Positions 1 to 51,364 of a stretch of 51,364 nt of DNA are shown piece after piece. Positions within the stretch are counted from its first letter, which is position 1, and every line of letters starts with the position of its first letter. The translations under genes were made by a program, and so were the position numbers. Under the pieces are notes generated by a model. It had not been told where the DNA came from and ran no database searches. It saw only the letters and a program-made list of their open reading frames with translations. Origin of the DNA: Halanaerobium sp. MA284_MarDTE_T2. GTDB taxonomy: Bacteria > Bacillota > Halanaerobiia > Halanaerobiales > Halanaerobiaceae. The stretch lies in NCBI RefSeq assembly GCF_003337245.1, contig NZ_QPJE01000016.1:1-51364 (forward strand). Direction: 5' to 3'.

Positions 1-163
1 GTTTTAAATGCTTTTATTGTTGTGTTTAGAAGACTTATTTTAGTATTTGAAACATGTAAATTGGAAAATATTATATGCTTTTTGTGTTACAATCAACATA
101 TTAGTTTAATAAATTTAATTAATATTGCTTTTTTAACAAATTTTATAAAATCTAAATATTTAA

Positions 164-985
164 TTATTCCGACAAAATTTCTTTAAACAATCCTTTAATA
201 CCCGGTGCTAATTTTCCCATTAAAAGTTCCATATTTTCGGAAGATATAACTTCAGGATTATATTCACCGGCAGTATCTGTTATCACAGAAACAGCAAGAA
301 CATCCAGCCTGCTCTGCACCGCAGCAATTATTTCCGGAACAGTTGACATTCCAACACAGTCTCCACCTATCCTGCGCATATACTCTGCTTCTGCTGAACT
401 TTCAATTTCCGGGCCACAGATAGCTGTGTATATACCTTCATGAATATTAAGACCATACTTTTCTCCCAAACTGATAATTTTCTGCCGCTCTTCCTCCTTA
501 TTATAATAGGCTTTTTCCAACAGCGGGAAGCGTATTTCATCTTCTAAAGCTGGTCCTCTTAAAGGGCTTGTTCCCTGCAGGTTAATATGATTTTTAACCA
601 CCATAAGATCTCCTCTGTGATAGTCTTCATTAAGTGCTCCTGCTGCATTTGTCAAATAAATCTTTTTTACTTTAAGATATTTAAACACTCGTATCGGAAA
701 AACAACTTCTTCCATACTGTACCCCTCATAATAATGGTATCTTCCCCCTGTAATAATAGTATTTTCCCCATTAATCTTCCCAAAAATAAGGCTGCCTTTA
801 TGTCCTGGGGCAGTAAGAGGTGGGAAATAAGGAATTTCTGTAAAGGACAGTTCAATTTCCTTATTCAGTATATCCTTTAAAAAAGAAAGACCACTTCCGG
901 CAACTACTGCCGTATTTAATTTATTATAACCGGTTCTTTCTTTAATATAATATGCTGCTTTTTTAGCTTTTTCCAGATAATTCAT
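164..985 (-). CDS. punA: Purine nucleoside phosphorylase (trimeric PNP/MTAP family), last gene of the pdu operon
   Basis: Phosphorolyses purine nucleosides to base plus (deoxy)ribose-1-phosphate in the cytoplasm. The 273-residue length fits the trimeric family. Seen: the phosphate loop region around GSGLS (30-34), YYEGYS (85-90), LTNAAGALN (111-119), a Glu at 195 in the position of human Glu201, and GMSTVPE (212-218). The residue matching human Asn243 is Asp237 (context SVITDTAG). In human PNP an Asn-to-Asp change there opens the enzyme to adenosine, so 6-aminopurine nucleosides are a plausible substrate (inference). Its ATG overlaps the pduV TGA (ATGA at 982-985), so the two genes are probably translationally coupled. 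PNP is not a standard Pdu component. The family call is firm; the substrate is not. Confidence 0.9.
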   Translation of the reverse strand: MNYLEKAKKAAYYIKERTGYNKLNTAVVAGSGLSFLKDILNKEIELSFTEIPYFPPLTAPGHKGSLIFGKINGENTIITGGRYHYYEGYSMEEVVFPIRVFKYLKVKKIYLTNAAGALNEDYHRGDLMVVKNHINLQGTSPLRGPALEDEIRFPLLEKAYYNKEEERQKIISLGEKYGLNIHEGIYTAICGPEIESSAEAEYMRRIGGDCVGMSTVPEIIAAVQSRLDVLAVSVITDTAGEYNPEVISSENMELLMGKLAPGIKGLFKEILSE

Positions 986-1440
986 TCGTCTGTCCTCCCA
1001 ACTTCACTATTGAACTTTATAAATTCAGATAATTTTTTTAAACCTGTACCTTCTAGAGCACTTGTAAGAAATATTTTCTCTGCTCCAGCCATTTCCAAAA
1101 TTGATCTTGCATATTCAATATCTGCATCTTCTGCATCTATTTTTGTAATAATACCTACCACAGGTCTCGCAAAAACAGAAGCAAAGCCTGGTGGCAAAAA
1201 ATTTTGTTCTGCCGTGGCATCTGCAACAAGACCTATTATTTCAGCTTCCTGTGCAGCTGAAATTAAGGCTGTGTAATAATGCTTGTTCTCTATATATTCT
1301 CCAGGAGTATCAATAGCTTTATCATTAAACTCAAGACTTTGTGTTCTGTAATCTATATTTTTAAATTCTCCATTCTCCAGAACTTTTATAAGTGTTGTTT
1401 TTCCTGCTCTACTGGCCCCTATAAGAATTATTTTTACCAT
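982..1440 (-). CDS. pduV: PduV/EutP family small GTPase
   Basis: A 152-residue Ras-like GTPase of the PduV/EutP family, which is linked to microcompartment positioning or other ancillary roles; the exact role is unsettled. Seen: a P-loop GASRAGKTT at residues 8-16, a DTPGE G3 motif near 44-48 and a TKID G4 motif near 98-101. It starts two bases after the pduU stop and overlaps the downstream nucleoside phosphorylase by four bases, so it sits in the middle of a coupled operon tail. The length is normal for the family. Confidence 0.9.
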   Translation of the reverse strand: MVKIILIGASRAGKTTLIKVLENGEFKNIDYRTQSLEFNDKAIDTPGEYIENKHYYTALISAAQEAEIIGLVADATAEQNFLPPGFASVFARPVVGIITKIDAEDADIEYARSILEMAGAEKIFLTSALEGTGLKKLSEFIKFNSEVGRTDE

Positions 1441-1441
1441 A

Positions 1442-1792
1442 TCAGGACCTCGTAATATCTGTTATATCAAAATCCAAAACATGTTCTAATAAGTTAAGAA
1501 TATTTTTTAAAGCTGATTCAACACTGGACACCTTACCACTTATAACAAGAGAACCACTAAATCTGTCAATAAAACCAATTTCAATATTTGCTGCTTTACT
1601 TGCTGCATCTGCAGCAATAATTGCGGCTTCACTGGGAGTAATAGTTAAAATTCCTAATGCTTCGTGTTCCTGGTTTAAACCAATTTTTTTGTAGATATCT
1701 TTGGATGGATGGGCAATTAGATGTACCAGAGTAACCTGTTTACCAGGTACATATTCCTGTATCATCCGCTGTTTTTCTTTTTCTGCTGCCAT
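1442..1792 (-). CDS. pduU: BMC shell protein PduU/EutS
   Basis: A 116-residue hexameric shell protein with a circularly permuted BMC fold. Seen: the family N-terminus [20 protein letters not shown], which forms the beta-barrel plug above the hexamer pore, then [20 protein letters not shown] and a C-terminal strand ending DITDITRS. It closely resembles PduU as I remember it from enteric bacteria. It lies between the acyl kinase and pduV, as in many pdu operons. Nothing looks broken. Confidence 0.95.
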
Positions 1793-1875
1793 TTTCTCTC
1801 ACCCCAGTTGCTTTTTAATTCTTTTTTAATTACCTGCAAGTATATCCTCCAGTACTGATTTAATGTGATTTTCTA

Positions 1876-3060
1876 TTATTTTTTTGTTTCTCTAGCTATA
1901 ACCAGCTCTTCATTTGTTGGAATAACATATACTTTAACTGCTGATTCTTCTTTACTTATTTTTATTTCCTCACCCCGACATTTATTTTTTTCTTTATCAA
2001 GACAGATACCAAAATACTCCATGTCAGATAATATTATTTCTCTTACCTCCACAGCATTTTCTCCTATACCGGCTGTAAATACTATTATATCAACTCCACC
2101 CATCACTGCTGTATAAGATCCTATATATTTTTTTACTCGACGGCAGAAAATTTCAAGGGCCAGCTCGGATTTGCGGCTGCCTGCTTCTGCTGCTTCAGAT
2201 AAATCTCTAAAATCATTGCTGACTCCAGAAATTCCTAGTACTCCACTTTCTTTATTAAGAACTTCATCAACATCTTCGATGGACAAATTTCTTTCTTTCA
2301 TAATATAAGGTATTATACCGGGATCAATATCTCCAGATCTGGTTCCCATTACAAGTCCTTCCAGTGGAGTAAGACCCATACTGGTATCAACCACTCTGCC
2401 TTTATCAATCGCTGCTATACTGGCACCATTACCCAGATGACATGTTATTATTTTTAGATCTTCATAATTTCTTCCATCCAATTCTGATGCTCTCTCAGAT
2501 ACAAATTTATGTGATGTTCCATGAAAACCATACCTTCTTACCCCATTTTCTTTGTACCAGGAATAAGGTACTGCATAAAGAAATGCTTGTTCAGGCATAG
2601 AGTAATGAAATGCTGTATCAAAAACACCAACATTGGGAGTATCTGGCATCAGCTTCTGACTTACTTCAATACCAATTAAATTAGCCGGATTATGCAGTGG
2701 AGCCAGTTTGATATTTTCCCTCAGTGCTTCAGATACTGCATCATTTATCAGCACAGAACCTGAAAATTTTTCTCCTCCGTGCACAACGCGGTGGCCGACA
2801 GCACTAATTTCATCCATATTTTTAATAACTCCAATTTTTTCATCCTGAAGTACATCTAAAACCATTTTAATAGCTTTATTGTGAGCAGCTATTTTTTCCG
2901 AAATCTTTATTTCTTCTTTATTTAAAGCTTTATGTTTTAAAACTGAACTTTTTTCTCCAATTTTTTCCACAAGTCCTTTTGCCAGAACTGTTTCACCTTC
3001 CATATTTATTAATTGATATTTTAATGAAGAACTGCCACAGTTAAGCACAAATACTTTCAT
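1876..3060 (-). CDS. ackA: Acetate/propionate kinase (PduW position)
   Basis: Converts acyl-phosphate plus ADP to acid plus ATP, the energy-yielding end of the oxidative branch. The 394-residue length is normal. Seen: the ASKHA N-terminus FVLNCGSSSLKYQL, HRVVHGGE near 88, the adenosine loop GTRSGDIDPG near 240-249 and FTAGIGENA near 329-337. It follows pduQ by about 77 bases and precedes pduU, the place of PduW, so propionyl-phosphate is the likely in-operon substrate. Sequence alone cannot separate an acetate from a propionate kinase. No phosphotransacylase is encoded nearby to supply its substrate. Confidence 0.93.
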   Translation of the reverse strand: MKVFVLNCGSSSLKYQLINMEGETVLAKGLVEKIGEKSSVLKHKALNKEEIKISEKIAAHNKAIKMVLDVLQDEKIGVIKNMDEISAVGHRVVHGGEKFSGSVLINDAVSEALRENIKLAPLHNPANLIGIEVSQKLMPDTPNVGVFDTAFHYSMPEQAFLYAVPYSWYKENGVRRYGFHGTSHKFVSERASELDGRNYEDLKIITCHLGNGASIAAIDKGRVVDTSMGLTPLEGLVMGTRSGDIDPGIIPYIMKERNLSIEDVDEVLNKESGVLGISGVSNDFRDLSEAAEAGSRKSELALEIFCRRVKKYIGSYTAVMGGVDIIVFTAGIGENAVEVREIILSDMEYFGICLDKEKNKCRGEEIKISKEESAVKVYVIPTNEELVIARETKK

Positions 3061-3137
3061 AATATTACCATCCTCTGCTGAAATATATTTATCTATTATC
3101 TCCTTGAATTCATAATTTTATCCGTAAAAATTCTTCA

Positions 3138-4265
3138 TCAGTAAACATCTTTAAGAATCTTTATAATATCTTCTCTTTTTACAGGCCTTGGATTACTTCT
3201 GAGCATAAGAACTTCTTCAAGAGCTAAATCTGCAACTTCTTCAAAACTGTCAACACCAAACTCTTTTAAACCTGTTGGCAGTCCAATATCTGCAGTGAGC
3301 CTCTTGACTTCATCTGCAGCTCTTCTAGCTGCTTCCATTTCAGTCATATTCGAAATATTAACGCCCAGCAAACGAGCAACATTAGCAAATTTAGTCGGGT
3401 TGGTAATTATATTAAATTTCATAACATGTGGAAGCAGTATAGTATTTGCAAGCCCATGAGGAATTTTGAATCTTCCTCCAAGCGGATGGGCAATAGCATG
3501 TACCAGACCCAGACCACAGTTGCTTAGAGCAATTCCTCCAAAAAGACTGGCAAGAGACATCCCTTCTCTTGCTTTCATATTATTTCCATTACCTACTGCT
3601 GGACGCAGATAATTTTTTACCATTTCTACTCCTTTAGTTGCTATCATTTCAAAAGGCAGTACTGCATCCTGTGATACATAGGACTCTATACAGTGGCTTA
3701 AAGCATCCATTCCACTAATTGCAGTCAAATATGGTGGAAGTGTTCTGGTAAGCTCTGGATCAACCACTGTTATATCCGGTATTAGACTTTCATCTACAGC
3801 GGAAAACTTATTTTTTGTTTTTTCATCTTTAATCACTACTGCTTTTGTTACCTCACTGCCAGAACCAGAGGTGGTGGGAACTGTAATTAAAGGTATCCTA
3901 CTGCACTTTTCATTCAGTTCTTTCTGCTGACAGACAGCTCTAACTGCCTTTGCAGAGTCAATAGGACTTCCCCCACCTACCGCAAGCAGTGCATCTGCAG
4001 TGTTTTCTATTGCAAATTTAACACCCTGATCTATAATATCTATAGTAGGATCTGGTTTAACCTTGTCAAAAACAACATAATTAACTTTACCATCCAGCTC
4101 TGCTGTTATCATATCCAAAATACCAGCTTTTTTTATACCTTCATCTACAACAATCATCAAAGTTCTGCATTCCAGATCGGCAGCTGTTTGAGGCAAAACC
4201 TTTCTCTTCCCAGATCCGAACTTTATTTTTGTCTTTATCTGGAACTCAAAATTAAAAGAATTCAT
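3138..4265 (-). CDS. pduQ: Iron-containing 1-propanol dehydrogenase PduQ
   Basis: A group III Fe-dependent alcohol dehydrogenase, 375 residues, that reduces propionaldehyde to 1-propanol and regenerates NAD+ inside the microcompartment. Seen: the NAD-binding GGGSPIDSAKA near 98-108, PTTSGSGSEVT near 129-139, and the metal-binding His residues in SHCIESYVS, LGLVHAIAHPLGG and PHGLAN. It has its own SD (GAGGAG) 8-10 bases before the ATG. It lies between pduT and the acyl kinase, consistent with a dismutating pathway: one aldehyde is oxidised and one reduced. Confidence 0.93.
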   Translation of the reverse strand: MNSFNFEFQIKTKIKFGSGKRKVLPQTAADLECRTLMIVVDEGIKKAGILDMITAELDGKVNYVVFDKVKPDPTIDIIDQGVKFAIENTADALLAVGGGSPIDSAKAVRAVCQQKELNEKCSRIPLITVPTTSGSGSEVTKAVVIKDEKTKNKFSAVDESLIPDITVVDPELTRTLPPYLTAISGMDALSHCIESYVSQDAVLPFEMIATKGVEMVKNYLRPAVGNGNNMKAREGMSLASLFGGIALSNCGLGLVHAIAHPLGGRFKIPHGLANTILLPHVMKFNIITNPTKFANVARLLGVNISNMTEMEAARRAADEVKRLTADIGLPTGLKEFGVDSFEEVADLALEEVLMLRSNPRPVKREDIIKILKDVY

Positions 4266-4325
4266 CCAACCATCTCCTCTTTATAGCAACAGCAGCATAT
4301 ATTTAGATTATTTTATATCTGCAGT

Positions 4326-4874
4326 TTAAAGCAGTGTTTTAAATACATCCTTATCAGGAGAAGAAATAAATACTTTATTATAGAGCATACCATTGTCCTT
4401 GCCGGCAGCTGCTCCTGCATTAAGAGCCTGTTTTACTGCACTGACATCTCCCGTAAATGTCACATATGCCTTTCCTCCCAAACCCGTACCCAATCTAACC
4501 TGTATAAGATCAACCTGAGCTGCTTTGGCAGCTGCATCTGCACCAATTATAGCACTTGCTATACTGAAATATTCCAGCACACCAACTGCATTAACTTTTT
4601 CTATCTCTGTAGTTGCATTAATTGCATTTAAAAGCTGATTGTGTATTCTTGAGATAACAAGATGGTCTACTACAAATGGATCACCTTTTTCTATTCCTGA
4701 TTTTACAGAAGATTTAACTGCACTTACATCTCCAGAAATTAAAATAGTATATTTACCCGGACAGGTTGGCTGTGCCAAAATCAGATCTACATCTGCTGCT
4801 TTTTTCATTATATCTGCTACTTTTATACCCTGGCTGATTGAGTTAAACTCAAGTAAGCCTATTGTAGTAATCAT
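4326..4874 (-). CDS. pduT: Tandem-BMC shell protein PduT, without the usual cluster cysteine
   Basis: A 182-residue protein with two BMC domains (about 1-90 and 94-182) that forms trimeric pseudohexamers. PduT from enterics carries a [4Fe-4S] cluster at the trimer pore, held by a Cys in a GGKCY context. Here that stretch reads GLGGKAYVTF with Ala136, and the only cysteine in the protein is Cys38 in TCPGK. The electron-conducting pore role may therefore be lost or altered. Its ATG overlaps the pduS stop (ATGA), so it is coupled to the flavoprotein-type reductase it is thought to partner. The family call is secure; the redox role is doubtful. Confidence 0.93.
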   Translation of the reverse strand: MITTIGLLEFNSISQGIKVADIMKKAADVDLILAQPTCPGKYTILISGDVSAVKSSVKSGIEKGDPFVVDHLVISRIHNQLLNAINATTEIEKVNAVGVLEYFSIASAIIGADAAAKAAQVDLIQVRLGTGLGGKAYVTFTGDVSAVKQALNAGAAAGKDNGMLYNKVFISSPDKDVFKTLL

Positions 4875-6208
4875 AATTCCACCTCAGAACTTTTACTTAT
4901 TACTATTTCTTTCTCGTCCACCTTAATAATTTTCCCCTCTAAACTGGCATGTATATTGGCACTAAGGCTGTCTTCTTTAGCTTTTCCAACAAGATCTCCT
5001 TTTTTGATCTGCTGACCTATTTCTACCACAGGATATGCAGGTACACCAATATGCTGGCTCATAGGAATTTTAACCTCTTTTATTTCAATTTTTTCTGTTT
5101 CCGCAAGAGACTGATGATAATATTTACTCAGGTTAAGCCTGGAAATTTGGCGATCTGTTGGTATTCGTCTGTATTTTTTCATTGGATGAGCACTGTATTC
5201 TTCCTGTTTACTCTTATACTTGTCTTTTACCTTTTCTTTAAAATATACATTGATAAGCCTCGGTGATAATCCCATCGGGCAGGCATAAAGCTCACATACT
5301 CCACACTCACAGCATAGCTGTGCCATCTTGAAAATTTCTTCATCTTCTGAATAGGCCAGTGCTCTCATTATTCTGTGCGGCTCCATATCATGTCCTATTA
5401 AATACCTGGGACAAAAATCAGTACACATGCGGCACTGTATACAGGCTGCCTTAGACTGGTTTTTCATATGTTCCATGCTCTGCTGATTTCTCTCTATCAC
5501 ATAATGGTTCCTGGGAAGTACAATAAGAGCTCCATCTGTTTTTTTAATAACAGCACTATTTATCTCTTCATCTGTCACATAGTGAGTCCCCATCATTGGT
5601 CCACCAATTATTACTGCATAATCATCCACTGATGCACCACCTGCTGCTTTTATACAGTCATTAATAGGAGTACCAATGGGTACATTAATTATTTTGGGAT
5701 CATTTACTTCTCCCAACATAGAAACATATTTATCTGTCACTGGTTTTCCCTGTAGAGCAAAATAACTATTTACAAGAGTTCCAACATTTGTAACTACTAC
5801 TCCAACCTGAAGAGGTATACCACCTTCAGGAACCGTACGTCCTGTTATGTCATAAACCATAATCTGCTCATCACCTGCAGGATAAAAACTGTCCATCAGA
5901 AATAAATCTATTTTATATTCCTCATCCTCTATTATTTTCTCCAGACAGGCTCTTTCATTTTCATATTTTTTCTTAAGAGCAAAAACTGTTTTTTCAACAC
6001 CTATTTGCTCTGCTATTTTATTTGCTGCTGAAATCATCTCTGCTGAATAGGTTCTCATGAGATATTTATCTGTCATCAAAAGTGGCTCACATTCTGCTCC
6101 ATTGATAATCAGATATTCTGCTTCACAGTCATATTTAACATGAGTAGGAAAACCGGCTCCTCCAGCTCCTACTACCCCTGCTTCAAATATTTTTTTTATA
6201 AGGCTCAT
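4871..6208 (-). CDS. pduS: PduS, RnfC-like flavin/Fe-S cobalamin reductase
   Basis: Reported to reduce cobalamin for the adenosyltransferase PduO and to pass electrons at the shell. Seen: an Rnf-like N-terminal NADH/FMN motif VVGAGGAGFPTHVK (about 12-25), a SLBB-like middle, two ferredoxin-like motifs (CIQCRMCTDFCP, and CCECGVCELYACP) near 255-310, and a C-terminal biotinyl-like segment containing IKKGDLVGKA. The start at 6208 is chosen because AGAGGGG lies about 7 bases upstream; an in-frame start six codons earlier lacks a good SD. 445 residues is normal. It is coupled to pduT. Confidence 0.93.
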   Translation of the reverse strand: MSLIKKIFEAGVVGAGGAGFPTHVKYDCEAEYLIINGAECEPLLMTDKYLMRTYSAEMISAANKIAEQIGVEKTVFALKKKYENERACLEKIIEDEEYKIDLFLMDSFYPAGDEQIMVYDITGRTVPEGGIPLQVGVVVTNVGTLVNSYFALQGKPVTDKYVSMLGEVNDPKIINVPIGTPINDCIKAAGGASVDDYAVIIGGPMMGTHYVTDEEINSAVIKKTDGALIVLPRNHYVIERNQQSMEHMKNQSKAACIQCRMCTDFCPRYLIGHDMEPHRIMRALAYSEDEEIFKMAQLCCECGVCELYACPMGLSPRLINVYFKEKVKDKYKSKQEEYSAHPMKKYRRIPTDRQISRLNLSKYYHQSLAETEKIEIKEVKIPMSQHIGVPAYPVVEIGQQIKKGDLVGKAKEDSLSANIHASLEGKIIKVDEKEIVISKSSEVEL

Positions 6209-6241
6209 AAAAATACCCCTCTCCATTTAGAAACCACTTTT

Positions 6242-7660
6242 TTATATAATGGAGAATCCATCTACTAATACACATCTTCTCTTTCTGGTGAATGTTCTGG
6301 CAGAAGTTAATCCTTCACCAGTAGGACCAGCTATTGTAAAAGTTGTATGTCCCTCTCCTCCAGCACCGATACCTGCATAAGAAGGTGCATTTTTGACATA
6401 AATAGTAGTTTCAATTTTCTTGGCAAATGCTGTTAAATTATCTACATTTTTAGAATGAATTACTGCTGTATGTCTGTTCCCGTGTTCAACCTGAACTCCA
6501 ATTTCCATTGCTTCTTCAAAGTTTTTGGCTCTAACAAGAGGGATAACAGGCATCAGCTGTTCTTCCTGTACAAATGGATGGTCAAGTTCTACATCTACAA
6601 TTACAAGCCTCAAGTCCTCACATTTTGGTTTAATTCCTGCTTTGCGAAGGATATATGCAGCATTTTTACCAACAAGATCTTTGTTAATGGAACCATCATC
6701 ATTAAGAATAATTTTTTCCAGTGAAACTGTATCATCTATAAGCTGAGCATTATCATCGATCATGTGTTTTATTAATTCGTCTGCAACACTGTCCAGAGCA
6801 ACAATTACTTTTTCCGATGTACATGGTAAATTATTATCAAAACTTGCACCTTTAATAATATCTGATGCAGCTCTTTTTAAATCTACTGTATCATCAACCA
6901 ACACCGGGGGATTACCTGCTCCAGCACCAATAGCTTTTTTGCCTGAAGAAAGTGCTGCTTTTACCACACCTGGACCACCTGTAGCAACAATCATAGATAT
7001 TCTGTCATCAGCCATACAGCTTTCAACTGTTTGAATTGTAGGTTCAGCAACTGCTGTAAGTAGATTTGCAGGACCACCTGCTTCTATTATTGACTGATTT
7101 AAAACTTTAATTACATATGTTGAAGTTTTCTTTGCTCTGGGATGACCATTAAAAACTACTGTATTGCAGGCTGCTATCATTCCGATTGAATTGCAGATAA
7201 TAGTTTCTGATGGATTGGTTACAGGCGTTATTGCACAGATCACTCCAAAAGGTGCTTCCTCCAGAATTGTAAGACCTTTTTTCCCACTCTTAGCCTCAGT
7301 TCTAAGATCTTCGGTTCCAGGAGTTTTATTTATAGCTAAATTATTTTTTATAATTTTATCTTCTATTCTTCCCATACCACTTTCTTCATATGCCATCCGT
7401 GATATTTTATCAACATGCATACTTATTTCATTTCTCATGGCCTTTATTAGCTCTTCTCTTTCTTCTATAGAATAATCATTCTGAAGTATATTTTGAGCTT
7501 TACATGCTGCATCAATTGCCTCATCCATGGTAGGGAAAATGCCTAAATCTCCTTTAGAACTATTTTCAGTTTTATTATCTTTTATTTCAGTTTTTTCTTC
7601 CTCTATTTCTTTTAGTATCTGTTCTACTATTTTATTAATATCCTGATTTTTAATATCCAA
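6242..7660 (-). CDS. pduP: CoA-acylating propionaldehyde dehydrogenase PduP
   Basis: Oxidises propionaldehyde plus CoA to propionyl-CoA with NAD+ inside the shell. A TTG start at 7660 is favoured: AAGGAGGAG precedes it by a few bases, whereas the longer frame (to 7765) overlaps glcG by 80 bases. The N-terminus from that TTG, DIKNQDINKIVEQILKEI, has the amphipathic pattern of an encapsulation peptide, followed by a charged linker of about 25 residues. Seen in the aldehyde dehydrogenase core: EEAPFGVICAITPVTNPSET, the Rossmann-region GPGVVKAALSSGKKAIGAG, and the catalytic Cys in NNLPCTSEK. It is about 472 residues from this start. Confidence 0.93.
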   Translation of the reverse strand: MDIKNQDINKIVEQILKEIEEEKTEIKDNKTENSSKGDLGIFPTMDEAIDAACKAQNILQNDYSIEEREELIKAMRNEISMHVDKISRMAYEESGMGRIEDKIIKNNLAINKTPGTEDLRTEAKSGKKGLTILEEAPFGVICAITPVTNPSETIICNSIGMIAACNTVVFNGHPRAKKTSTYVIKVLNQSIIEAGGPANLLTAVAEPTIQTVESCMADDRISMIVATGGPGVVKAALSSGKKAIGAGAGNPPVLVDDTVDLKRAASDIIKGASFDNNLPCTSEKVIVALDSVADELIKHMIDDNAQLIDDTVSLEKIILNDDGSINKDLVGKNAAYILRKAGIKPKCEDLRLVIVDVELDHPFVQEEQLMPVIPLVRAKNFEEAMEIGVQVEHGNRHTAVIHSKNVDNLTAFAKKIETTIYVKNAPSYAGIGAGGEGHTTFTIAGPTGEGLTSARTFTRKRRCVLVDGFSII

Positions 7661-7685
7661 TCTTTCTCCTCCTTCCCTGTTTAAA

Positions 7686-8102
7686 CTAACTGCTCGTATA
7701 TCTATTGACAAAAAATTCTGCTCCCGATTCAGCAATTTCAATATCTTCATCCACAGTACCACCACTTACACCAACTGCTCCAACAACTTCCCCCTGACTT
7801 TTGAGCGGTATGCCGCCTCCAAAAAGGACTATATTTTCACAGGAAGTATCAATACCATAAAGCATATTGCCAGGACTCGAAATTTCTCCAAGTTCCTGAG
7901 TAGTCATCCGCAGAGCATAAGCAGTATAAGCCTTTGCAGGTGCCAGTTCAATACTTATGGGCAGGGCATTATCCATTTTTTTAAAAGTTATCAGTTTTCC
8001 ATCATCTCCAACCACAGAGATAACAGCCGCTAAATTCATTTTTTCTGCCTTTTTCTGGCACTGTTCTGCAATTTTTTCTGCTATATTAAGAGATATTTTC
8101 AT
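7686..8102 (-). CDS. GlcG/HbpS-like (DUF336) protein, PduO C-terminal-domain homologue
   Basis: A 138-residue DUF336 protein. In enteric PduO this domain is fused to the C-terminus of the adenosyltransferase and can bind haem; here it is a separate gene directly after the adenosyltransferase, three bases from its stop. Seen: the family motif block ALRMTTQELGE, a GGGIPLKSQGEVVGAVGVSGG loop region (about 94-114) and a C-terminal DEDIEIAESGAEFF. Probable role: accessory to cobalamin handling in the microcompartment (inference from its fusion partner elsewhere). Confidence 0.88.
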   Translation of the reverse strand: MKISLNIAEKIAEQCQKKAEKMNLAAVISVVGDDGKLITFKKMDNALPISIELAPAKAYTAYALRMTTQELGEISSPGNMLYGIDTSCENIVLFGGGIPLKSQGEVVGAVGVSGGTVDEDIEIAESGAEFFVNRYTSS

Positions 8103-8104
8103 AA

Positions 8105-8668
8105 CTAACTCTCCTCATTATTCAGAACCTGACAAACCTTCTCAGTAATTAAATCTATTAAATACCTTCTATCTGCAGTTCTGCTCAAAATATAAATGAG
8201 GTCAGACAGCCGATTAATATAACTATGGAGTATTTCCGAAAATTCTATATCTTTCTCTTCCTCAGCAGCTATAGTTCTTCTTTCAGCTCTCCTGCAGATT
8301 GTTCTGCAGATATCAAGCAGGCTGCCCACTTCACTTTCACCAGGTACTATAAATCCTGACAGATTAAAATCAGACTGATAAGAGTCTAGCTCAGCCTCCA
8401 GAAAAGCAAGGTGCTCTTGTTTTAATTTATCTTTGGGTTCTCGCCCTAAAGATGCAAGTTCTGCAGCAACTATAAATAAATCCTTCTGTACTTTAAAAAT
8501 TATTTGTTTAATATCAGCATCCTCACACTTTACCCGGGCCAGCCCCAACCAGGAGTTAAGCTCATCAATAACACCATATGCTTCAACCTGTGGGTCTGAT
8601 TTTGTGATTCTTTCACCACTCAGGAGGCTTGTATTTCCTCTATCCCCCCTTTTTGTCGCAATAGACAT
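8105..8668 (-). CDS. pduO: PduO-type ATP:cob(I)alamin adenosyltransferase
   Basis: Makes adenosylcobalamin, the cofactor of the diol dehydratase, from ATP and cob(I)alamin. Seen: N-terminal ATP-binding TKRGDRGNTSLLSGERI, the conserved VEAYGVIDELNSWLG, and C-terminal CRTICRRAERRT and SYINRLSDLIYILSR. The start at 8668 is chosen because GGAGGGGG lies about 8 bases upstream and the protein then opens MSIATKRGDRG as in the family; a longer frame runs 17 codons into pduN. 187 residues corresponds to the stand-alone N-terminal domain of enteric PduO. Confidence 0.93.
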   Translation of the reverse strand: MSIATKRGDRGNTSLLSGERITKSDPQVEAYGVIDELNSWLGLARVKCEDADIKQIIFKVQKDLFIVAAELASLGREPKDKLKQEHLAFLEAELDSYQSDFNLSGFIVPGESEVGSLLDICRTICRRAERRTIAAEEEKDIEFSEILHSYINRLSDLIYILSRTADRRYLIDLITEKVCQVLNNEES

Positions 8669-8669
8669 A

Positions 8670-8960
8670 TTAATAACCCCCTCCTGAAAAGCTTGACTCA
8701 TCAAGTTCAATTTCATCAATAATACCTACAATAGCATGATCTATTGGACTCCCTTTAAACTGATCAGTCTGACGTGCAGCACTACCTTTTGTGACAAGAA
8801 CTCTTTCACCAATTCCAGCACCTACACTGTCAACTGCAACCAGACATTTTTCTTTTCTAAATTCACCATATAAAGGGTGTACTAAAAGCAGTTTTGTTCC
8901 AACTAGATCTTTATCTTTCTGTGTAGCCACCACATTACCCACTACTCTGGCTGTAAACAT
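8670..8960 (-). CDS. pduN: BMC vertex protein PduN (EutN/CcmL family)
   Basis: A 96-residue pentameric vertex protein that caps the twelve corners of the icosahedral shell. Seen: the canonical opening ARVVGNVVATQKDKDLVGTK, LLLVHP, VAVDSVGAGIGERVLVTKGSAAR and a C-terminal HAIVGIIDEIEL. The ATG lies 19 bases inside the upstream flavoprotein/PduM gene, and its stop abuts the SD of pduO, so three genes are tightly packed. Confidence 0.95.
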   Translation of the reverse strand: MFTARVVGNVVATQKDKDLVGTKLLLVHPLYGEFRKEKCLVAVDSVGAGIGERVLVTKGSAARQTDQFKGSPIDHAIVGIIDEIELDESSFSGGGY

Positions 8961-9844
8961 AATATCATCCCTTTGTTTTCTGCCACTTCTCTGGCATATG
9001 GAGTAATTACTGCATCTTCCCTGACATATATTTTCTTAATAGTATCCCGAATAGGATTAATATCCTTATAGGTAATCACTTTTTTATTTAATACTACAGA
9101 AGTTCCCGTCCCAGCTTCTGCTGAGTTTTCTTTAGATAAATTGCTGTCATTAAATTCAGCTTTATTTTGAATTTTTGCTGTATCTGATTTAGAAAATATT
9201 ACTGATTCTCCATCAAAATTAAACTCTACATCGCTATTTAATTCATTTTTTAAGATACTGTCAGCTTCTTTATAAAGATCAGCAGCATCAACAATTTTAA
9301 TACCAAAACTTTTTACTCTTTTCAGCTGTTTTTGATTATATTCCAGTAAAGCTGTCGGAGTTTTATTCATCCCCAATTCTCTCCAGCCTTTTGCAGAAAT
9401 ATCAGCTGCATTTTTTACAGCTGCTACAGGTATACCGCACATAACAGCTCTAAAAATATAATCGATCAGCTGTGAATCTACAAAATGTGCTGATAATTTA
9501 GCCACTGTATTTCTGGTCATTACAGGAATTAATACAAGATCAGCATCATTGATACATTCAAAATCAGCTTCATAATTATCCCAATCAACATTAAGAGCTG
9601 ACAGTATTTCGCTTTTATCCAGCATCTTTTCTGCTGCAGTAGAAAAGAGAAAACTCCAATTAATATCATAAGTGCTGTCAATTTTTTTTAGCTGATCTAA
9701 ACTTTTTTGATAAGCAATTTTGCCTCCGGTAAAAACAGCTGTTATATTTTTCTTTTCCTTGTTTAGTTTGAAAGAATCTGTCATCAGAGTATTCAGTACT
9801 TCTCTGATAATTTTTTCTATCAGTTCTCTGTTCACTTCAACCAT
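8942..9844 (-). CDS. Flavoprotein-fold protein with PduM-like C-terminus and N-terminal encapsulation-like peptide
   Basis: A 300-residue protein in the place pduL/pduM usually hold. Seen: residues 1-20 (NRELIEKIIREVLNTLM) form an encapsulation-peptide-like amphipathic helix. About 30-190 look like the flavoprotein (Dfp/UbiX-type) fold: ITAVFTGGK, then DADLVLIPVMTRNTVAKL and FRAVMCGIPVAAVKNAAD. A charged linker of about 70 residues follows, then a C-terminal domain with ITYKDI and AVITPYAREVAENKG. That tail resembles the C-terminus of enteric PduM as I remember it. PduM is needed for normal shell formation in Salmonella. Flavin binding is inferred, not shown. It starts 20 bases after eutJ with SD GGAGG. 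Confidence 0.75.
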   Translation of the reverse strand: MVEVNRELIEKIIREVLNTLMTDSFKLNKEKKNITAVFTGGKIAYQKSLDQLKKIDSTYDINWSFLFSTAAEKMLDKSEILSALNVDWDNYEADFECINDADLVLIPVMTRNTVAKLSAHFVDSQLIDYIFRAVMCGIPVAAVKNAADISAKGWRELGMNKTPTALLEYNQKQLKRVKSFGIKIVDAADLYKEADSILKNELNSDVEFNFDGESVIFSKSDTAKIQNKAEFNDSNLSKENSAEAGTGTSVVLNKKVITYKDINPIRDTIKKIYVREDAVITPYAREVAENKGMILCLQPE

Positions 9845-9864
9845 CTTTTTACCTCCATCCTCAA

Positions 9865-10692
9865 CTATTCACAGTTAATGGCAATACCGAGGGGAGTTAC
9901 CAGTAAAGTCTGAGAGGGTTTTACAATCTTTAAACCTGTTTTTTTTGCAAGCACCTCTTCTATACCATCTATGGCACTTGTACCGCCAACTAAATAGACT
10001 GTTTCAGCTTTATATTTTCCAATATGATTATTAATAATAGAAGCAATTTTCTCTATTACAGGAATAACCATTGGAAATATTTCGTCTATCCTATCAGGAT
10101 CTCTTTTTATTTTTTCGGCTTTTTCTATACTAATTCCCAATCCACCTGCAATTACAAGGTTTAAATGTGTTCCACCTGTGGCTTCATCAGCAGTATAAAC
10201 TACTTTACCATCTTCCAATATGGAAATCCCTGTTGTTCCACCACCAATATCCACTACAACACCTCGCTCAATACCCAGCAGCGTTGCTGCTGCAGAAGGT
10301 TCATCCACAACATTTTTTACAGTGAATCCTGCTCCCTGTACAACATTTTTAAAGGTATCAATATCTCTACCACCAGTACCTGGCGGTACAGCAGTTGCTG
10401 CATATTTGATTTCTCTGTTAAAAATAGCTTCCATTTTTATTTTCATTTTTTTTACTATTTTCAGAGCACCAATATAATCTACAACAAGACCATCTCTTAC
10501 AACTGTTCCAGGTTCACAGAGTGCCAACAGAGGTTTATTATCTTTATCAACTGCTGCAAGAACCAGATTGGCAGTTCCAAGATCTACACCTGCCTTAATT
10601 TCACCTTGATAATCAATTTTTTGTGGTGGATTATCAATTAATTCTGCTACTTCATTTAAGACTATATTGGCGTTAGCAACAAATTTATTCAT
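9865..10692 (-). CDS. eutJ: EutJ-like actin/Hsp70-fold ATPase
   Basis: A 275-residue ASKHA-fold protein of the EutJ family, thought to be a chaperone or reactivation helper in microcompartment loci; its substrate is unknown. Seen: phosphate-1 motif GVDLGTANLVLAAVD (about 31-45), VVDEPSAAA, phosphate-2 VVDIGGGTTGISIL (about 145-158) and the adenosine motif VYLVGGTSAIDGI. It opens with SD AAGGAG and follows a 136-base gap with a hairpin after pduJ. EutJ is typical of ethanolamine loci but also occurs in several Firmicute pdu loci. Confidence 0.88.
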   Translation of the reverse strand: MNKFVANANIVLNEVAELIDNPPQKIDYQGEIKAGVDLGTANLVLAAVDKDNKPLLALCEPGTVVRDGLVVDYIGALKIVKKMKIKMEAIFNREIKYAATAVPPGTGGRDIDTFKNVVQGAGFTVKNVVDEPSAAATLLGIERGVVVDIGGGTTGISILEDGKVVYTADEATGGTHLNLVIAGGLGISIEKAEKIKRDPDRIDEIFPMVIPVIEKIASIINNHIGKYKAETVYLVGGTSAIDGIEEVLAKKTGLKIVKPSQTLLVTPLGIAINCE

Positions 10693-10785
10693 TAATATTA
10701 TTCTCCTTCATCAGACAGCAGATCATTTTTTGATTTTTATAATTATCATAAATTACATATTTTATTTGATAAGTAATAAATAAAT

Positions 10786-10814
10786 TCCCCCTCCCACCTC
10801 AAAGAAGAGGGGGA
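10786..10814 (-). terminator. Hairpin between pduJ and eutJ (attenuator or processing site)
   Basis: On the transcribed strand TCCCCCTC pairs with GAGGGGGA (8 bp, G:C rich) with a 13-base loop, followed by AATTTATTTATT rather than a pure U-run. It probably terminates part of transcription or protects the 3' end of the dehydratase/shell message, so that genes from eutJ on are made in smaller amounts. No separate promoter is obvious after it. Confidence 0.6.
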
Positions 10815-10828
10815 TTGATCATCACAAT

Positions 10829-11137
10829 TTACTCCATTTCCGGCATATCTAGTTTTTCAGCCACCATTTTAGGTAAAATTGTTTCAACATCTTTATGAGG
10901 TCTTGGAATAACATGTACAGAAATAAGTTCTCCAACTCTTCCGGCTGCTGCAGCTCCTGCATCAGTCGCTGCCTTAGTTGCTCCAACATCTCCTCTAACC
11001 AGTACTGTTATTAATCCTGAACCGATTTTTTCATAACCAACCAGAGATACATTAGCTGCTTTAACCATTGCATCTGCTGCTTCTATTGCTCCAATAAATC
11101 CTTTAGTTTCTATTAATCCTAAAGCTTCACCGTTCAC
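10829..11137 (-). CDS. pduJ: BMC shell hexamer protein PduJ
   Basis: A 102-residue single-domain BMC protein, one of the main facet hexamers. Seen: the BMC core [40 protein letters not shown] and SVHVIPRPH. It is nearly the same as PduA (18235-18507) across the core but has a longer C-terminal tail, [18 protein letters not shown] start is used, with GGGGG eight bases upstream. It is the last gene before the hairpin at 10786-10814. Confidence 0.95.
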
Positions 11138-11156
11138 GTTTCATTCCCCCTTTTCC

Positions 11157-11804
11157 TTAATTATCATCATTTATTATTTCATCATAGTGAATACAGTTCT
11201 TTCTCAGATCACCTTTTCTGCGCGGACAGGCTGGATCTCCACAAATATTGCAGATATCTTCTTCATCTTTATTATCTGATTCCACTTCTTCAACTTCATC
11301 TACTTTTTTAGCATCTTTTTCTGTATTTAAATCTTCATCATCTGTCTGTTTCTCACTCTCTTTTTCTGCATCATCTAAATCTTCATTATCTGATTCATCA
11401 TCTTCCTTATTTTCAGCGCTGCTGTCTTCAGATATTTTAGAATCACCTTCAGTTTCTTTAGGGGTTTGTTCCTGTTTAAACGAATTATCTTCAGAAATCT
11501 CGCCCTTTTCTTTTTTATAACCCACAGTTTCATCTGTACGAATCATATTATCAATATCCTTATGTGGTCTGGGAATAACATGAGCACCAACAACTTTGCT
11601 CAGTTTTGATGCTGCCTGTTTAGCTGCGTCTACAGCAGCTTTAACAGCACCAACATCACCAGTGAATTTGACAACAATCAAACCTCCACGGCTTATTTCA
11701 TAACCAATCAAATCAATATTAGCAGCTTTTTTAGCCACATCTGCAGCTTCAAACGCTGCATTTAAACCCAGAGTCTCTACCATACCAAGTGCAGTTTTTG
11801 CCAT
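11157..11804 (-). CDS. pduK: BMC shell protein PduK with long acidic linker and Cys-rich tail
   Basis: Residues 1-90 are a normal BMC domain (TALGMVETLGLNAAFEAADV, GDVGAVKAAVDAAK, AHVIPRPH). Residues about 95-185 are low-complexity, dominated by Glu, Asp, Ser and Lys. The C-terminus has CNICGDPACPRRKGD followed by CIHYDE, the Cys motif of PduK family tails that is suspected to bind metal or an Fe-S cluster. At 215 residues it is longer than enteric PduK (about 160 as I recall); the linker accounts for the difference. The upstream neighbour pduH carries a similar acidic stretch. Confidence 0.92.
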   Translation of the reverse strand: MAKTALGMVETLGLNAAFEAADVAKKAANIDLIGYEISRGGLIVVKFTGDVGAVKAAVDAAKQAASKLSKVVGAHVIPRPHKDIDNMIRTDETVGYKKEKGEISEDNSFKQEQTPKETEGDSKISEDSSAENKEDDESDNEDLDDAEKESEKQTDDEDLNTEKDAKKVDEVEEVESDNKDEEDICNICGDPACPRRKGDLRKNCIHYDEIINDDN

Positions 11805-11837
11805 ATTCCCTCCTCCCTAACTTCTCTGTTCCATTAA

Positions 11838-12569
11838 TTAGTTATTTAATTTTTTAACCACATCCACAATTAAATCTGTCAGCAGATTAAGCTGTTTTTC
11901 AGATATACTATCTTCACTGTCCAAATTGATCTCACTAAAATCTTCAGAGTTATCTTTTTCCTCGTCAATTTTAGAATCACTATTTTTTTCATTATTTTTA
12001 GAACTATTCTTTTCTTCACTAATTTTTGTATTTATTTCTTGATCTTTATTTTCAGAAGAACTGCTGCTTTTAGAAGATAAAACAAGATCACTCAAACTGT
12101 ATTTATTGACTTGATCTGCATTTAAATCTGTTTCTGAATGCTTAAATTCTAATTTATCTTTTTCACTAAATTTAATATCCGGAGCAGAGCCTGTTGTAAA
12201 TTCATCTTTTAAGGGAATTTCTTTTACCGGAATACCTTTTACAAGTCTGGCAGCATTAGAGCCAATAATCTTTGCCTGAAAATTATAATCAATTTTTTTC
12301 TTGAAAAAAGGATTTTCCAGATCCAGTTTTTTATGCTGAAGCACAATATTATTATCAGCTCCTATACCAACACCGATATTAAGTCTTGATCTCTGTGCTG
12401 CTTCATGGGCCAGTATTTCTGGATTTTTCTCTTCACTTGCAAAATAATAGAAGGGAATGCCTTCTTCCTCAAGTCCATAGCAGACATTTTTAAAAATATC
12501 ACTACCTGCGATTTCCGCATCAAATCCTATATATACAGAAGGTTTTTTAGACTGCTCTTTACTACTCAT
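11838..12569 (-). CDS. pduH: Diol dehydratase reactivase small subunit PduH, with long linker and C-terminal amphipathic helix
   Basis: Residues 1-115 match the reactivase small subunit: VYIGFDAEIAGSDIFKNVCY, EEGIPFYYF, AQRSRLNIGVGIGADNNIVL and AARLVKGIPVKE. PduH swaps with PduD to eject damaged cobalamin. Enteric PduH is about 116 residues; this one is 243. The extra part is a Ser/Glu/Asp/Asn/Lys-rich linker (about 116-222) ending in ISEKQLNLLTDLIVDVVKKL, which has the hydrophobic pattern of an encapsulation peptide but at the C-terminus. It overlaps the pduG end by 8 bases. The core call is firm; the targeting role of the tail is inference. Confidence 0.88.
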   Translation of the reverse strand: MSSKEQSKKPSVYIGFDAEIAGSDIFKNVCYGLEEEGIPFYYFASEEKNPEILAHEAAQRSRLNIGVGIGADNNIVLQHKKLDLENPFFKKKIDYNFQAKIIGSNAARLVKGIPVKEIPLKDEFTTGSAPDIKFSEKDKLEFKHSETDLNADQVNKYSLSDLVLSSKSSSSSENKDQEINTKISEEKNSSKNNEKNSDSKIDEEKDNSEDFSEINLDSEDSISEKQLNLLTDLIVDVVKKLNN

Positions 12570-14397
12570 CTAAAACACTTCCCTCCTCGTCTAGATAAGA
12601 CAGCACAAGACCTGTTGCTACAGCATTGCGGGGGCCCATTAGTCCTCTAATATTTCCACGCCCTGCCACTACTCCATATTCCGAAAGACGGTTGGAAATC
12701 ATTGTTGGAATTTCAAAATCAATTGCCGATCCGCCAACCATTACTACAAAATCGATATCTCTTATATTTCCTGTTGGTATAATTCTTTTTAATGCCCTCT
12801 CTGAGTTGCGTACAAAAACATCATGTTTTGCTTCTCTTCTTACCTGACGAATTTTATCCAGCGAATGATCTGTATGAATCGGCACCATTTCATCATCAGA
12901 AAGAATTACTACTCTCCCAAATAATTTTGGCGGTAATGGTTCATCAAAAAAATTAACTGTCCCATCTTCATGCCTTATATGGAACATACTCTCCACTTTA
13001 GCAAGTGGAAATATTTTGATCATCTCTGCCAGCTTAACATCTGATAGACCCAGTTCGATATTAATCAAAAGTGAAACCATATCACCCGCACCTGCAAGAT
13101 GTGTTGTATATACCATATCTTTCCGTGTAACCATTGCAGCATCTGTGGAGCCGCCGCCCATATCCAGGATTACAAAAGGTTTGTCTGTACCTGGAGTTGT
13201 AAGGGCTCCTAGAATCGCCATATTGGCTTCAATACCTGCAATAGTTACTTCAATATCTGTTTTTTCTTTTAATTTATCAGCAATTTTCTGCATGGGAAGC
13301 TGGCTTGTTTTAACCATTGCTGCCAGTCCTACAGCATTTTCCATTGCATGCTCTTCTGCTAGTCCTCCTCTCACTTCTTTTGGGACAAAGGTATTTACTG
13401 CAAGTATATCCTTTATTTTAATTTCTGCAAGAGGCTGATCTGTAACTTTACTCATAGTTTCTTTTACTCGATCGAGCATACCACCGACATTTGTTCCCGC
13501 TTCACCTTTAACATCTTTTATTGGCTGAATTTTTTCTATCGAATCCATGATCTCTTCTGCACCTGCATCTATTCCTATTTCAGATTTTCCCCTGTCACCA
13601 AATATAACAAGATTTCCAGCAGGTATTTTACGCTCTTCTACATCACCTTCCGGTGTTCTTATTACAACTGCAGATCTATTCCCAATTAAAGATCTAGCCA
13701 CAGGAAAAATATGCTTTGTTTCTTCAGAGTCAAGCTCAAAGATTGTAGCTATGCCGTAGGGGTTGGAAAGTTTATCGATTGTACCACCAGGGCTGGCCAC
13801 TTCTACAGCAGCTTTTTTGCCAAGTGGTATTTTATCGATATATTTAACTTCATCAATAACCGGAATTATTTTATTGAGGCGGTTTACTATAAGTACTGCA
13901 TCATCTTTTTGTGCCACTGCACCATTAATATTGATCCCCTGTTCTGCTGCCTGATTGATAATATCTGCTGCTCTGGCAAAATCAACTTCTCCTGGTATGA
14001 TAAGTATAATATCATCACCAGGACGGCAGTCTTCAACATTTTCTACCCTGGTTGTTATCCCAACACCCAAGCCGACTCCACCAGGTGTCCAGGGGTCATG
14101 ACCTATCATGGTAGATTCTGTAATAACAGTTTCAGTTATTGTTTCCATTGCTACATCACCAATAACTGGTGTAGCTTCGTTTATCCTGATTAAATCAATA
14201 TCCTGGTAACTTAAATCGATTTTTTCTAATGCCCTATTTAAAGATTCCAGAATACCTTCAATATTATCTATTGTACCTTTTAATCCAGTGGTCTTATATA
14301 TACCATCTGATATAAACTCTATATTTTTATTTTCTACTCTGCCGACTGCAACTTCCGTAGTGGAGTTGCCGATATCGACCCCTACAATATATTCCAT
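12562..14397 (-). CDS. pduG: Diol dehydratase reactivase large subunit PduG
   Basis: The ATP-dependent large subunit of the factor that removes inactivated cobalamin from diol dehydratase. The 611-residue length from the chosen start is normal. Seen: the ASKHA phosphate-1 motif VGVDIGNSTTEVAVG at the N-terminus, a swiveling domain near 90-250, phosphate-2 VILDMGGGSTDAAMV near 413-427 and the C-terminal VVMVGGSAIDFEIP. The ATG at 14397 is preferred because GGTGGGTGGG precedes it; the GTG four codons upstream sits inside that SD. It lies between pduE and pduH and overlaps pduH. Confidence 0.95.
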   Translation of the reverse strand: MEYIVGVDIGNSTTEVAVGRVENKNIEFISDGIYKTTGLKGTIDNIEGILESLNRALEKIDLSYQDIDLIRINEATPVIGDVAMETITETVITESTMIGHDPWTPGGVGLGVGITTRVENVEDCRPGDDIILIIPGEVDFARAADIINQAAEQGININGAVAQKDDAVLIVNRLNKIIPVIDEVKYIDKIPLGKKAAVEVASPGGTIDKLSNPYGIATIFELDSEETKHIFPVARSLIGNRSAVVIRTPEGDVEERKIPAGNLVIFGDRGKSEIGIDAGAEEIMDSIEKIQPIKDVKGEAGTNVGGMLDRVKETMSKVTDQPLAEIKIKDILAVNTFVPKEVRGGLAEEHAMENAVGLAAMVKTSQLPMQKIADKLKEKTDIEVTIAGIEANMAILGALTTPGTDKPFVILDMGGGSTDAAMVTRKDMVYTTHLAGAGDMVSLLINIELGLSDVKLAEMIKIFPLAKVESMFHIRHEDGTVNFFDEPLPPKLFGRVVILSDDEMVPIHTDHSLDKIRQVRREAKHDVFVRNSERALKRIIPTGNIRDIDFVVMVGGSAIDFEIPTMISNRLSEYGVVAGRGNIRGLMGPRNAVATGLVLSYLDEEGSVLDE

Positions 14398-14418
14398 AAT
14401 CCCACCCACCTGTTAGCT

Positions 14419-14934
14419 TTATCTGTCACCTTTAAGTCTTTTTCTCTTTTCGTAAACATCTGCAGCTTCACGAATTAAGTTAGCATTAATAATTGCATCA
14501 TATTTGTTTTCAAGTTCATCTGCTATGTCCAGTAATTCTTTCTTTGTGGAACGATATGGACGCATGGCATTGTATATTTCAAGGATTCTATCATCTTCTA
14601 CTTTAGTTAATTCAGCAGCTCTTTCTAGGTTTTTAGCAAACTGCTCTCTGCCAACAGATTTCGCAATTTCTGCCTGATGATATAGTGTTTCTGCAGTGAT
14701 TCTTAACTCTGCACCATCTATTTCGCCAGAAAGAATTTTTTTAAGCTGAATATCGTCCAGGGTTTTCCCTGAAGGAGTTTTTACAAGGTCAGCTCTTTTT
14801 TCTGCAAGTGGGTAATCTTTATCTGAAAGACCATTACTGCTTTTATTTACTGCTGTGGTTTTACTTTCACCTTCAGCTTTTTCCAGATTACCAAGAACAT
14901 TACGCACAATAGATTCTACTAAATCTCTATCCAT
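14419..14934 (-). CDS. pduE: Diol dehydratase small subunit PduE
   Basis: The gamma subunit of adenosylcobalamin-dependent diol dehydratase. Residues 1-18 (MDRDLVESIVRNVLGNL) form an encapsulation-peptide-like helix, then a linker of about 30 residues, then the conserved core SGKTLDDIQLKKILSG, DGAELRITAETL, LERAAELTKV and MRPYRSTKKELLDIA. The ATG at 14934 is chosen over the GTG at 14943 because the SD AGGAGG runs directly into the GTG but sits 10 bases from the ATG. 171 residues is typical. Confidence 0.95.
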   Translation of the reverse strand: MDRDLVESIVRNVLGNLEKAEGESKTTAVNKSSNGLSDKDYPLAEKRADLVKTPSGKTLDDIQLKKILSGEIDGAELRITAETLYHQAEIAKSVGREQFAKNLERAAELTKVEDDRILEIYNAMRPYRSTKKELLDIADELENKYDAIINANLIREAADVYEKRKRLKGDR

Positions 14935-14961
14935 TAAATCCACCTCCTGATAATTAAATAA

Positions 14962-15618
14962 TTATTCAAATTTCACTTCAAGTTTAACAACCTTTTTCTG
15001 TGGATCAAGGTATTTAACTTCTTTATTATACAAAACAGCAGCTATTGCCTGATATTTAGGTCTTGCCATCTGATCATTACGGGTTGGAACAGGATCAGGA
15101 TTTTCTCCTTTTGCATATCTGGCAGCATTTTTTCCTATCTGACGATAAGTTTTTAAATCAAGCAGTGGTGCCTGTGGAAAAAGTTCCAAATTAGCAAGTG
15201 GATTTAGATCTTTCTGATGAATTAAAACCGTACCTTTTGACTGTAATCCAATTCCAATACCAGAACCACTTAACTGAGCTGCCTGATGACCAACAAAACC
15301 TACATCAGCGGTAGAATAATTTTTTACAACCCGTGCTTTTAATCCCTCTTCTTCAATACCAGCCATGATCTCACGCAAAATATTGCTGTGTTTTTCATCG
15401 ATCATAGTTTTTGTCAGTTTATCTCCGAATGCTGGTGCAACTCCAATAACAACTTCATCATTACTGCGACCTTCTTTAGCAGGACCAACTTCTTTTAAGA
15501 TCATATCACCTTTTCTTTCAGCAACGGCTGTATTAGAAGATGAGTTTTCTCCTTCTTCTGACATACCGGATAAAACATCAACCACAATTTTGCGAATTGC
15601 ATCTTCATTTAACTGCAT
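14962..15618 (-). CDS. pduD: Diol dehydratase medium subunit PduD
   Basis: The beta subunit of diol dehydratase, which helps hold the cobalamin. Residues 1-19 ([19 protein letters not shown]) are a clear encapsulation-peptide-like helix of the PduD type, followed by a Ser/Glu/Gly linker. The core has [53 protein letters not shown] and [26 protein letters not shown] lies 5 bases before the ATG. 218 residues is normal. Confidence 0.96.
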
Positions 15619-15642
15619 TATTACACCTCCCGAATATTGAGA

Positions 15643-17313
15643 TTACTCTCCAATTTCTTCTGGATCTCTGGCAAGTCTGGTGTCCTTGAGTTTAGCCCAG
15701 AGTTCATCGGACACTCTGTAACCAGTTCCAGGACCTGCATAATCATTTTTATCATTAACAGCACTTATACAGTGAAATTTATCATCAAAAATAGCTGATG
15801 TATGAAGATAGTCACCAGCAATTCTCTGTTTTAAAAGATTAAATACACTGTCAGCCACATCTTCAAAACCATGTTTGGCCAGTGCTTTAACAATTTCTAC
15901 ACCAGTGGTCCCTTTATTAAGCATTTCTTCTATACCTCTAAAATCTTCTCGTACATCACGGTCTGGAACGTCTTTACTGCCATGAGCATATGTTACTGCT
16001 TCTATTTCTTCATCAGTAATTTCAGGCATACCTAATTCCTTAAATACTGCCTGCAGCGCTCTGGCTGCTTTGTTCCTGATTTTTATAACTTCTTCTTCTT
16101 CTACAGGTACTAAACCACCATTGACCTTCAGATCACGCTGAAGAGTTAGATAATCATCATAATCATCTACATCATGAGTGGAACCAGCAAACATATTATC
16201 ATAATTTGGCACACCACTATAACCTGAAAAGATAAAGTCTGTACCAGGCAGGAACTGCATTAACATTCTGGCTGTTCTTCTTGTACGGGAATGAGTAAAT
16301 GTCTGATCATTACCTGAAGCGCACTCAAGATCAAGCATCATGGCAATTAAATTCTCTGCCAGAATTGCTCTTATTCCAGAAGGAACTGCACCAGGTATAC
16401 CAATACAGCTAATTGAACCATTCTGTATACCCTGTACTCCAGCACCTTTGGTCATATAGAGGCATCGGGCTTCCAGATAAAGCATGGATTTACCATCGGC
16501 AAATCCCATCTCTGCTTCAGAACCTGTACCAGAAGTATATCTCATCTTAAGTCCCCGAGATGCATAAGCTGAAGCAAGAAAACTCTTTGACCATGGTGTA
16601 TCATCACCATCAACAAAAACCTGTTCAGTACCATAAACAGAAACGGTTTCTGCATATGCTGTAAATCCGCGCATACCCATTTCCAGCTCCATTGCTTCCT
16701 CTACAGCGCACTGTGTTAAAGCACCACGACGGCCTGTCTGTGCCCCTACCATAAGAGAAATAGCATTTGAAGGAGCATATCTAACCATACCTACCGTTGT
16801 TTCCAGTTCATCAAAACCGCGCATTGCTGCTTCAGCTGCATCTGCTGCAATTAAAGCAGGATGCTCTTTTAGATTTGTAATGTGGCACTGGTTGGATGGA
16901 GTCTTTCTGGCCCTCATCTTCTGAACTGCCATCATCATTTCAACAACATTCATGTGGCCGACAACTTCTACCACCTTAGCGGGAGTCATTCCAAGTCCTA
17001 GTTCTCGTACTTCATCACGGGAAACATTTATATCTACTATCTTTTTGGCCAGTTCTTTAGAATCCATTGCCATAACTTTTTCGACTGTATTTATATCAAG
17101 TGTATGGTCGGCAATAAAACTATCAAGCATGTCAAAATCTGCTCGTTTTTTTCCATCAAGTTCAACTATTTTCTCATTTTCGATCTTTACACTTGGTTTT
17201 GGATCTTCTGGTCCTTCCATTGCAATAAGACCAGCTTCCGGCCATTCTTTAATAAAAGCATCCTGACTGATCGGTCGTTTTTCTAATTCTTCAAAACGCT
17301 TGGACCTTTTCAC
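15643..17313 (-). CDS. pduC: Diol dehydratase large (catalytic) subunit PduC
   Basis: The alpha subunit: it removes water from 1,2-diols (propanediol, also glycerol or ethanediol) by a radical route started by adenosylcobalamin, giving the aldehyde. 556 residues. Active-site residues of the Klebsiella enzyme are in place: Gln142 and His144 in SNQCHITN, Glu171 in ELETTVG, the Gln in GIQNGSISC, Asp-Gln in GNDQTFTHS and Ser in FSGYSGVPNYDN. This supports an active B12-type dehydratase and not a glycyl-radical one. Glycerol and propanediol preference cannot be told apart from this. GTG start with SD AAGGAGGG. A 19-base tandem repeat lies just upstream. Confidence 0.97.
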   Translation of the reverse strand: MKRSKRFEELEKRPISQDAFIKEWPEAGLIAMEGPEDPKPSVKIENEKIVELDGKKRADFDMLDSFIADHTLDINTVEKVMAMDSKELAKKIVDINVSRDEVRELGLGMTPAKVVEVVGHMNVVEMMMAVQKMRARKTPSNQCHITNLKEHPALIAADAAEAAMRGFDELETTVGMVRYAPSNAISLMVGAQTGRRGALTQCAVEEAMELEMGMRGFTAYAETVSVYGTEQVFVDGDDTPWSKSFLASAYASRGLKMRYTSGTGSEAEMGFADGKSMLYLEARCLYMTKGAGVQGIQNGSISCIGIPGAVPSGIRAILAENLIAMMLDLECASGNDQTFTHSRTRRTARMLMQFLPGTDFIFSGYSGVPNYDNMFAGSTHDVDDYDDYLTLQRDLKVNGGLVPVEEEEVIKIRNKAARALQAVFKELGMPEITDEEIEAVTYAHGSKDVPDRDVREDFRGIEEMLNKGTTGVEIVKALAKHGFEDVADSVFNLLKQRIAGDYLHTSAIFDDKFHCISAVNDKNDYAGPGTGYRVSDELWAKLKDTRLARDPEEIGE

Positions 17314-17331
17314 ATTTTTCCCTCCTTAAAT

Positions 17332-17369
17332 TCATTTTACTATACAACAATCATTTTACTATACAACAA
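17332..17369. repeat. Perfect 19-bp tandem duplication between pduB and pduC
   Basis: The unit TCATTTTACTATACAACAA occurs at 17332-17350 and again, without a mismatch, at 17351-17369, immediately upstream of the pduC SD. It may be a recent replication-slippage duplication or part of an mRNA element. I see no terminator in it. Confidence 0.95.
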
Positions 17370-17385
17370 CATCTATTATTATATT

Positions 17386-18210
17386 TTAAATATAGGGTGT
17401 TGCTGATGATTCGGGTTTAGCTCCAAGACTACCCAGAAGCTTCAAGCCAACTTCACGTGCAGCAACAATTGCCTGACGAACTGCTCCTGAATCTCCACTA
17501 AACTGCAGAATAACCTCATTGGTCAAGCTTGTACCTTCACTAGGACTTGCATATGCCACAACATCAATAGTAGCAGCTTTTACTGCAACATCAGCCATGA
17601 TAACTCCAATACCTGCTGGAGCACCAACTGTTATTCCAAATGCTTTACCTTCTGGAGCACCAAAAGCTGCATTCAAAGCTTTACTTGCTCTTGCAGTATA
17701 TTGAAATTCAAGATGACCGGCATCATTACCATAAACATCACCAAAAGTACGTTCAAGGTCTTCCAAAGCAACCTGAACTGCACGCCTGGCATCCGAAACT
17801 TCTTCAGCTCCAAAGATAATTAAGGACCCATGTCCGGCACCACCTTTGGTATCACGAGGAAGTTCAATTTTTACTATTTCAGTATTTGATGCCTTTACTG
17901 CTTCATCTGCTGCATAAATCTGAGGTCCTGCTCCAGTTCTACCACCAAAGACCCCTATTGAACGATATTTAGGATCAATACCCATTAATTTTCTTAAGTC
18001 TGGATCCACATTTGCAATGACCAGACCAATCGTATCTCCCATTGCTGTACCAATAAATTCAGTTACTTCATTAGCCAAATTCAAATTAAGCTCACCACCT
18101 TTATTATTTTTGTTTTTTTTGCTGTCTTCTTCTTTCTCAGCTGATGATTCAGCATTTTTAATTCTATTCACAACTTCATTAACTAAATCATTAATTTTGG
18201 TTTCTTCCAT
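17386..18210 (-). CDS. pduB: Tandem-BMC shell protein PduB
   Basis: A 274-residue trimeric shell protein with two BMC domains (about 48-150 and 160-265). The N-terminal extension (ETKINDLVNEVVNRIKNAES) is the part that in other systems links shell and cargo. It is followed by a Lys/Asn-rich linker. Seen: EFIGTAMGDTIGLVIANVDP, GVFGGRTGAGPQIYAADEAV, KGGAGHGSLIIFGAEEVSDA and FGITVGAPAGIGVIMADVAV. SD AGGAGGGTG precedes the ATG. It follows pduA by about 25 bases. Confidence 0.95.
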   Translation of the reverse strand: MEETKINDLVNEVVNRIKNAESSAEKEEDSKKNKNNKGGELNLNLANEVTEFIGTAMGDTIGLVIANVDPDLRKLMGIDPKYRSIGVFGGRTGAGPQIYAADEAVKASNTEIVKIELPRDTKGGAGHGSLIIFGAEEVSDARRAVQVALEDLERTFGDVYGNDAGHLEFQYTARASKALNAAFGAPEGKAFGITVGAPAGIGVIMADVAVKAATIDVVAYASPSEGTSLTNEVILQFSGDSGAVRQAIVAAREVGLKLLGSLGAKPESSATPYI

Positions 18211-18234
18211 ATTTTTTCACCCTCCTCTCCATTA

Positions 18235-18507
18235 TTATTCTGGTAGAAGTTTACTTACATCTTCATGGGGGCGTGGAATTACGTGTACAGAAACAACTTC
18301 ACCTACTTTTCCTGCTGCAGCTGCACCAGCATCGGTTGCTGCCTTGGTAGCTCCAACATCACCTCTTACCATGACTGTGATATAACCTGAACCAATCTTC
18401 TCATAACCAATCAACTTAACATTGGCTGCTTTAACCATAGCATCAGCTGCTTCAATTGCACCAACAAAGCCAATAGTTTCTACAAGTCCGAGTGCCTCTC
18501 TAGCCAT
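18235..18507 (-). CDS. pduA: BMC shell hexamer protein PduA, first gene of the pdu operon
   Basis: A 90-residue single-domain BMC protein forming facet hexamers with a small central pore. Seen: [60 protein letters not shown]. The ATG at 18507 is chosen because AAAGGAGG is 8 bases upstream; the GTG at 18516 overlaps the SD. It leads the operon, about 240 bases after a strong terminator, so the operon promoter should lie in 18517-18710. Confidence 0.96.
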
Positions 18508-18516
18508 GTATTGCAC

Positions 18517-18707
18517 CTCCTTTCACAAAAATAATATTAAAAAGCATACTAATCTTTTCACTAATCCCTTCACTCTCTTTACTTCACTCTCTCTAAATAT
18601 ATTAAAAAAAACTTTTATTTTACCTTGAAAATTTCTTGCACACTTAATGAAATTTTTTGATATTATTTTTTATATTTTGTATTTTATGAATATTAAAATT
18701 AATTTTG
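18517..18707 (-). promoter_or_regulatory. Presumed pdu operon promoter/leader region
   Basis: This is the only substantial gap upstream of pduA and follows a terminator, so the operon promoter must lie here if the operon is separately controlled. A TAAAAT resembling a -10 box sits in GGTAAAATAAAAG (transcribed strand, near 18618-18628), but I see no convincing -35. Downstream in the leader, AGAGAGTGAAG occurs twice with a 14-base period (18568-18578 and 18582-18592). I see no sigma-54 -24/-12 box and no cobalamin riboswitch. Confidence 0.4.
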
Positions 18708-18758
18708 CAAAAAAAGATGACAATTTTTTATCATTTAATGACAAAAAATTGTCATCTT
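18708..18758 (-). terminator. Strong rho-independent terminator after the AraC-type response regulator
   Basis: On the transcribed strand AAGATGACAATTTTTT pairs with AAAAAATTGTCATCTT, with further pairing of GTCAT/ATGAT inside, followed by seven T. It begins three bases after the regulator stop and separates regulator from pdu transcription. Confidence 0.9.
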
Positions 18759-18760
18759 GT

Positions 18761-20380
18761 CTAATTTCTATATTCTGAAGGAGATACTCCTTCGTATTTT
18801 TTGAAAACTTTGCTAAAATAACTTGGCTCACTATAGCCTACCTCTTTTGCAATACTGCCTATATTTGTATCTGTTTTGTTTAATTTTCTTTTTGCCTCTT
18901 CCATTCGCAGTCTTGTTATATATTCTTTAAATGTACAACCCATTTCTTTTTTAAAGAGCCTACTAAAATAGTGAGTGCTTAAATTTGCCGCCTTAGCAGC
19001 TTCGCAGAGGCTTATGTCCTCAGAATAATTGCTCTGCACATATTTTACACCATCATAAATTATCTTTTCTTTAAATTCTTCTCCCATATTATCTATCTTT
19101 TTATTTAACTGTTCTACCAGTGAATTCAACCAGCTTTTCAGCTGTTCAGGAGAATTTACTTTTAAAAGCTTTTGTGTATAATCATAATTGAGTGGAGAGA
19201 TTTCTTTAAACTGAGCTCCTGCCTCTACAGCAGAGCGGGACAGCACTCCCAGCAGTTCCAGCATTCTGGATTTAACAATCATGGAATCAAAATTTTCGTC
19301 TATCTGCCAGCTGTTAAATAGAGTACTTATAAGTTCAGGAAGCTGTGTGTTCTTTCTGGATTTTAATTTTTCTACCAGCATACATTCTATATCATATGGA
19401 TAACGGTCTTCTTCATAATCTGCATTTTTTATATCTTCCCAGTGAATGATAGAGCTGTCTCTGGCCAGAAGTGAATTTTTAATTGCCCCCAATGCCTCAT
19501 GATATGAGCGGTCCATCATTCTGGGGTCATCATAATAATTTCCAATTCCAATAGTAATTGTAAAATCTGTGTCTTTTATTACTTCCTCACACATTTCCTT
19601 ACCTATCTGCCTCAGCCAGCTTTTTATTTGACGCCCATATATTATTTCTTCTCCAAAATAAAGTATTACTATTTTATCACTTGTCATAGGAACAACCATT
19701 AATGATGAATATTTATTTTCAAAACCTTTGAGCACACTGAATACTTCTTTTTTCAGCATCTGCCTTTTTACTTCATCTTCATTTACTGTAAGCCGTGCAA
19801 ATTTATCTATATCTGCAATCATAACAGCTGAGGGAAGATCTCCAATATCAAAAAATTCTGTTCTACTTCTAACTTCTTCTACTGTATCTATATTAAGAAA
19901 AACAAGGTCAAATACAAAGGACATTTTTATATAGGGAACAATCATATCGAGTTTATCTTTCATCTCCTGCCGCCGCTGTTCCTCAGCTTTAACTGTTTTA
20001 ATCTGCTTTATCTGCTTAGCTACAACTTCTATAACTTTTTCGGGTTTTACAGGTTTTAAAAGATATTCTTTTATACCCAGATTTAAAGCCTGCTGTACAT
20101 ATTCAAATTCATCATAAGCAGTCAAAATAACAAATTTCACATCAGGCTGATCATCTTTAATCATTTTTACTGCTTTTAGTCCATCCATTCCCGGCATTTT
20201 GATATCCATAAAGATAATATCTGGTTCTGTATCATGGGCAAGTCTTACTGCTTCACGTCCATTTGCTGCATCAGCAATAATTTTTACATTATTGATATCA
20301 TCTCTAGTCTCTAAAATAATTCTTAGTGCTTTCCTTTCCAGATATTCATCATCTGCAACAAGTATTTTATACAACTTCAA
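18761..20380 (-). CDS. Response regulator, REC-AraC type (probable pdu activator)
   Basis: A 539-residue YesN-like response regulator. Residues 5-120 are a REC domain with acidic residues at DDE (10-12), phospho-acceptor Asp59 in FMDIKMPGMDG and the Lys of LLKPVKP. The middle part is unassigned and the C-terminus (about 435-537) is an AraC double helix-turn-helix (LSTHYFSRLFKKEMGCTFKE, VGYSEPSYFSKVFKKYEGVS). It lies directly after the PocR-domain kinase and upstream of pduA, so it most likely activates the pdu operon when diol is sensed. A TTG start is used with a GGGGGG SD. Confidence 0.9.
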   Translation of the reverse strand: MKLYKILVADDEYLERKALRIILETRDDINNVKIIADAANGREAVRLAHDTEPDIIFMDIKMPGMDGLKAVKMIKDDQPDVKFVILTAYDEFEYVQQALNLGIKEYLLKPVKPEKVIEVVAKQIKQIKTVKAEEQRRQEMKDKLDMIVPYIKMSFVFDLVFLNIDTVEEVRSRTEFFDIGDLPSAVMIADIDKFARLTVNEDEVKRQMLKKEVFSVLKGFENKYSSLMVVPMTSDKIVILYFGEEIIYGRQIKSWLRQIGKEMCEEVIKDTDFTITIGIGNYYDDPRMMDRSYHEALGAIKNSLLARDSSIIHWEDIKNADYEEDRYPYDIECMLVEKLKSRKNTQLPELISTLFNSWQIDENFDSMIVKSRMLELLGVLSRSAVEAGAQFKEISPLNYDYTQKLLKVNSPEQLKSWLNSLVEQLNKKIDNMGEEFKEKIIYDGVKYVQSNYSEDISLCEAAKAANLSTHYFSRLFKKEMGCTFKEYITRLRMEEAKRKLNKTDTNIGSIAKEVGYSEPSYFSKVFKKYEGVSPSEYRN

Positions 20381-20387
20381 CCCCCCA

Positions 20388-21608
20388 TTACTGTGTATTT
20401 TCAGCAGGTAGATTAATTTTAACTTCTGTTCCTTTCCCAGGACGGCTTTTTATATCAAGACCATATTTTTCTCCAAAATAATGCTGAAGTCTTTTGTGAA
20501 CATTGTTAACACCGATTCCCGTTATATGACTTTTTATTTTATCTTTGTTATTATCATATTTTAAGAGATTATTTAAAATATTTTTGTCCATACCAGCACC
20601 ATTATCTTCAACACAAATTATTACTTTATTACTTCTTCTATATCCTTTAACCCTGACAGTACCAGATTCCTGATCTTTTAAACCATGTATTATCGCATTT
20701 TCCAGCAGAGGCTGAATTGTAAGTAAAGGAATATTAATATTTAATATATTATCATCAATATCTATAATAAAATTATATTTATCTCCATAACGTTTGCGCT
20801 GAATGGTGAAATAATCCCGTACACAGCTGAGTTCTTCCTCCAATTTTACAACCTCTTCTATATTGCGAAGACTGTAGCGGAGTAGATCAGAAAGTGCATA
20901 AACAACTTCTTCTGTTTCTCTTGCATTTTCTATCAATGAAAGACGGGCAATAGAATTAAGCACATTAAAAAGAAAGTGTGGATTCACCTGTGACTGAAGA
21001 ACTTTTAATTCTTTTGTCCGCAAATGCTGTTCTAATTCCCTCCTTGTCCTCGACTCCTCTATCAATTCCTGTTGATAAATATTTACCAGACCCATTTCAG
21101 CAATATAATTTGCAGTAATGGAAAGAAATTCTGTTGCAGCAACAATTCTGCTTCTTGGAAGAATCTCAATTTTTTCAAAAGCTCTTTCCAGTTCTTTAAA
21201 ATTGATATCATAATCTTTTGTTTTTGCTTTTACTCTTGCAAATGTTTTTTCCCGGCCATCTTCTTCCAATATTATCTGACCACAGAGAATTGTTCCTATA
21301 AATCTGTTCTCAAGAATAATAGGTGCTGCCATATCTATCAGACCCGATTTGCATACATATGGTTTTGACTGACCTTCTTCTTTTGCTCTGATACCTCCCT
21401 GTGCATCTGATAATTTACAGTTCTGAAAACCCTTTTCACAGGAACGAACTGTATTACAAAATAATGTAAATTGGCTGCATTTTGTAACAGGTACTCCCTC
21501 TCTATTTACAATAACAGCCGCCAGCCCTGTAGCTTCTGCAAACTTATCCTGAATACTCTGAAGTACATCAATATTAATTATTTCTCGCAAGTTATAATCG
21601 TAATTAAT
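20388..21608 (-). CDS. PocR-domain sensor histidine kinase (LytS/YesM type)
   Basis: N-terminal PocR ligand domain (about 10-170) with the Cys-rich FTLFCNTVRSCEKGFQNCKL and PYVCKSGLIDMAAPI. PocR domains sense small diols or related compounds in pdu/cob regulators. It is followed by a His_kinase domain with the phospho-acceptor His in SQVNPHFLFNVLNSI and an HATPase (IPLLTIQPLLENAIIHGLKD, VEDNGAGM). No membrane segment is seen, so it is probably cytoplasmic. Start: AAGGAGGGG at 21615-21623 points to an ATT at 21606-21608 overlapping the mscS stop. A TTG at 21686 gives 26 more residues but has no SD and lies inside mscS. Confidence 0.88.
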   Translation of the reverse strand: MNYDYNLREIINIDVLQSIQDKFAEATGLAAVIVNREGVPVTKCSQFTLFCNTVRSCEKGFQNCKLSDAQGGIRAKEEGQSKPYVCKSGLIDMAAPIILENRFIGTILCGQIILEEDGREKTFARVKAKTKDYDINFKELERAFEKIEILPRSRIVAATEFLSITANYIAEMGLVNIYQQELIEESRTRRELEQHLRTKELKVLQSQVNPHFLFNVLNSIARLSLIENARETEEVVYALSDLLRYSLRNIEEVVKLEEELSCVRDYFTIQRKRYGDKYNFIIDIDDNILNINIPLLTIQPLLENAIIHGLKDQESGTVRVKGYRRSNKVIICVEDNGAGMDKNILNNLLKYDNNKDKIKSHITGIGVNNVHKRLQHYFGEKYGLDIKSRPGKGTEVKINLPAENTQ

Positions 21609-22728
21609 TTTCGCTCCCCTCCTTATTAATATCGGCAGATTTATAATCAGAGCTGTAATAATTTTCTCTGTCAGATAATTTATCAACTAAATGAATAGTC
21701 TGAGTAGGGAAGGCAAATCTTATTTCAGACTGATCAAATAGTTCTCTCAATTTGAAGTTTATCGTTTGCTGGATATCCATATAGACCTTATAATCACTGT
21801 CATTTATAAAATAAACTACCTGGTGGATAAGACTGAAGTTCCCATATTCACTAAAGTGAGCTCGAACAAACTCTGTTTTATCTATATCTTTAATGATAGA
21901 CTCCACCATTTCCGGTATCTGTTTTAACTTTTCCAACGGAGTATCATAAGTAACTCCAAAGCTAAAATTAATTCTCCTCCTCTGCATCCGCTTATAATTA
22001 TTTATCCTAGAATTCATAAGGTCGGTGTTGGAAATTACCAGCTGTTCTCCACTCAGACTTCTAATCCGCGTAGTTTTTATTCCTATATGCTCAATTGTTC
22101 CCTTATAGTCTCCCACAATAATAAAATCACCTACATCAAACGGCTTATCAAAAAAGATTGTAAAATAATTAAAAATATCTGCCAGAATAGTTTGAGCTGC
22201 AAATGCAACTGCAATACCTCCAATTCCAAGCCCGGTCATTAAACCTGTTATCTCAATATTTAAATTATCAAGTATAAAAAGCAGTGCTATAAACCAGATA
22301 ATCACCTTGATAAAAAATATTGAAGCACTAAACACCCTCTGCTGCTCTTCATTTACAACCTTTTTGCGCCAGTATTTTTTTAGGAAAAATAATATCACAT
22401 CTATAATAATTAAAACAGTAAAATATACCGATAGAATCAGCAGTATACTATTAATAACTCTGTTTATTTGCTTCATAATATTAAGCTGTGAAAGGCTCAA
22501 ATACAAAAGAATAATATAAAAAAGTGCATACCCCCTTTTTTTTATAATTTTCTGAAATAGTTCTGAAAAAGAGGAAGATATTCTATCGACCAGCTGACAG
22601 ATTTTAGTAAAAAAAACTCTGTCAAATATTTTGATGAATATATATCCAATTATTATAATAGCTGCCGAAGTTAAATAGTCAAAAAGAGAATTGGTTAATA
22701 TAATTGAACCCAACCTAAGATTATTCAT
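21604..22728 (-). CDS. MscS-family mechanosensitive channel
   Basis: A small-conductance mechanosensitive channel that releases solutes on osmotic downshock. 374 residues from the ATG at 22728 (SD AAGAGG; the GTG at 22735-22737 overlaps the SD). Four to five hydrophobic segments precede the MscS pore helix region GLGIGGIAVAFAAQTILADI and the beta domain FFDKPFDVGDFIIVGDYKGT, then GIKTTRIRSLSGEQLVISN. Its 3' end contains the SD for the PocR kinase, so the two are probably co-transcribed, which is odd for a channel and a diol sensor. Confidence 0.92.
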   Translation of the reverse strand: MNNLRLGSIILTNSLFDYLTSAAIIIIGYIFIKIFDRVFFTKICQLVDRISSSFSELFQKIIKKRGYALFYIILLYLSLSQLNIMKQINRVINSILLILSVYFTVLIIIDVILFFLKKYWRKKVVNEEQQRVFSASIFFIKVIIWFIALLFILDNLNIEITGLMTGLGIGGIAVAFAAQTILADIFNYFTIFFDKPFDVGDFIIVGDYKGTIEHIGIKTTRIRSLSGEQLVISNTDLMNSRINNYKRMQRRRINFSFGVTYDTPLEKLKQIPEMVESIIKDIDKTEFVRAHFSEYGNFSLIHQVVYFINDSDYKVYMDIQQTINFKLRELFDQSEIRFAFPTQTIHLVDKLSDRENYYSSDYKSADINKEGSEN

Positions 22729-22737
22729 TATTTCCAC

Positions 22738-23177
22738 CTCTTATAGTTTTAAATTAGCGATCCTGTCAGTTTTCTCTGTATTAATTCTTTCTGCTCAAAA
22801 CAGCTTTATCTATATCTAAATTATATCCTTCTAAAACCGAATTTAATCAGACAAAATAATGGCTAAATATCTTTTCCCTTCAATAAAGGGATCTTTTGCT
22901 GCATTTATTTTATTTCCCAAAGATTTTAAATCCATAATCTAAACCCATTTTATTCTCTACATATTATATTAAACATTTTTTTTATTAATCCTTTTTGTAA
23001 TGTCAAATTTTTATCATTAGTCAATTTATTTATTTTAACAAACGACATAGCAGAAAGCTAATAGAAAAATATCATCCTGAATATTTTGATTTTGAAAACT
23101 ATAAATAATAGTTCAATTTGAAATACTAAAAATTAGTAAGAATAAAACCGGACAAATGTCCTAAATGTTAAATCCTT
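22738..23177. other. Intergenic gap upstream of the MscS channel
   Basis: About 440 AT-rich bases. A possible 30-residue ORF on the minus strand lies at 22843-22935 (opens MDLKSLGNKINAAKDPF) but has only a weak SD. No RNA gene or clear promoter is recognised. It presumably holds the mscS-kinase-regulator promoter. Confidence 0.4.
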
Positions 23178-23208
23178 AAAAACAAAAAAAGACCCTCTTA
23201 ATAGGTCT
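23178..23208 (-). terminator. Terminator of ssrA
   Basis: AGACC and GGTCT (23190-23194 and 23204-23208) form a 5-bp stem, followed on the transcribed strand by seven T, then GTTTTT. It lies 24 bases past the tmRNA CCA end. Confidence 0.75.
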
Positions 23209-23231
23209 CTATATGTAAATATATTAATTTT

Positions 23232-23587
23232 TGGTGGAGGTGGTGGGAGTCGAACCCACGTACTGTATGGCTCACCCAGTAGTTTCTACGAACGTAGTCT
23301 GATTTTTATTTTCACAGCAGCAACTCCATCAGACAGGATTTACTGCTGCAAGCCTGTTTATTGTCCTGTCTTCCTACAGGCATCAGAAGACAGTTAGTCT
23401 GTTTTATATGACACCTGAGTTAACCCCACAGACAGGGGTCAGTCAGGCGTTAGCCACCTACGCGGCAGCTAAAGCGTAATTATTATCGTTTGCAGATAAT
23501 TTTAAGTTCCCAGTGTTTAACGAGTGAAAGGAACTCCTCGGTCCGCTTCTAAAGGGTTCACCATACAGGCGAAGCCAGAACACCCCC
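23232..23587 (-). ncRNA. ssrA: tmRNA (transfer-messenger RNA)
   Basis: The 5' end GGGGGTGTTCTGGCTTCGCC (from 23587) pairs with the 3' CACCTCC before ACCA as a 7-bp acceptor stem. The T-arm GGGTTCGACTCCC is at the 3' end, and CCA is encoded (23232-23234). The tag reading frame is at 23458-23493: resume codon GCA, then the sequence gives ANDNNYALAAA and TAG. It rescues stalled ribosomes together with SmpB, which is encoded just upstream, as in many Firmicutes. The tag has three terminal alanines after Leu where E. coli has two. Confidence 0.97.
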
Positions 23588-23633
23588 TGAATAAATTTAA
23601 TATTTCTACAGCATAATTATTATAACTTAAAGG

Positions 23634-24113
23634 TCAGGAAATGTCAAACCCTTTTTGTTTTCTTCTAAAAGCCTTTTCCATTTCCTTTTTTGCCGTCTCT
23701 TTTGCAATATCTCTCCGCTTATCATATTTTTGTTTACCTTTAGCAACAGCAAGCTCCACTTTGGCAATATTTCTTTTAAGATAAATACTCAGTGGTATGA
23801 GAGTATATCCCTTTTGAGTGGTATAACCAATCAATTTTCTAATCTCATTTTTGTGCAGAAGAAGTTTTCTTTTGCGCTCTGGATCATGATTAAATCTATT
23901 ACCCTGCTTATATGGGCTAATATGCATGTTATAGAGATACACTTCTCCTTCTTCAACCACAGCAAAACTGTCTTTTAAATTAACTCTGTGGTTTCTAATA
24001 GATTTAATCTCTGTACCTTTAAGTTTTATTCCGGCTTCATAGGTTTCTTCTACATAATAATCATGTCTGGCTTTTTTATTTCTTGCAATTACTTCAATAT
24101 TATCTCCAGGCAT
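23634..24113 (-). CDS. smpB: SsrA-binding protein SmpB
   Basis: A 159-residue beta-barrel RNA-binding partner of tmRNA for trans-translation. Seen: the N-terminal [62 protein letters not shown] and the C-terminal basic tail [20 protein letters not shown]. It lies 47 bases upstream of ssrA and downstream of rnr, the usual order. Confidence 0.97.
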
Positions 24114-24163
24114 TATTCTTCCTCCTTTCTGCAGTATACAGCATAAATTAGTAATTATCTTAT

Positions 24164-26302
24164 TTATTCTACCAGTTCAAAATCAAGTTCTCGTTCTTCT
24201 CTGTTAACTTTTACAACTTTTATTTTAACTTCATCACCAATACGGTAGATTTTTTTAGTTCTTTCCCCGATCAACCTGTACTGTTCACTTTCAAAATGGT
24301 AGTAATCATCTGTAAGTTCTCTAACATGTACCAACCCTTCAACAGTATTGTCTAATTTTACAAAAATTCCAAATCCTGTTATACCACTAATAATACCTTC
24401 AAATTCTTCTCCAACCTTATCTTCCATAAATTCTATCTTTTTAAGATCAACAGAATCCCGCTCTGCTTCCATGGCCCTTCTCTCCTGAAGAGAACTGTGA
24501 TCTGCAATTTTTGGTATTTTTCGCTCCAGCTCATGCTGACGCTCTTCAGTTAGATATCCTTCTGATATGGTCTCCTTAATAATACGATGTGCTATCAGGT
24601 CGGGATATCTCCTGATTGGTGAAGTAAAATGGGTATAATGATTAAGTCCAAGACCAAAGTGGCCTAAATTTTTGTCTGAATAAACAGCTTTTTTTAGAGA
24701 ACGAAGTAAAACTGTATCAATTATCCGCTCTTCAGATTTACCATCTACTTTTTCCAACATTTCCTGAAGCTCCCTTGGATGTACTCCATTACTGACACCT
24801 TTGAGGTGATAGCCAAAATTATGGATAAATTCATTGAATTCTTTCATCCGATCAATATCTGGCTGTTCATGTACCCGATAAATAAATGGGATTTCCCGCC
24901 ACGACATATCAGCAGCCACAACCTCGTTTGCTGCAATCATAAACTCTTCGATCAGCTGTTCTGGTATACCATGTCTTCTCTTCTTTAAGGCAACAGGCCT
25001 ACCATTTTCGTCCAGCTCCACCTTCACTTCCGGAAAATTAAAATCAATACTCCCTTCAGAAAATCTTTTTCTGCGCAATCTGCGGCGCAGATCATTCATT
25101 ATCTCAAGTTCTTCAATAAAATCACTGTATTCTTCTTTTAGTGATTTATTTCCCTCAACAAGTATTTCATAAACTTCATCATAAGTCAGCCTGTGATTAG
25201 ATCTGATAACACTTTTTATTATTTCATGATCAACAGCTTCTATACCATTTTCCCCACTCAATTTATAATCTATAAATACTGTTAGAGTTAATCTTTCAGC
25301 AGCCGGATTAAGGCTGCAGATACCATTAGATAATCTTGGTGGGAGCATTGGTATAACCCTGTCTACAAGATAAATGCTTGTTCCTCTCTCATATGCTTCA
25401 CGGTCTAAAACTTCATCTTCTCGTACATAGTGGCTGACATCTGCTATATGAACACCCAGCCGATATGTGCTGTTAGATATTTTTTCAATAGAAACAGCAT
25501 CATCCAGATCTTTTGCATCATCACCATCAATAGTTACAAGTTTTAAATCGCGCAGGTCAACCCGCTCCTCATCTTCTTCGAGAACAGAAAGATCTACTTT
25601 ATCTGGTATAGATTCGGCAGCAGAAAGAACATCCTGAGGAAAATCTCCTGGCAGATCAAGCTGACGTATAATAGCTTCAATATCCACACCTGGCTCATCT
25701 TTAAAACCAAGAATTTCTATTATTTCACCTTCTGGATTCCTGTTTTTTTCGGGCCATTTTTTTATTTTTGCTACTACTTTTTGTCCATCTCTGGCATTTT
25801 TTAAACCTCCAGGTGGAATAAAAATATCATTACAAATTCGCTGATTATCGGGGATGAGAAAAGCATAATTTTTATATTTTTCCAGATTACCAACAACTTT
25901 TTTGTTCACTCTTTCAATTATTTCTGCAATTTCTCCTTCTTTATTTTTACCCCTCCTTGAACGAATAAGATGAACAAATACTTTATCATTATGCATGGCG
26001 CCATTCATATTTTCGGAAGCTATAAATATATCTTCCTGTTCTGGATCATCAGGAATTAAAAATCCATTACCTGATGCTATTTTTTCTACTCTTCCACCTA
26101 TTAGATCAAATTTTTCTGGAACTCCATACTGTCCAGATGAATTTTTGTAAAGCAGACCTTCATTTAGAAGTTCTGATATTAGTTCATCAAAAATTAATTT
26201 TTGGTCTTTGGATATATCAAACTCTTTATATATTTCCTCTCTGCTGATTGGACGGTGAACATTTTTTCGCAGATGTGATAACAGTTCTTTTCTGGCACTC
26301 AT
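24164..26302 (-). CDS. rnr: Ribonuclease R
   Basis: A processive 3'-5' exoribonuclease that degrades structured RNA and assists trans-translation. 712 residues: N-terminal winged-helix-like region (1-60), two cold-shock domains (about 62-220), RNB catalytic domain from about 250 with [19 protein letters not shown] and the later [12 protein letters not shown], and a C-terminal S1 domain (about 630-712) with [20 protein letters not shown]. Position upstream of smpB-ssrA is the conserved Firmicute arrangement. Confidence 0.97.
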
Positions 26303-26347
26303 TAATAATCATCCCCAATCTTTTTGTAAGCAAAAAATAGACAGAAC

Positions 26348-26899
26348 TTATAGCCCCAGTTCATCAGAAATATTCTGCATTCCTTCCAGAGATAATTCAA
26401 TAAATTCTTCCAGTTCCAGATCCATTTCTTTGCAGGAAGCAATAACATCCCTATCTGCACCTTTTGCAAAAGAATTTTCTCCATAGCGGTTCATAATAAA
26501 TTCTGTATCAAGGGCTGAAAGTTTTTTGTCTGGATGTATAAGTGCAGAAGCAACTATTAAACCTGTAAGTGGATCACTTGCATATAGTGCTTTGGCCATC
26601 AGGGTATTTCGCGGCAGCTCATGCATGCCATTATGTGCCCTAACTGCCTCAACAATATCATCTTCAATTCCCATCTCACCTAACATATCTGCACCAATTA
26701 AACTGTGTTTTTCAGGCTCATCTGCAGTTTCTTCATAGTCAATATCATGCAATAAACCAGCTAATTTCCACTTTTCTTTATCTTGGTCAAAATACTCTGC
26801 TAATCGACCCATTACAGCTTCAACAGCGAGACAGTGTTTCTGTAAATTCTTCTGTTTAATATTTTCCTTCATTAAATTCAAAGCTTCTTCTCTCTTCAT
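26348..26899 (-). CDS. HD-domain (HDIG-like) metal-dependent phosphohydrolase
   Basis: A 183-residue single-domain HD protein. Seen: the metal-binding H in NLQKHCLAVEAVMGRLA, the HD motif WKLAGLLHDIDYEE, HSLIGADML and VRAHNGMHELP. Likely cytoplasmic; the substrate is unknown, though similar proteins hydrolyse nucleotides. SD GGAGGG precedes the ATG by about 10 bases. It is co-oriented between a thioesterase and rnr. Confidence 0.85.
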   Translation of the reverse strand: MKREEALNLMKENIKQKNLQKHCLAVEAVMGRLAEYFDQDKEKWKLAGLLHDIDYEETADEPEKHSLIGADMLGEMGIEDDIVEAVRAHNGMHELPRNTLMAKALYASDPLTGLIVASALIHPDKKLSALDTEFIMNRYGENSFAKGADRDVIASCKEMDLELEEFIELSLEGMQNISDELGL

Positions 26900-26932
26900 A
26901 AATTAATTACCCTCCTTATTGCTCTGTTAAAA

Positions 26933-27346
26933 TTAAATCTCTTTTTCCTCCATAAATTTTGCTTCAGCCTTTGCCTTTACTTTTCCTGCTTCATCTTTTA
27001 TTTCTGCTTCAGTAAAATGAATGGTTCCAATAGATTTACTGTAACAGTCCCTATAAAAACCTGTTATTTTAATTTTTTCTCCTATCTTAACAGCTTTTTT
27101 AAAGCGAACTTTTATTTCAGCTGTAAAGGCTGATACTCCCCGGGCACCAACCGCATATGCCATTGCCTCATCCAGTAGTGTGGATACAAGTCCACCGTGC
27201 ATAATACCATCATATCCCTGATAAAGTTTTCCCGGTACAAATTCTGCTTCTACAGTATTTTTATCAATTTTTTTGAACTTTAAGCCCAATGAGATAGGAT
27301 TTTCTTCTCCACAGGCAAAACACATTTTATCTTCTCTTTGCGGCAT
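26933..27346 (-). CDS. PaaI-like hotdog-fold acyl-CoA thioesterase
   Basis: About 137 residues from the ATG at 27346 (SD AAAGG). A TTG at 27394 would extend it by 16 codons but begins inside the terminator of the upstream gene, so it is rejected. Seen: MCFACGEENPISLGLKF, the hotdog helix YDGIMHGGLVSTLLDEAMAY and GEKIKITGFYRDCY. Hydrolyses an acyl-CoA or similar thioester; the substrate is unknown. Confidence 0.85.
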   Translation of the reverse strand: MPQREDKMCFACGEENPISLGLKFKKIDKNTVEAEFVPGKLYQGYDGIMHGGLVSTLLDEAMAYAVGARGVSAFTAEIKVRFKKAVKIGEKIKITGFYRDCYSKSIGTIHFTEAEIKDEAGKVKAKAEAKFMEEKEI

Positions 27347-27392
27347 CAATTTCACTACCTTTCCGAAAACTATAATATAGTATTTAACTTCC

Positions 27393-27435
27393 AAAAACCC
27401 CCCTAAACAGCAGCAAACTCTACTTAAAGGGGGGT
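27393..27435 (-). terminator. Terminator after the membrane pyrophosphatase gene
   Basis: ACCCCCCT (27397-27404) pairs with AGGGGGGT (27428-27435); on the transcribed strand a run of five T follows the stem. It lies 28 bases past the hppA stop. Confidence 0.85.
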
Positions 27436-27462
27436 AAAAATTGTTTAACTACTATATTAATT

Positions 27463-29445
27463 TTACATGAATAATGGTGCAAATACAAGTGAAACAATAG
27501 TCATTAATTTGATGAGAATATTAAGAGATGGACCAGAAGTATCTTTAAAAGGATCTCCAACTGTATCTCCAACTACAGAAGCCGCATGTGTCTCTGTTCC
27601 CTTTCCACCAAAATGACCTGACTCTATATATTTTTTGGCATTATCCCAGGCACCACCGGCATTGGCCATCATAATTGCAAGCAGCACTCCTGATGAAAGT
27701 GAACCTGCCAGTAATCCTCCAAGTGCCTGTACATCCCACAGGCCAACGACTACAGGTACAACAACAGCTAAAAGTCCTGGTACCACCATTTCTTTTAAGG
27801 CAGCTGTTGTACTGATATCAACACATTTTCTGTGGTCAGGCTTTTGAGTGCCTTCCATAATACCCGGCATTTCTCTAAACTGTCGTCTTACTTCTTCGAT
27901 CATTTCTCCTGCAGCTTTACCAACAGCTTCCATGGTAATCGCAGAAAATAGAAATGGAAGCATTGCACCAATAAAGAGTCCAATAATTACCTGTGGATTT
28001 GTTAAACTAATATTCTGCAGTCCAACTGCTTCTGAAAAAGCAGCAAACAGTGACAGTGCTGTCAGTGCAGCTGAACCAATAGCAAATCCTTTTCCAATAG
28101 CAGCAGTTGTATTACCTACTGAATCAAGTTTATCTGTAATATCTCTAACACTGGCATCAAGTTCAGCCATTTCTGCAATTCCACCTGCATTATCTGCAAT
28201 TGGACCATAAGCATCTACAGAAAGAGTGATACCAGTAGTTGATAACATACCTACAGCAGCCATTGCAATTCCATATAAACCGCCAAATTTAAAAGCAATA
28301 AAAATAGCAGCTGCAATGACAAGTATTGGAAGCATAGTACTTCTCATACCTACAGAAAGACCACTTATAATATTAGTAGCAGTACCTGTCTGTGACTGTC
28401 TTGCTATATGCTGTACAGGCTTATAATGTTCAGAAGTATAATATTCAGTAATGCGACCTATAATTGTACCTGCAATTAAACCAGCAATAATAGCAAAAAA
28501 TACTCCCATATTACCAATAAGTAAATTAACCAAAAAATATGCACCAATTATTGTTATTACTGCAGCACTGATTGATCCTCTTTCTAAAGCTTTAGCAGGA
28601 TTTACACCTTCCTTGGCTTTAACAAATCTTGTTCCAATAATAGAAGCAATAATCCCTACAGCAGCAAGCAGCATCGGCAGCATAACAAGATTAACCGGTG
28701 TACTAACTCCCAGCTTTTCTGCAATAGATGGTGTTACACCTAATGTCATCGCAGCTACAATTGAACCAACATATGATTCAAAAAGATCGGCTCCCATTCC
28801 GGCAACATCACCAACATTATCACCAACATTATCAGCGATAACAGCCGGATTGCGGGGATCATCTTCTGGAATACCCGCTTCTATTTTTCCAACCAAATCA
28901 GCACCAACATCAGCAGCTTTAGTATAAATTCCACCACCAACACGTGCAAACAGTGCAATAGAACTGGCTCCAAACGCAAAGCCTCTTAAGAATTCCACAT
29001 TATCTGCAAAAAATATGTAAAGAATTCCCAGACCTAATGTTCCTAAACCAACAACAGACATACCCATAACAGAACCACCTGAAAAAGCAACAGTAAGAGC
29101 TTCATTGAGCCCTGTCTGTGCTGCATTAGTAGTTCTGGCATTAGATTTAGTAGCAATCTGCATACCAATAAATCCGGCTAGGGCAGAAAAAATAGCGCCT
29201 ACGACAAACGACAGAGCTGTCTGCCATCCCAGACTTGGTACAAATGTCATGATAACTGCTACAATGATAACAAAAATAGATAACATTTTGTATTCACGAC
29301 CAAGAAATGCCATGGCCCCTTCATTGATGTCATTAGATATCTCGGCCATCCTTTCATTACCCACTTCTGCTCTATTAACTTTTCCTGCCAGAAAAAATGC
29401 AAATACCAGTGCAATTAATCCGGCCAGGGGTGTGTAAAAACTCAT
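27463..29445 (-). CDS. hppA: Membrane ion-pumping pyrophosphatase
   Basis: Couples PPi hydrolysis to H+ or Na+ export. 660 residues with about 16 transmembrane helices. Seen: the PPi-binding [20 protein letters not shown] near 198-217, [16 protein letters not shown] and a C-terminal [20 protein letters not shown]. The motif [20 protein letters not shown] has Ala where potassium-independent enzymes have Lys, so this is the K+-dependent type. The pumped ion cannot be decided by eye; Na+ would fit a halophile. It lies between secG and the thioesterase gene, and has its own terminator. Confidence 0.95.
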
Positions 29446-29503
29446 GCACTAACCTCCTTATTCGAAATTATATAATTAACTTATTTATTTAGCACATTAT
29501 TAT

Positions 29504-29737
29504 TTAAAGAACTGCAAGTATAAGTGAATTGATCATAAACACAATCGCTGCACCTGCTGTGAACTTGCTCAATTTCGATTCTAAACCTTTTTGTGATTTA
29601 CCAAAAAATGTTGAAGCTCCCCCATCAATTGCACCGGAGAGACCTGCACTTTTTCCAGATTGAAGCAAAACACCTACTATAACAGCAATGGCCACTATTA
29701 AATGAAAGATTTTTAAAACCAGCACCTGATATTTCAC
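29504..29737 (-). CDS. secG: SecG preprotein translocase subunit
   Basis: A 77-residue inner-membrane protein with two transmembrane segments (about 6-22 and 55-75) around the conserved LLQSGKSAGLSGAIDGGAST and FFGKSQKGLE. It stimulates SecYEG export. The GTG at 29737 directly abuts the SD GGAGG, so translation may instead begin at the GTG four codons later (29725). secG near rnr-smpB-ssrA is typical of Firmicutes. Confidence 0.93.
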   Translation of the reverse strand: MKYQVLVLKIFHLIVAIAVIVGVLLQSGKSAGLSGAIDGGASTFFGKSQKGLESKLSKFTAGAAIVFMINSLILAVL

Positions 29738-29767
29738 CTCCAGTGATTAAGTAAAATCTATTACTTT

Positions 29768-29822
29768 AAGGAGTTTCCCCCAGATTTTTTGCGGCATAAT
29801 CTAAAAAATGAGAAAACTCCTT
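29768..29822. other. Long imperfect hairpin upstream of secG
   Basis: AAGGAGTTT (29768-29776) pairs with AAACTCCTT (29814-29822), and ATTTTTT pairs with AAAAAAT inside. There is no U-run, so it is more likely a leader structure or relic than a terminator. Confidence 0.55.
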
Positions 29823-29936
29823 ATTATTTTATATATATGGTCTAACACGTATTTCATTTTAACATACTGTTAATAAAAAAACAATAATGATTAAAAGAAA
29901 AAACAATTCTAATTATTCTAAATATTGATGGATGAA

Positions 29937-30023
29937 TTAAAGATTCAAAATGAATTTTTCCAGTCTGCCCTGTATTCTGCTTACTGCTGTACCGAGGTCA
30001 ATATTATAAAAATTTGCCATCAT
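29937..30023 (-). CDS. Possible 28-residue small ORF
   Basis: Opens MMANFYNIDLG, continues TAVSRIQGRLEKF and ends TAA. AAGGAG lies 11 bases upstream of the first ATG. No family is recognised. It lies in the gap between eno and secG, downstream of a second tiny ORF. It could be a real small protein or the decayed 3' part of a former gene. Confidence 0.3.
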   Translation of the reverse strand: MMANFYNIDLGTAVSRIQGRLEKFILNL

Positions 30024-30059
30024 TCTAAATACCGCTCCTTAATACATACACAGAATTTA

Positions 30060-30134
30060 TCAAGGCTCTTTTCCGAGATTTTTCTTAAAAAAATCATTTA
30101 ACTCTCCATAAAAGATAAAATATGATTTTTTCAC
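30060..30134 (-). pseudogene. 24-residue ORF resembling the start of a Mut7-C ubiquitin-like domain
   Basis: A GTG with SD GGGGAG seven bases upstream opens KKSYFIFYGELNDFFKK and stops with TGA after 24 residues. The FYGELNDFF stretch recalls the N-terminus of the small ubiquitin-like domain found with Mut7-C RNases. The rest of the domain is not visible, so it looks like a remnant; a genuine leader peptide cannot be excluded. Confidence 0.25.
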
Positions 30135-30218
30135 AAATATTCTCCCCTGCAACATTCCAATTTAAACACATAATATCTACATAAGAGAAATCATTTCTGA
30201 TGAATCTGACAATTTTAA

Positions 30219-30250
30219 TAAAAAAGAGGAAACACTGCTAATGTCTCCTC
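30219..30250 (-). terminator. Terminator of the glycolytic operon (after eno)
   Basis: GAGGAAACA (30226-30234) pairs with TGTCTCCTC (30242-30250), 9 bp with one G:U, loop 7. On the transcribed strand the stem is followed by TTTTTTATT. It lies 39 bases past the eno stop. Confidence 0.9.
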
Positions 30251-30288
30251 CAAGTTTAGATCATTAAATTTATGCTGCCGAAACTGCA

Positions 30289-31578
<1,290 letters not shown>

Positions 31579-31590
31579 CTAATTACCTCC

Positions 31591-33135
31591 CTATTTGTCA
31601 TCATACAGTAATGATTCTCCTGTCATTGCTTTCGGTTTTTCAATTCCAAATATCTCCAGTACAGTAGGTGCAATATCGGCCAGTTTTCCTGATTTAATAA
31701 CTTTATTTTTAGGACCACCTGCATAGATAAGAGGTACAATATTGGAAGTATGTGCTGTAAATGCTCCACCTTCTTCATCAAACATTTTTTCACTGTTGCC
31801 GTGGTCAGCAGTAATCAGTGCCTGACCACCTTTAGCTAAAATAGCTGGAACAATCTCAGATAAACACCTGTCTACAGTTTCTACTGCTTTAACTGCAGCA
31901 TCAAAAAATCCTGTGTGTCCAACCATATCCGGATTGGCAAAGTTGAGTACAATAAAATCATATTTATCTTTTTCAATCTGTTCTAACAGATTATCTTTAA
32001 CTTCATATGCACTCATCTCTGGTTTTAAATCATATGTTGCAACTTTAGGTGATGGAACAAGAATTCTATCCTCATTTTCATATGGCACTTCAATTCCACC
32101 ATTGAAGAAAAATGTTACATGAGCATATTTCTCTGTTTCAGCAATACGCAGCTGTTTTAAACCGGCTCTGCTCAGCACTTCTCCCAGACCATCTTCTATT
32201 GATGAAGGAGGAAAAGCAACCGGGAGATCGAATTCTTCATCATATTCTGTCATACAGACATAATAGAGATCTGAAGGATGTTCTGCCGGCCTTTTAAATC
32301 CATCAAATTCATCTATTTTTAAAGCCCTGGTAATCTGTCTGGCCCTATCTGCCCGGAAATTAAAGAAAATAACAGAATCGTGATCCATTATTCTACCTAC
32401 AGGTCTGCCGTTTTCTATTATAACAGCAGGTTCAACAAATTCATCATTTACTCCCTCAGCATAAGAATCTTCTACCACTTTGACAGCATCTTCGTTTTTA
32501 ATTCCCTGTCCGAGGACTAATGCATTATATGCTTTTTGAGTTCTCTCCCACCGATTGTCCCTATCCATTGTATAATATCTGCCGCTGACTGTTGCAATTT
32601 TCCCTGTACCAACTTTATCTAATTCAGCCTGCAGATCTTTTAGGTAAGAAACTCCACTTTTGGGAGGTGTATCCCTGCCGTCAAGTATTGGATGAATATA
32701 TACTTTTTCTACATCTGCTTTATCTGCCATTTCTATCAGACCAAAAAGGTGCTTTATGTGGCTGTGTACACCTCCATCAGATAAAAGTCCCATTAAGTGA
32801 AGTGCACTATTATTATCTTTAGCATGCTGAACTGCTTTTTGGAGAACTTCATTTGCCAGTAGTTCTCCGTTCTCCACAGCCTTATTGATTCTTGTATAGT
32901 CCTGATAGACTATTCTTCCTGCACCAAGATTTAGATGCCCTACCTCAGAATTGCCCATCTGTCCTTCAGGCAGGCCGACCTTTTCTCCTGAAGCATGCAG
33001 AAATGCATGTGGATATTCTGATTTCAGCTTATCTAAATATTCTGTGTCAGCTTGATATACTGCATTACCTACTGCATTTTCATTTATCCCAAGCCCATCC
33101 ATGATTATCAGAGCCAGGGGTTTTGGTCTTTCCAT
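31591..33135 (-). CDS. gpmI: 2,3-bisphosphoglycerate-independent phosphoglycerate mutase
   Basis: Interconverts 3- and 2-phosphoglycerate using Mn2+. 514 residues, alkaline-phosphatase superfamily. Seen: metal-binding [11 protein letters not shown] at the N-terminus, the catalytic Ser in [46 protein letters not shown] and C-terminal [24 protein letters not shown] precedes the ATG. Located in the glycolytic operon. Confidence 0.98.
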
Positions 33136-33181
33136 CAGCTCAACCTCCTTATAGCCTTATTAAATTATAGGCTTATTTGTC

Positions 33182-33946
33182 TTATTTATATAGTTTAGAT
33201 GTTTTTGTAATTATCTCTGCAAAAGAATCTGCCGACAAACTTGCACCACCAACAAGCGCACCATCTATTTCTTCCTGAGCCATAATTTCTTCAACATTAT
33301 GTGGTTTTACACTACCACCATACTGAATTCGAATCTTATCAGCTGCCTCTGAAAAATCTCTTCTGATGCTTTCTCTGATAACACCAATTACACGGTTGGC
33401 TTCCTCTGCAGAAGCGGTCTCACCAGTACCAATAGCCCAGATTGGTTCATAGGCAATAACTGCCTGTTCTACCTGTTCATCTGTTAAACCTGCCAGAGCA
33501 GCTCTTACCTGAAATTTAACTTTATCTTCAGTTTCTTCTGCTTTTCTTTCGGAAAGTGTTTCACCAACACAGATAATTGGTTTTATGCCGTTTTCAAAAG
33601 CAGATTTAACTTTTCTATTTACATCTTGATCATTTTCATCAAAATACTGTCTTCTTTCGGAATGGCCAACAATTGTATATTCTACTCCCATATCAGCCAG
33701 CATTTTGGCTGATATTTCACCGGTAAAAGCACCAGAATCTTCCCAGTATATATTCTGAGCACCGGTCTTTATATTGCTGTCTATAAGAATTTCTTTTACT
33801 TTTGCCAGACACAGAGAAGTAGGATATACTCCAATTTCAACATTATCTACAGATTTAACCTTTTCTTTTAGAGCTCTCACAAGCTTTTCTGCCTCATCAA
33901 TATTTTTATTCATTTTCCAGTTGCCAGCAATAAATGGTTTACGCAT
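33182..33946 (-). CDS. tpiA: Triosephosphate isomerase
   Basis: Interconverts dihydroxyacetone phosphate and glyceraldehyde-3-phosphate. 254 residues, TIM barrel. Seen: FIAGNWKMNK (5-14), the catalytic His in TIVGHSERRQYF, the catalytic Glu in AYEPIWAIGTG and the phosphate loop IQYGGSVKP and GALVGGASL. It opens 14 bases after the pgk stop with SD AGGAGGG. Confidence 0.98.
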   Translation of the reverse strand: MRKPFIAGNWKMNKNIDEAEKLVRALKEKVKSVDNVEIGVYPTSLCLAKVKEILIDSNIKTGAQNIYWEDSGAFTGEISAKMLADMGVEYTIVGHSERRQYFDENDQDVNRKVKSAFENGIKPIICVGETLSERKAEETEDKVKFQVRAALAGLTDEQVEQAVIAYEPIWAIGTGETASAEEANRVIGVIRESIRRDFSEAADKIRIQYGGSVKPHNVEEIMAQEEIDGALVGGASLSADSFAEIITKTSKLYK

Positions 33947-33959
33947 TTATATAACCCTC

Positions 33960-35162
33960 CTATTCGCTAATATCAGAAGTTTCCACTTCATCCAAAGCCT
34001 CTACACCGGGGAGCTTTTTCCCTTCAAAAAACATTAAAGAAGCTCCTCCTCCAGTGGAAATGTGACTCATCTTATCAGCTACCCCAGCCTGATTTATTGC
34101 AGCAGCAGAATCTCCACCACCAATTACTGAATGAGCTTCTGATTCAGCAAGAGCCTTTGCTAATTCAATAGTCCCATGAGCAAATTTTTCCATTTCAAAC
34201 ACTCCAAGTGGGCCATTCCAGATAACAGTTTTTGCGTTCTTAATAATTTCTTTATAATTTTCTAAACTTTTAGGACCGCCACAGTCTAAAATTTGCCATC
34301 CAGCAGGAACTTCCTTAACAGAAACTATCTTTGTATCTGCATCATTAGAAAAATCATCAGCAATTACCACATCAACTGGAAGTACAATATCTACTCCTTT
34401 TTCTTCAGCTTCAGCCATCAATTCTTTAGCTAATTCAACTTTATCAGCCTCAACCAGAGAATCTCCAACTTCATAACCTTTTGCCAGCAGAAAAGTATTG
34501 GCTATTCCACCAGCAACAATTAATTTATCTACTTTATTAATTAAGTTTTTGATTACATCAATTTTATCAGAAACTTTGGCTCCACCCATAATTGCCACAA
34601 AAGGACTGACTGGATTTTCCATTACTTTACCTAAGGCATTTAACTCCCTCTGCATTAAAAAACCTGCAGCAGCTGGTAAATACTCTGCAACTCCCACTGT
34701 AGTAGCATGAGCTCTATGGGCAGCTCCAAAAGCATCATTTACATATACATCTGCAAGGGAAGCAAGTTCTTTTGCAAATTCGGGATCATTTGCCTTTTCA
34801 CCGGCATGGAAGCGGCTGTTTTCTAAGACTAAAACTTCACCATTTTTCAGCCTATCAACAGCTTTTTTAACTTCTTCACCAATACAGTCATCGGCTTTTT
34901 TAACTTCTTTATTCAGCAAATTAGCCAGTTCTTTTGCCACCGGGTCCATACGAAGTTCCTCTTTAACCTCTCCCCCTGGTCGACCCAGATGAGAGATAAG
35001 CAGTACTTTAGCATCTTCCCTAATCAAATATTCTATTGTTGGAAGCGCTGCTTCAATTCTTGTTTTATCTGCAACTTTTCCATCTTTCAACGGAACATTA
35101 AAATCAACTCTAACAAGAACTTTTTTTCCTTTAAAATCTATGTCTTTAAGTGTTTTTTTCAT
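33960..35162 (-). CDS. pgk: Phosphoglycerate kinase
   Basis: 1,3-bisphosphoglycerate plus ADP to 3-phosphoglycerate plus ATP. 400 residues from the ATG at 35162, which has GGGG about 8 bases upstream; the in-frame start nine codons earlier does not match the family N-terminus. Seen: [43 protein letters not shown] and [12 protein letters not shown] short C-terminal tail ([12 protein letters not shown]) follows. Confidence 0.98.
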
Positions 35163-35212
35163 CTTTATACCCCCTGCAAAACTGATCAATAGAAATCAGA
35201 ATCAACAATAAC

Positions 35213-35244
35213 CTGCTCTGAATTATTTTGCTAACCCAGAGCAG
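35213..35244 (-). other. Hairpin in the gap-pgk spacer
   Basis: CTGCTCTG (35213-35220) pairs with CAGAGCAG (35237-35244), 8 perfect bp, with no proper U-run after it. It probably stabilises or processes the gap portion of the operon message, as seen for cggR-gap in Bacillus (inference). Confidence 0.6.
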
Positions 35245-35280
35245 ACTATTTTATTATTACTAAAATTCAGATTGTAATTA

Positions 35281-36294
<1,014 letters not shown>

Positions 36295-36381
36295 CTATTA
36301 TCTTCCTCCTTCAAAATAATTAATTAAAAAGTAATCACTTTCTACTGTTTAATAAGCTGATCTAAAAACAACGGATACTTT

Positions 36382-37413
36382 TCAGACCTCACCTCCTTTT
36401 AGCCTGATAATTTTCCTGGCCGTTACTTCATCTGTAATTAATATATCCTGATACTGTGGTGAAACTGCTGCAAGAATTGCTTCAGCTTTATTTTCTCCTC
36501 CAGCAACAACTATAACTGTCTCTATATCTTTTAAATCCTCCAGGGTTAGACCAACACTAGCAGTTGAATAAACAATTTTCCCCGAACTGTCGAAATAAAA
36601 GCCAAAAGCTTCACTGACAGCTCTTTCAGCAGTGAGAAAATCGATTTCTTCTCTGCTTAATCCTCTGCGGACAGCCATATCTTCAGCACTGCCTACTCCA
36701 TGTATCAATATATTTGCTTTTTTTAAAATCTGCAGTGTTTTCTGTATGCTGGGTTCATGACAAATCCGAGAAAAATTTTCCTCAGCAATATTGTCAGGGA
36801 CATGTAAAAGATAATAACTACCGCCAAGTTTTTTGGCAATCTCAGCGGCAATGGTATTTGCCTGTATTTCAACATCTTCACCAAGACCACCTCTGCCGGG
36901 AACAACAAGCACATCACTAACTTCCTGTCTGCTGTCCATACGTGCTGCAACTTCTGCCAGTGTTGTCCCCCCAGTAACTGCCAGTATATCTCCATTTTTA
37001 ATTTCTTCCTGAAGCAGCTGTGCTGCCAACCTGCCTATTTCTACTTTTCGGTCAGTTTCTGATACAGCTCCATTAACAAGTTTAACTTTTTTTAAGCCCA
37101 GCATCTTTTCAAGTTTTTGTTCCAAATTTTTAATATCTCGCAATTCTTTAATGTACTCATCTAATTCTACCAAAAATTCTTCCCCAGTTCTAGTAATCTG
37201 TGTACCAGCAGGAGTAATTCTTATAAAATAATTTTTTTCAAAGAATTCGAGATCATTTCTTACCTTTCTTTCACTTAAATCAAGCATATGAGCAAGTGCC
37301 CTTCTACCAACAGGCTGATGATAATAAATACTTCTAAGTATATTATAACGTATTTGTGCAGTTTCTACTATTTCAGGTACTATTTTTTCCTGAATTTTGA
37401 AAAGCTTTTTCAT
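36382..37413 (-). CDS. cggR: CggR-type central glycolytic genes repressor (SorC family)
   Basis: A DNA-binding repressor of the gap operon, relieved by fructose-1,6-bisphosphate in Bacillus. 343 residues: an N-terminal helix-turn-helix (about 15-65; QPVGRRALAHMLDLSERKVR) and a SorC sugar-binding domain (GDILAVTGGTTLAEVAA, VLVVPGRGGLGEDVEIQAN, VIVVAGGENKAEAI). The start at 37413 follows SD GGAGGA; a longer frame to 37494 would cover the promoter and operator and is rejected. Confidence 0.93.
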   Translation of the reverse strand: MKKLFKIQEKIVPEIVETAQIRYNILRSIYYHQPVGRRALAHMLDLSERKVRNDLEFFEKNYFIRITPAGTQITRTGEEFLVELDEYIKELRDIKNLEQKLEKMLGLKKVKLVNGAVSETDRKVEIGRLAAQLLQEEIKNGDILAVTGGTTLAEVAARMDSRQEVSDVLVVPGRGGLGEDVEIQANTIAAEIAKKLGGSYYLLHVPDNIAEENFSRICHEPSIQKTLQILKKANILIHGVGSAEDMAVRRGLSREEIDFLTAERAVSEAFGFYFDSSGKIVYSTASVGLTLEDLKDIETVIVVAGGENKAEAILAAVSPQYQDILITDEVTARKIIRLKGGEV

Positions 37414-37429
37414 AATAATCCTCCGTGTT

Positions 37430-37464
37430 GGAACGATTTTGACCAAATGGAACAAAAATGTCCC
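37430..37464 (-). promoter_or_regulatory. Probable CggR operator (two tandem imperfect palindromes)
   Basis: On the transcribed strand GGGAC-N6-GTTCC is followed after ATT by TGGTC-N6-GTTCC. This matches the layout of the Bacillus operator (two GGGAC-N6-TGTC-like units in tandem) and sits just downstream of the -10 box, where CggR acts as a roadblock. Confidence 0.7.
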
Positions 37465-37465
37465 G

Positions 37466-37494
37466 ATAATGATAAAAACAGACTTGGAAATCAA
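37466..37494 (-). promoter_or_regulatory. Promoter of the cggR-gap glycolytic operon
   Basis: A -35 TTGATT (37489-37494), a 17-base spacer and a -10 CATTAT (37466-37471) on the minus strand, directly upstream of the tandem operator. The spacing is ideal for the housekeeping sigma factor. Confidence 0.65.
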
Positions 37495-37590
37495 ACTTCC
37501 ATTTATTCACCTACAATAATATATTCTATAGTAATCTAATAATTCCTGCCTAGATATCAAAAAAATTTTATTATCAGCATTAAAAATCTA

Positions 37591-38940
37591 TTAAGGATGC
37601 TTATATTTCTTTTTTCTTTTACGTGAAGAGGCAATTCCCATTTCATTTCTATATTTAGCCAGTGTCCTTCTATTAAGATCCAGATTTTCATTATGTGAAA
37701 TTAAATCTGATAGTTTAGAATCACTGAGAGGAGATTCTGGATCTTCTGCTTCTATATATTTGCGGATAATAGCCTTTATGCTGTGAGAGGAAATTCCATT
37801 AATACCACTGGAGAAAAAAAATTTAAGGCTGAACAGACCTCTGGGTGTCTGCATATATTTACCGCTGGCTGCTCTGCTGACAGTTGATTCGTGCATATCG
37901 ATAATTTCTGCAATCTCATCCATGGTCATTGTTTTTAGAAATTCAATTCCTTTATCAAAAAATTCTTTCTGCCGTTCTACAATTGCCCTTGAAAGTCTAT
38001 AAACAGTCATCCTCCTCTGTTCAATACTTTTTATCAGCCAGAGTGCTGACTTATATTTTTTCTCCAAAAATTCTGCGGTTTCACTGTCATTTTTTTCTTT
38101 CATCATTTGAAAATACATCGGATTTATGCGGAGAGTTGGGCTTGCTTTTTCATTTAAAATTATCACATAATCATCTTTTATCTCTTTAACAATAATATCC
38201 GGTATTATATATTCAGGTTCCTTTTCCTGAGTGAGCTGCTTACCTGGAGCTGGATCCAGAGTGCTGATCAGGTTTAGTGCAGCCCATATATCTTCAGAAC
38301 TTTCTTCTAATGAAGAGATAATATCTTCATACCTCTGTTCTGTTAGTTCTTCAAAATAATCTCTAATAATTTTTTCAGCCAAATCTGTATCAAACATAGA
38401 ATTGTTCAGCTGTATAAGAAGACTTTCCTGTAGATCTCTTGCCCCAATTCCCGAAGGATCTAAATTTTGTACTGCAGAGAGAACTTTTCCCACCTTCTCT
38501 CTGCTTTCATTCAGTTTTTTACTTATGCTGTCTAGATCTTCTTCTAAAAAACCACTTTCATTTAAATTTCCTATTATATATCTGCCTATACTGATTTCTG
38601 AAGGTGAAATTACTTCAAAAAGCTGATTTTCTAAATGTTCATAAAGATCTGGTCTATACTGAACCATATTTTCAAAACTGTAATCTCTTTCTTCATCTTC
38701 ACCAGAAAAATTATTTCCGGAAAAATTCTGATACTGATTTCTAATCCTTGCTTCAAAATGATCGTCTATATTTACTTCTTCTCGATCAAGCATTGGATTT
38801 TCCTGAAGTTCTTCTTCCACATATTCATTAAGCTCCTGGCCTGAATACTGCAGGAGTTCAATCGCCATCTGCAGGCTGGGAGTCATTACTAATTTTTGCT
38901 GTTGTTCCATCTGGAGATTAAAATCAAGTTCCATTATCAT
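37591..38940 (-). CDS. rpoN: RNA polymerase sigma-54 factor
   Basis: The alternative sigma factor that needs an AAA+ activator. 449 residues. Seen: region I glutamine-rich N-terminus (NLQMEQQQKLVMTPSLQMAI), the core-binding region (about 90-290), the HTH MTMDEIAEIIDMHESTVSRA and an RpoN box of the form RRTLAKYRNEMGI near the C-terminus. Its ATG overlaps the whiA stop; a second ATG two codons later is also possible. No -24/-12 promoter was found in the window. Confidence 0.96.
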   Translation of the reverse strand: MIMELDFNLQMEQQQKLVMTPSLQMAIELLQYSGQELNEYVEEELQENPMLDREEVNIDDHFEARIRNQYQNFSGNNFSGEDEERDYSFENMVQYRPDLYEHLENQLFEVISPSEISIGRYIIGNLNESGFLEEDLDSISKKLNESREKVGKVLSAVQNLDPSGIGARDLQESLLIQLNNSMFDTDLAEKIIRDYFEELTEQRYEDIISSLEESSEDIWAALNLISTLDPAPGKQLTQEKEPEYIIPDIIVKEIKDDYVIILNEKASPTLRINPMYFQMMKEKNDSETAEFLEKKYKSALWLIKSIEQRRMTVYRLSRAIVERQKEFFDKGIEFLKTMTMDEIAEIIDMHESTVSRAASGKYMQTPRGLFSLKFFFSSGINGISSHSIKAIIRKYIEAEDPESPLSDSKLSDLISHNENLDLNRRTLAKYRNEMGIASSRKRKKKYKHP

Positions 38941-39866
38941 TACCCCCGAATTTCGTCCGCTAATTTTTTTAAACGTCTAAATCTATGATTAACCCCTGAT
39001 TTACTTAAATCTAATTTTTCTCCAAGTTCTTTAAGACTTGCATACGGATTTTCTTTCCTCAGCTCTGCAATCTCCTTTAAGCTTCTACTTAAAACATTCA
39101 GTCCCTTTTTGTTTTCAATAAGTTTTATATTTTCCAGCTGATCTGTGGCAGCAGAAACTGTTTTTTCAAGATTTGCTGTTTCAAAATTCACCTTTCTATT
39201 GACATCATTTTTTACCTGTTTAACAATCTGAATATTTTCCATATCAAGCAGTGCCTTATGAGCACCAATAATATTCAAAATTTTGACAATTTCCTCATAG
39301 TTTTTGAAATATATTACATAATTTTCTTTGTGTTCGGTCTGATGTGGGTTTAATTCAAATTTTTTCAGCAAATCGATAAGGTCATCGGACAGACTGCTTC
39401 TCTCACATCTAAATTCCAAATGATATTCGCTTTTAGGGCTATTTATAGAACCTCCCCCCAAAAAGATGCCTCTCAGATATGCCTGGGCCAGCTTTCTGTT
39501 TTTGAGATATTCTTCCTTTATGCGGAAAATAAGATTATTTTTGGGATTCAAAAATCCAAGTTCAAGCAGAAATTCCCTTATTCCAGGCTGTGGTGTCAGA
39601 ATCAGTTCATAGCTGTGTTTGCGGTTAAATTTCCTGTTCTGACGTACAATAATTTCTATATTAAAGCCAAACCTTTCTTTTATCAGAGAAAAAATTCTTC
39701 TGGCGAGATTGCCATGGTAAATCTTTATTTTGACAGCAAGGTGCCTTTCGGAAATCTGAATAGAACCATTCATTCTGATAAGTGCTGCCAACTCTGCAAG
39801 CTGTTCTTCATAACTTCTATTTTCATACCTGACCAGCTCATCCTTTACCCGATCTGTATAAGACAT
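38940..39866 (-). CDS. whiA: WhiA, LAGLIDADG-like DNA-binding protein
   Basis: Involved in division and chromosome segregation in Firmicutes and sporulation in actinomycetes. 308 residues: a degenerate homing-endonuclease-like N-terminal domain (about 20-210; AYLRGIFLGGGSINSPKSEY) and a C-terminal HTH (SRSLKEIAELRKENPYASL, LDLSKSGVNHRFRRL). It lies in the rapZ-yvcK-whiA cluster, four bases after yvcK. Confidence 0.95.
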   Translation of the reverse strand: MSYTDRVKDELVRYENRSYEEQLAELAALIRMNGSIQISERHLAVKIKIYHGNLARRIFSLIKERFGFNIEIIVRQNRKFNRKHSYELILTPQPGIREFLLELGFLNPKNNLIFRIKEEYLKNRKLAQAYLRGIFLGGGSINSPKSEYHLEFRCERSSLSDDLIDLLKKFELNPHQTEHKENYVIYFKNYEEIVKILNIIGAHKALLDMENIQIVKQVKNDVNRKVNFETANLEKTVSAATDQLENIKLIENKKGLNVLSRSLKEIAELRKENPYASLKELGEKLDLSKSGVNHRFRRLKKLADEIRG

Positions 39867-39870
39867 ATTT

Positions 39871-41148
39871 TCACCTACTTTCGTACAACCTGTAAATCAC
39901 CTCTGCCAGTGCATCAGGATCATGACGCAGATAGCTGTCTGACATAAGCAAATTTTTTTCTATTATTTTTAGGTTCATCTCTTTTAGCCGTTTTTCATCA
40001 ACCTTTACAGGAAATGCACCCTCTGCTTCATAACGTTTCATCACTTCAGCAGAACCTTTTTCTCCATTTACTATTATATAATCAAATAATCCCTCACCAA
40101 CATGATCAATTATTGCCCGGGCATGATCGGCGGCAGTATAACCATCTGTTTCCCCCGGCTGAGTCATAACATTTGCAATATATATTTTTAATGCACTGCT
40201 CTTTTTGAGAGATTCTGGAATACCTTTGATAAGCAAGTTGGGCAAAATACTTGTATAAAGGCTTCCCGGTCCAATTAGAATAATTTCTGCATTTTTTACT
40301 GCCTCCAAAACTTCTGGAGTTGTTGCAGCGGTTTCCGGCTTAAGAAACACTTTTTCTATTTTTTTGTTATAAGCAGGAATGGCAGATTCTCCAATCCTCG
40401 TTTCCCGATCCTGATAATGTGCTCCCAGCTTTATATCTTCATTGGAGGCTGGAAGAACTCGACCGCGAATTGCAAGAATTTTGCTGGAAGCTCTAACTGC
40501 TTCTTCAAAATCACCCAGCACCTCAGTCATAGCAGCTATATACAGATTACCAAAACTGTGGCCTCCCAGCTGTCCTTCTGACTGAAAGCGATACTGAAAA
40601 AGTTTTTCCATCAGAGGTTCTCTATCGGCAAGTGCAACAAGACAGTTGCGGATATCTCCCGGGGGAAGAATTCCCATCTCATCTCTGAGCCTACCCGAAC
40701 TTCCACCATCATCAGCCACTGTCACCACTGCTGTTATATTATCACTGTATTTTTTTAAACCTCTAAGCAGGTTTGACAGACCTGTTCCACCACCAAAAGC
40801 TACAATTTCCGGCCCTTTTTTGAGCTTTTTCTTTTTATAGAGTATGTCTATTAGCTCATCATTCGGAGCAAGCTGTTTGTTCAGTTCATCTTTAATTTTA
40901 TAAAGGGAATAATAAATAATAAATATTCCGAAAAAAATCATAAAAAGCCCAACAAATTTTAATATAACAGCATAATAAGCTGGAAAAACAGCTGTTATTA
41001 TATTTGATAATATGCTCTCAAGATATAATGTTAGATCAAAACCAAAAAATGGATTCATCCCCGCACTCAAAATTATCATTCCGAGCAGAGTTAAAAACAG
41101 CCATCTTTTAACCCCCAGTCCGGGTAAAAACCACTTCCAAAAATTCAT
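39871..41148 (-). CDS. yvcK: YvcK/MgfK (CofD-like) protein with N-terminal membrane segments
   Basis: Binds UDP-sugars and is needed for gluconeogenic growth and normal cell-wall synthesis in Bacillus. 425 residues: two hydrophobic segments (about 13-35 and 58-82), then the CofD-like domain with VAFGGGTGLSNLLRGLK, VTVADDGGSSGRLRDE, PPGDIRNCLVALA and GGHSFGNLYIAAM. Bacillus YvcK is about 317 residues and soluble; the membrane-anchored longer form occurs in several other Firmicutes. Confidence 0.93.
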   Translation of the reverse strand: MNFWKWFLPGLGVKRWLFLTLLGMIILSAGMNPFFGFDLTLYLESILSNIITAVFPAYYAVILKFVGLFMIFFGIFIIYYSLYKIKDELNKQLAPNDELIDILYKKKKLKKGPEIVAFGGGTGLSNLLRGLKKYSDNITAVVTVADDGGSSGRLRDEMGILPPGDIRNCLVALADREPLMEKLFQYRFQSEGQLGGHSFGNLYIAAMTEVLGDFEEAVRASSKILAIRGRVLPASNEDIKLGAHYQDRETRIGESAIPAYNKKIEKVFLKPETAATTPEVLEAVKNAEIILIGPGSLYTSILPNLLIKGIPESLKKSSALKIYIANVMTQPGETDGYTAADHARAIIDHVGEGLFDYIIVNGEKGSAEVMKRYEAEGAFPVKVDEKRLKEMNLKIIEKNLLMSDSYLRHDPDALAEVIYRLYESR

Positions 41149-41162
41149 AATCTTTCACTTCC

Positions 41163-42014
41163 TCATTTATCTAAATCACGGTGATCTATATTTATCTTAT
41201 AATCCATCTTTTTTAATCTTTCAGCAAGTTTCACAACTGTGGTTACAGATCTGTGTTTACCACCTGTACAACCAATAGCGATAGTAAGGTGGCTTTTTCC
41301 CTCTTTTCTGTATTCAGGAAGCAAAAAATCAAGCAGAGCATAAAATTTCTGCAGAAATTTTTGAGTAACAGGCCATTTCAATACATAATCCCGTACTACT
41401 TTCTCTTCCCCAGTGTGGTTTTTTAATGATGAAATATAATGAGGATTGGGAAGAAATCTTACATCAAAAACCAGATCAGCATCACGGGGCAGACCATATT
41501 TAAATCCAAACGAAAGCAGAGTAATGGGCAGATATTCTTTTGAATTTTCCTCAAAATTGAGCAGGCGGCTGAGATTTTTATAAAACTCTTTAATATCCAG
41601 ATTGCTGGTATCAATTGTTTCTGCAGCCCTACCTTTCAATTCTTCTAAAATTTTTCGCTCCCGTTTGATAGCTTCTAAAATCCTTCCCTGCTGATCAAGG
41701 GGATGCCTTCTTCGGCTTTTCTTATACCTTCTAATTAAAACTTCATCTGAAGCTTCTAAAAATAATATATCATAATCAATCTGTAATTCTTCCAGTTTTG
41801 AAAGTTCTTCAAATAATTCGGTAAAAAATTCTCGTCCTCTGATATCACTTACAAGTGCAATCTTATTCATCTCTGACTTTGAACATAATTCTGCAAATTT
41901 TGATATAAGTGCTGGCGGCAGATTATCCACACAGAAATAGCCCTTATCTTCAAAATAATTAAGGGCGACTGATTTTCCAGCACCAGACATTCCTGTTATT
42001 ATAAAAAAATTCAT
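41163..42014 (-). CDS. rapZ: RapZ nucleotide-binding protein (YvcJ)
   Basis: A P-loop ATP/GTP-binding protein. In E. coli it controls glucosamine-6-phosphate synthase via small RNAs; in Firmicutes its role is less clear. 283 residues. Seen: Walker A ITGMSGAGKSVAL (7-19), Walker B-like VDNLPPAL, RRHPLDQQGR and the C-terminal IAIGCTGGKHRSVTTV. It heads the rapZ-yvcK-whiA-rpoN run. Confidence 0.96.
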   Translation of the reverse strand: MNFFIITGMSGAGKSVALNYFEDKGYFCVDNLPPALISKFAELCSKSEMNKIALVSDIRGREFFTELFEELSKLEELQIDYDILFLEASDEVLIRRYKKSRRRHPLDQQGRILEAIKRERKILEELKGRAAETIDTSNLDIKEFYKNLSRLLNFEENSKEYLPITLLSFGFKYGLPRDADLVFDVRFLPNPHYISSLKNHTGEEKVVRDYVLKWPVTQKFLQKFYALLDFLLPEYRKEGKSHLTIAIGCTGGKHRSVTTVVKLAERLKKMDYKINIDHRDLDK

Positions 42015-42109
42015 CTGCTTAACTGGCTCCTCTCAAAACCTATATAATCTGTCTTAATTTAATTTTACATCAAGCTGATAAAAAAGTAAAACATCAATCC
42101 TGCTCCCAA

Positions 42110-43084
42110 TTATAGGCTCAATTTCTGGATTTTTTTGATAAAATATTTTTCCGGTGATTTTAATATTTTTAAAAATTCTATTTTCGATACTTTAACAGGT
42201 CTGCTGCCATAAAATATTTCTTTGTTATCTTTTAACTTCTCTAAAGTGGCAGCACCCAGTGCATTATTTACCGCAAAAAACTTCTTATATCCAGAAAGCT
42301 CATCTGGGAGTGCCCTATAATATTTAACAAGTGCTTCAGTATGTTTGCCTGCATCTTTAAGCATTGTATTTAAAGCTTTAAGAGCTCCTGACTTATTCTC
42401 TTTATCTCTCAGCTCCTCTTCAGTAATTTTTAGATCTGCAAGTGGCCAAAAATGTTTGGCCCTATTTTCCAGATCATCCTTAATATCACGAATAAGGTTA
42501 ACTTTCTGCAGAAAAAGTCCTGCTTCATTAAAATTTTCCTTAAGTACTTCTTTTTTTCTATCTTCCATATCCATTTTGTAAATAATGAGATCTGTTAAAA
42601 AACCTCCTACGGTTCCCGCTACATAATAGCAGTATTCATCCAGTTCAGAAAAAGTCCTCACTTTTTTCTGCAAATATTTCTGCATACCCTGATTCATTTC
42701 TACAAACCAGCTGTAGGAAAATACTTTTATCTGATCATCAAATTTATCATAGGCTGCATGAACCTGTCTTATGTTGTGACTCAACTCTCTTAAAGACGGG
42801 TTTTTAATTAAGCTGCTGTTTTTTTCTATAATTTCAAAATCTTCATTTCTGTCATAATCTCTACTGGAAAATATTTTGCTGACAGTATCCATCAGCATTT
42901 TCCTTTTTGCAAAGTCTAATTCTTCTACCTCATCTTCAAAATTATCCAGAATTCTGTCCTGAAGATATGTAACAAGTACCTCATTTCGAATTATATCATC
43001 CAGCATAGGGATTGTCAGAGCAAAGCTCCTGGAAACTTTAGATAAAATATCCCGGCAAAATTTTAAAGATTTATCTGACATCAT
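42110..43084 (-). CDS. Squalene/phytoene synthase family protein
   Basis: A 324-residue head-to-head prenyl synthase fold. Seen: SKVSRSFALTIPML at the N-terminus, the first Asp motif in TYLQDRILDNFEDE (normally DxxxD), YCYYVAGTVGGFLTDL and the second Asp motif NLIRDIKDDLENRAKHFWP. These would bind Mg2+ and two prenyl diphosphates. It could make squalene or a related C30 lipid, but no cyclase, desaturase or hopanoid gene is nearby. Product unknown. Confidence 0.85.
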   Translation of the reverse strand: MMSDKSLKFCRDILSKVSRSFALTIPMLDDIIRNEVLVTYLQDRILDNFEDEVEELDFAKRKMLMDTVSKIFSSRDYDRNEDFEIIEKNSSLIKNPSLRELSHNIRQVHAAYDKFDDQIKVFSYSWFVEMNQGMQKYLQKKVRTFSELDEYCYYVAGTVGGFLTDLIIYKMDMEDRKKEVLKENFNEAGLFLQKVNLIRDIKDDLENRAKHFWPLADLKITEEELRDKENKSGALKALNTMLKDAGKHTEALVKYYRALPDELSGYKKFFAVNNALGAATLEKLKDNKEIFYGSRPVKVSKIEFLKILKSPEKYFIKKIQKLSL

Positions 43085-43162
43085 TTCACCTCTTCCATAA
43101 CTTTATATGCCCGCCCAATTCATTATTGAATCTGTACTATATTAATCTATATTATGTTTAAA

Positions 43163-44122
43163 TTAAACTTTATACTTTTTTATAAAAACATAGATTAAAT
43201 ACAAATAAAATAGAAATGCAAATACAATAATTAAGTTTTTTTCTGTAAAATAATATGCTGTCAGTTTTTTAAAAACAGGCATTGATGGTTTTAACTTCAG
43301 ATAAGGAACCACCGGCAAATCGCCTTCCGAAAGTATTTTTTTCTGATCTTTACCATCTGGAACCAGAATATCAACCACACTGGGAGCTTTTTTTATATCT
43401 CTGCCGCTTAAGTCATATAACTGCCAGGAAGCAGGAGTATCTGAAACACTCCGATAGTGGCCAAAACCAAAAGGGTCAAAACTCCCTATCAGCAGAACAA
43501 ATTTGCTGTTATCAAGCAGACCCAGCTCTTTTTTTGCAATTCTCATAATTATTGTATTCTCCCTTTTGTCCACAACAGCTGTTTTTGCAGCAAAAGGATC
43601 AATAAGTGCATTTTCGTTTAAATTGTAAAGATCTTTTCCTATATCATCAGGTTCAAACAGACGCACCCACCAGCCGCTTATTTTAAGATATTTATCCCAT
43701 TTAAAATCCTCGGAAAAACTTATATTGGCGCCTTTCTGAAAGAGCTTATCTGCTCCACCATCTTTATTATCAAAATATATTTCTATCAGCGGCAGACTAA
43801 ACCCAAATCTGCTGTTCCAGGGATCGCTAAGTTTAGTAAATTTAAATTCAAAACTGTAGTGTTTTTCAGACTCATAAATAGTTAATGACAGAAGATCAAA
43901 CAGGTGTCCTTCTTTCTTAAAAATATGGTTTAAAGGATAATTGTAAGTGCCGGGTCCATAATCATCTCCAGCATTATCCATTTTATTAAAAATAACATGA
44001 CTGTCAGCTGCTGCTTCAACAATGATACTAAACAGTGATATCATTAAAATAATATTTATCAGCAGTACAAAAGTTATTATTTTTACTAAAATTTCTTCTT
44101 TAACAGCCAAAATCACCGACAC
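43163..44122 (-). CDS. Membrane-anchored protein with glucodextranase-C-like domain
   Basis: 319 residues. A hydrophobic N-terminal segment (about 14-36) acts as signal or anchor. The middle (about 40-270) has the pattern of the C-terminal binding module of glucodextranase: GDDYGPGTYNYPLNHIF, FDLLSLTIYE, LPLIEIYFDNKDGGAD, SGWWVRLFEPDD. A C-terminal membrane helix (about 293-314) ends in KKY. It is probably displayed outside the inner membrane and may bind carbohydrate or ions. No catalytic domain is present. Confidence 0.75.
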   Translation of the reverse strand: MSVILAVKEEILVKIITFVLLINIILMISLFSIIVEAAADSHVIFNKMDNAGDDYGPGTYNYPLNHIFKKEGHLFDLLSLTIYESEKHYSFEFKFTKLSDPWNSRFGFSLPLIEIYFDNKDGGADKLFQKGANISFSEDFKWDKYLKISGWWVRLFEPDDIGKDLYNLNENALIDPFAAKTAVVDKRENTIIMRIAKKELGLLDNSKFVLLIGSFDPFGFGHYRSVSDTPASWQLYDLSGRDIKKAPSVVDILVPDGKDQKKILSEGDLPVVPYLKLKPSMPVFKKLTAYYFTEKNLIIVFAFLFYLYLIYVFIKKYKV

Positions 44123-44132
44123 CTACCTCCAG

Positions 44133-45050
44133 TTATCTTCTCAAAATATTTTCAGCAAAATCTGCAGCAGCATTATAACCCATTGACTTCATTCTGAAAT
44201 TCATGGCTGCAACTTCAAGTACAAGGGCCAGATTCCTCCCCGGTTTGACAGGTATCAAAATTTCTTCAACTCCAATACCCATTATTTCTGTTTTCCGGCT
44301 GTCAAGTCCCAGACGTTCATACTCTTCTCCTTTTTTCCAGTTCTCCAGCCGTGTCACCAGGTTTATAGGAGAAGAATTCTTTACGGCTCCAGCTCCAAAA
44401 AGATTTTTTACATTTATAATACCAATACCCCTCATCTCCAAAAAATAGCGTGAGTTTTCTGGTGCCATACCTGTTAAACGCATTTCCGCCACTTTGCGAA
44501 GTTCTATTATATCATCGGCTACAAGTCTGTGCCCTCTTTTTACAAGTTCAATTGCTGTTTCACTTTTCCCGATACCGCTTTCTCCTGTGATAAGTACTCC
44601 AATTCCATAGATATCCACCAGAACTCCATGAATTGTCTTTACTGGAGCCAGCTTCTCTTCCAGATAATTCAGCAGCATACTGCTGAATCTGGTTGTAGAA
44701 ATTTTGGTAGAAAAAAGAGGTATTCCTTCTTTTTCTGCCTTTTCGACCAGCAGGTCAGGAACTTTTTCTCCACTGGAAACAATAATACAGACAGGATCAT
44801 ATGAAACAAACTGTTCGATTCTCTGTTTTAAAATATCTGCTTCCAGCTCATTGAGAAATGATATTTCAGTCTTTCCTATTAAATTTATCCTCTCTGGAGT
44901 AAAATATTTCCAGAAACCGGCCAGCTCTATTCCCGGCCGTTTTATATCACTCACAGTGATCTCCCGCTTTATACCTGCCTTACCTGCAATAATTTCTATA
45001 TCAAACCTATTAAAAATATCTAAAACAAGTAATTTTTCCTTATTATCCAT
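44133..45050 (-). CDS. hprK: HPr kinase/phosphorylase
   Basis: Phosphorylates HPr on Ser46 and removes it again, linking glycolytic state to carbon catabolite control. 305 residues. Seen: Walker A LITGESGIGKSETAIEL (about 153-169), VADDIIEL and the family signature EMRGIGIINVKNLFG, then GLDSRKTEIMGIGVEEI. Its presence implies a Firmicute-type CcpA/HPr circuit. It overlaps the upstream ROK kinase gene by 8 bases. Confidence 0.97.
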   Translation of the reverse strand: MDNKEKLLVLDIFNRFDIEIIAGKAGIKREITVSDIKRPGIELAGFWKYFTPERINLIGKTEISFLNELEADILKQRIEQFVSYDPVCIIVSSGEKVPDLLVEKAEKEGIPLFSTKISTTRFSSMLLNYLEEKLAPVKTIHGVLVDIYGIGVLITGESGIGKSETAIELVKRGHRLVADDIIELRKVAEMRLTGMAPENSRYFLEMRGIGIINVKNLFGAGAVKNSSPINLVTRLENWKKGEEYERLGLDSRKTEIMGIGVEEILIPVKPGRNLALVLEVAAMNFRMKSMGYNAAADFAENILRR

Positions 45051-46017
45051 TTTTTATTAACCTTTCTTTCATGGCAACCGCCAGTGCTCCCATTAAACCT
45101 ATTTTATCACCCAATTCAGCTTTTTTTACTTCTAGCACAGACAAAGATGCATCCAGAGCATTCTGGTGCATAACCTCAAGAGCCTTATCTAAAAACAGAT
45201 CAGAGGCCTTCATGACCCCACCTCCCAAAACTATCAGCTGTGGATTAAAAATATTAACAACATTGCCTAATCCTATCCCCAGATAAAAACCTGTGGTCGA
45301 AAATATCTCTGCTGCTGTTTTATCCCCTTTTCTGGCAGCCTCAGCACAGACAGCAGCATCAATTTTATCCATATCTCCATCTGCAAGTTCTAATATAAGA
45401 TCACTCTGCTTGGATTTTACCGCTTCTTTGGCCATCCTGCTAATAGATTTACCAGATGCAAAAGACTCCAAACAGCCGTGATTACCACATCCACAGAGAG
45501 GTCCATTCGGGTCAATAACAGTATGACCAATCTCACAGGCATTATTAGAATATCCGCTAAAAAGTTCTTTTTTTATTACTGATCCCCCGCCAATTCCTGT
45601 GCTAATTGTGAGGTAAACCATATCGTCAACATCTCTTCCAGCTCCAAACCATTTTTCTGCAAGTGCAGCTGCATTAGCATCATTTTCCAGCACGGTTTTG
45701 ATATTAAATTTATTTTCTATAATTTCTACAATATGTACCTTTTTCCAGGGAAGATTGGAATTTTCAACAATTATACCGTTTTTTATGTCAAGTGGTCCAG
45801 GACTACCTATACCAAGTGCTTTTATATGACCGGTAGCAATACCTGCTTTTTTGAGCACATCCTCAACTGTCTTAAATATATTATTTATAACATGTTTTTC
45901 CCCCATCTCGGCCTGAGTATCTCGACGAGAAGATGCAAGGATATTTCCTTCTCCATCTCCAAGTCCGGTCAATATTTTGGTTCCTCCCAGATCTATGCCC
46001 AGATAATATTCACTCAT
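45043..46017 (-). CDS. glcK: ROK-family glucokinase
   Basis: Probably phosphorylates glucose to glucose-6-phosphate with ATP. 324 residues from the ATG at 46017, chosen for GGGGA about 8 bases upstream and the family N-terminus EYYLGIDLGGTKILTGLGD. Seen: VLENDANAAALAEKWFGAGR, the zinc-binding CGCGNHGCLESFASG and IVLGGGVMKA. No DNA-binding domain is present, so it is a kinase and not an NagC-type repressor. Other hexose specificity is possible. Confidence 0.9.
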   Translation of the reverse strand: MSEYYLGIDLGGTKILTGLGDGEGNILASSRRDTQAEMGEKHVINNIFKTVEDVLKKAGIATGHIKALGIGSPGPLDIKNGIIVENSNLPWKKVHIVEIIENKFNIKTVLENDANAAALAEKWFGAGRDVDDMVYLTISTGIGGGSVIKKELFSGYSNNACEIGHTVIDPNGPLCGCGNHGCLESFASGKSISRMAKEAVKSKQSDLILELADGDMDKIDAAVCAEAARKGDKTAAEIFSTTGFYLGIGLGNVVNIFNPQLIVLGGGVMKASDLFLDKALEVMHQNALDASLSVLEVKKAELGDKIGLMGALAVAMKERLIKNG

Positions 46018-46239
46018 AAAACAATCCCCTTCCCCTCTAATATTAATTAAACATCCTTGAACTTGCATTAATTATCAACACAGTCCGACAACTCCCATAA
46101 ATGCCGGCAATCTTTCAGCGCCCAGTAAAAGTAAAATAAAAGTGATAAAAATCAAACAGTAAATATTAGTCTATAGAATTATTATATCACTGTGAAGTAA
46201 TGCTTTACAAACTGATGTCGATCTGGCAGAATAATTCTA

Positions 46240-47040
46240 CTATAAATTAAAGTAAGCTTTTAAATATTTTGCTGCACCAAGTTCTATATTTCTGGGAGCG
46301 ATATTTTTTATGTTTTCTTTTAATTCCGGATGTCCATTTTCCATAGCCACACCATGTCCAACCCACTGCAGCATTTTAAGATCATTTAATCCATCACCAA
46401 AAGCCATAATTTCTTCTCTGTTTACAGACAGTTTATCTGCAATTTTTTTTAAGGCTGATGCCTTAGAAATATCTCTAGCTGTCATTTCCACAAAATTATT
46501 AATAGAAGTTGTTACTTCAAGTCTGTCAGCAAATTTTTCTGACAGTTTATTATATATTTCCTTGTGCAGTTTTGAATCATTTTCTATTATTACCAGTTTT
46601 GTTGGCGGCTTTTTGATAAATTCATTTAAACTGCCGACTTCTTCTGCCTTTATACCAGCTGTCTTTTCGTATATAGATGTTTCTTCCTGTTTTTTTTCTA
46701 TAAAAAGTCTGTCATCAAGGTAAACCTGCAGATAATAGCCTTCGTTTGCAGCAAATTCAATAATCTCTCTTGCAGTTTTAAGTGGTATTGGATCATGAAA
46801 TATAACTTCTTCTTTTACTGGATCTACAACAAGGGCTCCATTATAATTTATAACAGCTTCTTTGATATTCAGCTGTTTAATATAGGGCAGAGCGGAGCAG
46901 AACATTCTACCTGTTGCAGTAAGTGTTGTTATTCCTTTTGACTGTAATTTTTTTATTGTTTCAACTGTTTCCATTTCCAGCTGGTGTTCATTATTAAGCA
47001 GAGTTCCATCAAGATCAAATGCAATTAATTTTATACTCAT
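46240..47040 (-). CDS. Cof-type HAD-IIB sugar-phosphatase
   Basis: A 266-residue haloacid dehalogenase-like hydrolase of subclass IIB. Seen: motif I LIAFDLDGTLLNN (5-16), motif II TLTATGRM, a cap domain (about 85-180) and motif IV EIMAFGDGLNDLKMLQWVG. Substrate unknown; related proteins dephosphorylate sugar phosphates or FMN. Confidence 0.9.
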   Translation of the reverse strand: MSIKLIAFDLDGTLLNNEHQLEMETVETIKKLQSKGITTLTATGRMFCSALPYIKQLNIKEAVINYNGALVVDPVKEEVIFHDPIPLKTAREIIEFAANEGYYLQVYLDDRLFIEKKQEETSIYEKTAGIKAEEVGSLNEFIKKPPTKLVIIENDSKLHKEIYNKLSEKFADRLEVTTSINNFVEMTARDISKASALKKIADKLSVNREEIMAFGDGLNDLKMLQWVGHGVAMENGHPELKENIKNIAPRNIELGAAKYLKAYFNL

Positions 47041-47054
47041 TTTTATCCTTTCTT

Positions 47055-47087
47055 ATTAAAAAGGCCGGGGCAGCCCCGGCCTTTTTT
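47055..47087 (-). terminator. Strong, bidirectional-looking terminator after glyA
   Basis: GGCCGGGG and CCCCGGCC (47063-47070, 47074-47081) form a perfect 8-bp G:C stem with a 3-base loop, extended by A/T pairs on both sides, giving T-runs in either direction. It lies about 130 bases downstream of glyA and just before the HAD gene. Confidence 0.9.
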
Positions 47088-47213
47088 ATCTTTATTTTGA
47101 TTTTATAATTACACTGCAAAAAAACGATTTTTGGTATCATTACGATTTAAAAGCATTTCATGATAGGAATTTCTTATTTAAAACTTTCCACAGTGCAACA
47201 ATTTTATTTATTC

Positions 47214-48446
47214 TTAAACAAATTTTTCGGAGTATTTATGTACCTCTTTTTTGAGTTCTGCAAGGGTTTTTTCATCATCTGAGGCTTTTAATGCTTCAAA
47301 TATAAATTCTCCTATTTTCTTCATATCTTTCTCTTTCATTCCCCGTGTTGTTACAGCTGGTGTTCCTATTCTGATTCCACTTGTTACAAACGGACTTCTT
47401 GTCTCAAAGGGAATTGTATTTTTGTTGACTGTAATTCCTACTTTATCTAGTGCTGCTTCTGCATCCTTACCTGTTATATTCATGTTATTTAAGTCTACCA
47501 GCATCATATGATTGTCTGTTCCACCTGATACAAGGCGCATACCGTAACTGCTTAAGGTCTCTGCAAGCACTTTAGCATTTTTTATTATCTGCTTTTGATA
47601 TTCCACAAATTCATCTGTCAGTGCTTCTTTAAAAGCCACACCTTTTGCTGCTATTATGTGCATTAGAGGACCACCCTGCAGGCCCGGGAAAATTGCCTTA
47701 TCAATATCTTTTGCATATTCTTTTTTACAGAGAATCATTCCTCCTCTGGTACCTCTAAGTGTCTTGTGAGTTGTAGTTGTCACAAAATCTGCTTCCGGTA
47801 CCGGATTTGGATGCAGATCTGCTGCTACTAAACCTGCTATATGAGCCATATCCACCATAAATAGGGCTCCAACTTTATCTGCTATTTCTCTAAATCTGTG
47901 AAAGTTAATAACACGCGGATATGCACTGGCTCCTGCAACAATGAGTTCGGGTTTAACTTCTTCTGCCAATTTTTCTACCTGATCATAATCTATAATTTCC
48001 TTATCTTTTGTTACTCCATAATGGACAAAATTATAATATTTACCCGACATATTTACAGGACTTCCATGAGTGAGGTGCCCTCCATGTGTCAGATCCATGG
48101 CCAGGACTGTTCCTCCGATTGGAACCTGAGAAAAATATACTGCCTGATTTGCCTGTGAACCTGAATGGGGCTGTACATTTACGTGTTCTGCTTTAAAAAG
48201 CTCTTTTGCCCTCTTTATTGCCAGCTCTTCTGCTTTATCTATTACTTCACAGCCGCCATAATATCTTTTATGTGGATATCCTTCTGCATATTTATTGGTC
48301 AACACAGAACCGGCGGCTTCCATTACAGCCTCACTAACAAAATTTTCGGAGGCAATAAGTTCAATATTCTGGGCCTGACGTTTTTCTTCTTCTGCAATTA
48401 TATCAGCCATTTCGGGATCAACACTTTTTAACTCATGCATATGCAT
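47214..48446 (-). CDS. glyA: Serine hydroxymethyltransferase
   Basis: PLP- and tetrahydrofolate-dependent interconversion of serine and glycine. 410 residues from the ATG at 48446, which is 9 bases after AAGGAG; the ATG at 48455 abuts the SD. Seen: [43 protein letters not shown] and the PLP-lysine motif [16 protein letters not shown] single transcription unit by appearance. Confidence 0.97.
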
Positions 48447-48611
48447 AAATCTCATCTCCTTATTTTAATTGTCTTCATAATATTTATTCTATATACAAAT
48501 ATTAAATCCTGCTTAATTTTCTCCATAATATTAAAATTATAGTTAAGTGTGCCTCTCCTCCTAAATCAAAAACAAGATTTAGATGGATTTTTCTTGGCTG
48601 ATTTAGATAAA

Positions 48612-48647
48612 AACAAATAAAAAAACCGGAGTATTAACCACTCCGGT
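48612..48647 (-). terminator. Terminator of the ferredoxin gene
   Basis: ACCGGAGT (48625-48632) pairs with ACTCCGGT (48640-48647), 8 perfect bp with a 7-base loop. The transcribed strand continues with TTTTTTT, 14 bases past the ferredoxin stop. Confidence 0.93.
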
Positions 48648-48660
48648 CCTATTGGAAAAT

Positions 48661-48834
<174 letters not shown>

Positions 48835-48983
48835 CTACATTCACCCCCGCTCTATCACTTATATGTATTTAAACCCTTAAGTACACAAAACTATTATATC
48901 CAGACATCTTTTTAATGTCAACCTGTCAGATATTAATTTATAATATTTTTTGCAATTATACTGACATCATCTCTCAGTACAGG

Positions 48984-50360
48984 CTAAAAGCTGTATCTTA
49001 ATCCTACTGATGTAAAGTCATTATCATCAAATTGACCAAAAGTAGTCTCTCTATCTCCATTAAATATTTTGTGAGACAGCTCAAGATGCAGATCCTGCTG
49101 CAGTTCATAATCTACAGCAGCTTCCAGACTGTAATCATTATCGTTCAGATTATAAATCCAGGTTAATTCTGGAATTATTTTTTCACTGCTGTAGCTGTCT
49201 TTAAGTTTTACAATTGCTCTATGTGAGGTATAATCCCCCTCTGGGTTGTAATCAATATGATTTTTTTGAATCTGTTCATCATCAAGAATTTTTGTGCCTT
49301 TAAACTGAATATTTAAATTAATATTATTTATGGGGAGATCTCTATCTCCACCTATAATCCAGGCTATTCTATTATTTTTTACTGATGGATTATTACCAGA
49401 TGTATCATCTGTTCGATAGTAGGCTAATTCAAAACGGCTGTTTATATCAGCAGCAGCTCCCGCCAATTCAAAACCAAAAATATCTACTTCATCATAGTGT
49501 AAATCAGCATTAGTTAAAATTTTATTAAATTCAGCTGAACTTATACTTGAACTTAAATCTATATTATCTAAACCCTGTTTTAAGGCCTGAGGATTATAAC
49601 TTGGTTCTCTAAGATAACCTTTATAATAGCTGAAACCATAATCCACGCCCTGTCTGCTGTCTGTAAAGCGGAGACCAAATTGATTTTCTTCGCCTTCTAA
49701 AGAATTTTCAAATTTATTTATTATATCTGTCTGTGTATATGGTGTAATAACCGCCAGATCTGAAAGCTCAAACTTATCAGCAAAAGGATTAATTATCCAG
49801 TTTCCAAGTGGGCTATCAGGGTCATCCGCCAGCCTGTGTCCATTAAAATCAGGTGTGTAAACAAATTCAAGACTGGCATTACCTCCCCTAAAGTAGCGGT
49901 CTATTTTTAACATTTCTTCGCCTATCTGCCTATCCTTATATTCTCGATTTATAAAATCACTCATATCTTCTGGATTTAAATTATCAACAACATGAACTTT
50001 ATCTCCTGTGCCCCATATTAGGCGGTGTTTTCCAATTAGAAAATGATATTTATCACCATAGTAGCGGTAATATGCTTCATCAAAATCAATTTCTTCTGCT
50101 GCTCCAGCCTGAAAATCGAGCAGAAATTTAAATTCATGTGTTTTACCAGGGTAAGTAAAATTTATTTCTCCCATTATATTTTCTTCCAAATCACCATTAT
50201 CAGTCATTATCCTGTATTCCGGGAAAAATTCTCCACCTACCTCAACTGATGTTTTTTCATCTCCATAAAAACTGCTTCCATTAAAAGCAGAGATAGAATT
50301 TGTCGCAATTAAAATGAAAACAGCTGCAGTTATAAAAATTAAACTTCTATTTTTAAACAT
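48984..50360 (-). CDS. Outer-membrane beta-barrel protein (DUF1302/porin-like)
   Basis: About 458 residues from the ATG at 50360 (SD GGGGG), with a signal peptide (FKNRSLIFITAAVFILIATN, cleavage near SISAFNG). The body shows alternating strands with RLIWGTGDKVHVVDNLNPED, as in DUF1302-type barrels, and the protein ends GLRYSF, the terminal Phe that BAM recognises. It starts 18 bases after the LolA-like gene. Likely a channel or assembly partner in the outer membrane of a diderm; substrate unknown. Confidence 0.82.
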   Translation of the reverse strand: MFKNRSLIFITAAVFILIATNSISAFNGSSFYGDEKTSVEVGGEFFPEYRIMTDNGDLEENIMGEINFTYPGKTHEFKFLLDFQAGAAEEIDFDEAYYRYYGDKYHFLIGKHRLIWGTGDKVHVVDNLNPEDMSDFINREYKDRQIGEEMLKIDRYFRGGNASLEFVYTPDFNGHRLADDPDSPLGNWIINPFADKFELSDLAVITPYTQTDIINKFENSLEGEENQFGLRFTDSRQGVDYGFSYYKGYLREPSYNPQALKQGLDNIDLSSSISSAEFNKILTNADLHYDEVDIFGFELAGAAADINSRFELAYYRTDDTSGNNPSVKNNRIAWIIGGDRDLPINNINLNIQFKGTKILDDEQIQKNHIDYNPEGDYTSHRAIVKLKDSYSSEKIIPELTWIYNLNDNDYSLEAAVDYELQQDLHLELSHKIFNGDRETTFGQFDDNDFTSVGLRYSF

Positions 50361-50377
50361 TTTAATTTCCCCCTGCA

Positions 50378-51199
50378 TTAACGCCCTGTTTTAAGATACT
50401 GCTGAGTAAATCTTCTGTCACTAATCTTTTTATTATATTCAAGCAGATATTTCCCATTCTGCTGTTTTACATATAATCTTGTGCTGTGGCCTGTGTCTAG
50501 ATTCTTCATTAGTATAGAATACACAGTCCAGACTCCACTTACCTTTTCTACTTTACTTTCCACAACCATCTCTTTATACAATTTTTTAGTGTCTTTATGA
50601 TACATTTCTACTTTTAAAGGTACATAATGTTCTTTTGTCACCCAACTTATTGTTTTAGCATACTGCTCCTCTTCTGGATTTTTTGGTACAGCTTCTACAA
50701 CATAACAATCATAACCATTGATTTCTTCCTCTTTAAGCATCTCATATACAAAATCATCTATCTCTCTGGATTTCATATCATCATATGTAAAATCTGTTCC
50801 CATAAACGAATCTTCACCCTGACCCCCAGATATTCTTCTTACTCTGCCCAAATCAGGAAGATATATCCATTGATCATCATCTTGTCCATCATTTTCAATC
50901 TGTAAAAAACGAGTATTTTTTACAGAAGCTGGTTCATGAAACATCATAATTGTCTGATCTAAATCGTTTTTTATATCAATTTTTTTGGACCAGACCTCAA
51001 CAACCCTGGGCCTCACGTTTCCATTTTCATCTATTAAATCCATACCCATAAGTACATGTCTTGTTTTTCCTGTATCTCTTTCATCAACTCTTTCCATTAC
51101 TTCCCTTCCATCAACAGCATAAACAGATAAACTAGCTGATAAAATTATGGCTGCAGTTATAACCAGGGTGATTTTAACATAATTGTTTCTCCCTTTCAT
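50378..51199 (-). CDS. LolA-like outer membrane lipoprotein-sorting protein family member
   Basis: A 273-residue exported protein: signal peptide 1-28 (ITLVITAAIILSASLSVYA), then a LolA-like half-barrel with DDDQWIYLPDLGRVRRISG and DSFMGTDFTYDDM, typical of the family often found beside RND transporters and outer-membrane barrels. Paired with the barrel gene downstream. Probably periplasmic lipid or lipoprotein handling; it is not classical LolA. Confidence 0.82.
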   Translation of the reverse strand: MKGRNNYVKITLVITAAIILSASLSVYAVDGREVMERVDERDTGKTRHVLMGMDLIDENGNVRPRVVEVWSKKIDIKNDLDQTIMMFHEPASVKNTRFLQIENDGQDDDQWIYLPDLGRVRRISGGQGEDSFMGTDFTYDDMKSREIDDFVYEMLKEEEINGYDCYVVEAVPKNPEEEQYAKTISWVTKEHYVPLKVEMYHKDTKKLYKEMVVESKVEKVSGVWTVYSILMKNLDTGHSTRLYVKQQNGKYLLEYNKKISDRRFTQQYLKTGR

Positions 51200-51238
51200 T
51201 TTCTGTTCCTCCTCTTATAATGTAATTAGTGACACTAA

Positions 51239-51314
51239 TTGAATTGACCCTCCTCGGGGCAAGCCCACGAGGATTCCTGCTTCTTAGAAGTGGTAACCCA
51301 CCATCTCCACAGGC
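51239..51314 (-). mobile_element. Right end of an IS200/IS605-family (TnpB-type) element
   Basis: Read on the minus strand, the sequence after the putative tnpB stop contains CTTCTAAGAAG and AAGCAGGAATCCTCG, then a hairpin TCCTCG/CGAGGA with inner GGGC/GCCC (51251-51273), then GGGTCAATTCAATT. This resembles the structured 3' ends of IS605-type tnpB elements, which also specify the guide (omega/reRNA) scaffold. The left end lies outside the window, so the element is incomplete here. Confidence 0.55.
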
Positions 51315-51364
51315 TTAAAATCCTGTTAGCCCAACAGTATATCCTCTAACTTGCCTTTTGTATT
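51315..51364 (-). pseudogene. tnpB: C-terminal fragment of a TnpB-like protein (partial, runs off the window)
   Basis: One minus-strand frame reads YKRQVRGYTVGLTGF then TAA (51315-51317); past the stop the same frame continues ACGDGG. TnpB proteins often end with a TVGxTGxxACGD-like stretch, so the stop may truncate the protein slightly or be its natural end. Only about 15 codons are visible. Confidence 0.45.

Follow-up and report, generated by a model that had tools for sequence, protein, structure and literature searches.

A purine nucleoside phosphorylase gene overlapping pduV in a Halanaerobium pdu operon: a candidate for the salvage of adenosylcobalamin-derived 5'-deoxyadenosine

Why does an operon for a B12-dependent microcompartment end in a gene of nucleoside metabolism? 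The question is raised by a contig of Halanaerobium sp. MA284_MarDTE_T2 (NZ_QPJE01000016.1, here C16; genome of 2.47 Mb in 69 contigs), whose entire 51,364 nucleotides were analysed and are called the window in the following. An ORF of 273 amino acids on the minus strand (164..985) encodes a trimeric-type purine nucleoside phosphorylase (PNP), and its start codon ATG (985-983) shares the bases ATGA with the TGA stop of a eutP/pduV gene (982..1440, minus strand; TIGR02528 with 153.3 bits against a cut-off of 138.35, and a PF10662 match). The motif GGGAGGA is found 7 bases 5' of this ATG. The PNP gene is the last of 22 genes on the same strand (18516 to 164), whose spacing varies between -80 and +136 bp. 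Both the coupling to pduV by ATGA and the reading from one long pdu operon, proposed in an earlier note on this DNA, are thus borne out by the coordinates.

The operon, all of it on the minus strand, begins with genes for PduB-like and PduA-like shell proteins (17386..18516), which are named by resemblance and are matched in relatives from the same bacterial order. These are followed by the three subunits of an adenosylcobalamin-dependent diol dehydratase (PduCDE, 14419..17313; PF02286, PF02287, PF02288) and by the large (PduG-like, 12562..14409) and small (PduH-like, 11838..12569) subunits of a diol dehydratase reactivase (11838..14409 with PF08841, PF18427 and PF02288). Towards the PNP are encoded an EutN/PduN vertex protein (8670..8960, PF03319), a PduO-like cobalamin adenosyltransferase, which makes adenosylcobalamin (8105..8719, PF01923), a PduP-like aldehyde dehydrogenase (6242..7765, PF00171), a PduS-like flavoprotein (4871..6226) and a PduT-like shell protein (4326..4874), a PduQ-like iron alcohol dehydrogenase (3138..4265, PF00465/PF25137), a PduW-like acetate kinase (1876..3060, PF00871) and the shell protein PduU/EutS (1442..1792; NF012012 with 127.3 against 123 bits, PF00936). 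No pduL was found in the pdu operon of the window (1..23000). Upstream of the operon are genes for a response regulator and a sensor kinase that contains a PocR-like region. Two other products have unusual features: a PduK-like shell protein (11157..11804) combines a long acidic region with a tail rich in Cys (CNICGDPACPRRKGD), and a 300-aa protein (8942..9844) without any NCBIfam or Pfam match, which keeps the same position in relatives, has an N-terminal start resembling an encapsulation helix. When a diol dehydratase is inactivated, its adenosylcobalamin is cleaved irreversibly, leaving 5'-deoxyadenosine (5'-dAdo); inactivation of PduCDE would be the source of this compound here.

On the other side of the PNP, the contig ends after 163 bp. 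Comparison of the contig's ends with those of the genome's other contigs revealed an IS-like, multi-copy repeat end (1..95, unstranded), which lies 68 bp beyond the PNP stop, is common to 7 other contig ends and coincides with the contig break; the matching ends diverge after ACAATCA. The right end (51242..51364) is a multi-copy repeat as well, which we take to resemble an IS200/IS605 end. It is shared by 14 contig ends and the left one by 8, C16 being counted in both cases.

The PNP scores 263.9 bits with the general PNP model NF006054 (cut-off 218 bits, E 1.7e-78). More specific models were not reached, namely those of inosine/guanosine-specific PNP (TIGR01700, 232.8 against 293.35 bits; Asp, not Asn, is present at the 243 column), xanthosine phosphorylase (150.4 against 370.9 bits) and MTA phosphorylase (TIGR01694, 60.5 against 274.85 bits). 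An AlphaFold2 model based on 18 sequences has a mean pLDDT of 83.7 and matches PNPs best (4m1e with Z 35.2, rmsd 1.9 and 267 aligned; 8swt with 34.5; 6tk9 with 34.4). The PNP was aligned with 145 others (146 rows), a biased set, many members of which come from one scan with the PNP's own peptides (80 loci, mainly Bacteroidota). In this alignment, the catalytic columns of the phosphate, ribose and base sites are kept (S31, R82, H84, Y86, E195, M213, S214); their equivalents in human PNP are presumably S33, R84, H86, Y88, E201, M219 and S220.

The earlier note had placed Asp237 where Asn243 sits in human PNP, and this holds in the MAFFT alignment as well as in two profile alignments built without the PNP. 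Profiles of Asp-type (90) and Asn-type (55) sequences both match Asp237 and Ser249 to columns 243 and 257 with no gap between, the Asp-type profile scoring slightly higher (276.9 vs 267.5). According to the available excerpts of published work, the kcat of human PNP N243D for adenosine is increased about 5,000-fold (PMC6128611), the double mutant E201Q:N243D cleaves adenosine prodrugs (PMC2799393), and PNP II of T. thermophilus acts on 6-aminopurines only (PMC11430614) and forms a hexamer of 179 kDa with about 30 kDa per subunit (PMC8073115). The Thermus PNP of structure 6tk9 (271 aa), which judging from its size is probably TthPNP II, has ITD at the base site. As far as sequence can tell, a preference of the studied PNP for 6-aminopurines is plausible. 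However, Asp may not exclude 6-oxopurines, since the Asp-type PNP of B. fragilis (8swt) binds Immucillin H, a hypoxanthine-like inhibitor; a literature search for the specificity of this enzyme found nothing. Further, Asp occupies the base-site column in 90 of the 145 other PNPs (Asn in the remaining 55), and Asp-type PNPs also occur in 8 further genomes of the order; the neighbourhoods examined in 7 of these contain, by our reading, housekeeping genes and no microcompartment gene. Asp was consequently rejected as a mark of microcompartment PNPs. Being common in housekeeping PNPs, Asp taken alone is no pointer to 5'-dAdo, so that from the earlier argument, which led from Asp to aminopurines and 5'-dAdo, the 6-amino preference is retained in the light of N243D and the second step is dropped. 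In the order, Asp-type PNPs of a separate clade (L005, L010, L016, L024, L034, L037, L044) lie in a rather steady neighbourhood with tryptophanyl-tRNA synthetase and a Fur-like gene, which has no tie to microcompartments.

A new clue to a 5'-deoxy substrate is provided by Ser249, which replaces human His257, the ligand of the 5'-OH, and with which this contact would be lost. Ser at this column is found in none of the 145 other PNPs, and the same applies to Ile at the Phe200 column (Ile194; 0/145). His is present at column 257 in 51/55 Asn-type and 80/90 Asp-type sequences and absent, gaps counted, in 4/55 and 10/90. We looked upon one reading with tentative favour, a little short of calling it probable: the PNP may phosphorolyse 6-aminopurine 5'-deoxynucleosides, with 5'-dAdo derived from adenosylcobalamin as its favoured substrate.

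How widely the arrangement occurs was assessed in a phylum draw of 398 genomes, 98 of which have the vertex gene PF03319 (with G060 under the cut-off) and 29 PduC (PF02286), the source genome being included in both numbers. In 0/97 other PF03319 genomes and 0/4 further PF02286 genomes does a PF01048 gene share a contig with a vertex or PduC gene at a distance of up to 29 kb; the distances were compared by eye from listed places (nearest: G074), and since many of these genomes are drafts, some links are concealed by breaks between contigs. A true PduV, with E below 1e-40, is encoded in 8 of the 38 genomes of the order, and none of the other 7 has the PNP beside pduV. Among the genomes sampled, the PNP adjoining a microcompartment locus is private to the source genome. 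An occurrence beside pduV in this strain only had been named in the earlier note as counting against its own proposal, and this is what the counts 0/97 and 0/7 give; conserved linkage, the criterion for a conserved accessory gene of Pdu loci, was not found either (0/97, 0/4).

The private adjacency favours a general salvage phosphorylase for 6-aminopurine nucleosides (adenosine/deoxyadenosine), which would have come to lie behind pduV by rearrangement and would owe the operon its expression and not its function. Asp-type PNPs are indeed widespread away from microcompartments, and the multi-copy repeat end downstream is a sign of rearrangement. On the other hand, the ATGA overlap and the ribosome-binding site inside pduV indicate a settled arrangement, the loss of the 5'-OH ligand is unexpected in an enzyme acting on ribonucleosides, and in relatives the same slot is occupied by a kinase-like gene. 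We consider general salvage unlikely, though well worth keeping in mind.

This kinase-like gene also bears on the proposed use of 5'-dAdo. The 7 other pduV genomes of the order comprise 5 B12-type pdu operons (PduC over 1000 bits) and 2 Eut loci. A methylthioribose-kinase-like gene is present in 4 of the 5 B12-type operons, all four from one genus (g2). In G011, G013 and G021 it starts about 26 bp after pduV in the same direction and is followed by pduL (TIGR01767 with 234.6, 233.9 and 243.0 bits), and in G015 it lies between the acetate kinase and a second aldehyde dehydrogenase of the pdu operon (226.4 bits); all four fall short of the 275 bits that the MTRK model requires. The four genes are found at L298:3012-4280, L300:1417-2685, L301:17525-18808 (minus) and L303:14773-16065. 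Neither kinase nor PNP was found in the pdu operon of G005, from the same order, or in the examined stretches of the Eut loci G014 and G010. The G005 operon (L305) runs into apparent cobalamin biosynthesis genes directly after pduV. A pduL gene is located near pduV in the four kinase-bearing operons and not in the window operon. In the source genome, kinase and pduL are absent from the window and from 199 kb of the remainder (about 8% of it). For pdu loci outside the order, 20 stretches of 12-20 kb around and downstream of pduC were inspected in 19 genomes (the other PduC genomes number 28) and contained neither kinase nor PNP; they had no PduU/PduV match and did not cover the slot. Also outside the order, a methylthioribose kinase follows directly after pduU-pduV2 in Acetobacterium woodii; in the part of that study available, the authors call the kinase unrelated to BMC function and the pduU-pduV2 cluster weakly expressed (PMC7593272).

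Kinase and phosphorylase may lead to the same product. In the excerpts available, 5'-dAdo is described as being converted to 5-deoxyribose-1-phosphate either by nucleosidase and kinase or by a phosphorylase alone, from which an isomerase and an aldolase produce DHAP and acetaldehyde (PMC6079011, PMC8102628); the kinase DrdK uses 5-deoxyribose and 5-methylthioribose about equally (PMC6079011). Three PF01048 genes are present in the source genome, namely a canonical PNP, which by our reading adjoins a thymidine-phosphorylase-like gene, an MTIP-like protein (245.9 vs 223 bits) and the PNP of the pdu operon; by reading, none of the three is an MTA/SAH nucleosidase. A kinase by itself would therefore lack a source of 5-deoxyribose, in keeping with its replacement by a phosphorylase. 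MtnA (452.1 against a cut-off of 279) and a class II, fuculose-phosphate-type aldolase (359 against 264) are encoded on other contigs; clustered with the PNP, neither isomerase nor class II aldolase was found in the window, where the contig ends past the PNP. A second MtnA-like isomerase of the source genome (L169:1474-2505, minus) is under the equivalog cut-off (200.8 vs 279). The genome also encodes an MTA/SAH-deaminase-like protein, which scores under its cut-offs and could, together with the MTIP-like enzyme, form a competing route for 5'-dAdo.

The same slot could serve methionine salvage if the PNP were a methylthioadenosine phosphorylase (MTA to MTR-1-P) replacing the MTR kinase of the relatives. 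MTR-kinase-like genes in 4/5 related operons, the presence of MtnA and the fact that DrdK, as described, accepts 5-methylthioribose no less readily than 5-deoxyribose (PMC6079011) agree with this. Nevertheless, we regard it as improbable, given the low MTAP model score (60.5 vs 274.85 bits), the MTIP-like enzyme elsewhere in the genome and the lack of a reason to regulate methionine salvage with propanediol.

Finally, the gene could be a decaying or non-catalytic copy at an operon end beside a mobile element. The PNP deviates at 19 of 72 columns conserved to at least 90%, the most of all 146 sequences (median 1), and its terminal branch has 3.73 changes per site against a median of 0.32; this very long branch could reflect relaxed constraint. 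In the tree, which is drawn open and leaves long branches unsure, the PNP is placed loosely beside Asp-type PNPs of Bacteroidota and Planctomycetota (89/89). Close orthologues of more than 45% identity are missing among the matches listed in the order (38 genomes), in the phylum draw (398) and on plasmids; the plasmid matches all have less than 60% identity (34 records), with the best 15 of the 34 listed at 34-45%. A scan of genome_contigs yielded 42% identity at best, using six exact 8-residue peptides, with which orthologues can be missed and IGGDCVGM sequences are enriched. However, the reading frame and the catalytic residues are intact, and the structure model is confident with PNPs as best matches (Z 35), which makes decay quite improbable. 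Least credible of all is that the PNP feeds aldehyde to the compartment by splitting 2'-deoxynucleosides for a deoxyribose-phosphate aldolase; acetaldehyde is a compartment-type substrate, but the pdu operon showed no deoC-like gene, the thymidine-phosphorylase-like gene adjoins the canonical PNP instead (by reading), and Ser249 bears on the 5' and not the 2' position.

For the PNP as a 5'-dAdo phosphorylase, we infer substrate, direction and physiological role as follows. It would be an active trimeric (NP-I) enzyme whose preference has shifted from ribonucleosides of 6-oxopurines to 5'-deoxynucleosides of 6-aminopurines; produced along with the pdu operon, it would remove the 5'-dAdo which diol dehydratase inactivation would leave from adenosylcobalamin. 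With phosphate, 5'-dAdo would be split into adenine and 5-deoxyribose-1-phosphate, which MtnA isomerase and class II aldolase of the genome could convert to DHAP and acetaldehyde by drd/DHAP-shunt chemistry, and the acetaldehyde might enter the compartment's own aldehyde enzymes. The PNP itself is probably cytosolic, as its sequence has no N-terminal extension that could serve as an encapsulation tag. This reading is favoured because the 5'-OH ligand is lost with Ser249 and because 4/5 related operons contain a kinase-like gene of possibly the same product. It is weakened because the linkage is private, Asp is common and the kinase is known from one genus and A. woodii, and also because G005 has neither gene and a second route is possible in the genome. 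Salvage of 5'-dAdo, as the earlier note proposed it, is thus supported in part: it is favoured by Ser249 and the relatives' gene and loses the support of Asp and of the private PNP linkage; what was termed a cofactor-repair role is better called salvage of a cofactor by-product.

A wider proposal, possible if rather doubtful, is that the B12-dependent pdu operons of the order carry an interchangeable kinase or phosphorylase making 5-deoxyribose-1-phosphate from cofactor-derived 5'-dAdo or its sugar, with the PNP as a dedicated 5'-dAdo phosphorylase and the acetaldehyde burned in the same microcompartment. The fate of 5'-dAdo from inactivated adenosylcobalamin enzymes is little described. If true, this would be the first dedicated salvage step for the by-product of adenosylcobalamin, salvage would be linked to B12 microcompartments by two different genes that serve one step in the same operon, and the kinase set aside in the A. 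woodii study would deserve renewed attention. Titles and beginnings of abstracts contained no link of microcompartments or propanediol to PNP, methylthioribose kinase or deoxyadenosine, and the published 5'-dAdo salvage, as far as the available excerpts go, concerns radical SAM enzymes.

Compared with known systems, the PNP shares family, fold (Z 34-35) and catalytic residues with the trimeric-type PNPs (NF006054/PRK08202; B. fragilis 8swt, T. thermophilus 6tk9, Planctomyces 4m1e), and with 8swt and 6tk9 also the Asp at the base site. It differs from them in having Ser and Ile at the columns of His257 and Phe200, respectively, in a far stronger divergence and in the pdu context. In the relatives G011, G013, G021 and G015, gene order is much like that of the window up to pduV, whereas a methylthioribose-kinase-like gene and pduL stand where the window has the PNP and the repeat end. 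In BMC cluster 2 of A. woodii, a gene of the proposed same salvage step follows pduU-pduV as it does here, but it is a kinase instead of a phosphorylase, and a link is dismissed in the accessible part of the paper (PMC7593272). As for drdKIA (PMC6079011) and the DHAP shunt (PMC10986504), the phosphorylase variants described in the excerpts are MTAP-like, while the genes of the source genome are unclustered and a B12 microcompartment takes the place of radical SAM enzymes. The proposed product, 5-deoxyribose-1-phosphate, is nevertheless the same, a phosphorylase variant of the first step has been described in these sources, and homologues of both the isomerase and the aldolase are present in the source genome.

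Follow-up and report, generated by a model that had tools for sequence, protein, structure and literature searches.

A putative C-terminal encapsulation peptide on PduH, the small subunit of the diol dehydratase reactivase, in Halanaerobium

By what route are the B12-reactivation enzymes taken into the Pdu organelle? In Salmonella they have no recognisable signal. PduG is placed in the microcompartment core there without a signal sequence but relies on the PduD body (PMC12108088); PduGH by itself is dispersed (PMC9132943). Encapsulation peptides (EPs), which may sit at either end of a protein, consist of an amphipathic helix joined to it by a disordered linker (PMC8217296, PMC12339742). Their binding partners are shell hexamers; one model places them in the groove formed by neighbouring PduA tiles as these tessellate (PMC11157265). 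We analysed a stretch of 51,364 nucleotides from Halanaerobium sp. MA284_MarDTE_T2 (contig NZ_QPJE01000016.1; the window), in which PduH has a long C-terminal extension. A preliminary description of the window had proposed that this extension ends in a tethered tag bringing the reactivase into the lumen. The question raised by the locus is whether PduH carries an EP of its own.

The reactivase small subunit and its operon

The interval assigned to PduH in the preliminary description does encode this protein, on the minus strand; the plus strand at 11838-12569 is full of stops. The start of pduH is overlapped by the end of pduG, and pduCDE lie upstream, which gives the gene a dehydratase operon context. 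The pdu operon is complete and lies wholly on the minus strand. It contains the shell genes, pduCDE, pduG, pduH, eutJ, pduO, pduP and pduS among others, together with genes for a 300-aa protein, an HbpS-like domain (encoded on its own), an alcohol dehydrogenase and an acetate kinase. The features discussed below are collected in Table 1.

The core of PduH, which had been described as normal, was matched by Dehydratase_MU with an E-value of 8.5e-30 over residues 9-116. The nearest solved sequences are 1nbw_B (the beta subunit of glycerol dehydratase reactivase) and 2d0o_B (the small subunit of the diol dehydratase-reactivating factor). In the AlphaFold2 model of the PduH monomer, based on an alignment of 15 relatives, pLDDT of the core was above 90 nearly throughout. 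A Foldseek search with the core gave 1nbw_B (TM 0.91 by target length) and 2d0p_B (0.89), that is, the Dehydratase_MU fold of DdrB/GdrB. The next-ranked matches after the reactivase subunits were the medium subunits of diol dehydratase (PduD). PduH thus resembles the PduH/DdrB/GdrB small subunits in core fold, in sequence and in adjoining pduG, whereas about 120 residues are added here relative to the homologues of Salmonella, Klebsiella and the shell-less loci. Judged from sequence and model, the core is that of a genuine reactivase small subunit, and PduH is predicted to reactivate diol dehydratase with PduG.

Table 1. Coordinates of PduH, its parts and related features of the pdu operon in the window
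Feature	Position	Strand	Evidence
pduH, 243 aa, diol dehydratase reactivase small subunit with C-terminal extension	11838..12569	-	
PduH core, residues 9-116	12222..12545	-	Pfam PF02288 (Dehydratase_MU) 8.5e-30; Foldseek best 1nbw_B, 2d0p_B
PduH disordered low-complexity acidic linker, residues 117-221	11907..12221	-	composition; pLDDT mostly <55
PduH EP-like amphipathic C-terminal helix, residues 222-242, core LNLLTDLIVDVVKKL at 227-241	11844..11906	-	matrix score, predicted helix, conservation
pduG, reactivase large subunit, PduH partner, no EP-like terminus	12562..14409	-	TIGR04491
PduD N-terminal EP	15562..15606	-	score 24.8
PduE N-terminal EP RDLVESIVRNVLGNL	14884..14928	-	score 11.2
PduP N-terminal EP NQDINKIVEQILKEI	7604..7648	-	score 13.8
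PduB (shell protein) N-terminal EP-like helix ETKINDLVNEVVNRI	18160..18204	-	score 15.0
300-aa protein, N-terminal EP-like helix RELIEKIIREVLNTL	9785..9829	-	score 17.1
pduA, shell hexamer (BMC domain)	18235..18516	-	
pduJ, shell hexamer (BMC domain)	10829..11137	-	
PduK-like BMC protein, directly downstream of pduH	11157..11804	-	
pduN, EutN/CcmL shell vertex protein	8670..8960	-	
pduT-like shell protein, two BMC domains	4326..4874	-	

The C-terminal helix and the encapsulation peptides of the operon

The preliminary description spoke of about 105 low-complexity, acidic residues followed by a terminal helix, and the composition of the tail agrees with it. Residues 123-227 are of low complexity and contain 27 Asp/Glu, 14 Lys/Arg and 22 Ser (net charge -13, pI 4.4). 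The terminus after the acidic linker reads NLLTDLIVDVVKKLNN, and the sole strongly amphipathic stretch beyond the core is LLTDLIVDVVKKL, at residues 229-241. One helix was predicted in the tail, at residues 222-242 (pLDDT about 92), following a linker whose pLDDT is mostly below 55. The hydrophobic face of this helix includes Leu230, Ile234 and Val238. Its hydrophobic moment is 0.55, as compared with 0.54 for the PduD peptide and 0.57 for the PduE peptide. The tail thus has the short amphipathic alpha-helix, about 15-20 residues long, that is typical of EPs.

For scoring, a matrix of 15 columns was trained on PduD, PduE and PduB proteins of other loci (258 N-terminal ends in all); the window was excluded and no PduH was included. 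Among the 38 termini of the 19 proteins of the window operon, the matrix picked out six, namely the five N-terminal ends whose scores are given in Table 1 and the C-terminal end of PduH. The latter scored 8.2, and the best remaining terminus of the operon scored 0.6. The tail therefore carries the hydrophobic pattern common to established EPs of the same compartment. That the PduH helix has the hydrophobic spacing of the N-terminal peptides of PduD and PduE, as had been proposed, is borne out by both the moments and the matrix score.

Control C-termini were drawn from the window and the fetched loci. Within the last 40 residues, 6 of 1474 reached 8.2, all six in proteins from pdu loci with PduO adenosyltransferase-like N-terminal ends; within the last 126 residues, a length comparable to the long PduH tail, 13 of 1474 did so. 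Shuffles of the tail gave p = 0.018 for the same score. The match of this single tail alone is suggestive, and it becomes solid because the helix is conserved in relatives, as described below.

Other candidate positions were also scored. A second EP within the PduH linker (residues about 150-165, resembling the terminal PduH helix of the loci L006 and L161) was rejected, no linker segment scoring above -2.2. No EP was found on PduG, whose terminal scores were below -11 in the window and at best -7.9 (C-terminal) and -6.1 (N-terminal) in relatives. At the N-termini of the surveyed PduH proteins the matrix gave a single candidate (score 5.2), in the locus L139, where the candidate EP of PduH is N-terminal instead.

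Two observations concern the N-terminal peptides. Of the N-terminal EP-like helices in the operon, that of the 300-aa protein (8942-9844, minus strand) is the second strongest; the protein has no Pfam or NCBIfam match and is probably an uncharacterised lumen protein. The PduP frame (6242-7765, minus strand) opens upstream of its EP; translation probably begins about 35 codons past the listed GTG.

The tail in relatives and its association with shell genes

An alignment with related Halanaerobiales had been suggested as a check of the terminal helix. Our survey, which covered named genomes and 398 genomes drawn evenly from the phylum, yielded 104 distinct PduH proteins. Of these, 31, from Halanaerobium, Bacillaceae, Thermoactinomyces, Geosporobacter and other Bacillota, have a C-terminal extension with an EP-like helix at or close to its end; Bacillus methanolicus is a genetically tractable tailed species. 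Absence of the terminal helix from relatives would have counted against the tag; instead, each of the five other tailed Halanaerobiales proteins has it. The same ending was seen in every Halanaerobium PduH found and in one from another family of the order (examples are VERITKLVLEALKDS, VEKITQLVIEALKNN, VKEITKLVMETLKN and VKYLSDLITKIISEKIKN). Farther away, tailed PduH proteins end in ITRIVALVLKRL (Robertmurraya), IVSIIKKVLSEV (Thermoactinomyces) and IKSIVAEVVARL (Petromonas). The 99th percentile of the control C-termini was exceeded by 24 of the 31 tailed proteins and by none of the 73 untailed ones (Mann-Whitney p = 3e-15); 7 of the 31 scored under the threshold of the N-terminal matrix.

The linkers of these proteins differ, from about 15 to more than 100 residues, while the helix pattern is kept. 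As in EPs, the helix occupies a terminal position on a disordered and poorly conserved linker, which varies in length and sequence among relatives. A long acidic linker, emphasised in the preliminary description, is indeed present in this PduH, but it is not essential, since many relatives have linkers of 15-30 residues and some Halanaerobium linkers are rich in Asn, Thr and Lys. In several lineages (L142, L145-L148 and L155) 17-29 extra residues follow the helix. In the two closest Halanaerobium pairs, dN/dS was about 0.70 and 0.42 for the linker as compared with about 0.19 for the core. For the last 22 residues it was 0.15 in one pair; in the other pair only three codons differ.

These data bear on the idea that the extension is a drifted low-complexity tail in an AT-rich halophile, which at most aids solubility in salt, and that the helix is a chance hydrophobic patch. 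The linker is fast-changing and rich in Ser, Asp, Glu, Asn and Lys, and an acidic linker is found in the adjacent PduK-like protein as well, as this idea would suggest. The same helix pattern, however, ends PduH in Bacillaceae, Thermoactinomyces, Geosporobacter and other families, and the substitutions among Halanaerobium relatives preserve the hydrophobic positions of the helix. Judging from the aligned sequences, drift is largely refuted by this conservation, and we regard it as very improbable.

BMC shell genes were present within the fetched flanks of all 31 tailed PduH loci. No tailed PduH was found in 11 shell-less loci, which comprise seven loci of the survey and four annotated records (three haloarchaeal plasmids and the dha cluster of one E. 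coli plasmid). The Fisher test of tail against shell, in which related genomes were treated as independent, gave p = 0.10 for the survey alone and p = 0.03 when six annotated loci were added. On the tree, the tail must have been gained or lost about ten times, at least three times on firm branches. Independent contrasts on well-supported branches gave two to three pairs that agree and none that disagrees, which is too few for significance. Halanaerobacter, which joins the Halanaerobium clade in the tree (support 97/94), has genes for the dehydratase and its reactivase but neither shell genes nor a PduH tail. In the shell-less loci, PduD and PduE are likewise without EP-like N-terminal ends. 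A search for further shell-less PduH in two groups added none.

Of the 73 loci with untailed PduH, 66 nonetheless have shell genes. In Salmonella and Klebsiella, PduH has 116 residues and no tail, beside a full pdu operon. Since many shell-bearing lineages, Salmonella included, are without the tail, the tag is optional and not required for Pdu function generally. The same follows from the fact that Salmonella PduH is untagged, yet PduG is found in the microcompartment core.

It is worth considering that the helix could be a structural element of the reactivase, packing on PduG or on a second PduH, with no targeting role. Helical tails are frequent mediators of assembly, and the structure predicted here was that of the PduH monomer only. 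On the other hand, the solved DdrB/GdrB subunits have just 117-125 residues, approximately the length of the core, and a tether of about 15 to more than 100 residues among relatives would be odd for a fixed interface. In addition, the helix resembles the EPs of unrelated proteins of the same operon and is missing from all shell-less loci. We therefore consider a purely structural role improbable.

Possible routes of the reactivase into the lumen

The reading of the tail as an EP is supported because the helix is conserved, the tether is disordered, the N-terminal peptides of the operon are matched, and the tail is found only with shell genes. It is quite likely that the last 20 or so residues of PduH form a C-terminal EP, which would carry PduGH into the Pdu lumen. 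From the sequence and the model we infer binding to the shell or the core, localisation to the lumen, delivery of PduG together with PduH, and a gain for reactivation. The linker would serve as a flexible tether, and the helix would bind where the N-terminal peptides of PduD, PduE and PduP bind, that is, in the grooves of shell hexamers and/or at the enzyme core. PduH and its partner PduG would be loaded into the lumen on their own tag, beside the B12-dependent diol dehydratase that they reactivate. In tailed lineages, PduH would thus supply the tag missing in Salmonella, and PduGH would be loaded directly.

The reactivase is thought to work via exchange of PduH for PduD (PMC4315436). With an EP, the small subunit released during exchange would stay in the lumen. 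The tag might even serve for retention rather than one-time loading, keeping PduH, replaced by PduD on PduG, inside the organelle in each cycle, with untagged lineages piggy-backing on PduD; we think such a role rather unlikely.

There is also a sub-variant of the EP reading, in which the helix is a condensation tag. It would bundle with the EP helices of PduD, PduE and PduP and pull the reactivase into the enzyme core, the shell being met indirectly. Cargo condensation, besides encapsulation, is reported to be driven by EPs (PMC12339742). In Salmonella, moreover, removal of the PduB N-terminus leaves cargo enzymes, PduG among them, clustered with PduE at one pole (PMC9132943). Core binding and shell binding, however, predict the same sequence signature. 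We hold this sub-variant, the probability of which overlaps with that of the EP reading as a whole, to be a tentative possibility.

As an EP, the PduH helix would be similar to the N-terminal Pdu EPs in its length of about 15-20 residues, its amphipathicity, its hydrophobic spacing, its disordered linker and its occurrence on a protein of the same operon. It differs from them in being C-terminal and in belonging to a cofactor-reactivation subunit, which is without a signal sequence in Salmonella. PduD is a further comparison: both proteins bear such a helix and their core folds are alike, but the EP of PduD is N-terminal. C-terminal EPs are known on other cargo, namely CcmN, type I aldehyde dehydrogenases (EUT2) and class II aldolase (PMC8217296, PMC12339742). 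In these, too, a terminal helix follows a flexible linker, whereas PduH is a different cargo family. An EP on PduH appears to be new: no report of one on PduH or on the diol dehydratase reactivase was found in the literature searched, which excluded the EP review of Aussignargues 2015 (it may list PduH).

If many Bacillota tag PduH with an EP, there would be two routes for one enzyme, and the piggy-back model would become testable by comparison. An EP on PduH would also argue that the reactivase must be inside the shell. For engineered compartments, the tail would in addition provide a natural C-terminal loading tag with a choice of tethers, from about 15 to more than 100 residues, and some of these tags come from salt-adapted organisms.

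Several neighbouring proteins showed terminal features of their own. The PduK-like protein combines an acidic linker of about 90 residues with a Cys motif at its C-terminus, CNICGDPACPRRKGDLRKNCIHY; in L008 and L010 the shell gene downstream ends in a similar motif. In L139 and L144, both loci with shell genes, class II aldolase-like ORFs of 240 aa end in ISELVNVITKKVLEQLKYN, an EP-like C-terminal helix. The two PduO domains are separate genes in the window (8105-8719 and 7686-8102, both on the minus strand). PduO has an additional C-terminal helix past the adenosyltransferase domain; the PduO proteins of L072, L162 and L167, all shell-less loci, lack this helix. In most other shell-bearing loci, this region sits between the two PduO domains. 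The extra helix is EP-like in H. polyolivorans (score 10.8) and in some lactobacilli, and scores only 0.6 in the window.
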